Assembly (NCBI GenBank): GCA_019894885.1
Contig: JAGXNP010000010.1
Span: forward strand, 1-36,066
Direction of reading: 5' to 3'
From: Promethearchaeota archaeon
GTDB lineage: Archaea; Asgardarchaeota; Lokiarchaeia; Sigyniarchaeales; SOKP01
Length of the DNA stretch: 36,066 nucleotides
The position numbers were made by a program, and so were the translations under genes. Shown here one piece after another: positions 1 to 36,066 of this stretch. Within the stretch, counting starts at the first letter, position 1; the number at the start of each line of letters is the position of its first letter. Below the pieces are notes generated by a model, which was given only the letters and a program-made list of their open reading frames with translations, was not told the DNA's origin and did no database searches.

Positions 1-172
1 TACTTGCTTCTACACAGAGCATAAAAATGGGCAAATTTTTAAATAGGAAAGGAAAAAAACACATCTCCAGAATTGATATGCTCTCTTTATTTGTGATGTT
101 ACCCGGTAAATTTACCACTTCTATTTGTTCTATCGTAAATTTGATGAAATGAGTAAAAAGAAGATTTCTCAT
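1..172 (-). CDS. Possible downstream gene overlapping the methyltransferase, cut by window edge
   Basis: An open frame starts with ATG at 172-170 and stays open to the window edge (57 codons). Its ATG shares four bases with the TGA stop of the upstream methyltransferase (ATGA overlap), the usual sign of translational coupling in a prokaryotic operon. The visible part begins MRNLLFTHFIKF and has a Phe/Leu-rich stretch near codons 38-52 that could be a membrane or buried segment. I do not recognise a family. The overlap and the absence of stops support it, but the fragment is short and the region AT-rich, so it could be chance. Confidence 0.4.
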   Translation of the reverse strand, partial: MRNLLFTHFIKFTIEQIEVVNLPGNITNKESISILEMCFFPFLFKNLPIFMLCVEAS

Positions 173-996
173 TTTAAGAATTTTACATGAACTATTTTGG
201 CTATTTTTAACCTCTCACTTATTTTAATCCATTTAAGTATTTTTTTGTTCCAATTCGGATTAAGTTGAGTTCTTTCATACATCGTGAACCATTCCTTTAT
301 TTCTAATTTATTTGACCATTTTAAAATCGTTTTTTCCGGCTTTCCAATCCCCAATGAAATTGATAAATCTGAATCTACTTTTTTTGCGCGCTTGTTTAAA
401 ATTTTGGAGGCTAATTTTGAGATACAATCGAAAACAATTTCACCTCTTGGAAAATGTTCAGCTAAGGTTTTAAAGAACATAGCTACCTCTTCTTCTGAAA
501 AATAATAGAAAAAACCTCCCGCTATGAAGAAAATTCCATCTTCGGAATTATACTCAATATTATCTATCCAACTGTAATCAAATGCCGATTTTGAGATATA
601 TTTGCTCCTTTGAGTTTCTAGAAGAAATTGCTTTCGGTATTCAATCGCATCAGGTAAATCTAAATCATACCACTTTACTTTACCATTATCTACACGATAA
701 AAAGTAGTGTCTAATCCCGCAGCAATATTTATAACCGTAGCATTTGGATGAGTTTCGAGATATTTCTTAACAGCATCATCAAGACTCTTTGCTCGAACTA
801 AGAGGCCAAGTCCACGCCAATCTCCAAGGTGGTTTTTAATTTCTGTAAAATCATATTCAATTTTTTCAAGAATTTCTACTGCTTTAGGATCTTTTAATAT
901 TTTGGGATATAGCTGGCTTTGGGTAGCTCGAGCCCATAATGGTCCTAGCATTGTTTCTTGGACAGTATCTTTCTTGAGAAATACATTTTCTGACAT
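169..996 (-). CDS. Leucine carboxyl methyltransferase (LCM/PPM1-like) family SAM-dependent O-methyltransferase
   Basis: A 275-residue soluble class I methyltransferase. The SAM-binding loop is VINIAAGLDTTFYRVD (about residues 88-103). It is followed by WYDLDLPDAIEYRKQFL, the acidic strand typical of the LCM/PPM1 group that includes bacterial polyketide-type O-methyltransferases. AGGFFYYFSEEEV (about 158-170) matches the 'EG...YL' region of that family. Known members methylate carboxyl or hydroxyl groups of small molecules or, in eukaryotes, the PP2A C-terminus; the substrate here is unknown. It diverges from a TetR gene, and the shared intergenic region has a TATA box directly abutting a palindrome, so TetR control is likely. 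The family call is firm, the substrate is not known. Confidence 0.8.
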   Translation of the reverse strand: MSENVFLKKDTVQETMLGPLWARATQSQLYPKILKDPKAVEILEKIEYDFTEIKNHLGDWRGLGLLVRAKSLDDAVKKYLETHPNATVINIAAGLDTTFYRVDNGKVKWYDLDLPDAIEYRKQFLLETQRSKYISKSAFDYSWIDNIEYNSEDGIFFIAGGFFYYFSEEEVAMFFKTLAEHFPRGEIVFDCISKLASKILNKRAKKVDSDLSISLGIGKPEKTILKWSNKLEIKEWFTMYERTQLNPNWNKKILKWIKISERLKIAKIVHVKFLK

Positions 997-1017
997 TTTT
1001 CATCTCTATTCTTTTTT

Positions 1018-1032
1018 TCGAGTATTGCTCGA
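1018..1032. promoter_or_regulatory. Palindromic operator 1 (probable TetR site), next to methyltransferase TATA box
   Basis: The palindrome TCGAGTATTGCTCGA (5-bp arms, 5-bp centre) is followed at once by TAAATTTATA (1033-1042). On the minus strand this reads TATAAATTTA, a good archaeal TATA element about 37-46 bases before the methyltransferase start. A repressor bound here would sit between the TATA box and the transcription start. Confidence 0.7.
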
Positions 1033-1064
1033 TAAATTTATAGGGAATAATATATTTAAATGTT

Positions 1065-1079
1065 TCGAGTTTTACTCGA
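1065..1079. promoter_or_regulatory. Palindromic operator 2 (probable TetR site), next to TetR gene TATA box
   Basis: TCGAGTTTTACTCGA is a perfect 6-3-6 palindrome whose centre lies 47 bp from operator 1. It is followed by TAAATTTAAATA (1080-1091), a plausible TATA element for the plus-strand TetR gene starting at 1146. Both operators share the string TTTCGAGT and the TAAATTTA tail, so this is a repeated control element rather than chance. Autoregulation by the adjacent TetR protein is the simple reading. Confidence 0.7.
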
Positions 1080-1145
1080 TAAATTTAAATACAAGATTTA
1101 CCCTAATTTGTATAAAGTTTTTATGAAAAATCGGAGAACAATAAG

Positions 1146-1748
1146 ATGAGCGCTAAAAACGCTAAAAAAAAAATAATTCTTACGACAATAGCGATGATAC
1201 AAGAAAAAGGGTATGGAAATGTTACAACAAATCATATTGCTAAAAACGCTAAAGTTAGTATAGGAACGTTATATTATCATTTTCCAGATGGTAAACCTTC
1301 AATTCTCATGGCTATTGTTGAGGAAAAATTTGAGTGGCTCATCAAAAGATCGCCCAAAATTAATATAGATATAAGAAATCTTGATGATTTAAAGAGCTCT
1401 GTTGAATATAAAAAATTCTTATTTAATGTAATTGAGCAACATCGTAAGGGAAGAGCCCTTTTAGCTGCAATGGAAGCAGAATATTTAATGAACGAAAAAC
1501 TAGTGCAAAAATTAATAGACACTTTTGGAGAAGAACCAAATATATTTCTTGACTTATTTAAACACATTTTTAAGGGTAAAACTGAGGAGATTGAAGGCTT
1601 TAACACAAAAATAATGAAAATAATTAATATACTTGAAGCTCTCATCCATCGACATACCTTCTTCCCTCAAAAATTTGGCTCTGATGAAGAAATAGTGGAA
1701 ATATTAATTGATATCACAACTACTCTAATCAAACGCTATTTCTCATAG
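1146..1748 (+). CDS. TetR/AcrR family transcriptional regulator
   Basis: A 200-residue protein. Residues about 5-55 form a TetR helix-turn-helix domain: IILTTIAMIQEKGYGNVTTN, then IAKNAKVSIGTLYYHFPDGK with the conserved GTLYYHF recognition-helix motif. The rest is an all-helical ligand-binding region with no recognisable specificity. A purine-rich site (CGGAGAA) precedes the ATG. It diverges from the methyltransferase gene, and two near-identical 15-bp palindromes lie between them. From this I infer that it represses both itself and the methyltransferase, with an unknown small-molecule inducer. Confidence 0.88.
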   Translation: MSAKNAKKKIILTTIAMIQEKGYGNVTTNHIAKNAKVSIGTLYYHFPDGKPSILMAIVEEKFEWLIKRSPKINIDIRNLDDLKSSVEYKKFLFNVIEQHRKGRALLAAMEAEYLMNEKLVQKLIDTFGEEPNIFLDLFKHIFKGKTEEIEGFNTKIMKIINILEALIHRHTFFPQKFGSDEEIVEILIDITTTLIKRYFS

Positions 1749-1812
1749 GAGTGAATGTTTAAAAAAATAGTAAGTAAAAAAAATAAAAGTTAATGTAAAA
1801 TATATAATAATC

Positions 1813-3039
1813 TTATCGGTTGCCAGATTTCTCTTCTTTTAAAAAGAATGTTAATACAGATAGAATTAAAAGAAAAATAGCTTGTAAGAGCAACGCAGGG
1901 AAATAATCTCCTGTAATTTCCATTTTTAGATCTGATAAACCAAGAATAAAAAAAATCCCCCCTATTTGTCCAATCATCATTAATAAGCCATTAGAACTTG
2001 CTTCCGGAACGGGCTTTGTTATATCTGCAGCATATTCTAACGCAACAGGAGAAGCAGATAATAAACCAAATCCAAAGAAGAATCCGCTTATCGCTAATAA
2101 TATCCCATCGGTAGCAATTGTTATAATGAATAAAGACACAGTGGCAATTAAAACTGAGATAATTAAAAGAATCCGTCGAATATGAAATTTATCGGATAAA
2201 CCAGACATAACTACACACCCTACAATTCCTCCAACTAACATTAGTGCCCCTAAAATTCCCGCGTAAGTCGAATCAAAACCTCTAGGAATTACAATGACCT
2301 CAATATAAGTGGTTATCATATTGAAGATTCCTAATCCAAAGAAGAATGTGATTAACAAGATTAGAAAATATTTATTTTTAAACAATTTCTTTATTCCTTC
2401 AAACATCAAAACCTTTTCACTTACTGTAGTAGTTGAGGGTGGTGTGGGAGGTTTATTCTTTACAAAAACTAAAAACGCAACTCCAGAACATAAGGCTAAT
2501 ATGCCATAAATAAGAAGCATCATTAGAAAACCAAGATCTACAACTATAAGTGGCGTGATTAATAAACCCAACGCAATTCCAAGGAACATTGAGATCATTC
2601 CAAGTCCCGTTGCTGTGGTACGTTCTGACTCAGGAAACCAATTTGCTGATAATTTAGTAACACTATTCATTATAAAAGGTTGACCAATCGCAATCCCGAT
2701 TACAAAAATAAGAGTAAGAGTAAAATTGTTGCCTGCAAAGAATCTCAAAAAACCAAAAATGCCCGCAAGTAAAGCTCCAATCCCACATCCTATTTTAAAA
2801 TCATATTTATCAATTGTCCATGAAGCAATAAATGTTACTGGAATATAGACAATCATAAAAAGTGCGGATAATAAAAAAATTGATAGTTCTTCTACATTAT
2901 AAAAAGCCATTGCGGCGCTCGTTACCGAGGCATAACTTATCCATAGCATCTGAATTGTAATATTTGTAAACATGAATAATAACAGAACGATCCATCTATA
3001 CCCATATATTTGAATATCTTTTTCTTCCATTTTTGTCAT
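1813..3039 (-). CDS. Major facilitator superfamily transporter, SLC49/FLVCR-like
   Basis: A 408-residue membrane protein with about 12 hydrophobic segments and a central cytoplasmic loop (KNKPPTPPSTTTVSEKV, about 195-211) between two six-helix halves. The first half resembles the SLC49 (FLVCR/DIRC2) branch of MFS: RW near the start, a YIP motif in helix 2, KLSANWFPESERTTATGLG, then IALGLLITPLIV. This comparison is from memory of that family. Known SLC49 members carry haem, choline or related compounds in animals; the cargo of prokaryotic relatives is not established. It is transcribed alone, with a likely TATA element (TTTATAAA on the minus strand, around 3060-3069). Confidence 0.82.
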   Translation of the reverse strand: MTKMEEKDIQIYGYRWIVLLLFMFTNITIQMLWISYASVTSAAMAFYNVEELSIFLLSALFMIVYIPVTFIASWTIDKYDFKIGCGIGALLAGIFGFLRFFAGNNFTLTLIFVIGIAIGQPFIMNSVTKLSANWFPESERTTATGLGMISMFLGIALGLLITPLIVVDLGFLMMLLIYGILALCSGVAFLVFVKNKPPTPPSTTTVSEKVLMFEGIKKLFKNKYFLILLITFFFGLGIFNMITTYIEVIVIPRGFDSTYAGILGALMLVGGIVGCVVMSGLSDKFHIRRILLIISVLIATVSLFIITIATDGILLAISGFFFGFGLLSASPVALEYAADITKPVPEASSNGLLMMIGQIGGIFFILGLSDLKMEITGDYFPALLLQAIFLLILSVLTFFLKEEKSGNR

Positions 3040-3309
3040 TTTTTTTAATTTTGTTTAGTTTATAAATTTAATATGATCAGAAATGATAAGGAACTATATA
3101 AGTTCTCTATTTCAAAATCCTTCAATTATTATTTCTATATTTTATTGATATAATAAAAAATGATAAGGCTTTTTGAAAGAATGGTTAAAATTGATGAATT
3201 TTCCAGCGGAATTTATGTAATATATGAATTTCATAATAAGGAATATCGAAACAAATCGAATTTGAAAAAATATAAACAATTAAATTTAAAGTTTAAAGTT
3301 ATGATAAAC

Positions 3310-4677
3310 TTAGTTTTGGGTTTCAAGTTCATCAATAATATCATAAATTTTATCAATCAGTGAACTGTTCTTAATTGTTTCTTGTTTTTCTGTATTCATA
3401 TTCCTAATCGTAACCTCATTCTGTTCCATCTCTTTTGGGCCAATTATCAATACAATCAACACTCCAATTTCATGGGCTTTACTCAATTGATTTTTTAGAT
3501 TTGAAAATCGATAATCTACGATGCAAGGAAAATCTTCAGCTCTAATCATTCGAGCTAGTTTTAACACATATTCAGATACATTTTCGTTAATTGAGGCAAT
3601 AAAAATCGTGTCGGTATAATCTGGTTCCCTAATTTCTTTAGGTATTAAATCATATGTTTTTAGAAATAAAGAGAACATTAAAACGCCCATTCCAAATCCA
3701 GTACCTGTTATTTTTTCATCGGAAAATAGAGATAGCAGGTCATCGTAGCGCCCTCCACCAAAGATGCTTCGAATGTTTTCTTTTCCTGTATCAAAAACTT
3801 CATATACTATTCCCGTATAATAATCCAAACCACGTACAACCCCAGGAGAGAATGTACAATACTCTGAGATTCTCGCTTCTTCTAAAAGTTGTATAAATGA
3901 TGTTAACTCTTTAAACCCTTTAGAATCGTAAAATTCTTTAGAAATATCTTCGAATTGAGTTAAAAGATCATTTAGACTATTAGCTTCCTTTAATTTATAA
4001 ATACCTTGGATAATAATCTCATCTTGAAAATTATCTAAGACATATTTCTCATATTCTGAATTTTCCATTTTATCAGCTTTATCTAAGATTTTATAAACCA
4101 AAGGGATTTTTTCTTTGGGAACTTGTAAGATTAATTCACATACAGAATCTATAAAGCGACGATTATTGTAATAAATTTGAAATTGCTTTGATGTAGCACC
4201 AAATTCGGAGAAAATGTCAACGATAATGCTAAATATTTCTAAATCACCATAAAGACTATTCTCTCCTAAAATATCCATATTAATTTGTTTAAATTCCCTT
4301 CTTCGACCTTTTTGTGGTCTTTCGTATCGATAGCATGTCGGTACTGAAAACCACCTTATAGGTTTTTTTAATTCCTGACGCTTCGCTGTGATTATTCGCG
4401 CTAAGGAGGGAGTAAGTTCAGGAATTAATATTAATTTTTCTCCTTTTTTCTTCTCAACTATGAATGATTGTTCATTTACTAACTCTTCAGAGGATTTAGC
4501 GGCAAAAATCTCAATGGGTTCCAAACTAGGGCTCTCGAATTCTTCATAACTATACAAATCCGCAACATCTCGGATAGTATCAATTATCCAGTTTATTTCC
4601 CGCAAATCAGGAGGATAAAAATCCTTCATTCCTCTTAGTGGCTTAGTTGATAGTTTCTTAGACATAATATTGTTCAT
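3310..4677 (-). CDS. hisS: Histidyl-tRNA synthetase
   Basis: A 455-residue class II aminoacyl-tRNA synthetase that charges tRNA-His. The N-terminal RGMKDFYPPDL (about 15-25) is the HisRS opening motif. Motif 2 region RYERPQKGRRREF follows. VVRGLDYYTGIVYEVF is the histidine-specific 'histidine A' signature, and SIFGGGRYDDLL leads into motif 3 (GTGFGMGVLMFSL). The C-terminal about 90 residues form the anticodon-binding domain (TIFIASINENVSEYVLKLAR). Length is normal for archaeal HisRS. ATG at 4677 is used here; an in-frame ATG four codons later (4665) is an alternative. It is transcribed alone and convergently with nothing recognisable downstream. Confidence 0.97.
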   Translation of the reverse strand: MNNIMSKKLSTKPLRGMKDFYPPDLREINWIIDTIRDVADLYSYEEFESPSLEPIEIFAAKSSEELVNEQSFIVEKKKGEKLILIPELTPSLARIITAKRQELKKPIRWFSVPTCYRYERPQKGRRREFKQINMDILGENSLYGDLEIFSIIVDIFSEFGATSKQFQIYYNNRRFIDSVCELILQVPKEKIPLVYKILDKADKMENSEYEKYVLDNFQDEIIIQGIYKLKEANSLNDLLTQFEDISKEFYDSKGFKELTSFIQLLEEARISEYCTFSPGVVRGLDYYTGIVYEVFDTGKENIRSIFGGGRYDDLLSLFSDEKITGTGFGMGVLMFSLFLKTYDLIPKEIREPDYTDTIFIASINENVSEYVLKLARMIRAEDFPCIVDYRFSNLKNQLSKAHEIGVLIVLIIGPKEMEQNEVTIRNMNTEKQETIKNSSLIDKIYDIIDELETQN

Positions 4678-4826
4678 TTAAATTAGCGTTAGTATTAGTT
4701 AAAAAAGCGATTATTTACAAATATCTTTTTCGGTTTTATTGGATTAAGGAAGGTTTATCTAAGCTTGCCATTTATAATAGGATTCAAGATAAAAATCTAT
4801 TAAAATAATCGAGTGTTAAAATAATT

Positions 4827-5204
4827 ATGCCAGAATTGGAAATGATTAATCCGGGAATTCCCGTTGTTGGACCTTATAACCCAGGTATAAAAGTGGGTAA
4901 TTTACTATTTATTTCTGGTCAAGGTTCGCCTCAATCTGATGAAGATATTAAAGAACAAACCTTAAATACTCTCAATAAAATAAAAAAGATCGTTGAAGCT
5001 GGGGGAGCTAAAATTCCGAATATTGTTAAAACAAGTGTATTTTTAAAAAATATGAGTGCGTTTAGCGAAATGAACGGAGTTTACAAAAAATTCTTTAATG
5101 ATAATGGTGTTTTAGAAGCTTATCCTTCAAGGGTTACGGTGGAAGTATCTAATTTGCCTCTTCCTAGTATGTTAATAGAAATAAGTGCAATTGCCGTGTT
5201 GTAA
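4827..5204 (+). CDS. ridA: RidA family (YjgF/YER057c/UK114) enamine/imine deaminase
   Basis: A 125-residue protein of normal RidA length. It shows GPYNPGIKVGNLLFISGQGS (about 16-35), VEAGGAKIPNIVKTSVFLKN (about 52-71), and YPSRVTVEVSNLPLPSMLIE with the conserved Arg that binds the substrate carboxylate. RidA hydrolyses reactive 2-aminoacrylate-type enamines/imines released by PLP-dependent dehydratases. The next gene on the same strand is a PLP-dependent alanine-racemase-fold enzyme, which may be a source of such intermediates. An oligo-T tract follows the stop, so the two genes are probably separate transcripts. Confidence 0.93.
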   Translation: MPELEMINPGIPVVGPYNPGIKVGNLLFISGQGSPQSDEDIKEQTLNTLNKIKKIVEAGGAKIPNIVKTSVFLKNMSAFSEMNGVYKKFFNDNGVLEAYPSRVTVEVSNLPLPSMLIEISAIAVL

Positions 5205-5210
5205 TTCAAA

Positions 5211-5220
5211 TTTTTTTTTT
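5211..5220 (+). terminator. Oligo-T terminator after ridA
   Basis: Ten consecutive T residues begin six bases after the ridA stop codon. Archaeal RNA polymerase terminates on such U-tracts without needing a hairpin. Confidence 0.5.
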
Positions 5221-5335
5221 AACCTAGAAATAATCCAAATTTACTTTTTTTATGGTTTATTCCCCTTTAATAAAATCTAAAAAGTAAATTTCATGTAATA
5301 TCACTTAATTAATTATTACGAAGGTTGAATGAGAT

Positions 5336-6520
5336 TTGATTTTAAATTCGAGTTATGAAGCATTAAAGAACTTAGTAAAAAACACGAAATTTCCTCTGGC
5401 GATATGTGATCTTGATGCTTTCAATCAGAATCTAGAGAAGGTCGGCAAATATCTTAGGAGAACAAAAAAGAGTTTAAGATTATGTACCAAATCTGTTAGA
5501 GTTCCTGAATTGGTAAATAGAGTTGAAAAAGAAGATTTTGTTAACGGCATCCTTACCTATAACTCAGCTGAAGCATTATTTTACGCAGAAAATTATAAAA
5601 CTGAAGATATTTTGTTAGGTTATCCCACAATGTCTAAGGTTGACGTAGAAGAAATAAGTCATGCGGCAAAAATAGACGGTGTAAGTATTACAGTAATGGT
5701 TGATGATATTAAACAAATCGATCTTTTAGATGAGTTTGCAGCTAAGAATAATGTTGAATTTGGAACGTTGATTGAAATTGATGTTGCTGACAAATTATTA
5801 GGAAGAAATGTTGGCGTTTATAGAAGTCCGATAAGGGAACCTGAAGATGTAGTAAGTCTTGCACGCATTATTAGTAAAAAATCTCAGTTATATTTTCGAG
5901 GGATTATGGGTTATGAAGCTCAGAACGCTAGTATTGGAGATGATAAATGGCTATATAGATTTGCTAAGAAGAGATCAAGAAAACGCGTAAATTCATGGCG
6001 CCAAAATGTTGTAGATGCCCTCAATAATGCGGGATTTCAACCAGAAGTTGTAAATGGAGGAGGTTCAGGATGCTTCCAAGAAACTGCCACCGAACCCTGT
6101 ATAACTGAAATAGGTATAGGATCATTACTTTTTAAATCGCATATTTTTGATGCAATTAATTCTTTGAACGAGTTCTTACCATCTTTATTTTTTGTTCTAC
6201 AAATTGTTAGAAAACCACGAAAAAATATTGCCACTGCATTTTCGGGAGGTTACGTGAGCTCTGGAAGCGTGAGAGCATTGCCTATATCGGTTATTCCGAA
6301 GAATTTAACAATATCTCAAGACGAAGGTTTTGGAGAAGTTCAAACACCCTTTATTTTTAATCCAAATCAAATTGAATTGAATCTTGAAGATCCAATATTT
6401 TGTAGGTTCGGTAAAGCAGGCGAACCCTTAGAGCATTTTAATGAAATATTAATTTATAGCAATGGTGAAATTATAGATAAATATAGAACATACAGGGGAT
6501 ACGGTAAAAAATTTTCTTGA
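5336..6520 (+). CDS. PLP-dependent amino acid deaminase/aldolase (D-threonine-aldolase-like, alanine racemase fold)
   Basis: A 394-residue fold-type III PLP enzyme. PLAICDLDAFNQNLEKV opens the alanine-racemase-type barrel. LRLCTKSVRVPELVNRV (about 48-64) carries the predicted PLP lysine (TKS). VVNGGGSGCFQET (about 234-246) is the glycine-rich phosphate-binding loop. The C-terminal domain includes FSGGYVSSGSVRALP and FGKAGEPLEHFNEIL, as in the 'amino acid deaminase/aldolase' group related to D-threonine aldolases and D-serine dehydratases. A TTG start is used: a stop lies two codons upstream in frame, and AAGGTTGA precedes it at good spacing. Exact substrate unknown. It lies 131 bp after ridA, which suggests a linked role in D-amino-acid or enamine chemistry. 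Confidence 0.8.
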   Translation: MILNSSYEALKNLVKNTKFPLAICDLDAFNQNLEKVGKYLRRTKKSLRLCTKSVRVPELVNRVEKEDFVNGILTYNSAEALFYAENYKTEDILLGYPTMSKVDVEEISHAAKIDGVSITVMVDDIKQIDLLDEFAAKNNVEFGTLIEIDVADKLLGRNVGVYRSPIREPEDVVSLARIISKKSQLYFRGIMGYEAQNASIGDDKWLYRFAKKRSRKRVNSWRQNVVDALNNAGFQPEVVNGGGSGCFQETATEPCITEIGIGSLLFKSHIFDAINSLNEFLPSLFFVLQIVRKPRKNIATAFSGGYVSSGSVRALPISVIPKNLTISQDEGFGEVQTPFIFNPNQIELNLEDPIFCRFGKAGEPLEHFNEILIYSNGEIIDKYRTYRGYGKKFS

Positions 6521-6540
6521 GAAATCTTTAAGATTTTAAG

Positions 6541-6557
6541 AAAAAAAAGAAAAAAAA
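6541..6557 (-). terminator. Oligo-T terminator of the aldehyde ferredoxin oxidoreductase gene
   Basis: On the minus strand, just beyond the AOR stop (6569), there is a T-rich run interrupted once by a C. It lies in the 48-bp gap between two convergent genes and is a plausible archaeal U-tract terminator. Confidence 0.4.
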
Positions 6558-6568
6558 TTGAAATTAAT

Positions 6569-8404
6569 TTAAAATAAATCCTTAACGACAAAATCTAAAT
6601 TGAGATCTTTTAAAGTTTCTTTAAATGGATAACCAGTTTCAGGATTCCAACCCATTTTTTCACAATATCCTTTATAATCCTCTAAATAATCTACAGTTAC
6701 TGTCCTTTCAGGTATTTTATTCTTAATGATATCTATACCTTCTCGGAGTGTGAATGCCTGTCTCAAAGTTTGAATTCTTTGGCCTGTTTTAATCGCTTCG
6801 GCGATGTCTAAGTCCCATCCTACAACTGATTTAACTAATTCTAATAGAGGATATTTCTGAAAAACATATACAAATCCACATAGTCCAAGACTATTAGTAA
6901 ATTGCGATATTGCAGTAAAAAGCTTTTCAGCTTCACTTCTATCTTCGCCAGGGCGCTTAAATTTTCTTGGCAATGTAATTCCTTCGAATAATCCATTTGG
7001 TTTAATTATCGGTCCCATTGCAAAAAAATCCAAACTTGCTGTAGTATGTCTACCTGGTGTTGGATCGAAAGCAAAAGTAGTTCCCATGTTTTTATAATAT
7101 TTTGGTGAATGCATGCCCAATTCTTGACCCATTGAGTGCATCGCATATTCTGAACCCTTACCCAGTTTTTCTGCTGCTATTTTAGTACCATCTGCTAGCA
7201 AATCACCAATACCATCTCGATTAATTATTTTATTTAATAGTGTAATGATAGTTTCTGAGTTTCCCCAAGTCAATTCGAGTCCGTCAGTATCATCCTTAGT
7301 AAGTAAACCATTTTCAAAACACTCGATTGCAAATGCAATCGTCGCTCCAGCAGAAATAGTATCAATTCCAGCTCGATTACACAAGTCGTTCGCTTTAAAT
7401 ATTGACATCAGATCGTCGTTAAGTAATAGATGTCCAAAACTGGCACAAGTTTCGTATTCAGGGCGATGAGTTTCTTCTAAATCCACTTCTGGGACTTTCA
7501 TGATTGCCCCACAACGAACGGGACATGAGAAGCATCCGTATGGTTTTTGTTTATACTTATCTATTTCAATACCTGATATTTTAGATAATCTCTCAGGCGG
7601 AAAATCTTCTTTTCTTCCGCCCCAATTCTTGGCGGGAGTATCTCCTATTTGAAATAGAATTTCATTTCCCATTGTGGTTCCTAATGTCCTATAACCCTCA
7701 ATTCCACCCGCGGTAGCAGCGTTTATACCTTCGTTATAATCTTTTGTATGTTGGATAAGAGCGTCTTTATCAGCAACCTCAATCTTTCTTGCTCCTTTGA
7801 GAACAATCGCTTTAAGTTTTTTAGATCCCATAACAGCTCCAAATCCAGATCTTCCCGCAATTCTAGCTTTATCATTAACAATTCCAGATATTAAACTTAA
7901 ATTTTCACCTGCTTGACCAATGCTAGCAATCTGAACGCTTCCATGTTTAGCTTTAAGTTTATCTTCGGTTTGAACAACATCCAAACCCCATAAATCTGAA
8001 GCATCGATAAATTGCTTATCATCTTCCAAAATTGTTATGTATCTTGGACTATCAGCCATCCCTTTAATCAGAATTGCATCATACCCGCATTTCTTTATTT
8101 CAGGACCAAAATAACCTCCACAATTTGAATCACCCCATGTGTTTGTTAGCGGAGATTTTCCTGCGACCATGAAACGACCTGTTAATGGTGCAACTGTGCC
8201 AGTTAATAAACCTGGAAAAAATCCGAATACAGATTCAGGACTAAGAGCATCTGTTTTTGAGGGCATGTTTTCATAAATGAGTTTGGTTGCTAGACCATAT
8301 CCTCCGATGTATTGACGATAAATTTGTTCTGATAGTTCTTCTTCTTTAAATGTTTCATTAGTAAGATCTACCCATAGTATTTTACCTAAAAATCCGTTTG
8401 GCAA
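6569..8404 (-). CDS. aor: Aldehyde ferredoxin oxidoreductase (tungsten AOR family)
   Basis: A 611-residue protein, full length for the AOR family, which oxidises aldehydes to carboxylic acids and passes the electrons to ferredoxin using a bis-pterin tungsten centre and one [4Fe-4S] cluster. The N-terminus GFLGKILWVDLTNETFKEEE and GLLTGTVAPLTGRFMVAGKS are typical. The cluster ligands fit C291, C294, C298 (CFSCPVRC) and C509 (LGLCGF). ARIAGRSGFGAVMGSKKLKA is the conserved pterin-binding stretch. Substrate cannot be told from sequence; the family also includes enzymes acting on formaldehyde and glyceraldehyde-3-phosphate. It is divergent from the UxaA/SuyAB-like pair, so it may handle an aldehyde from the same carboxylate pathway. 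Confidence 0.95.
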   Translation of the reverse strand: MPNGFLGKILWVDLTNETFKEEELSEQIYRQYIGGYGLATKLIYENMPSKTDALSPESVFGFFPGLLTGTVAPLTGRFMVAGKSPLTNTWGDSNCGGYFGPEIKKCGYDAILIKGMADSPRYITILEDDKQFIDASDLWGLDVVQTEDKLKAKHGSVQIASIGQAGENLSLISGIVNDKARIAGRSGFGAVMGSKKLKAIVLKGARKIEVADKDALIQHTKDYNEGINAATAGGIEGYRTLGTTMGNEILFQIGDTPAKNWGGRKEDFPPERLSKISGIEIDKYKQKPYGCFSCPVRCGAIMKVPEVDLEETHRPEYETCASFGHLLLNDDLMSIFKANDLCNRAGIDTISAGATIAFAIECFENGLLTKDDTDGLELTWGNSETIITLLNKIINRDGIGDLLADGTKIAAEKLGKGSEYAMHSMGQELGMHSPKYYKNMGTTFAFDPTPGRHTTASLDFFAMGPIIKPNGLFEGITLPRKFKRPGEDRSEAEKLFTAISQFTNSLGLCGFVYVFQKYPLLELVKSVVGWDLDIAEAIKTGQRIQTLRQAFTLREGIDIIKNKIPERTVTVDYLEDYKGYCEKMGWNPETGYPFKETLKDLNLDFVVKDLF

Positions 8405-8528
8405 CTTTATTTAACTCCTATGCTTTAATTTTTACAATTATGTTTCAAGTGTAATTATTAAATAATATAAATGTTTAGAAAGTTTAAAAAGATTATAAAC
8501 TAGAAAATTATAAAATAGCTAACAAATC

Positions 8529-8819
8529 ATGCTAAAACAATCGAAAAACTATATTATTATGAATCCAGATGATAATTGTGCTACTGCTCTGGAAGATATA
8601 TCAAAAAATTCACAAATTCAAATAAGGGAAAATTCCATTATTATTAACTATAATATACCTTTAGGACATAAAATCGCTTTAGAAGACATCGAAAAAGGTG
8701 ATATGGTTAAAAAATATGGTCATACTATAGGGTTTGCTACTGAAGATATAAATAAAGGAGATTGGATACATACTCATAATCTTACAAGCCAGTATCTCAA
8801 GGAGGTTGTGAAAACATGA
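8529..8819 (+). CDS. Altronate dehydratase / sulfolactate sulfo-lyase small subunit (SAF domain)
   Basis: A 96-residue SAF-domain protein. It contains DNCATALEDISKNSQ, then NIPLGHKIALEDIEKGDMVK and GHTIGFATEDINKGDWIHTH, the GHKIA/KYG..IG.A..DI..G.W.HTHN pattern of the UxaA N-terminal domain. In E. coli UxaA this domain is fused to the large domain; here it is separate, as in (2R)-sulfolactate sulfo-lyase (SuyA/SuyB) and split sugar-acid dehydratases. The stop overlaps the start of the large subunit by four bases, so the two are translated together. Confidence 0.88.
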   Translation: MLKQSKNYIIMNPDDNCATALEDISKNSQIQIRENSIIINYNIPLGHKIALEDIEKGDMVKKYGHTIGFATEDINKGDWIHTHNLTSQYLKEVVKT

Positions 8820-10003
8820 ATGAAGAATTTATGGGGTATCAACGAACGAATGGAGAAGTAGGAATTAGAAATAAAATAGCAATAATTTCTTCCGTTGTAT
8901 GCGTAAATCATATAGTTCAGCAAATCGCTAATAAAGTTAAGGATGCTGTGCCTATTACTCATCCTTTAGGATGTGGTCAATTTGGACCTGATTATAGCAA
9001 CACTTTGAATACTTTAATTGGTTTAGGAAAAAACCCTAATGTGTTTGGAGCTGTAGTTGTTGGTTTAGGATGTGAAAATATCAGTAGTAGATTAATAGCT
9101 AAAAATATCAAGAAATCAAAAAAACCGGTTGAATTTTTTGATTTACAAGAAGTTAAAGGAGGATCACCAGCTGCAATAGAAAAAGGTATTATCCTTGGGA
9201 ACAGAATTTCTGAGGAAGCAAGAGAATTGAAAAGAGAACCATTTGATTTCTCCCATATCGTTTTAGGATTAGAATGTGGAGGATCAGATTCAATTTCTGG
9301 AATTTCAGCAAATCCAGTTTTAGGAATTATATCTGATAGAATTGTTAAATGTGGAGGGACTTCTATTTTAGCAGAATTTACGGAATGGATTGGGACTGAA
9401 CATTTATTAATTAAACGAGCAATTGATAAAAGTGTCGCAGAACAAATACATAACTTACTCTCCGGTTTTTTAGAAAATCTAAAAGATTTAGGCATTAATT
9501 TTCTTGGAGTACAACCCACACCTGGGAATATTCAAGGCGGTTTAACAACTATCGAAGAAAAAAGTCTAGGTTCCATAGCAAAAGCTGGAAAATCTCCTAT
9601 TCAGGGTCTAATTCAATATACAGAAAAACCTAAAGGGAAAGGTTTGTGGTTAATGATCGAACCAAGTTTGGATGTTGAATCTATGACTGGATTAGCTGCA
9701 GTAGGAGCAAATATTATTGCCATGACGACAGGAAGAGGTAGTCCTTGTGGAAATCCTGTAGCTCCTGTGATAAAATTATGCGGGAATCCAAAAACTTGTG
9801 AATGGATGGCAGAAAACATTGATGTTGATGTAAGTTCAATAATTAAAGGAGAAGATTCCGTGGAGGAACTTGCAGAAGTTCTGTGGTTAAGAATGAAAAA
9901 GGTATTGAACGGTGAAAAAACTCAAGCAGAAAATTTAGGTTTTAATGATATAGCGATTTGGAGAAATACAGCATCACCGTTTCAATACATGCATTGTAAA
10001 TAA
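8816..10003 (+). CDS. UxaA/SuyB-family dehydratase large subunit
   Basis: A 395-residue catalytic subunit of the altronate/galactarate dehydratase superfamily. It opens with GYQRTNGEVGIRNKIAIISS. HPLGCGQFG (about 43-51), VVGLGCEN (about 79-86), LGLECGGSDSISGISANP (about 144-161) and the C-terminal TTGRGSPCGNPVAPVIKLCG (about 305-324) carry conserved Cys and His positions that could bind the catalytic metal or Fe-S. A strong Shine-Dalgarno site (AAGGAGGTTGTG, 8799-8810) precedes the ATG. With the SAF subunit it should eliminate water from a sugar acid, or sulfite from sulfolactate; sequence alone does not decide which. Confidence 0.88.
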   Translation: MNEEFMGYQRTNGEVGIRNKIAIISSVVCVNHIVQQIANKVKDAVPITHPLGCGQFGPDYSNTLNTLIGLGKNPNVFGAVVVGLGCENISSRLIAKNIKKSKKPVEFFDLQEVKGGSPAAIEKGIILGNRISEEARELKREPFDFSHIVLGLECGGSDSISGISANPVLGIISDRIVKCGGTSILAEFTEWIGTEHLLIKRAIDKSVAEQIHNLLSGFLENLKDLGINFLGVQPTPGNIQGGLTTIEEKSLGSIAKAGKSPIQGLIQYTEKPKGKGLWLMIEPSLDVESMTGLAAVGANIIAMTTGRGSPCGNPVAPVIKLCGNPKTCEWMAENIDVDVSSIIKGEDSVEELAEVLWLRMKKVLNGEKTQAENLGFNDIAIWRNTASPFQYMHCK

Positions 10004-10015
10004 AAAGAGGATAAC

Positions 10016-11317
10016 TTATAAAAACGGATTTTTATCTTTAAAAATCTTCTCTTTATATTGCTCCAGATGTGGGGGAGCTAAACCTTTTTCTGTTGCTTCT
10101 TTTTTCATATCTTTTAGAATCTCACTACAATTTATTGAAACCGGACACCAGTGATAACAGTTTTCGCATCCTGTACAGAGAAAAAGACCATCATTTACAG
10201 CAGCTTCGATTCCATTATGAATATAATCCCGTATTATAGCAGTGGCACCTAAACCATACTTTGAAGCGTAAATATTTCCAAATGCTCGTGAAGCAGTGCA
10301 TGGATAAATACAGCTCTTACAACCAATACATTTCAAGAAATCCTGGTAAATGAGATTTTCTCTAGCAGCTTTCGTTCGCCAATCATCGACAAGGATGACA
10401 ACTACTTCTTTTGCTCCATACATACCTTGAACACTTGTACCTTGTATATCAGATGTATTTGAGGGTCCTGAAATGAGACTTATGTAATTAAAAGAAACAT
10501 TGTTAATCCGAGATTGTAATTTAGTCACTAATATTGCATCAAATATGGTAGGAACGATTTTTGTGATGCCACATACAACTATATGCTTTTCAGTTGCTCT
10601 AGTAATAAGACTGATGTTTCCTTCGTTTTCTCCTAAAACAATTGTTCCATCTTCAGCAGATATAGCATTTGCTGATGTTAATGAGATTTTTACATCATTG
10701 AGTAATTCATTTCTGTAAGTGTTTCTAAAATAATCAACGATAGCTTGGGCTTTAGGTTCGAGTTCTATTCCATATATTTCCTTTATTTTGTTAGCTATTT
10801 CTTCTTCAGTAAAATGAGCTCCTGGACCTACTTGAAAGCTTGGCAATTTATATTCGAATAGTTGAACCAACACATCACCTAAATCAGTTTCTTTAATTTT
10901 GATCTCATTCTTCTTTAGCACATCTATAATCCCAATGTCTTTAGCTTCGGTCGATTTTGATTTATATATGATCTTAGCATCTCCCAATTCCTGCATGAAA
11001 ATCTTTTGAGCTTCTTCATTAGTTTTTGCATAATAGACGATGAAGTTCTTTTTCCGCATTATTTCGATACATTGCTCAACATACGACTCCATATGGTCAA
11101 CGAAGTCTACTCGCATCTTAACCAGGTTTTCACGATTTTGATCCACGAATTCTCGACTTGAATCTTCATATAAATACTTTAAATCATGTTGTCTGGTTTT
11201 TATTGTGCAAGCAAATTTCCAGAAATTTCCAAATTGCTTTTCTAATGTCCCTTCTTCTTGGGAAACTTCAACATTTCTCTTTACTTTCTCATATAATTTT
11301 TTTCCGTTTTCATTCAT
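10016..11317 (-). CDS. LutB-like LUD-domain iron-sulfur protein (lactate/hydroxyacid oxidation)
   Basis: A 433-residue protein. The middle (about 85-300) is a LUD domain, with VYYAKTNEEAQKIFMQELGD, LVQLFEYKLPSFQVGPGAHF, ISLTSANAISAEDGTIVLGE and LISGPSNTSDIQGTSVQGMY. The C-terminal part has two [4Fe-4S] motifs, CIGCKSCIYPC (near residue 330) and CTGCENCYHWCP (near residue 380). LutB works with LutA and LutC in quinone- or electron-carrier-linked oxidation of L-lactate. A LutA-like partner lies immediately upstream with an 8-bp overlap; no separate LutC is in the window. The oxidised hydroxyacid is not determinable, and the link to the convergent UxaA/SuyB pair is inference from position. Confidence 0.85.
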   Translation of the reverse strand: MNENGKKLYEKVKRNVEVSQEEGTLEKQFGNFWKFACTIKTRQHDLKYLYEDSSREFVDQNRENLVKMRVDFVDHMESYVEQCIEIMRKKNFIVYYAKTNEEAQKIFMQELGDAKIIYKSKSTEAKDIGIIDVLKKNEIKIKETDLGDVLVQLFEYKLPSFQVGPGAHFTEEEIANKIKEIYGIELEPKAQAIVDYFRNTYRNELLNDVKISLTSANAISAEDGTIVLGENEGNISLITRATEKHIVVCGITKIVPTIFDAILVTKLQSRINNVSFNYISLISGPSNTSDIQGTSVQGMYGAKEVVVILVDDWRTKAARENLIYQDFLKCIGCKSCIYPCTASRAFGNIYASKYGLGATAIIRDYIHNGIEAAVNDGLFLCTGCENCYHWCPVSINCSEILKDMKKEATEKGLAPPHLEQYKEKIFKDKNPFL

Positions 11318-12050
11318 TAAGTGGATCAGCTCCTTCCATAATGTTTACAATAAAATCTTCGAATTTGATCACCGATTTCTTTATTTGGTACTCTTCTCTG
11401 ATTCGGGTTAATGCAGTAAAGCAGAATGGGCATGCTGTTAGTAATATTTTACCTCGTTTTAATTGATCAAAAATTAATTTTGAATTGTAATCACTATTTT
11501 CTTTAAATATTGAATAAACACCTCCTCCAGCGCCACAACAGATACTATTAGTTTTATTATTTTCCATTTCCCTGACTTCAATGTTTTCGATTGAATTTAG
11601 GATTTGTCTTGGTTCCTCAAGAATAGGAATCACCGCATTTCTTAAATGACAAGCATCGTGGTAACTAACTTTTAAATTCTTACCAGAATATTTTAGGTCT
11701 AATTTTGATAAATTCTCTGGTTCAGCTAAAAATTGAAGAAAATGTTTAACTTTAACTTTAAAATCTTTTCCTATAAATTGGCTGTAATATTTAGTTAAAT
11801 AATTATAGCATCCAGCACAAATAGTCACGATTTCAGAGACATCATTTAATTCGAACCAGTTATTTACATATTCCACATGATCTTTTAACTCCATGTCACT
11901 TCCAATATGATAAGATAAAGCCCCGCAACACGGAACATCATCTAGAACTGTGTAATTTGGATCTAGGTAATTAATAATTTTAATTGCATTTTTACATGTC
12001 TCTTGATAACGAGTTTTTGATAAACATCCTAAATAAATTAATTTGGTCAA
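11310..12050 (-). CDS. LutA/HdrB-like CCG-domain iron-sulfur protein
   Basis: A 246-residue protein with two cysteine-rich CCG domains. The first spans LGCLSKTRY, DVPCCGALSYH and CAGCYNYL. The second spans SYHDACHLRN, SICCGAGGGVYS and ACPFCFTAL. This arrangement binds the [4Fe-4S]-type clusters of heterodisulfide reductase HdrB, glycolate oxidase GlcF and LutA. It is the first gene of a two-gene unit with the LutB-like protein, so LutA is the best role: an electron-transfer subunit of a lactate/hydroxyacid-oxidising complex. An HdrB-like role cannot be excluded from sequence. Confidence 0.87.
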   Translation of the reverse strand: MTKLIYLGCLSKTRYQETCKNAIKIINYLDPNYTVLDDVPCCGALSYHIGSDMELKDHVEYVNNWFELNDVSEIVTICAGCYNYLTKYYSQFIGKDFKVKVKHFLQFLAEPENLSKLDLKYSGKNLKVSYHDACHLRNAVIPILEEPRQILNSIENIEVREMENNKTNSICCGAGGGVYSIFKENSDYNSKLIFDQLKRGKILLTACPFCFTALTRIREEYQIKKSVIKFEDFIVNIMEGADPLNE

Positions 12051-12214
12051 TTTTTAATCGCAACTCCCAATTTCTAAATAATTTAAGATAGATATTTGAT
12101 ATTAAAATTGTTTACTGATTTCTATTATTTACTCAAAATCCTACGATTCTTAGAAAATTATATACTTTATTATAACAATATATTCAAAAATGCTTAAAAA
12201 TGATTAAATCGAAA

Positions 12215-12222
12215 TTTATAAT
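12215..12222 (+). promoter_or_regulatory. Probable TATA box of the kor operon
   Basis: TTTATAAT, preceded by the purine-rich stretch CGAAA that could act as a BRE, lies 34-41 bases before the GTG start of korD. Spacing fits a transcription start near 12245 with a short leader. Confidence 0.5.
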
Positions 12223-12255
12223 GATTAGAATATTTAACTAAATATTAGAGAAAAA

Positions 12256-12549
12256 GTGAGTTGGTTTAAAATTCCAAAATTATTAGAAAACAAGGAGAAG
12301 AATTTTTCACTATTCTTGAATAAAAATAGGTGTGGAGGCTGCCAAGCTTGCGTGTATGTGTGCCCAACGGGTATTTTAGAGATGGGAGGCGAGTTAAATA
12401 TGAGAATCGCTTATACTCCACGAGTTAAAGAGGGAAAAGGAAAATATTGTACTGCGTGTAAGCGATGTGAATATGGTTGCCCAGATTGGTGTATATATAT
12501 TTTAGATGAATCTGAAAAAGAAAATATGGCAAAAAAAGCTAAAGCATAA
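12256..12549 (+). CDS. korD: 2-oxoacid:ferredoxin oxidoreductase delta subunit (two-cluster ferredoxin)
   Basis: A 97-residue ferredoxin-type subunit carrying two [4Fe-4S] motifs, CGGCQACVYVCP (about 27-38) and CTACKRCEYGCPDWC (about 68-82). It is first in a D-A-B-C operon, the order seen for archaeal 2-oxoglutarate oxidoreductases, and moves electrons from the TPP centre to free ferredoxin. The start is GTG; no upstream ATG is available in frame. The next gene begins 18 bp later. Confidence 0.9.
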   Translation: MSWFKIPKLLENKEKNFSLFLNKNRCGGCQACVYVCPTGILEMGGELNMRIAYTPRVKEGKGKYCTACKRCEYGCPDWCIYILDESEKENMAKKAKA

Positions 12550-12567
12550 TGAGGTGAAAATAAAAAT

Positions 12568-13731
12568 ATGGGAAATAATATGAGATTCATGCCAGAAGGT
12601 AAATATTTAATGATGGGGAACATCGCAATGTCTGAGGGTGCGTTGGCTGCGGGATTAAATTTTTTTGGAGGTTATCCGATCACACCAAGTACAGAAGTAA
12701 TAGAACATTTAGCGGCTAGATTACCGCAAGTTGGGGGGGTGTGTATGCAAATGGAGGACGAACTTGCATCTATTAATGCAGTTATTGGAGCATCTTTAGT
12801 CGGAGCAAAAGCTATGACAGCAACATCGGGTCCGGGGATTGCTTTGATGACAGAAACAATCTCTATGGCAGCAAATCTAGAAATCCCCTTTGTTTTTTGT
12901 GATGTACAACGAAATGGTCCAGGAACGGGATATGTAACCGAACCTCATCATAACGATATTGGATTAATGAGATTTGCTGGAAACGGTGAGTTTCAAGTTA
13001 TTACTTTAGCACCTATGAGCTGTCAAGAATTATACGATCTAACAATCGTTGCTTTTAATTTTGCAGAGACTTACCGTTGCCCTGTCTTCATTATGTCAGA
13101 TGCTTATCTAGGACATCTTCACGAAGTAGTTAAAATACCATCTAAGGAAAAAGTGGAAAAGATGGTAATAAAGCGGGAAATACCTGAAGATATCATTGGA
13201 AAATTTTCTTATAAAGATGAAAGTACAGGAAAATATATTATCCCTAAACCACCGATTATGGGTACTGACTATTGTCCGCCTATGTTCCTCTCACAGCCTC
13301 ATAGTCTTGAAGGTATGCCAACTCCTAAACCTCAAATATTTACTGAAATGATGATAAAAAAAATAACAAGCAATATTGATAAAATAGCTCTTACGGACAC
13401 TTATAAATTGGATGATGCTGAAATAATCATAATAGCGTATGGACTGCCTGTTAGAGCGAGTTATCGGGCTGTTGATTTAGCTCGAAAAGAAGGGATAAAA
13501 GTTGGAATTCTTAGGTTGATAACAATTTGGCCTTTTCCAGACGAAAAAGTTAAAGAAACGGTTAAAGATGCCAAAGTGGTTATAGTTCCAGAATTAAATT
13601 ACACAGGAGTTATAGCGGAACAAGTCGAAAGGGTTACAAACCTTAATACTCCTGTAATTAGAATTCCAAATGTATGTGAAATTCATCATCCACACGATAT
13701 TTTAAAAGTTATAAAGGAGGTGGATAAATAG
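12568..13731 (+). CDS. korA: 2-oxoacid:ferredoxin oxidoreductase alpha subunit (2-oxoglutarate type)
   Basis: A 387-residue alpha subunit. GGYPITPSTEVIEHLAARLP (about 30-49) and MEDELASINAVIGASLVGAK followed by ATSGPGIALMTETISMA are the pyrimidine-domain signatures. RNGPGTGYVTEPHHNDI contributes to the TPP site. Domain II near the C-terminus includes IIIIAYGLPVRASYRAVDLA and LRLITIWPFPDEKV. With KorB, C and D it oxidatively decarboxylates a 2-oxoacid to its acyl-CoA and reduces ferredoxin. The PITPSTEVIE form favours 2-oxoglutarate over pyruvate, but 2-oxoisovalerate remains possible. GAGGTGA precedes the ATG; the stop overlaps the korB start. Confidence 0.92.
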   Translation: MGNNMRFMPEGKYLMMGNIAMSEGALAAGLNFFGGYPITPSTEVIEHLAARLPQVGGVCMQMEDELASINAVIGASLVGAKAMTATSGPGIALMTETISMAANLEIPFVFCDVQRNGPGTGYVTEPHHNDIGLMRFAGNGEFQVITLAPMSCQELYDLTIVAFNFAETYRCPVFIMSDAYLGHLHEVVKIPSKEKVEKMVIKREIPEDIIGKFSYKDESTGKYIIPKPPIMGTDYCPPMFLSQPHSLEGMPTPKPQIFTEMMIKKITSNIDKIALTDTYKLDDAEIIIIAYGLPVRASYRAVDLARKEGIKVGILRLITIWPFPDEKVKETVKDAKVVIVPELNYTGVIAEQVERVTNLNTPVIRIPNVCEIHHPHDILKVIKEVDK

Positions 13732-14648
13732 TGTCGGGAATAGGGCCTATGTATCCAAATGAAAAGCCAGAGAATCCATATGTCTTAGTATCATACGCTG
13801 GACATTTATTAGGAAACTATTCGTCTAGATTATGCGCAGGTTGTGGATATGGAATCATCGGGCATATCTTTACCCGACTATTTGAAGATGAAAAACTTGA
13901 TCCAAAACTATATCCACTAGTTCTTGGTATAGGGTGCTATTCTCAAATGCTATTAACAGTACACTACGCAACCCAAAAAGTTCTATCTCTCCACGGCCGT
14001 GCGCCTGCTTTAGCGACAGGTATGAAAATGGCAAATCCTCAAATGAAACCAATAATTTTTACTGGTGATGGAGATTGTTTGGGTATTGGAGGTAATCATT
14101 TTATACACACATGCCGTCGAAATTTGGATTGTATTATTTTAATTTTCAATAATAGCATTTACGCAATGACAGGTGGACAGGGTGCACCTACGACATTATT
14201 TGGTGCCAAAAGTACAACGACACCATATAAAATGTTTGAAAATCGAAGCGATGGAGTTAAACTGGCTTTGGCTGCGGGAGCAACTTATGTAGCGCGAACA
14301 ACAGTTGCTCATCCACGCACTTTTATGAAGTATTTTAGAAAGGCACTGAAGCATAAGGGAACCTCTGTAATAGAATTAATTACGCCTTGTGTTACTTATT
14401 TCGGGAGAAAAAATTTAAATAACCTTGGAGCTGAATATTTAGGATTAAAAGGAGAGAAGATGGATACAGCAGGTAAGATGATAGATTGGATAAAAAGAAA
14501 TAGTATAAGAGTAAATCAAGCCAAGTTCATGAATGAAGAAGAACTATTTAACAAATATATTATTGGAGAATTTAGATACGCACCAGATCAACCCGAGTAT
14601 TCCGATGAATATGCTAAAATACAAAAAATAGCAAGAGGAGGTATATGA
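13731..14648 (+). CDS. korB: 2-oxoacid:ferredoxin oxidoreductase beta subunit (TPP-binding)
   Basis: A 305-residue beta subunit. RLCAGCGYGIIGHIFTRL (about 33-50) is the N-terminal conserved cysteine region. The TPP/Mg motif is GDGDCLGIGGNHFIHTCRRN followed by IFNNSIYAMTGGQGAPTT (about 110-150), in the GDG...NN pattern. The start is GTG, overlapping the korA stop by one base, with AAGGAGGTGGAT inside the end of korA as its ribosome binding site. The TGGQGAPTT stretch is standard in Kor/Por beta subunits. Confidence 0.93.
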   Translation: MSGIGPMYPNEKPENPYVLVSYAGHLLGNYSSRLCAGCGYGIIGHIFTRLFEDEKLDPKLYPLVLGIGCYSQMLLTVHYATQKVLSLHGRAPALATGMKMANPQMKPIIFTGDGDCLGIGGNHFIHTCRRNLDCIILIFNNSIYAMTGGQGAPTTLFGAKSTTTPYKMFENRSDGVKLALAAGATYVARTTVAHPRTFMKYFRKALKHKGTSVIELITPCVTYFGRKNLNNLGAEYLGLKGEKMDTAGKMIDWIKRNSIRVNQAKFMNEEELFNKYIIGEFRYAPDQPEYSDEYAKIQKIARGGI

Positions 14649-14652
14649 AAAA

Positions 14653-15252
14653 GTGACTCGCTATGAAATTCGAGTAAGTGGATTTGGTGGACAAGGAGTT
14701 ATCACTCTTAGTAAAATGATAATAATGGCGAGCTCAATCTATGAGGGACTTGCTGCTACACAAACTGAAGCCTATTCCGCAGCTGCGAGAGGAGGAAAAT
14801 GTTGGGCAGAAGTAGTTGTTGAATTAGATAAAAATATAGAACTTATAGATTACCCTAAAGCTTTGAAACCTTACGATTTTTTAATCGTCTTATCAGAAGA
14901 ATCTGCTAATGATGTTAAGGTAGATTTTATAAAGGACGAGGAAAACACAGGATTTTTAATATGGGACCCCACTACAATTAAAAAACTCAAGGTAGGAAAA
15001 AAAATTAATAAGGTTTTGGGCATTCCCGTTCAAAAATTAGCAGTTGAAAAGTTCGGGAATATTGTTTTTGGAAACTCAATTTTGTTTGGTATCTTTACGA
15101 TACTTTCGGGAATCTTTTCCGAAGAATCTGCCTTAGAAACTATAAAGAAGTTTGTTCCGAATTCTACTTTAGATAAAAACTTAGAAGCTTTTGAACTAGG
15201 AAAACAAGAAGCAATGAATTTTCTAAACAAAATAAAGGAGGAGAATAATTAG
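14653..15252 (+). CDS. korC: 2-oxoacid:ferredoxin oxidoreductase gamma subunit
   Basis: A 199-residue gamma subunit. RVSGFGGQGVITLSKMIIMA (about 7-26) is the glycine-rich opening motif, and TEAYSAAARGGKCWAEVVVE (about 39-58) is the conserved 'RGG' region facing the alpha/beta core. It starts with GTG four bases after the korB stop, with AGAGGAGGTAT as ribosome binding site. Length and order match archaeal KorC. Confidence 0.92.
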   Translation: MTRYEIRVSGFGGQGVITLSKMIIMASSIYEGLAATQTEAYSAAARGGKCWAEVVVELDKNIELIDYPKALKPYDFLIVLSEESANDVKVDFIKDEENTGFLIWDPTTIKKLKVGKKINKVLGIPVQKLAVEKFGNIVFGNSILFGIFTILSGIFSEESALETIKKFVPNSTLDKNLEAFELGKQEAMNFLNKIKEENN

Positions 15253-15253
15253 A

Positions 15254-17071
15254 ATGTATTTTGGGAAGGTTCAAAAAGGTTGGAAAGAGTTATATGAAGA
15301 AATAATTCAAACTGGGAAATGTGTATACTGTGGAGCATGTGGGGCATTTTGTGCAAACATTCTATTTGATAAAGAAAATGAGATTCCAATAGAAGATGGG
15401 TCCTGCAAAGATATGAACACATGTAAAGAAGGATATGGACTTTGCTATAATCTCTGTCCAAAAACCGAAACCGAATCGATATCTTTGTCGTTATTAGACA
15501 ATTGGGTTTTTGGAAAGAAACATGATAAGATTTTAGGGCATTATCTTGATATCGTTTCAGTTAAGCTAACAGAAAAAGCAAGAAAAAAGATACCAACTAA
15601 TGCTGGTCCATTAACAGGGTTAATATGGCTCGCCATGGAAAATAACTTAATTGATTCGTCCATTATAACTGATAAAGACGATAACTTTAGACCGTTCCCT
15701 ATAATAGCCCAGAATTCTCAGGACATAATCAAAGGAGCCGGATATAAACCAAGTCAAGGTCCATTACTTTCACTATTAGGAGATGCTATCAATAAAGAAA
15801 GCGCAGATATTGCCGTTGTAGGTACTCCTTGTCAGATTCAAGCTCTAAGAAAACTACAAAATCACCCTGCATTTGATTACGAAGCATATGATTTAGTATC
15901 ATTAGCTATTGGGACTTTTTGTTTTGGAACTTATTATAATCAATTATTAAAACTGGTTTTTAATGAATTCGGGATCAAAGCTAGCGAGATAGAAAAAATA
16001 AATACCGATAAAGATAACTTTAACATGAATATAATCTGTAATTCGACTGTAAAAGAAATACCACTAAATACTTTATACGAAAAAGCGATTAGAAAAGCTT
16101 GTTTTTCTTGTTCTGATTACACAGCTTCTTTCGCAGATTTATCAATTGGAATATATGGTAGTAAAGAGGGGTGGAATACACTAATCGTTAGAACTGAAAG
16201 AGGAAAACAAGTATATGAATTAGCCATTGAACAAGGGTTCATCGAAACAATGCCTTTAGAACATAATATGAAAGAAATTATTTTGGATCTTACCAGAAGT
16301 AAAACTGATATAGTCAAGATAGAATCAATAACTCAACATTCCCCTGAAATTAAAAGTATTACGGTTAGAAACTCGAGGATTGCGGACGCTTACAAACCGG
16401 GAATGTTTGTCATTTTATGGCTTCCTGATGTTGACTTCTTACCAATGTCCATCTCAAGCATTAATGACGACCTTATAGAAGTAACCTTTAAAAAAATAGG
16501 GGAGGGAACATCCAAATTATTTGATTTAACTGAAGGAGACTCAATTGGAATTAGAGGTCCTTTTGGAAATGCTTTTAATTATGAGGATTCGAAAAATATT
16601 CTAGTAGTAGGAGGAGGGATGGGAATCGCAGCCTTAACATCCTTAATAGAAACTCTAAAACAAAATAAGTCAAATGTTCAAGTTGCAATTGGAGCTAAAG
16701 ATGAAGATTCGTTAATATTCGCTGAGAGATTGTTAAGATTGATTCCCAATACGATGTGTACTACTGAAGACGGATCTGTTGGTAAGAAATGTGTTGTAAC
16801 TAATCCCGTTGAAGATCTAATTAATAACGAGAACTTTGATTTGATTATTACGTGTGGACCCGAAATTATGATGAAAAAAGTTTTTGAACTAGCGAATTCA
16901 AAGAATATCGAAATTCAAGCCAGTTTAGAAAGAAAAATGAAATGTGGGCTAGGAATATGTGGTTCTTGTTGCATAGGAGCAAATAATAATACTCCTGTTT
17001 GCAAAGATGGCCCCATCTTTAATTCTGATCAATTGAAAAGCTTCCCTAAATTTGGTACATATTCCAAATAA
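15254..17071 (+). CDS. FrhB-PyrK fusion: F420/Fe-S oxidoreductase joined to a FAD/NAD/[2Fe-2S] electron-transfer module
   Basis: A 605-residue two-part flavoprotein. The N-terminal part has Fe-S ligands C23, C26, C29, C33 and a second cysteine group C51, C57, C64, C68, then an FrhB/FdhB-type body: VVGTPCQIQALRKLQ, LAIGTFCFGTYYNQLL, KACFSCSDYTASFADLSIG. This family reduces or oxidises coenzyme F420 using FAD and Fe-S. From about residue 350 a PyrK-like module follows: KPGMFVILWLP, LPMSISSIN (FAD; the usual Arg is Leu), GIRGPFGNAF, VVGGGMGIAALTSL (NAD loop), and [2Fe-2S] ligands C564, C569, C572, C583. It is the last gene of the kor operon, two bases after korC with AAGGAGGAGAAT before its ATG. 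I infer it links Kor-derived ferredoxin electrons to F420 and/or NAD(P). The partners are not proven. Confidence 0.85.
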   Translation: MYFGKVQKGWKELYEEIIQTGKCVYCGACGAFCANILFDKENEIPIEDGSCKDMNTCKEGYGLCYNLCPKTETESISLSLLDNWVFGKKHDKILGHYLDIVSVKLTEKARKKIPTNAGPLTGLIWLAMENNLIDSSIITDKDDNFRPFPIIAQNSQDIIKGAGYKPSQGPLLSLLGDAINKESADIAVVGTPCQIQALRKLQNHPAFDYEAYDLVSLAIGTFCFGTYYNQLLKLVFNEFGIKASEIEKINTDKDNFNMNIICNSTVKEIPLNTLYEKAIRKACFSCSDYTASFADLSIGIYGSKEGWNTLIVRTERGKQVYELAIEQGFIETMPLEHNMKEIILDLTRSKTDIVKIESITQHSPEIKSITVRNSRIADAYKPGMFVILWLPDVDFLPMSISSINDDLIEVTFKKIGEGTSKLFDLTEGDSIGIRGPFGNAFNYEDSKNILVVGGGMGIAALTSLIETLKQNKSNVQVAIGAKDEDSLIFAERLLRLIPNTMCTTEDGSVGKKCVVTNPVEDLINNENFDLIITCGPEIMMKKVFELANSKNIEIQASLERKMKCGLGICGSCCIGANNNTPVCKDGPIFNSDQLKSFPKFGTYSK

Positions 17072-17075
17072 TTAA

Positions 17076-17927
17076 TTATTCTAATAATTTTTCAGGTATT
17101 CCATTTTCGCAGGCTACGCCTACTTGGCACAACCCGCAACCGTAGATATTAATTCCATAATTTTCCTTAATATAAGGAACGGTTCCCATAACATGTTTGG
17201 AGCATAAATTTTTATCGTGGCGATTTTCAAAAGAGATTGCGTTAACTGGGCAACGGTCAATACAATCCCCACAATTGGAGCAATATTCGTAGGGATCTAA
17301 AGGCCTCTTGGTAGAATCTGATGGTAAATCGTAATCTACAATTAAACTACCACATCTCATCGCTTTACCCCGTGAGTTGATAAAACCATCGGATAACCCA
17401 AAAGATCCTAAACCAGCCGCAAAGCAGCAATGCCTGTGAGACCAGTTAGAAGCCCAAATCTTTCGATTGATTTTAAATAAGAGTTTTTCCTGAATAGGTG
17501 CCATCGCATTTATACCCAATTTTTTCAACTCGTCAATTAAATGTCTTTGAATATTCACATTAGCTTTTTCTCCGAATAAACGCGTGTTAGCCCATCTCTC
17601 TGAGGGCTTGTCTTTTGAGTATTCGAAATTCTCCTTCTTTGTATTCAGGGCTATAGGAAGAATATAAGCTACTACGCTTATATCTTCAGTTGATATTGGA
17701 ATGCCATTTTTTTTACAATACCATGAATACGCTTCTTTTGGGGTGAGATAAAATTCGCCAATAATCTTCTTATAATCACTAAAAATAGGATCATTTCCAG
17801 AAACAAACCCAACTATTACATCGGGATCAAAAATGAGAGAGCCGTCAACCATTTTCATCCTATTAATTTCATCATTTTCTAAGAAATTATTTATCTTTTC
17901 AATGAACCATTCTTTAGTTATATCCAT
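17076..17927 (-). CDS. QueG-like (COG1600-type) iron-sulfur protein
   Basis: A 283-residue protein. RHCCFAAGLGSFGLSDGFIN (about 169-188) resembles the GxGxxG.NG region of the epoxyqueuosine reductase / reductive dehalogenase superfamily. Near the C-terminus are two Fe-S groups: CSNCGDCIDRCPVNAI and later CGLCQVGVAC. It is shorter than typical QueG (about 370 residues) and lacks the C-terminal HEAT-like part. A role in queuosine synthesis is therefore not assured; many archaeal relatives are of unknown function. It converges on the kor operon with only four bases between the stops, and is transcribed separately. Confidence 0.75.
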   Translation of the reverse strand: MDITKEWFIEKINNFLENDEINRMKMVDGSLIFDPDVIVGFVSGNDPIFSDYKKIIGEFYLTPKEAYSWYCKKNGIPISTEDISVVAYILPIALNTKKENFEYSKDKPSERWANTRLFGEKANVNIQRHLIDELKKLGINAMAPIQEKLLFKINRKIWASNWSHRHCCFAAGLGSFGLSDGFINSRGKAMRCGSLIVDYDLPSDSTKRPLDPYEYCSNCGDCIDRCPVNAISFENRHDKNLCSKHVMGTVPYIKENYGINIYGCGLCQVGVACENGIPEKLLE

Positions 17928-18009
17928 CTTTACAGAATCTCTTTAAATTAATTCTTTTTTGAGTTTAATTCCCAAGTTTTTAATGATTAATTAATCTTTT
18001 TCTAATAGT

Positions 18010-18957
18010 GTGGAAAATTATAATTTAAAAAAAGGAATCATTTTTGGCTCGATTTGCATTTTCACAATTGGCCTTCAACCTGTAATTTCTAACGCACGCC
18101 CGAGTATAATCGATCCTTTTTTATTTGGAGCTATAACAGCATTGATTGAAGCTGTACTCTTTTTTCCTATATTTTTAATGGAAAGAAATAAATTAAAAAG
18201 ACAAATATTGAATGATTCAGTGCTAAATAAAAAGAATTTATCTTTAATTCACGGTTGGAAAAAGAAATCAAATTTTAGCGTGATTATAATTATAGGAATA
18301 ACCTTTAGCGCAGTTCCAATTTTACTTTTTATCGGTTATGAATTGGCAGGAGCAATAATAAGCTCCCTAACATTGAAATCAGAAATAATATTGGCTTTGT
18401 TCTTTGGATTTATATTATTAAAAGAAAAGATTACCAAGATGCAGATCATATTTTGCTTTCTCCTGTTTTTTGGCTTGATTATAGCGATTACCGGTGGATC
18501 TTTTAATTTGCTTGAATTCAATCTAGGCGTATTTTTTCTTCTCTTAAGCGTAGGACTTTTTACATTTGTTCATGCGCTTACGAAAATTAGTTTTGAAAGA
18601 AATGAGCTATTTCCTTCTCAAATCGTCTTTTTTCGAAATTTTATATCAGGAATATTATTGACAATCATATATTTCTCATTTTTTCCACTTGAGAATATTG
18701 CTATAGTACTGAATCCTAATTATTTTGTATTTTTCCTTATTATGGGATTAGATTATGGCGTAAGCTTATACCTCTGGTACAAGGTATTGACATATATTCA
18801 AATTGGAAAAGCTAGTATAATTATATCACTAACTCCGATTGTTTCTTCATTTTTTTCTTTTCTTTTCCTTGGAGAAATTTTCACAATATTCCATTTAATG
18901 GGTACAATCATAATTCTCTTTTCAATCTTTATGATTGTTAAAGAAAAAAGAAGTTAA
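18010..18957 (+). CDS. EamA/DMT-family transporter, copy 1
   Basis: A 315-residue integral membrane protein with about ten hydrophobic helices in two EamA repeats. In each repeat a conserved end of helix precedes the loop: LALFFGFILLKEKITKMQII in the first half and SFFSFLFLGEIFTIFHLMGT in the second, both typical of drug/metabolite transporters. It starts with GTG. It is clearly paralogous to the protein at 20274-21233 (shared KKG/RKG..IFG, GLQP/GFQP, LIEA and LFFGF/LLFGF blocks). Cargo unknown. The two copies flank a UroD-family gene on the other strand. Confidence 0.87.
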   Translation: MENYNLKKGIIFGSICIFTIGLQPVISNARPSIIDPFLFGAITALIEAVLFFPIFLMERNKLKRQILNDSVLNKKNLSLIHGWKKKSNFSVIIIIGITFSAVPILLFIGYELAGAIISSLTLKSEIILALFFGFILLKEKITKMQIIFCFLLFFGLIIAITGGSFNLLEFNLGVFFLLLSVGLFTFVHALTKISFERNELFPSQIVFFRNFISGILLTIIYFSFFPLENIAIVLNPNYFVFFLIMGLDYGVSLYLWYKVLTYIQIGKASIIISLTPIVSSFFSFLFLGEIFTIFHLMGTIIILFSIFMIVKEKRS

Positions 18958-19015
18958 AGCGGAATCTCTAAGAGATCCTAAAAAATTAAGATTTAAGATG
19001 CTTACTCTATAATTA

Positions 19016-20176
19016 TTAAATGGTTTCTGGCAAGGGATATTTACCAAATTTATTCGCGGCTTCAATCATCCATCTTAAACGATCAACTGACATTTGTGGA
19101 TGGAAATTGGCGGGGGATATCATCGCCCCTCCATTGGGTCCTAAGGCTTTAATTGCGTGTTTTACTGCTTCAATTACCTCTTCTTTAGAACTTTTTACGA
19201 GTATATGCCTTGTATCAATATTTCCTGATAAACATAATTTATCTCCAACTTTTTTCTTCACATCGTATAAATCAACAAGGGGAGGTTCAAGGCATTGAAG
19301 ACCATCGAATCCAGAATCTATAATAAAGTCTAATAGGTTAGTGACATCACCATCAGTATGTAGCATATACTTCCCACCCCATTCATGAATCTGTTCTGCG
19401 ACTTCTTGGTAATGGGGAAGTAAATATTCATTAAAGTTTTTGTGGCTCATAAATTGACCTCCTGAATGTGCAATATCTCCCCCTTCAAGAAAAATTTTAG
19501 CCCCGCAATCATGATAGGCTTTAAAGGTAGTTAAAGTATAGTCTGTAGTGAAGCGAAAACGTTCCTTAATAAGTTTTGGATCGTTTTTAAGAGCCCGAGC
19601 GAAATGAGCCATCCCCATCCCCTGCCAAACAGGGGGAAAAACCGAAGTTAAAGCATTTTGAGCAAAAATACAGATATCATCGTTAATATCGCGGCATTTT
19701 CTCAAAACTCCCTTATAAAATTTTTTGGCTTTATTGTATTCTTCCTTCATATCAGGTTTAGGATACGCTTCCCAATCTTCTCGATTTTTAATATATCCTC
19801 CATAATAATCTGGATAAGGATTACCTTCAATATTTCTGACCCTATGTCTCTTACCAAATATATCTGTCATTTCTGTTTGACTTTCAAGGATAAAAGGGAT
19901 ATATTGTACTCCCACTCCATCAAAACCCAGATCGTAACCCGCTCTTACTGCTTTTGAAAATGTCGAAATTTCAATGTCAAGAAGAATATCGTTAATTTTA
20001 TCTACCCAATCATCTGGATATTTCTTTTCCATTTCATCAAATATGTCAAACGCGTTTCTTTTTGGGGGACCTAGGATTTTATCAGCAACATTTCCATCGA
20101 TATTAATGGTATGAGTCGGAATCCGATCTGGCTCTTCGAGATTCAATGCTGTCCAAATACGTTCGAAACTTTTCAT
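19016..20176 (-). CDS. Uroporphyrinogen decarboxylase (UroD)-family protein, methyltransferase-like
   Basis: A 386-residue TIM-barrel protein of the UroD superfamily: FERIWTALNLEEPDRIPTHT at the start, FLEGGDIAHSGGQFMSHKNF (about 228-247), YMLHTDGDVTNLLDFIIDSG (about 270-289), LCLSGNIDTRHILVKSS near 320. This family includes haem-pathway UroD and the corrinoid-protein:coenzyme M methyltransferases MtaA/MtbA. The zinc motif of MtaA (HxC) reads HTD here, so coenzyme M transfer by the MtaA mechanism is unlikely. The position of the gene, without haem genes or a corrinoid protein nearby, gives no further clue. Family call secure; substrate unknown. Confidence 0.8.
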   Translation of the reverse strand: MKSFERIWTALNLEEPDRIPTHTINIDGNVADKILGPPKRNAFDIFDEMEKKYPDDWVDKINDILLDIEISTFSKAVRAGYDLGFDGVGVQYIPFILESQTEMTDIFGKRHRVRNIEGNPYPDYYGGYIKNREDWEAYPKPDMKEEYNKAKKFYKGVLRKCRDINDDICIFAQNALTSVFPPVWQGMGMAHFARALKNDPKLIKERFRFTTDYTLTTFKAYHDCGAKIFLEGGDIAHSGGQFMSHKNFNEYLLPHYQEVAEQIHEWGGKYMLHTDGDVTNLLDFIIDSGFDGLQCLEPPLVDLYDVKKKVGDKLCLSGNIDTRHILVKSSKEEVIEAVKHAIKALGPNGGAMISPANFHPQMSVDRLRWMIEAANKFGKYPLPETI

Positions 20177-20273
20177 AATCTATTATGTAAAGAGTGAATC
20201 AATAATAATCTTTTCTTTAATTCAAGGTTGTTCTGCTCTGTTCTTCTCTTTTGTAAAAGTTTTTAATTTTTTG

Positions 20274-21233
20274 ATGTTTTTCTTAGATATCTTGAGCAAT
20301 GATTTAAGAAAAGGCTTAATTTTTGGAGTCTTTGGAATAATACTTATCGGATTTCAACCGATTATTGCAAATTCGGCTAAATCAATCGACTCCCACCTTT
20401 TTGCATCCATGACCTGCTTGATCGAAGCGGCTTGGTTTCTCCCCCTAATGCTTTTAGAGTTGCGAATGAAAAAAAGGAAGGAAAGTGTAAATCCTGATTT
20501 ACAGATGAATTACTCATTTTTTAATAGTTTGAAAAAAAATTTTTGGTTATTGATATTTATCGGGATAATCTTTAGCGTTAATCAACTTCTATTTTTTACA
20601 GGATATAAATTAGCTGGGGCTATAAATGGATCTTTAACTCAAAAAACTTCAGTTTTCTTTGGATTATTATTTGGCTTTTTTTTATTAAAAGAAAAAATTT
20701 CAAAAATTCAAATCGCATTTTCCTTCTTGTTATTTTTCGGTTTACTTTTAGCAATAACTCAGGGTTCGTTCAATTTTCTGAACTTTGACATCAATATTTT
20801 GATTGGAGTATTGATTGTATTATTGATTACAGCTCTATGGATGTTTGGTCACACCATAACGAAGTCTTTGTTTAATCGAAATGATTTAACCCCAACTCAA
20901 ATGGTTTTCATCCGAAATATGTTAAGTGGAGTCATTTTAATAATTACTTTCCTTATTTTTTCTCCAGTCGATTTAAGTGCTTTTTTTAATCCATATAATC
21001 AATTCTTTTTTATAGTAATGGGGACTGTATATGGTTTAGGATTATACTGTTGGTATAAGACATTATCATATTTAGATGTCTCGAATGCAACCATCATTTT
21101 ATCTCCCACTCCAATTGTTACCGCAATCTTTGCTACTTTATTGTTAGGAGAACTTTTTACTCTCTTTCATTTAATTGGATCTGCGATAGTTATCTTTTCT
21201 ATTATAATAATTATTAAAAAAAAAATAAAATGA
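20274..21233 (+). CDS. EamA/DMT-family transporter, copy 2
   Basis: About 319 residues with ten predicted transmembrane helices in two EamA repeats: FGLLFGFFLLKEKISKIQIA and ATLLLGELFTLFHLIGSAIV mark the ends of the halves. The ATG at 20274 is preferred; a TTG codon directly before it (20271) would add one residue. It is a paralog of the protein at 18010-18957, alike along the whole length including the first helix and the last. Divergence looks old (well under 60% identity by eye). Cargo unknown. Confidence 0.87.
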   Translation: MFFLDILSNDLRKGLIFGVFGIILIGFQPIIANSAKSIDSHLFASMTCLIEAAWFLPLMLLELRMKKRKESVNPDLQMNYSFFNSLKKNFWLLIFIGIIFSVNQLLFFTGYKLAGAINGSLTQKTSVFFGLLFGFFLLKEKISKIQIAFSFLLFFGLLLAITQGSFNFLNFDINILIGVLIVLLITALWMFGHTITKSLFNRNDLTPTQMVFIRNMLSGVILIITFLIFSPVDLSAFFNPYNQFFFIVMGTVYGLGLYCWYKTLSYLDVSNATIILSPTPIVTAIFATLLLGELFTLFHLIGSAIVIFSIIIIIKKKIK

Positions 21234-21391
21234 AAATTCTTCCCTTTATTCCAATTTTTCATAGTTTCACAGTTTATAGATACATTTTAGGTAAATTATA
21301 TTCAAAAATATATTCTTATATGTCGCCCATTTCCTCAATAAGAATTGCTCATGTGTCAATTTATAAAGGAATAAGATATTTCCAAACATTT

Positions 21392-21441
21392 ATATATTAA
21401 AAGAATATAGTAAATAATATAAATAAATATATTAAAAGAAT
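21392..21441. repeat. Direct repeat of ATATATTAAAAGAAT upstream of the first ABC cassette
   Basis: The 15-bp string ATATATTAAAAGAAT occurs at 21392-21406 and again at 21427-21441, 35 bp apart, within the 256-bp leader of the ABC ATPase gene at 21490. They may be a regulator site or overlapping promoter elements. The first copy is followed by a second AT-rich, TATA-like stretch. Confidence 0.5.
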
Positions 21442-21489
21442 CGAAATTCTTGCTTAAACAGTAATTTAGACTTTAAAGGAAAGTAAAGC

Positions 21490-22296
21490 ATGATAGATGA
21501 TAGTATAATCTCTGTGAGAGATTTAAAAAAGTATTTTGGCGAAGTTAAAGCTGTTAACGGCATTTCCTTTGATGTTCGTAAAGGAGAGGTTTTTGGACTT
21601 CTAGGTCCAAATGGGGCGGGGAAAACAACAACAATTAAACTCCTATTAGGACTTCTTGAGCCTATAGAGGGTGTTATAAGTATTTTCGGTTTAAATCCAG
21701 AACGTGAAGAAGTTCTAATGAAAAAGAAAGTAGGTTATGTTTCTGAAGAAGCGCTAATATTCAAATCACTTACACCTAAGGACTTGTTTAATTTTATTGC
21801 TTCAATTCGTCAACTAGATGCAAACGAAGCAACCAAGAGAGTATCTGAATACCTTGAAAGTTTAGGAGCGACAGAATATTATGAACAAATGATCGCAACT
21901 TTATCGCACGGAAACAAACAAAAAATACAAATCGTTGCCTCCCTATTACATGAACCAGAGCTCTTGATATTAGACGAACCATTAGCAGGGCTTGACGCAA
22001 AATCTGTAAGAGTGGTAAAGGAATTATTAGATATGCATATTGAAAAAGGTGGAGCAGTGCTTTTTTCAACCCATATTATGGAAGTAGCAGAAGATCTGTG
22101 TGATCGTATAGCGATAATAAATAAAGGTAAATTAGTAGCGCTTGGAACGATTGAAGAGCTTAGGAATCAAGCAGATAAAGTTGGAGCAAGTCTCGAAGAT
22201 GTTTTTCTCAAATTAACTGAGCAAGATTCTTCCATAGAAGAGATTGTAAAGAAATTAAGGAAATCTTATAAGAAAAAAATAGGGGAGTCAGCTTAA
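21490..22296 (+). CDS. ABC transporter ATP-binding protein, cassette 1
   Basis: A 268-residue ATPase of the ABC-2 type. Walker A GPNGAGKTT starts at residue 39. The signature reads LSHGNKQK in place of LSGGQ, Walker B is LLILDEPLAGLD, and the H-loop is in FSTHIMEVAEDLCDRIAIIN. It drives the partner permease that starts two bases after its stop. It is paralogous to the ATPase at 24965, with which it shares long identical blocks. Preceded by a 256-bp leader carrying a 15-bp direct repeat. Confidence 0.94.
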   Translation: MIDDSIISVRDLKKYFGEVKAVNGISFDVRKGEVFGLLGPNGAGKTTTIKLLLGLLEPIEGVISIFGLNPEREEVLMKKKVGYVSEEALIFKSLTPKDLFNFIASIRQLDANEATKRVSEYLESLGATEYYEQMIATLSHGNKQKIQIVASLLHEPELLILDEPLAGLDAKSVRVVKELLDMHIEKGGAVLFSTHIMEVAEDLCDRIAIINKGKLVALGTIEELRNQADKVGASLEDVFLKLTEQDSSIEEIVKKLRKSYKKKIGESA

Positions 22297-22297
22297 G

Positions 22298-24931
22298 GTG
22301 GAAGAGAAAAAAGGATTAAACATTTATTCGTTGTCAAAATTTACAAATCTTGAAATGATTTTAGATTCTCAACTAGCAGCAGCAGGAGCACATCAGTCCA
22401 AATTGCTCGAAAAGTGTGAGAAAAATAAAAAATATGTAAGTACGCAAGCGAAATCGTTAAAATTTGTTTCAGGTCTCTTGATGGTGTTTATGCCTTTACT
22501 TTCAATCGTAATGTATTTTGCAATTACAGACGGCATTAACCCGTTCTATCCTATAGAGGGTAGAATTTATTTATTTAGTTTTTTTATCTGGATATTTTTA
22601 ATTATTTCTATATTGTATTTATTCCTTTTTGGATTGTTTACAACAAGTTCATTGATGTCAGGTTCTGCCTTTAAATGGCTGCACACGCTACCACTATCTC
22701 GAAAACATTTAAAAAAGTTAGGTTTTATGACCCTATTTAGAAACCTTAATACACAAATAATAACAATGACATTTGCTTTTCCAATAATTTTTTTTATTAT
22801 AACGCAAAATATTTTTGCCTTTTTTATGTGCCTTATTTCTTCTTTTCTTGTAACTATATTTGGAGCGAGTATTTTAATTATTATTGGGGAAAAGTTCAGC
22901 CGGGTGTTCTCAGAATCGAATAGAAAATCGGGTAAAGCTAATTTTTTAAGAATGGTCTCACTGATGGGTTTTTTCCTTATAGCTTTTGGTTCGAGTTTTG
23001 TTTTACAGTTCGGTTTAAACGCCATATACAATCTTATAGATGATTTTAGTGTAAATCCTCCTACATTGGGTTTAAACATGATTCTAAGCATTATCCCATT
23101 ACCATTTGCACCTGGATATTTAGTGAGCTTAAGTTTGATCCCTGACCAAGTTCCAGTAAGTCTATGGACCTCAACTTTAGTGGGGATGGGGCTTTTAGCG
23201 GGTTTAACTTTCCTAACTTACAAAATAGCAATCAAATCTTTATCGAGCGTTGCTACTTTTGATTTAGATTCCTCAAGAACTAAGAAAGATGCAAAAAAAG
23301 AGGTTAAACCAATCTCAATAGAAGTGAAATCAACATCCCCCCTTAAATCATATATTCGTAAAGATTTAATATCTTCAACACGAGATTATCAATCTTTAAT
23401 CTTTATATTAATGCCGCTTATCTACCCAATGATTATGATTTTATCGATGCAACAAGTTATAAGGATGGAAGTGTCTTCATCTTTTAGTATGATGATTTTG
23501 TGGGCTGTCATTATGATATCAAGCCAATTTATACCCTTGATGTTAGTAGGCGGTTTACTAAATATGGAAGAATCTGGTTCCTCCACGCTTGCATCGTTGC
23601 CTCTTTTGCCCCGGGATCAAGCGAAAGCAAAATTAGTACTTATGTTAATCATACATGGAATTTCTATGAGTCTGATGGCTATAGTTTTAACAATTTTAAC
23701 CCAATCTGTAAATGTTTTGATTTTAATATTAGTTAGCTTACCGATTACATGGGCTTTACTTTTGTTTGTATTTCAAATGAAAGTACGATTATTTGGTACA
23801 ATGAAATACAAATACGTACTTGAGGAAGTTATTATTAAAAATAAATTAGTTAAATGGGTATCTATAGTTGCTGCTGATGTAGGAGTCTGCATTTTTATTC
23901 TGATACTTGGATTTACTTTTTTCATTACTCTAGGAATTACACCTGCCATACTCATATTGTTTTTCTTAGGATTAGTCGGATTATCTGTGCTTATTTACAC
24001 TTTTACAAAAATGTTCCCGAATATTGATAAATTACCACAATTTGAAACAAGGGGATTACTAAGAAATAAACCTATTCTTGGAGGTATCGTAATAATGCTT
24101 TTATTCATATTATTTCCATGGATTGCAAGTTTTATTGAGATTATTTTTCTTCCCCTCATTTTGGGTTTAGAATTTACCGGGATCTTATTCGTAGAATTCT
24201 TCCTGATTGAGGGTTTTATAGCACTTTTATTGCTCCTAATAGTTCCAAAAGGAATGAAATTACCTTGCAAAGATGAAACAATTTTAGGCTATACTAAAAC
24301 AATCGGTTTAACAAGGGTTAAACCTTTAGTTCGAAACCTCATTGTTGGATTTGGTTCTTCTGCTATTTTTTGTGGTACTTTGTTTATTGGTGCTAATCTT
24401 TTAGGAGTATTTTATTTTGCTCCTGAGTTCTTGTTTCGAAATCCAAATCCTTATCCTTTTCTGCTTGGTTGGTTCATTTGGATTTTTATGATTAGGCCAG
24501 GGTTATGGGAGGAAGTGGCATTTCGAGGCGTTGTTATACCTCTTCTTTCAAAAAAATATAAAAAAATATTTACGATTCTAATAAGTGGGGTTATTTTTGG
24601 ATTAGCACACGCATTTAATATCATAGGAGTTTTATTATCAGGTGGAGATCATATTTATACGCTATTTCAGGTTATTTACACGACTTTGATCGGTTTTTCA
24701 ATGGGATATATGTATCTAAAAACTAAAAGCCTATTACCAAGCATTATTTATCATTATTTAATTGATACAGTAGGACTTATATTTCTAAATGTTTACTTCG
24801 AAAACATTTTTCTCGTGGGAGTATTTTTAATTGTATTTCTAGGCGTTATTCCTGCAATTCTGAATATTGGCTTAACAAAATTGGTTTTTTGGAAGGATCA
24901 AAATAAAGACTTTTTAATTAATAAACAATAA
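22298..24931 (+). CDS. ABC-2 permease fused to a CPBP (CAAX/Abi) intramembrane protease, cassette 1
   Basis: An 877-residue polytopic membrane protein. Residues 1-60 are soluble; about 60-640 form an ABC-2/NatB-like permease with two groups of six or so helices and a cytoplasmic loop (about 325-355). The last about 230 residues are a CPBP glutamic-type intramembrane protease, with E738 and E739 in WEEVAFRGV, H771 in FGLAHAFN and H819 in HYLID, so the catalytic set is intact. It starts with GTG two bases after the ATPase stop. CPBP enzymes process prenylated proteins or peptides, or give self-immunity to bacteriocins. Joined to an exporter, it could cut a substrate as it is exported; this is inference. 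Confidence 0.85.
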   Translation: MEEKKGLNIYSLSKFTNLEMILDSQLAAAGAHQSKLLEKCEKNKKYVSTQAKSLKFVSGLLMVFMPLLSIVMYFAITDGINPFYPIEGRIYLFSFFIWIFLIISILYLFLFGLFTTSSLMSGSAFKWLHTLPLSRKHLKKLGFMTLFRNLNTQIITMTFAFPIIFFIITQNIFAFFMCLISSFLVTIFGASILIIIGEKFSRVFSESNRKSGKANFLRMVSLMGFFLIAFGSSFVLQFGLNAIYNLIDDFSVNPPTLGLNMILSIIPLPFAPGYLVSLSLIPDQVPVSLWTSTLVGMGLLAGLTFLTYKIAIKSLSSVATFDLDSSRTKKDAKKEVKPISIEVKSTSPLKSYIRKDLISSTRDYQSLIFILMPLIYPMIMILSMQQVIRMEVSSSFSMMILWAVIMISSQFIPLMLVGGLLNMEESGSSTLASLPLLPRDQAKAKLVLMLIIHGISMSLMAIVLTILTQSVNVLILILVSLPITWALLLFVFQMKVRLFGTMKYKYVLEEVIIKNKLVKWVSIVAADVGVCIFILILGFTFFITLGITPAILILFFLGLVGLSVLIYTFTKMFPNIDKLPQFETRGLLRNKPILGGIVIMLLFILFPWIASFIEIIFLPLILGLEFTGILFVEFFLIEGFIALLLLLIVPKGMKLPCKDETILGYTKTIGLTRVKPLVRNLIVGFGSSAIFCGTLFIGANLLGVFYFAPEFLFRNPNPYPFLLGWFIWIFMIRPGLWEEVAFRGVVIPLLSKKYKKIFTILISGVIFGLAHAFNIIGVLLSGGDHIYTLFQVIYTTLIGFSMGYMYLKTKSLLPSIIYHYLIDTVGLIFLNVYFENIFLVGVFLIVFLGVIPAILNIGLTKLVFWKDQNKDFLINKQ

Positions 24932-24964
24932 AAAATTTTAAAATTTTTAATATGATGATGTAGA

Positions 24965-25759
24965 ATGAATGATAATGTTATGATTTCTGTAAGTGAACTA
25001 AAGAAATTTTTTGGGGATGTAAAAGCAGTCAATGGGATTTCGTTTGATGTAAAAAAGGGAGAAGTTTTTGGTCTTTTAGGACCCAACGGAGCCGGTAAAA
25101 CCACTACTATCAAATTATTATTAGGGTTACTCGAACCAAACGAAGGGACCATTAAAATTATGGATTTAAATCCCGAAATAGATGAAGTTCAAATTAAGAG
25201 TCGTGTGGGCTACGTTTCGGAGGAGCCTCTTATCTTTAAAAGTTTGACTCCAAAGGACCTCTTCAATTTTATTGCGTCAATACGCAAATTAAACCCAGAA
25301 GAGACTTCAGAAAGAGCTCAAGAATATTTGGAGAGTTTAGGTGCATTAGAATACTACGAGCAGTTAGTTGCTACTCTTTCTCATGGGAATAAACAAAAAA
25401 TTCAAATAATATCTGCGATCCTCCACGATCCCGATTTACTCATTTTGGACGAACCACTTTCGGGGCTTGACGCAAAATCTGTAAAAGTTGTTAAGGAAAT
25501 CTTAGATATCCATATCGAGAATGGTGGTGCTGTATTATTTTCGACTCATATTATGGAAATTGCAGAAGATTTGTGTGATCGCATCGCGATAATGAATCAA
25601 GGAAGGATTGTAGGAATTGGATCTATGGATGATTTAAGGCAGCAGGCCGATCAGCTAGGAGCTAATCTAGAAGATGTATTCTTAAGATTAACAGAACAAG
25701 ATGTAAGCGTAAACGAGATAGTAAAAAAGTTGAGAAAATCTTTTAGCGACAGAAACTAA
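24965..25759 (+). CDS. ABC transporter ATP-binding protein, cassette 2
   Basis: A 264-residue ATPase closely similar to the one at 21490: Walker A GPNGAGKTT, signature LSHGNKQK, Walker B LLILDEPLSGLD, and FSTHIMEIAEDLCDRIAIMN. Both copies share the unusual His/Asn signature. It begins 33 bp after the first permease stop, so all four genes probably form one transcript. Substrate unknown. Confidence 0.94.
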   Translation: MNDNVMISVSELKKFFGDVKAVNGISFDVKKGEVFGLLGPNGAGKTTTIKLLLGLLEPNEGTIKIMDLNPEIDEVQIKSRVGYVSEEPLIFKSLTPKDLFNFIASIRKLNPEETSERAQEYLESLGALEYYEQLVATLSHGNKQKIQIISAILHDPDLLILDEPLSGLDAKSVKVVKEILDIHIENGGAVLFSTHIMEIAEDLCDRIAIMNQGRIVGIGSMDDLRQQADQLGANLEDVFLRLTEQDVSVNEIVKKLRKSFSDRN

Positions 25760-25772
25760 GTGTAGACCGATC

Positions 25773-28382
25773 ATGACAGAAAAGGAAATGGGACTTTATA
25801 AGCTTGCAAAATATACTAATCTAGAAATTGTGATGGAGGCACAGGTCCAATCTAGTGGTTCAAACCAAGCTCGTATTCTCGAAAAATATAAGAAAAACAA
25901 AGGCTCAATTAAACAGCAAGCGTTTGCGATGAAAATAATTTATGCTGCAATACTTTTATTTATGGGTGTTTTACCTACTATTAGTACCTATTTTCAGTTA
26001 GAATTCAAACTTAGCAATCCACTTGTAATTCCAGATTCTCTCTTGATTCCTGGAGGAATTCTATTTGGATCTTTTAATATAATGCAATTGCTTTACCTCA
26101 CGATGCTGGGTATGTTCGCAATCGGCGCTATGATGTCCGGAGATACATTTAGATGGTATGAGACGCTACCGTTATCCAAGGAGAGGTTAAGAAAGTTAGG
26201 TTTTATGACCGTTTTCCGCAACTTAGATGTAGGACTTATTACTATGATTCTTGCTTTTCCTATAATAATATTCGTTATCTCTCTTAACATCCTGTTAGCA
26301 CTAGTCGCTCTGATGATTTCTGTTATTAATGTTATGTTTTCTTTTAGTATACTTGTATTAATAGCGGGAAAGATAAGTAGCATACTAAAAATTAGCGAAG
26401 CAGGTTCTAGGAAAGCCACTCTCATTCGAATTTTCACGATGTTAAGTTATATGGTAGTCATCTTTTCTGCTTCGTTTTTCATGCAATGGGTAATCACTGC
26501 AGCAAATGATTTTTTTGACGTGATGGAAGCCTTAGATATTCCACTAATAATTAATATAATCATGAGTTTAATTCCGTATCTTTTTTCGTCTGGATATTTA
26601 TTTATTATGTCCATGGAGCCGTCAAGCTTCACTCCAATTTTATGGATTTCAGCTTTAAGTGGAGTTGGTCTTTCTATTTTAATAACCTTCTTTACTTATA
26701 GAAGGGCTTTAAGAGCTATGAGAATGGTAACTTCATCAGCGTCTCTTGAAGCGAAACAATCATCATCTTCAAAAAAAATCTCTGAAAAACCTATTGAGGT
26801 TTTAATCGAGCCCCGAACGCCTATTAAAGCCTATATCCGTAAAGATTTATCTACATCTACAAGAGATATTCAGACTTTTATGTTCATTATAATGCCCCTT
26901 ATTCTTCCGTTTATGGTGTTAATCCCGATATTAATCAGCCCAACGGGGCTTATGGATTCATTTAGTGACGATTACATTATAGTTTGGGCTTTAGTAACTA
27001 TGTATCAACCAATGATTTCAATAATGCTTACAACGGGATTTTTAAATATGGAAGATACTGGCGCATCAATTCTCTCGTCCTTACCAATACGTACTCGTGA
27101 CCAAGCAAAAGCAAAACTACTCTTATTAGGTTCAATTCAAACAATTTCGTATTTTCTTCCTCTAATCGTGTTTATTCCGAATCCAGATTTCCTTAGTTAT
27201 TTGTTTTCATTTTTTTCTTATTATCCCGTTGTGTTAACCCTGCTACTCTCAATGTTTCAGATGAAAATACGATTTTTTGGGAGAATGAAATATAAATTTG
27301 TAGTGGAGGAATTTACTCCTGAGAAAAAGGTAACTAAATGGTTTATTATAATAGTTGTAGAATTGCTCATATTCGTAGCTTTCAACTTCATGGGTGGCAT
27401 TTTATTATTATTTTTTGGTCCGAGTATGATGTTTTTAGCAACTTTTTTTGGTGGAATCCTCGCTTTAGGCGTTTTATTACTTTCTTTCAATATTATGTTT
27501 CCAAAAGTACCGGGAAAGAGACTAACTATAAGTATTAGAGAAATCTTCCGAAAGCATCCATTATTTGGGACTGTAAATTTATTAGTTTTGTATGCTGGAT
27601 TTTTATTCTTACCTGGATTAATTGAATTGCCTTTCTTCTTGATATTTGAAAATTTACCTTTAATTGTATTGCTTTTTATTGATTTCTTCGTAACTTTTGG
27701 TGTAATGGCATTGCTTTGGCTATTGATTGTTCGACGATCCTTAGGTCTTCCAAATGGAAAAGAATCTCTAAAAGAATATGTTAAAACTATCGGTCTAAAA
27801 CCTGATAGAAAAATAGGACGCAATATCTTTCTTGGAATTAGTTGCTCAATAATATATTTTATTAGTATATATATTACTGGTAATATATTTGGTATTTATA
27901 TTTTCGATTTGGATGTAATTTTTGGAAATCCTGGAACTAGTATTTCGATCTATGGATGGTTTATTTTTATATTAGCTCTAATTCCAGGAATCTGGGAAGA
28001 AGTTGCTTTTAGAGGGGTAATTTCTACTTTAAATTTAAGAAAATATTCTCGAACAACGGTATTAATCGTTGTATCCATAATATTTGGTTTATTCCATTTC
28101 ATCAACCTCTTAGTAGGAAACCATCTGGTTTTAACTGGAATACAGGTAATCTACGCGTCACTGTTAGGCTTTCTCTTAGGTTATCTTTTTATAAAAACTA
28201 AGAGTTTAATCCCCTCAATTATTTTACATTATCTAATAGATAGTTTAGGGCAATTATTTACATATGTGATATTCGATAGTATAGTTGATTTAGTATTATT
28301 TGCAATTATAGGCGTCGGAATAATCCCTTCTGTTTTAGGAGTTATATTAGTTAAACTAGTCGTTAAAGAAGAACCAAGGTAA
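25773..28382 (+). CDS. ABC-2 permease fused to a CPBP intramembrane protease, cassette 2
   Basis: An 869-residue paralog of the protein at 22298, collinear along its length. It has the same soluble N-terminus (LAKYTNLEIVMEAQVQSSGS), the same central loop, the conserved block LSSLPIRTRDQAKAKLLLL after the loop, and a C-terminal protease with E742 and E743 in WEEVAFRGV, FGLFHFIN and HYLIDSLG. All catalytic residues are kept, so both proteases look active. The two permeases may form a heterodimer with the two ATPases, or serve different substrates. Confidence 0.85.
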   Translation: MTEKEMGLYKLAKYTNLEIVMEAQVQSSGSNQARILEKYKKNKGSIKQQAFAMKIIYAAILLFMGVLPTISTYFQLEFKLSNPLVIPDSLLIPGGILFGSFNIMQLLYLTMLGMFAIGAMMSGDTFRWYETLPLSKERLRKLGFMTVFRNLDVGLITMILAFPIIIFVISLNILLALVALMISVINVMFSFSILVLIAGKISSILKISEAGSRKATLIRIFTMLSYMVVIFSASFFMQWVITAANDFFDVMEALDIPLIINIIMSLIPYLFSSGYLFIMSMEPSSFTPILWISALSGVGLSILITFFTYRRALRAMRMVTSSASLEAKQSSSSKKISEKPIEVLIEPRTPIKAYIRKDLSTSTRDIQTFMFIIMPLILPFMVLIPILISPTGLMDSFSDDYIIVWALVTMYQPMISIMLTTGFLNMEDTGASILSSLPIRTRDQAKAKLLLLGSIQTISYFLPLIVFIPNPDFLSYLFSFFSYYPVVLTLLLSMFQMKIRFFGRMKYKFVVEEFTPEKKVTKWFIIIVVELLIFVAFNFMGGILLLFFGPSMMFLATFFGGILALGVLLLSFNIMFPKVPGKRLTISIREIFRKHPLFGTVNLLVLYAGFLFLPGLIELPFFLIFENLPLIVLLFIDFFVTFGVMALLWLLIVRRSLGLPNGKESLKEYVKTIGLKPDRKIGRNIFLGISCSIIYFISIYITGNIFGIYIFDLDVIFGNPGTSISIYGWFIFILALIPGIWEEVAFRGVISTLNLRKYSRTTVLIVVSIIFGLFHFINLLVGNHLVLTGIQVIYASLLGFLLGYLFIKTKSLIPSIILHYLIDSLGQLFTYVIFDSIVDLVLFAIIGVGIIPSVLGVILVKLVVKEEPR

Positions 28383-28426
28383 CTTAATCTAAAAATTATT
28401 AATCTTGGGCTTACACTAAATCTTTT

Positions 28427-29719
28427 TTATGATTCGTTCGTAATGTAAGCAATACAAATCTTTAACACGCGCTCAAGGGCTTCTTTTTCAATTTTATCGA
28501 AAGTATCCGTGGGTTGGTGATAAAATTGAAGCATTTTCTTAAGATCCATCGCAGATATATTTGCAGCTTTAACTCCTGCTTTTGAAAAGGCTGTAGCATC
28601 AGTACCGCCCGTAATTTGACCTATTATCTTCTCAATCTTCCCCGATCCTCCTAGTGCAGACTCATTCACCTTTATATTTGCACTTTTTGCAGCTTCTGTT
28701 AATTTTCTAACCATAACATCAGAATGCTTAGTTCTAGTTGAAGGCTCAAAATCGATGATAGAAATGTAATCTTTGCTCTGAATAGCGTCCATATTTACAC
28801 ACTCCGCTTCGTACTTCTTTAATTCGTTAAAATGCGCAGAAACATACCTGAAAGCTCCCCTTAGACCAGCTTCTTCGCAACCGAAAGAAATTAATCTAAT
28901 TTCAGTGTTTTTAGGGACGATTTCTTTATTTTTTTTGAGGATTTTACCAACAGCTAATACAATTGCTACTGCACTTAAATTGTCAACAGCGCCCGGTACC
29001 GTGTTTGCTTTATCCCCGAAGGATACGAAGAAAAACAAGCCTAAAAACGCAGGGATACCAATAATGAAAAGTGTGAGGATAAATACGATAAATAATTCGT
29101 AATAAAATAAATTTACCAGAATTAACAAAACTATTATTAGTGAGGTAAAAAGCCATATAATCATTATGCTAATGCCAAGTAAAATCAGTACGGGATAACC
29201 TAACTTTAGACGGGTTAATAAATTAAACTCAAGTGCACTATCATGGTGACCAGAAAAGATTAAAATCCTTTTAACTTCATCTTTAGGATATATTCTTCCC
29301 ACAACATTTTGAGAGTTTTTAGATTTAAATAAAGGATCAATAAACTCACGATAGTTGAAAAATTCGTTCCATAAAATTAAAAACGAAATTAAGTTTAAAG
29401 AGAAAGAAATTAATGTCATCAAGTACCCCCAATAATTTGTTAGATTAAGTGGTATCAGAAAAAACGCTAAAAAGGATGTAAGAACTAATATTATATCTAG
29501 TTTTATATACCCTAAAAACGCTCGAGGGTTACACGAGAAAGATTCTAATGCTACATCATCACATGTTTTTTCTAATTCTTTTTTGATGATCTCAGCACTT
29601 TGAGCCTCTTGCGAACTACATGGCATTCTAGGCCCACATTCCTCAATTATTCTTCTAATAATTTCGTACATATAATCTGAATCTTCTTTACTGATATTTA
29701 GTTCCAAATTAATTATCAC
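28427..29719 (-). CDS. M28-family zinc aminopeptidase with membrane segments inserted in the catalytic fold
   Basis: A 430-residue peptidase. The metal ligands of M28 can be placed: H158/H159 (GHHDS), D246 (GAVDNLS), E282/E283 (GCEEAG), D311 (NMDAIQ) and H401 (FYHQPTDTFD). Hydrophobic segments lie at about 71-118 and about 174-235, so the second membrane block splits the first His ligand from the bridging Asp. The soluble start (residues 1-70) already resembles the M28 N-terminal region. It would be an aminopeptidase anchored in the membrane through the middle of its fold. It converges on the ABC operon (44-bp gap), which may or may not mean a shared peptide substrate. Confidence 0.82.
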   Translation of the reverse strand: MIINLELNISKEDSDYMYEIIRRIIEECGPRMPCSSQEAQSAEIIKKELEKTCDDVALESFSCNPRAFLGYIKLDIILVLTSFLAFFLIPLNLTNYWGYLMTLISFSLNLISFLILWNEFFNYREFIDPLFKSKNSQNVVGRIYPKDEVKRILIFSGHHDSALEFNLLTRLKLGYPVLILLGISIMIIWLFTSLIIVLLILVNLFYYELFIVFILTLFIIGIPAFLGLFFFVSFGDKANTVPGAVDNLSAVAIVLAVGKILKKNKEIVPKNTEIRLISFGCEEAGLRGAFRYVSAHFNELKKYEAECVNMDAIQSKDYISIIDFEPSTRTKHSDVMVRKLTEAAKSANIKVNESALGGSGKIEKIIGQITGGTDATAFSKAGVKAANISAMDLKKMLQFYHQPTDTFDKIEKEALERVLKICIAYITNES

Positions 29720-29875
29720 CTCGCATTCTGAATCGTGAAAATAGTTATGTTCGGGTATATGTTATAAAATATATATCAATATTTCTTATAAAATAATTGA
29801 TTTAGTGAGTTAAAAATCATAATATTTTTTTGTTTACTGAACTGTCCGTTTTTTTATCTTTTAGTGGTGTAGTTA

Positions 29876-30601
29876 ATGAATTTATTTGAAAATGAACAAT
29901 ATGTATGTAAAGTATGTGGTTTCAATATTATAGGGCATTTTCCAGAACGATGTCCTTTCTGTGATGCTTTAAACGAAAATTTTATAACAGCAGAGAATTG
30001 TTCCGAAAATTATAAAGTTTTAGAAACGAAAGTAACTAATAAAGTTAAACGACTGAATTCTACACCACCGTTAGGCTTAGAACATACCGCCTATAGTATA
30101 AAAGCAGAAGATCAGACCATCTGGATAGATTGCCCTTCTACATTTGATAGTTCTTTAGAAAAAATGGATAAAATCATATTTACGCATCACCACTTTCTTG
30201 GAGCGTCAAACCTATATCGAAGTTACAATACAGCTTTTGTTTGGATTCATATTGAGGATTCAAAACATATTATGTCTCAAAATCACCCATTTGATAAGAA
30301 GTTTGATACAGATTTTCATTTATCAGGAATTAAGGCTTTTCATATTGACGGTCATACCCCCGGATTTACTTTTTTTTCTTACGAGGATGTAGTTTTCGTT
30401 TGCGATTATGTATCTATTTCGGAAGGTAAAATGAAATTCAACCCCTATGGTCCTCACGGAAAAACGATTGAAGGCGGAAAATTAATTAAAAAATTGCTTG
30501 AAAATGGAAATTACCAAAAAGTTTGCGGCTTCGACTATGTAGTAGCTTTTTCAGAATGGATGAGCCTGCTTGACGACCTTCTGAACTCTTCAACCAACTA
30601 A
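29876..30601 (+). CDS. Rubredoxin-like domain fused to a degenerate metallo-beta-lactamase fold
   Basis: A 241-residue protein. Residues 9-30 are a rubrerythrin-type rubredoxin knuckle with C11, C14, C26 and C29 (VCKVCG, RCPFC). The rest resembles a metallo-beta-lactamase fold: HHHFLGASNLYR takes the place of HxHxDH, GHTPGFTFF carries a later His, and VVFVCDYVSI the bridging Asp. The Asp-His pair of the main metal motif is missing, so metal binding at one site may be lost or altered. A role as an oxygen- or redox-linked enzyme is suggested by flavodiiron-type relatives, but no FMN domain is seen. Function open. Confidence 0.7.
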   Translation: MNLFENEQYVCKVCGFNIIGHFPERCPFCDALNENFITAENCSENYKVLETKVTNKVKRLNSTPPLGLEHTAYSIKAEDQTIWIDCPSTFDSSLEKMDKIIFTHHHFLGASNLYRSYNTAFVWIHIEDSKHIMSQNHPFDKKFDTDFHLSGIKAFHIDGHTPGFTFFSYEDVVFVCDYVSISEGKMKFNPYGPHGKTIEGGKLIKKLLENGNYQKVCGFDYVVAFSEWMSLLDDLLNSSTN

Positions 30602-30623
30602 TTGTATTGATATTTAAGAGCGT

Positions 30624-30849
30624 TTAATCAAGATTTACATGATTCTTAGATTTGAGCTCAAGTGCATTGGTAGGACAGACATCGATGCATAATCCACAAC
30701 GTGTACATTTATTTTCTGAATCAATGAAATTCACCTTACGCTTTTCGCCTATGGCAGTAGGAGGTGAAAAAAAACAGGTTTTCAGGACATATTTCTACGC
30801 AATCTCTACATTTAATACATAATGTATTATCTATGACAATTTCTTTCAA
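30624..30849 (-). pseudogene. Two-cluster [4Fe-4S] ferredoxin with a single-base frameshift
   Basis: On the minus strand a TTG at 30849 opens a frame with CIKCRDCVEICPENLFF. After a run of eight T (eight A on the plus strand, 30767-30774) the reading frame must shift by one base to continue as FSPPTAIGEKRK and then CTRCGLCIDVCPTNALEL, ending at TAA (30626-30624). The span is 226 bases, one more than 75 codons. With seven T the product is an ordinary 74-residue 2[4Fe-4S] ferredoxin. The cause may be a homopolymer read error, a real mutation, or slippage. It converges on the rubredoxin-lactamase gene and fills most of the gap before the next gene. Confidence 0.72.
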
Positions 30850-31091
30850 AGAAATTCACTACAATTCGGTTATTTCTTATCTATTAGATACATTAAATTC
30901 AAAATTATGTAAATATAGGTTCAATTTTATTCCTTCCATATGAAAAATTTTTCCAAATGTTTAAATTTTTTAATGAGAATTTTTTTAGTATTTTTGTAAA
31001 AAAAAAATGAACATATCACACATAATTAAATTAGAATTTAGTTGTTTAATAACTAATTAATATAACATTACAAAATGGTTTAATATAGATA

Positions 31092-31943
31092 ATGGGAAGC
31101 GCAGGTTTGAAGCAATTTGATGTTACTTGCCCAAAATGTGGAAGTGGGAAAGAAATATCTGTTCCAGATTCATTGTTTCTCCAAAAAAAGTTTGGAACGG
31201 TCAAGATTAAAGTACCTCAAGGAGCGGTATGTAAAGATCACAATTTTATAGTTTTTATCTCAACTAAAGGTCAAATAATTGGATATGATATAATAGACGC
31301 TTCTGTGTCATTAAACCAAAAAGAAAAGCTTCCTATAGATTTAATTGATCTGACTTTGGAGGAACTTATAGATGCATTCGGATTTAATTGTATCGCTGGT
31401 TTCATACACGCTAAATTATTCGATTACCCGTCTTTTGTTATAAGAAACGAAGAACTCGCCCTTGACTTCAATCAATTAAACGAATTGTTTGATAGATTAA
31501 TTCCTCTGAAATATCGGAATTCAAATGCCATACGGGATGAAGAATTTGACTCATATGTGTTTCCTAATCCTTATTATTATTACACAACTATTAAAAAAGA
31601 GCACGCTGACGCATTTCTAATAAATAATAGCAAATTAGTTATTCAAGTACCTTGGCAGATAAAAATTGATTTTGAGAAGTCAATTTTAAGCAATGCTATA
31701 AGTAAAAATGATAAAAATGAGCAATTAGAATACTTAGCTCAATATATCAGCCAATTTATAAGTGATGTAGAATTTACACAAAACCTTTTGGAAAATGTTA
31801 GGACTATTAGTGAAAAGGAATTAATTAAGAAGCTTAAAGAGAAACTAATAGTATCTACGATTAATAAAAATCAAATCCTATTAATAAAAGAATTCATATA
31901 CAGAAGGATCTCAAAGGAAATAGGTAGTAAAATTAAAAGTTAA
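31092..31943 (+). CDS. Hypothetical protein with an N-terminal zinc-type CPxC...CxxH site, copy 1
   Basis: A 283-residue soluble protein that I cannot assign to a named family. C13, C16 (CPKC), C47 and H50 (VCKDH) could bind a zinc ion. The first about 70 residues (KQFDVTCPKCG to KGQIIGYDIID) look like a small beta-rich module. The remainder is mixed alpha/beta, ending in a Lys-rich helical region (about 235-283). Its paralog at 32637 is about 65% identical, with the N-terminal module most conserved and residues 70-85 and 145-170 the least. A TATA-like box (31057-31064) sits about 30 bases before the ATG, so the mRNA is probably leaderless. Confidence 0.75.
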   Translation: MGSAGLKQFDVTCPKCGSGKEISVPDSLFLQKKFGTVKIKVPQGAVCKDHNFIVFISTKGQIIGYDIIDASVSLNQKEKLPIDLIDLTLEELIDAFGFNCIAGFIHAKLFDYPSFVIRNEELALDFNQLNELFDRLIPLKYRNSNAIRDEEFDSYVFPNPYYYYTTIKKEHADAFLINNSKLVIQVPWQIKIDFEKSILSNAISKNDKNEQLEYLAQYISQFISDVEFTQNLLENVRTISEKELIKKLKEKLIVSTINKNQILLIKEFIYRRISKEIGSKIKS

Positions 31944-32036
31944 CAAAATTCATCGCTAATAGGAAATTTAGGATCAAAAGCCCTGAAAAATTACTTTTAT
32001 TATTTTACCCAAATTAGGTAAAGTACAAAAAAGATA

Positions 32037-32447
32037 ATGAATTTGTCCAAATTAGTAAATTGGGGGCAAGAATATGGCATCCCATCATTAGTAGTCACTG
32101 CCGTTGGTAGGGAAATGGTAAGGGATGACAGATATTTAGATATGGCAAGTAGTATGGCTGCTGAACTAGGAGCTACTTTTGTAAAGACATATTATTGCGA
32201 CAATTTTGAAAATGTTACAAGTATTTGCCCTGTACCAGTCGTTATTGCTGGTGGGAAAAAATTATCTGAAAAGGATGCGTTGCAAATGGCTAAAAACGCC
32301 ATCGCTGCAGGAGCCGTAGGAGTTGACATGGGAAGGAATATATTCCAATCTGATAAACCTATAGGAATGATCCAAGCAGTGAGAGCAATTGTTCACGAAA
32401 ATGCTTCTGTTGATGAGGCTTATGGCATTTATCAGAATAGTCCATGA
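32037..32447 (+). pseudogene. 5'-truncated LsrF-type aldolase (remnant of duplicated gene)
   Basis: Encodes 136 residues equal to residues 122-257 of the full protein at 33622, with five amino acid changes; it ends three codons early because TTA became TGA. The promoter and first 121 codons are missing. The break falls exactly at TAATGAATTT (32035-32044), a 10-bp string found in unit 2 both in the leader (33551-33560) and in the gene (33983-33992). The catalytic lysine (VKTYY) is kept, but the N-terminal half of the barrel is lost, so an active enzyme is not expected. No ribosome binding site is seen. Confidence 0.88.
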
Positions 32448-32602
32448 GGGTTATAATTTTTTAGTTTGATTTTATTTCTACAATATGTAAATTTTTTCTA
32501 AATGTATAAGTTTTTTAATGTGAATTTTTTTGATATTTTTGTCAAAGAAAATGTGAATATATCACACACAATTAAACTAGAATTAAATCGATTAAAATTT
32601 AA

Positions 32603-32610
32603 TTTATATA
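32603..32610 (+). promoter_or_regulatory. TATA box of zinc-site protein copy 2
   Basis: TTTATATA lies 27-34 bases before the ATG at 32637, matching the position of the TATA-like box in unit 1. The string ACAAAATGGTTT between box and start is conserved in both units. The mRNA is probably leaderless. Confidence 0.5.
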
Positions 32611-32636
32611 GCTCACAAAATGGTTTTATGTAGATA

Positions 32637-33482
32637 ATGGAAAGCACAAGATTGAAACAATTTGATGTTTCTTGCCCAAAATGTGGAATTGAGAAAGAAA
32701 TATCTGTTCCGGATTCATTGTTTCTCCAAAAAAAGTTTGGAACGGTCAAGATTAAAGTTCCTAACGGAGTGGTATGTAAAGATCACAATTTTATAGTTTT
32801 TATTTCTACAGAAGGACGAATCGTTGGATATGACATAATAAACACCTCTATATCATCAGATCAAGACGGAACCTTGTCAAAAGAAATAATCGATTTAACT
32901 TTGGATGATTTAATTGATGCTTTTGGCCTTAATTGTGTAGCGGGTTTAATACACGCTAAATTATTTGATTACCCCTCTTTTGTCGTAAGAAGTGAAGAAT
33001 TTAAGATTAATATAAACCAATTAGACGAAATGTTTGATAGATTAATACCTCCTCAGTATCGAAATGATAATGCTATAAAAGATGTGGAATTGCGTACGTA
33101 TACACATGAAGAATATTTTTGTACAGCATTCAAAAATAATAACACCGAAGCGTTTTTAATCAATACTCGCAAAATTGTCGTACAAAAACCATGGGAAACA
33201 ACATGTGATTTCGAAAAATCAATATTAGATAACGCGTTAGGAAGGAAAGATAAAGGTGGGCAATTAAAGTATTTAGCTCAAAATATTGTTCAATTTGTAA
33301 AAGATGTAGAATTCACTAAAACGCTTTTAGAGAACAACAAAAGTATAAGTGAAAAGGATTTAATAAAACAGTTAAAAGAAAAGTTGATATTTTCTACAAT
33401 TAACAAAAATCGCGTCTTAATAATAAAAGAATTTATTAAACAAAGATTTTCGAATGAACTATGCACTAAGATAAAGAACTAA
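32637..33482 (+). CDS. Hypothetical protein with an N-terminal zinc-type CPxC...CxxH site, copy 2
   Basis: A 281-residue paralog of the protein at 31092. The CPKC and VCKDHNF sites are kept, as are SVPDSLFLQKKFGTVKIKVP and IHAKLFDYPSFV. The variable parts are residues 70-85 and 145-170, where loops differ in length and sequence. No transmembrane segment or signal peptide. It precedes intact lsrF by 139 bp. Function unknown; the repeated pairing with lsrF-type genes hints at a shared role, but two copies from one duplication do not count as independent evidence. Confidence 0.75.
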   Translation: MESTRLKQFDVSCPKCGIEKEISVPDSLFLQKKFGTVKIKVPNGVVCKDHNFIVFISTEGRIVGYDIINTSISSDQDGTLSKEIIDLTLDDLIDAFGLNCVAGLIHAKLFDYPSFVVRSEEFKININQLDEMFDRLIPPQYRNDNAIKDVELRTYTHEEYFCTAFKNNNTEAFLINTRKIVVQKPWETTCDFEKSILDNALGRKDKGGQLKYLAQNIVQFVKDVEFTKTLLENNKSISEKDLIKQLKEKLIFSTINKNRVLIIKEFIKQRFSNELCTKIKN

Positions 33483-33584
33483 TCTAACTCTCTTAATTAT
33501 AAACTATTTCTTTTACGATATTACTTTTCTATGGAAAAGTACAAAAAAGATAATGAATTTATATTTTTCATACTTTATCAAAAC

Positions 33585-33596
33585 AAATATATATAT
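33585..33596 (+). promoter_or_regulatory. Probable TATA box of lsrF
   Basis: AAATATATATAT is centred about 31 bases before the lsrF ATG (33622). It lies inside the 432-bp interval deleted from the unit 1 copy, so that copy has no promoter of its own. Confidence 0.5.
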
Positions 33597-33621
33597 GAAA
33601 ACAGACTAAAGTGAATTAAAT

Positions 33622-34404
33622 ATGGATTGGGGAATGCAAAATCGATTGGCAAGAATTATAAAACCTAAATCAGGGCATTGTGTCATGCTTGCAGTGGATC
33701 ATGGGTACTTTGGTAATATTCCAGGTTCTTTAAAGTGTTTTGGCGATTTAAACCCTCTGTTTCAATATGCTGATGCCTTAATGCTTACTCGCGGGATGCT
33801 GAGGAGTTGTGTATCAGCTGATTTCGATATTCCGATTGTTTTAAGAGTATCCGCGGGCGCTAGCATGTTAAAAGAGCTTTCAAATGAAGAAATTAATGTA
33901 ACCATTGAAGATGCTATAAGATTAAATGTATCAGCCATAACTTGCTCAATTTTCGTAGGAGGCGAGTACGAAAAACAAAGCTTAATGAATTTGTCCAAAT
34001 TAGTAAATTGGGGGCAAGAATATGGCATCCCATCATTAGCAGTCACTGCCGTTGGTAGGGAAATGGTAAGGGATGACCGATATTTAGGTATGGCAAGTAG
34101 GATGGCTGCTGAATTAGGAGCTACTTTTGTAAAGACATATTATTGCGATAATTTTGAAAATGTTACAAGTATTTGTCCTGTACCAGTCGTTATTGCTGGT
34201 GGGAAAAAATTACCTGAAAAGGATGCGTTGCAAATGGCTAAAAACGCCATCGCTGCAGGAGCCGTAGGGGTTGATATGGGAAGGAATATATTCCAATCTG
34301 ATAAACCTATAGGAATGATCCAAGCAGTGAGAGCAATTGTTCACGAAAATGCTTCAGTTGATGAGGCTTATGGCATTTATCAGAATGGTCCATTAGGGTT
34401 ATAA
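33622..34404 (+). CDS. lsrF: LsrF/DhnA-type class I aldolase (3-hydroxy-5-phosphonooxypentane-2,4-dione thiolase-like)
   Basis: A 260-residue TIM-barrel class I aldolase. MDWGMQNRLARIIKPKSGH, VMLAVDHGYFGN, YADALMLTRGMLRS and CPVPVVIAGGKKLPEKDALQ match E. coli LsrF closely (from memory). K171 in VKTYY aligns with its Schiff-base lysine, and GVDMGRNIFQSDKP is the phosphate-binding end. LsrF splits the phosphorylated AI-2 derivative with CoA into DHAP and acetyl-CoA. This protein lacks the about 31-residue N-terminal extension of E. coli LsrF, and an in-frame stop lies five codons before the ATG. No other lsr gene (kinase, isomerase, importer) is in view, so AI-2 turnover is not established; a generic sugar-phosphate aldolase or thiolase role is the alternative. 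Confidence 0.85.
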   Translation: MDWGMQNRLARIIKPKSGHCVMLAVDHGYFGNIPGSLKCFGDLNPLFQYADALMLTRGMLRSCVSADFDIPIVLRVSAGASMLKELSNEEINVTIEDAIRLNVSAITCSIFVGGEYEKQSLMNLSKLVNWGQEYGIPSLAVTAVGREMVRDDRYLGMASRMAAELGATFVKTYYCDNFENVTSICPVPVVIAGGKKLPEKDALQMAKNAIAAGAVGVDMGRNIFQSDKPIGMIQAVRAIVHENASVDEAYGIYQNGPLGL

Positions 34405-34437
34405 TTTTTTAATTTTTAGTTTAATTAGACGATATAC

Positions 34438-34446
34438 TTTTTTTTT
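34438..34446 (+). terminator. Oligo-T tract after lsrF
   Basis: Nine T residues lie 33 bases after the lsrF stop and just before the next start codon at 34453. A plausible U-tract terminator, though it could also lie in the leader of the next gene. Confidence 0.35.
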
Positions 34447-34452
34447 AATTCA

Positions 34453-35412
34453 ATGACTACTTCAAAAATAGATAATGTAGAGATTAGGCAGTTAACAGAA
34501 GATATATTACTCGTTCATCAGAAAAAACCACCGTTTTATTTCTCTTGTAGTGATGGTATTATTATTTTACCGAAAAAAAATAGAAATGATAGTTCTATCG
34601 TGTTAGATTTAAATATCGAACCTCATCTTATAGATAAATTGAACAATATTTATGGTCCTTTTACGAATTATATAAACTCACATGGACATATGGATCACAT
34701 AGCACATGTCCATAAGTGGGAGTCCATTGGAGCCAAAATTCACGCTCCCTTTCCAGAACATGTAAATTTATTAGATCTCCGCAAATTTTACAAGTTATTT
34801 GGCTTTTTTGAAGAAATAAATTTTTCAGTTATAAATAAGTTTGCAAAAAAAAATGGTTATAAAGAATGTCAAGATGTCATCCCCTTCAAACCGGGTTATA
34901 CTTTTAAATTTGAAAACCTTATAATTGAAACTATTCCATTATTAGGTCATTCTAAAGCTCATGTAGGCTTTTTGATTCCAGAAGAAAGATTGTTTCATAT
35001 AAGCTGCTTAGGATTTGATAAAGTTAGCCCCGATAAAGATGGATTTGGTCCATGGTACGGATTTAAAGAATGTTCAATTGAACAGTATCTGATAGATATT
35101 ACGCAAGCTGAGTTAATTTTCCTAGAGCGGGCTAATTTCTTAACATCTAGCCATTCTTATATTGTAAAAAGCCCCGATAAAGCTCCATTTATTTACATGA
35201 GAGAAAAAATCGCGAAAAATCAAAACCTTGTTGATAACGCAATCAAGTCTCATAACTTGACAAATAAATCTATGGATACGATAAACTATTTACTTAATCT
35301 AGACATTTTCTTTCCAAAGAGGAAAATGGAGGGTTATTTATTGGAAATTTATAATTTTTGGGAATCTGGAATAATTCGTAAGCATATTGAACGAAGTGAA
35401 TACCTTAATTAG
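34453..35412 (+). CDS. Metallo-beta-lactamase-fold hydrolase
   Basis: A 319-residue protein with the full HxHxDH motif in SHGHMDHIAH (about 75-84) and a further His in GHSKAHVGF. FHISCLGFD sits where the bridging Asp is expected, with Cys in its place, and a late SSHSYIV may give the last His ligand. The C-terminal about 90 residues (REKIAKNQNLVDNAIKS to the end) form a helical extension as in MBL hydrolases with a winged-helix-like tail. Substrate unknown. It follows lsrF on the same strand but probably uses its own promoter. Confidence 0.82.
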   Translation: MTTSKIDNVEIRQLTEDILLVHQKKPPFYFSCSDGIIILPKKNRNDSSIVLDLNIEPHLIDKLNNIYGPFTNYINSHGHMDHIAHVHKWESIGAKIHAPFPEHVNLLDLRKFYKLFGFFEEINFSVINKFAKKNGYKECQDVIPFKPGYTFKFENLIIETIPLLGHSKAHVGFLIPEERLFHISCLGFDKVSPDKDGFGPWYGFKECSIEQYLIDITQAELIFLERANFLTSSHSYIVKSPDKAPFIYMREKIAKNQNLVDNAIKSHNLTNKSMDTINYLLNLDIFFPKRKMEGYLLEIYNFWESGIIRKHIERSEYLN

Positions 35413-35427
35413 TGATTTATTTAGTAG

Positions 35428-36066
35428 TCATTTATCAGGTTCGATAACAACCTTAAGAGACTCAGTAGCCTCAATAACAATTTTGAATGCTTCTCCTGCT
35501 TGATTTAGGGGAAATCGATGAGTAATTAACTCAGATACATTAATTCTTTTTGATAATATCCACACATATGACTCTTGGAGATCTTCAGGTGCTGCGCCAT
35601 ATGAAGTCGTGATTGTTATTTCATTCCTCCAATAATCGTTTATAGGAACTTCTAAATTGACACCAGGTCCTGGGACTGCAAAGAATATCACTGTACCTCC
35701 TGGTGCTACACAAATTAAAGCCTGATTTGCTGCCGATAAAGCCCCTGTGCATACAATAACAATGTCAGCTAATTTATTATCATTGAATTCCAGAAGTTTC
35801 GAAGGAATATCCTCGTTTGCATGAAAAATTTCATCCGCTCCAAAATCTTGGATTTTCCTCAATCTATAATCGTTTATATCGGTTGCAAAGACTTTTTTTG
35901 CTCCTCTAAGTTTTGCTAATTGAGCATGTAAGATTCCGGATACTCCACTTCCTAATATTAAGACTGTTAATCCTTTTCCTACATTTGCTAATCTTTGTGC
36001 TCTACAAACACAGCCAAATGGTTCAATAAATACGCCATCTTCGTAGGTAACGGACTTATCTAACAC
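35428..36066 (-). CDS. Zinc-type alcohol dehydrogenase (medium-chain dehydrogenase), 3' part
   Basis: The visible 212 residues are the C-terminal two thirds of a medium-chain dehydrogenase. EPFGCVCRAQRLANVGKG leads into the Rossmann domain with GSGVSGILHAQLAKLRGAKK (NAD(P)-binding GxGxxG), then KVFATDINDYRLRKIQDFGAD. D in FATDIND suggests NAD rather than NADP. The zinc-binding N-terminal domain lies beyond the window edge, so the first codon in view is not the true start. Substrate unknown; sorbitol/threonine dehydrogenase-like enzymes have this form. Confidence 0.85.
   Translation of the reverse strand: MLDKSVTYEDGVFIEPFGCVCRAQRLANVGKGLTVLILGSGVSGILHAQLAKLRGAKKVFATDINDYRLRKIQDFGADEIFHANEDIPSKLLEFNDNKLADIVIVCTGALSAANQALICVAPGGTVIFFAVPGPGVNLEVPINDYWRNEITITTSYGAAPEDLQESYVWILSKRINVSELITHRFPLNQAGEAFKIVIEATESLKVVIEPDK

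Follow-up and report, generated by a model that had tools for sequence, protein, structure and literature searches.

The kor operon and the gene behind it

The window analyzed here, a stretch of 36,066 nucleotides of contig JAGXNP010000010.1 from a lokiarchaeial genome, carries a korDABC operon on the forward strand (positions 12256-15252), as delineated by the ORF list and by Pfam and NCBIfam searches. KorD (12256..12549), a ferredoxin-like delta subunit, matches Fer4_7 (E = 2.3e-10), has OorD as its top NCBIfam model (2e-16, below the cut-off), and contains eight cluster-spaced Cys residues, corresponding to two [4Fe-4S] clusters. KorA (12568..13731), the 2-oxoacid oxidoreductase alpha subunit, matches POR_N (3.6e-57) and scores 396.1 bits against PRK08659, the cut-off of which is 411. 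KorB (13731..14648), the TPP-binding beta subunit, matches TPP_enzyme_C (7.8e-32) and an OorB-like model (6.2e-57, below the cut-off), and the gamma subunit KorC (14653..15252) matches POR (3.9e-25) and PRK08537 (2.4e-35, below the cut-off). All four subunit types of a KorDABC/OorDABC enzyme, alpha, TPP-binding beta, gamma, and a delta subunit with two [4Fe-4S] clusters, are present. The Kor subunits all score under the cut-offs of the 2-oxoglutarate-specific NCBIfam models; the substrate is probably 2-oxoglutarate. On the reverse strand, two divergent genes encode a CCG (HdrB/LutA-like) protein (11310..12050) and a LUD plus Fer4 (LutB/LldF-like) protein (10016..11317), as assigned by Pfam/NCBIfam. 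Both often adjoin the operon in close relatives, and they are candidate members only.

The TAG stop codon of korC ends at 15252, and the ATG of the next gene on the same strand lies at 15254, preceded by a ribosome-binding-like GGAGGAG stretch. A preliminary description of this DNA had correctly placed a single FrhB-PyrK fusion protein 3' of korDABC; the gap is one base by the ORF coordinates rather than the two that it gave. A scan for promoters and terminators found no excess over shuffled sequences. The gene (15254..17071) encodes a protein of 605 amino acids, here called FP, the architecture of which was defined by its ORF, Pfam/NCBIfam matches, and conservation. The N-terminal ferredoxin-like part (15320..15457) contains Cys 23, 26, 29, 33, 51, 57, 64, and 68, sufficient for two [4Fe-4S] clusters, and each of these residues is found in 39/39 full-length FP sequences. 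This part occupies the same place as the ferredoxin domain in CODH zeta (PDB 8RIU). The FrhB domain (15533..16261) was delimited by the FrhB_FdhB_N/C models and column analysis; the two models match residues 116-336 above the cut-off, with E = 2.7e-37 for the C part (Pfam PF04432/PF04422). The PyrK domain (16304..17065) is recognized by NF000796 over residues 351-604 (E = 8.6e-77; score of 257.8 bits, cut-off 224), by motif tables, and by Foldseek. In total, 16/16 cluster Cys residues are kept in 39/39 full-length sequences.

An AlphaFold2 model of FP reached a pLDDT of 92.0 and a pTM of 0.91 with both halves confidently folded, and the FrhB fold is intact, mostly at a pLDDT of >90. The input mattered for this score, as 31 fusion sequences alone gave a pLDDT of 72.9 and the addition of paralogues raised it to 92. 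Among solved structures, the top sequence and fold matches of the N-terminal half, including those from Foldseek, are the F420 reductases of CODH and Fwd, and the PyrK half matches the PyrK of DHODB, NfnI, and SHI gamma.

Conservation of the fusion and its linkage to kor

Full-length FP genes were found in 36 of the 65 genomes of the family and a further 7 lie at contig edges, and diverged copies occur in two further families of the same taxonomic order. FP lies directly 3' of korC at every locus that has an upstream gene on the contig, and the complete D-A-B-C-FP order is present in 22 genomes. A KorA ortholog with at least 72% identity was detected in 42/65 family genomes, including 36/36 of those with full-length FP. 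Across the 65 genomes, 39 have KorA and FP, 3 have KorA only, 4 have FP only, and 19 have neither. In two of the KorA-only genomes the contig ends inside korB, and the third has a broken korB and lacks korC; in the FP-only genomes, all four FP genes are fragments at contig edges. The preliminary description had tied FP to the kor genes, and the relatives bear this out by conserved linkage and co-inheritance. Trees of both halves recover the fusion as monophyletic (support of 100/100 and 100/95). The presence of the fusion in dozens of independent genomes indicates that it is due neither to chance nor to a chimeric contig, and the many independent full-length copies rule out an assembly chimera or a frameshift artifact. 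In a scan of genome contigs with one protein query, the reach of which was close relatives, FP was found in Lokiarchaeia only.

Cofactor sites in the two halves

The PyrK half keeps the FAD motifs LPMSIS, GEGT, and RGPFGN, the NAD motifs GGGMG and TCGPExMM, and the [2Fe-2S] ligands Cys 564, 569, 572, and 583. The residue before Pro in the FAD motif is Arg in Lactococcus lactis PyrK and L, F, or M in FP. The preliminary description was right that this residue is Leu here, but it is no anomaly: free archaeal PyrKs have V, I, or K at the same position, NfnA has I, and SHI gamma has V, so the Arg is not family-defining. A PyrK half broken by the loss of this Arg can be ruled out, as the free archaeal PyrKs and the solved NfnA and SHI gamma share the loss. 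No pyrD was found among the window genes scanned, and the neighbors of FP are korDABC, unlike in dihydroorotate dehydrogenase B.

The FrhB half was analyzed column by column in 41 FP sequences, 5 aligned solved F420-reducing relatives, and 28 Lokiarchaeal FrhB paralogues. Its [4Fe-4S] ligands, Cys 193, 223, 283, and 286, are kept in 41/41 FP sequences. The [DN]GG signature, a loop that wraps the FAD pyrophosphate in FrhB (PMC3930138), is found in 0/41 FP sequences, compared with 5/5 solved relatives and 28/28 paralogues. FP lacks both the FAD-binding Q[DN]GG loop and the G-T-[KR]-Y loop of the F420-reducing FrhB family, with QDGG replaced by xxAGP, GTKYT by GYKPSQ, and IGKGK degenerate; the f2 copy (L066) has loops closer to the canonical form, QAGG and GTKW. 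Tyr76 is replaced by Pro in 36/41 FP sequences, and positions 24-25, which are fixed in F420-active relatives, are variable. Of the proposed F420 contacts, which lie in the Ser209 loop and IGKGK, Ser209 is lost in 41/41 and Lys167 in nearly all, although the placement of F420 in FrhB is provisional (PMC3591093, PMC3930138). The claim that both halves keep most cofactor motifs therefore holds for the PyrK half and the iron-sulfur ligands and fails for the FrhB FAD/F420 loops, and F420, the acceptor suggested earlier, is disfavored by the loss of [DN]GG in 41/41 and the changes at Ser209 and Lys167. The FP-specific GYKPSQ, FCFGT, and AGP are conserved across the family, so the pocket cannot be regarded as merely degenerating, and a flavin bound in a different manner, or some other ligand, may occupy it. 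The organism also has F420 biosynthesis genes (CofD and CofE) and other, intact FrhBs.

Proposed role of FP and its relation to known systems

In OFOR chemistry, decarboxylation of the 2-oxoacid at TPP yields single low-potential electrons. We propose, with a probability of roughly 0.55, that FP is the dedicated acceptor subunit of KorDABC and that the joint complex is a 2-oxoacid:NAD(P)+ oxidoreductase in which FrhB serves as an iron-sulfur bridge. Electrons released one at a time at the TPP of KorAB would move through the KorD clusters and the N-terminal [4Fe-4S] pair of FP, cross the FrhB domain by way of its [4Fe-4S], and enter the PyrK domain at its [2Fe-2S]; the FAD of that domain would then reduce NAD(P)+ by hydride transfer. 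The FrhB domain, presumably descended from an F420 reductase and deprived of its FAD/F420 site signature, would have been recruited to bridge the iron-sulfur chain and to serve in docking. From the sequence, the FrhB half is best read as a flavin-less or altered bridge between KOR and the PyrK half. The gene order, the domains, the kept and lost motifs, the co-occurrence, and the confidently predicted fold of both halves are observed, whereas the KorDABC-FP complex, the electron path, the flavin-free state of the FrhB half, NAD(P) as the acceptor, and the substrate are inferred from them. The conserved kor linkage in relatives agrees with the earlier suggestion of a dedicated KOR partner with a flavin/NAD/[2Fe-2S] half. 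If this is true, electrons would go straight from the 2-oxoacid to NAD(P)+ without ferredoxin or F420 as intermediates, and reconstructions in which Kor reduces ferredoxin would be in error for this Lokiarchaeial lineage. Lokiarchaeia are relatives of the ancestors of eukaryotes, and the way in which they handle electrons from the breakdown of amino acids and carbon is relevant to syntrophy-based models of how eukaryotes arose.

The FrhB half could instead still hold a flavin, bound in a modified pocket, and pass electrons to F420, with NAD(P)+ reduced by the PyrK half, so that FP would link the KOR, F420, and NAD(P) pools. The intact, confidently predicted fold, the kinship with the CODH and Fwd F420 reductases, the presence of CofD and CofE, and the conservation of the altered loops are all compatible with such a dual output, but we consider it unlikely given that the [DN]GG, Tyr76, Ser209, and Lys167 positions and positions 24-25 have all departed from the F420-active pattern. 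FP might also be a ferredoxin:NAD(P)+ reductase of general use that stands beside kor by chance and serves other enzymes as well. Its ferredoxin-like N terminus would fit this, as would the other POR_N matches in the genome (five, of which one is below the cut-off); the strict linkage to and co-loss with one KOR make this improbable, and the other OFOR genes share no contig with any FrhB homolog in this fragmented genome.

PyrK/NfnA-type modules are reversible and Lokiarchaeia are anaerobes, so NAD(P)H might drive reductive carboxylation by KOR, that is, 2-oxoglutarate synthesis. At about -320 mV, however, NAD(P)H is too weak for a 2-oxoacid couple of about -500 mV without energy input, and a bifurcating module is absent, which leaves reverse operation with very little probability; an equivalent energetic argument was applied to F420H2 by Chadwick et al. 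(PMC9012536). The preliminary description had raised the possibility that the ferredoxin:F420/NAD(P) oxidoreductase it proposed is bifurcating or confurcating. The union of two flavoprotein-type halves with numerous iron-sulfur clusters on one chain invites this idea, as does the occurrence of PyrK-type subunits in the bifurcating Nfn. The bifurcating FAD of Nfn sits in NfnB, however, and not in the PyrK-like NfnA (PMC9012536), the FrhB flavin signature is lost, and Pfam/NCBIfam searches found no bifurcating flavin domain of the NfnB, HdrA, Etf, or NuoF type in the operon or the fusion, so that bifurcation appears highly improbable.

No FrhB-PyrK or Kor-PyrK fusion was found in the full-text literature searched, mostly open-access papers, and in the consulted passages of a survey of archaeal fusions FrhB is mentioned only for Fsr (PMC11237513). 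A search for NAD-linked OFORs in the open literature gave no relevant result. The closest parallels to the dedicated acceptor proposed here are CODH zeta (8RIU) and FwdI (8RJA), F420-reductase modules of the ethanotroph "Candidatus Ethanoperedens thermophilum" (PMC11493965), in which ferredoxin and FrhB domains are likewise docked on a low-potential oxidoreductase; unlike FP, they retain Q[DN]GG, bind FAD, reduce F420, lack a PyrK domain, and serve another host enzyme. FrhB6 of ANME-1 is also an FrhB paralogue clustered with a 2-oxoacid oxidoreductase and proposed as its dedicated acceptor (Chadwick 2022, PMC9012536), but the enzyme is PFOR rather than KOR, FrhB6 is a predicted F420 reducer, and a PyrK fusion is not described there. 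As FP shows, FrhB homology by itself should not be taken as F420 use. The C-terminal half of FP passes the PyrK cut-off and shares the FAD, NAD, and [2Fe-2S] motifs of PyrK, NfnA, and sulfhydrogenase gamma, but it is fused to FrhB and has kor genes as neighbors instead of pyrD, nfnB, or hydrogenase genes.

In other Asgard families (L151, L153-L155, L157, and L161), the kor gene order is the same and hdrA lies directly 3' of korC, so that the module is of the HdrA type, a candidate bifurcating flavin, and not FrhB-PyrK. An HdrA-like gene in this slot is expected if the slot encodes an acceptor module. We tentatively suggest that FP may represent a new class of electron-acceptor module, in which an F420 reductase domain without its flavin site links, through its iron-sulfur cluster, a 2-oxoacid oxidoreductase to an NAD(P) reductase domain. 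In Asgard archaea at large, the position 3' of korC would then hold an exchangeable acceptor cassette, either HdrA or FrhB-PyrK or no gene at all, and its content would decide the destination of the 2-oxoacid electrons. The FP locus is also a case in which the exchange of acceptor modules behind a conserved oxidoreductase core can be put to the test. In phenylglyoxylate:NAD+ oxidoreductase (PadEFGHI) and the Azoarcus 2-oxoglutarate:NADP+ oxidoreductase, an additional flavin subunit likewise confers NAD(P) dependence on an OFOR core; this subunit is of the glutamate-synthase-small-subunit type, with no FrhB or PyrK known. KorDABC-FP would share this logic with phenylglyoxylate:NAD+ oxidoreductase by way of an unrelated module; NCBIfam labels the Pad family NADH-dependent.

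Operon layout and predicted fold of the fusion protein

The kor operon lies on the plus strand of the window, which is contig C11 of a 3.22-Mb Lokiarchaeia genome in 279 contigs (88.8% complete). ORF calls place korD at 12256-12549, korA at 12568-13731, korB at 13731-14648, korC at 14653-15252, and the FrhB-PyrK fusion gene at 15254-17071, and the KOR subunit identities were confirmed with Pfam and NCBIfam. The korC stop codon (TAG) ends at 15252 and the fusion's ATG, which has a GGAGGAG stretch upstream, begins at 15254, leaving one base between them instead of the two given in the preliminary description. Pfam and NCBIfam models locate FrhB_FdhB_N/C at residues 116-336 of the fusion and PyrK, over its curated cutoff, at residues 351-604. 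The N-terminal 90 residues carry eight cysteines with ferredoxin-like spacing, a pattern shared with the FrhB-type CODH subunit of the ethanotroph. AlphaFold2, given an alignment of the fusions, FrhB paralogues, and free PyrKs, returned a model with a pLDDT of 92.0 and a pTM of 0.91, a confident prediction for each half as well as for how the two sit relative to each other. In Foldseek searches, the N half matched CODH zeta (8RIU; TM of 0.83 by target length, 2.7 Å), the C half matched Lactococcus lactis PyrK, NfnI, and sulfhydrogenase gamma (TM of 0.76 to 0.85 by target length), and no solved chain matched both halves.

Upstream, a galactarate/altronate dehydratase C-terminal-type gene, a LutB-like LUD-Fer4 gene, and a CCG gene (8816-12050) are often kept beside kor in close relatives; with the AOR gene at 6569-8404, they may form a sugar-acid or hydroxyacid oxidation cluster supplying 2-oxoacids. 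A QueG/reductive-dehalogenase-like Fe-S protein of 283 residues (17076-17927), convergent with the operon, also adjoins the fusion in several relatives. Further downstream (21490-28382) are two tandem pairs of an ABC ATPase and an 870-residue membrane protein ending in a C-terminal Rce1-like CAAX protease domain.

Retention of the fusion with kor

Full-length fusions occur in 36 of the 65 family genomes and contig-edge fragments in seven more; beyond the family, only two others in the order, f2 and f4, have the fusion, at about 34 to 51% identity. The upstream gene is korC at every examined locus having that gene on the contig, and the complete korD-A-B-C-fusion order is present in 22 genomes (loci L009-L012, L063-L069, L071-L078, and L080-L082). 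A KorA ortholog (at least 72% identity) is present in 36/36 genomes with a full-length fusion. Across the 65 genomes, 39 have both KorA and the fusion, 3 have KorA only, 4 have the fusion only (all fragments), and 19 have neither. Two of the KorA-only contigs stop within korB; the third case, the single-contig genome G029 (locus L132, 7179-9891), has korD, korA, and a disrupted korB with neither korC nor the fusion, and is a decaying kor operon. Based on these counts and the nature of the KorA-only cases, KOR and the fusion are retained together and lost together, and the tie to kor genes proposed from the window is borne out in relatives by korC adjacency and KorA co-occurrence. All fusions form one branch in both the FrhB-half tree (100/100) and the PyrK-half tree (100/95).

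Operons of korDABC with lower-identity KorA and no fusion are found across Asgard families. At 6 of 15 examined fusion-less loci (f3, f12, f17, and f18), korC is followed by a frame of 657 to 685 residues starting -76 to +14 bases from the korC end, and the five of these six that were scanned for domains are HdrA-like. The position after korC holds different electron-transfer flavoproteins by lineage, which supports the fusion as the KOR acceptor module. The HdrA2-like genes right after korDABC in several other Asgard families (L151, L153, L154, L155, L157, and L161, with L153 assigned by size and position only) possibly indicate 2-oxoacid-linked bifurcation.

Cofactor sites and the question of F420

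Both halves had been described as keeping most cofactor motifs, which holds for the PyrK motifs and the FrhB [4Fe-4S] cysteines but not for the FrhB FAD/F420 loops. In the PyrK half, GEGT, RGPFGN, GGGMG, TCGPExMM, and four [2Fe-2S] cysteines are conserved. The Leu noted at its FAD-Arg site is correct (L, F, or M in all fusions) but is not a defect, because free archaeal PyrKs (mostly V, I, or K), NfnA (I), and sulfhydrogenase gamma (V) also lack the Arg. An A-[KQ]-D motif is conserved after the NAD-binding strand, and its acidic residue would perhaps favor NADH over NADPH.

The solved FrhB structure shows 24QDGG as a loop around the FAD pyrophosphate and residues 71-77 (AAGTKYT) as a second loop at the adenine and isoalloxazine; the [4Fe-4S] cluster is ligated by Cys 104, 134, 192, and 195 (PMC3930138, PMC3591093). 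The four cysteines are retained in 41/41 fusions. By alignment columns, [DN]GG at positions 25-27 is present in 5/5 aligned solved F420-reducing relatives and 28/28 Lokiarchaeia FrhB paralogues and in 0/41 fusions; Methanocaldococcus jannaschii Fsr likewise has QDGG. The usual fusion motif is x-E-A-G-P, and residues vary at positions 24 and 25. Pro replaces Tyr76 in 36/41, Ser209, which is close to the proposed F420 site, is lost, and the IGKGK turn is degenerate. The f4 copies lost the FAD loops in a different way (GGGAEAG and AHATAFAN) and the f2 copy is nearer canonical (QAGG and GTKW), which suggests that the fusion came first and that more than one lineage then lost the loops. Within the family, GYKPSQ and FCFGT are conserved, which argues for a pocket that was remodelled rather than randomly decayed.

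F420 as the acceptor, as first suggested, finds no support in the missing [DN]GG, the lost Ser209, or the degenerate turn. The organism can make F420 (contig C202 encodes CofD and CofE, the latter scoring above cutoff), so reduction of F420 by the altered pocket stays a live alternative, though an unlikely one given the same losses and the Tyr76 replacement. With GYKPSQ and FCFGT conserved, the FrhB half may hold a differently bound flavin.

Proposed electron route and related systems

The chemistries of OFORs and of PyrK are established for their families. Electrons would pass from the KorAB TPP center through the KorD clusters to the ferredoxin clusters of the fusion and onward through the FrhB [4Fe-4S] cluster, the PyrK [2Fe-2S] cluster, and FAD to NAD(P)+. 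NAD+ reduction by 2-oxoacids is downhill and therefore needs no bifurcation, and a domain scan of the kor operon and fusion found no bifurcating flavin domain; the bifurcating or confurcating enzyme envisaged earlier is thus not borne out. Bacteria are known to have NAD(P)-linked OFORs (the Pad system). Low-potential oxidoreductases with dedicated FrhB-type acceptors include those served by CODH zeta and FwdI (PMC11493965), and such an acceptor (FrhB6) has been proposed for the ANME-1 PFOR (PMC9012536). A signature-less FrhB fused to PyrK as a KOR acceptor was not found in the literature searched.

At two other loci, L135 (G041:C196, 2934-6555) and L136 (G024:C25, 4658-8297), both on the minus strand, an NfnA/PyrK-like gene precedes one for a 919-residue protein, an FrhB joined to an NfnB/GltA domain (as found in a domain scan of L135, where the FrhB part scores 257.6 bits, just below the model cutoff of 269). 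Both proteins keep [DN]GG, and by its domains the gene pair resembles a bifurcating transhydrogenase of the Nfn type to which an F420 module has been added.
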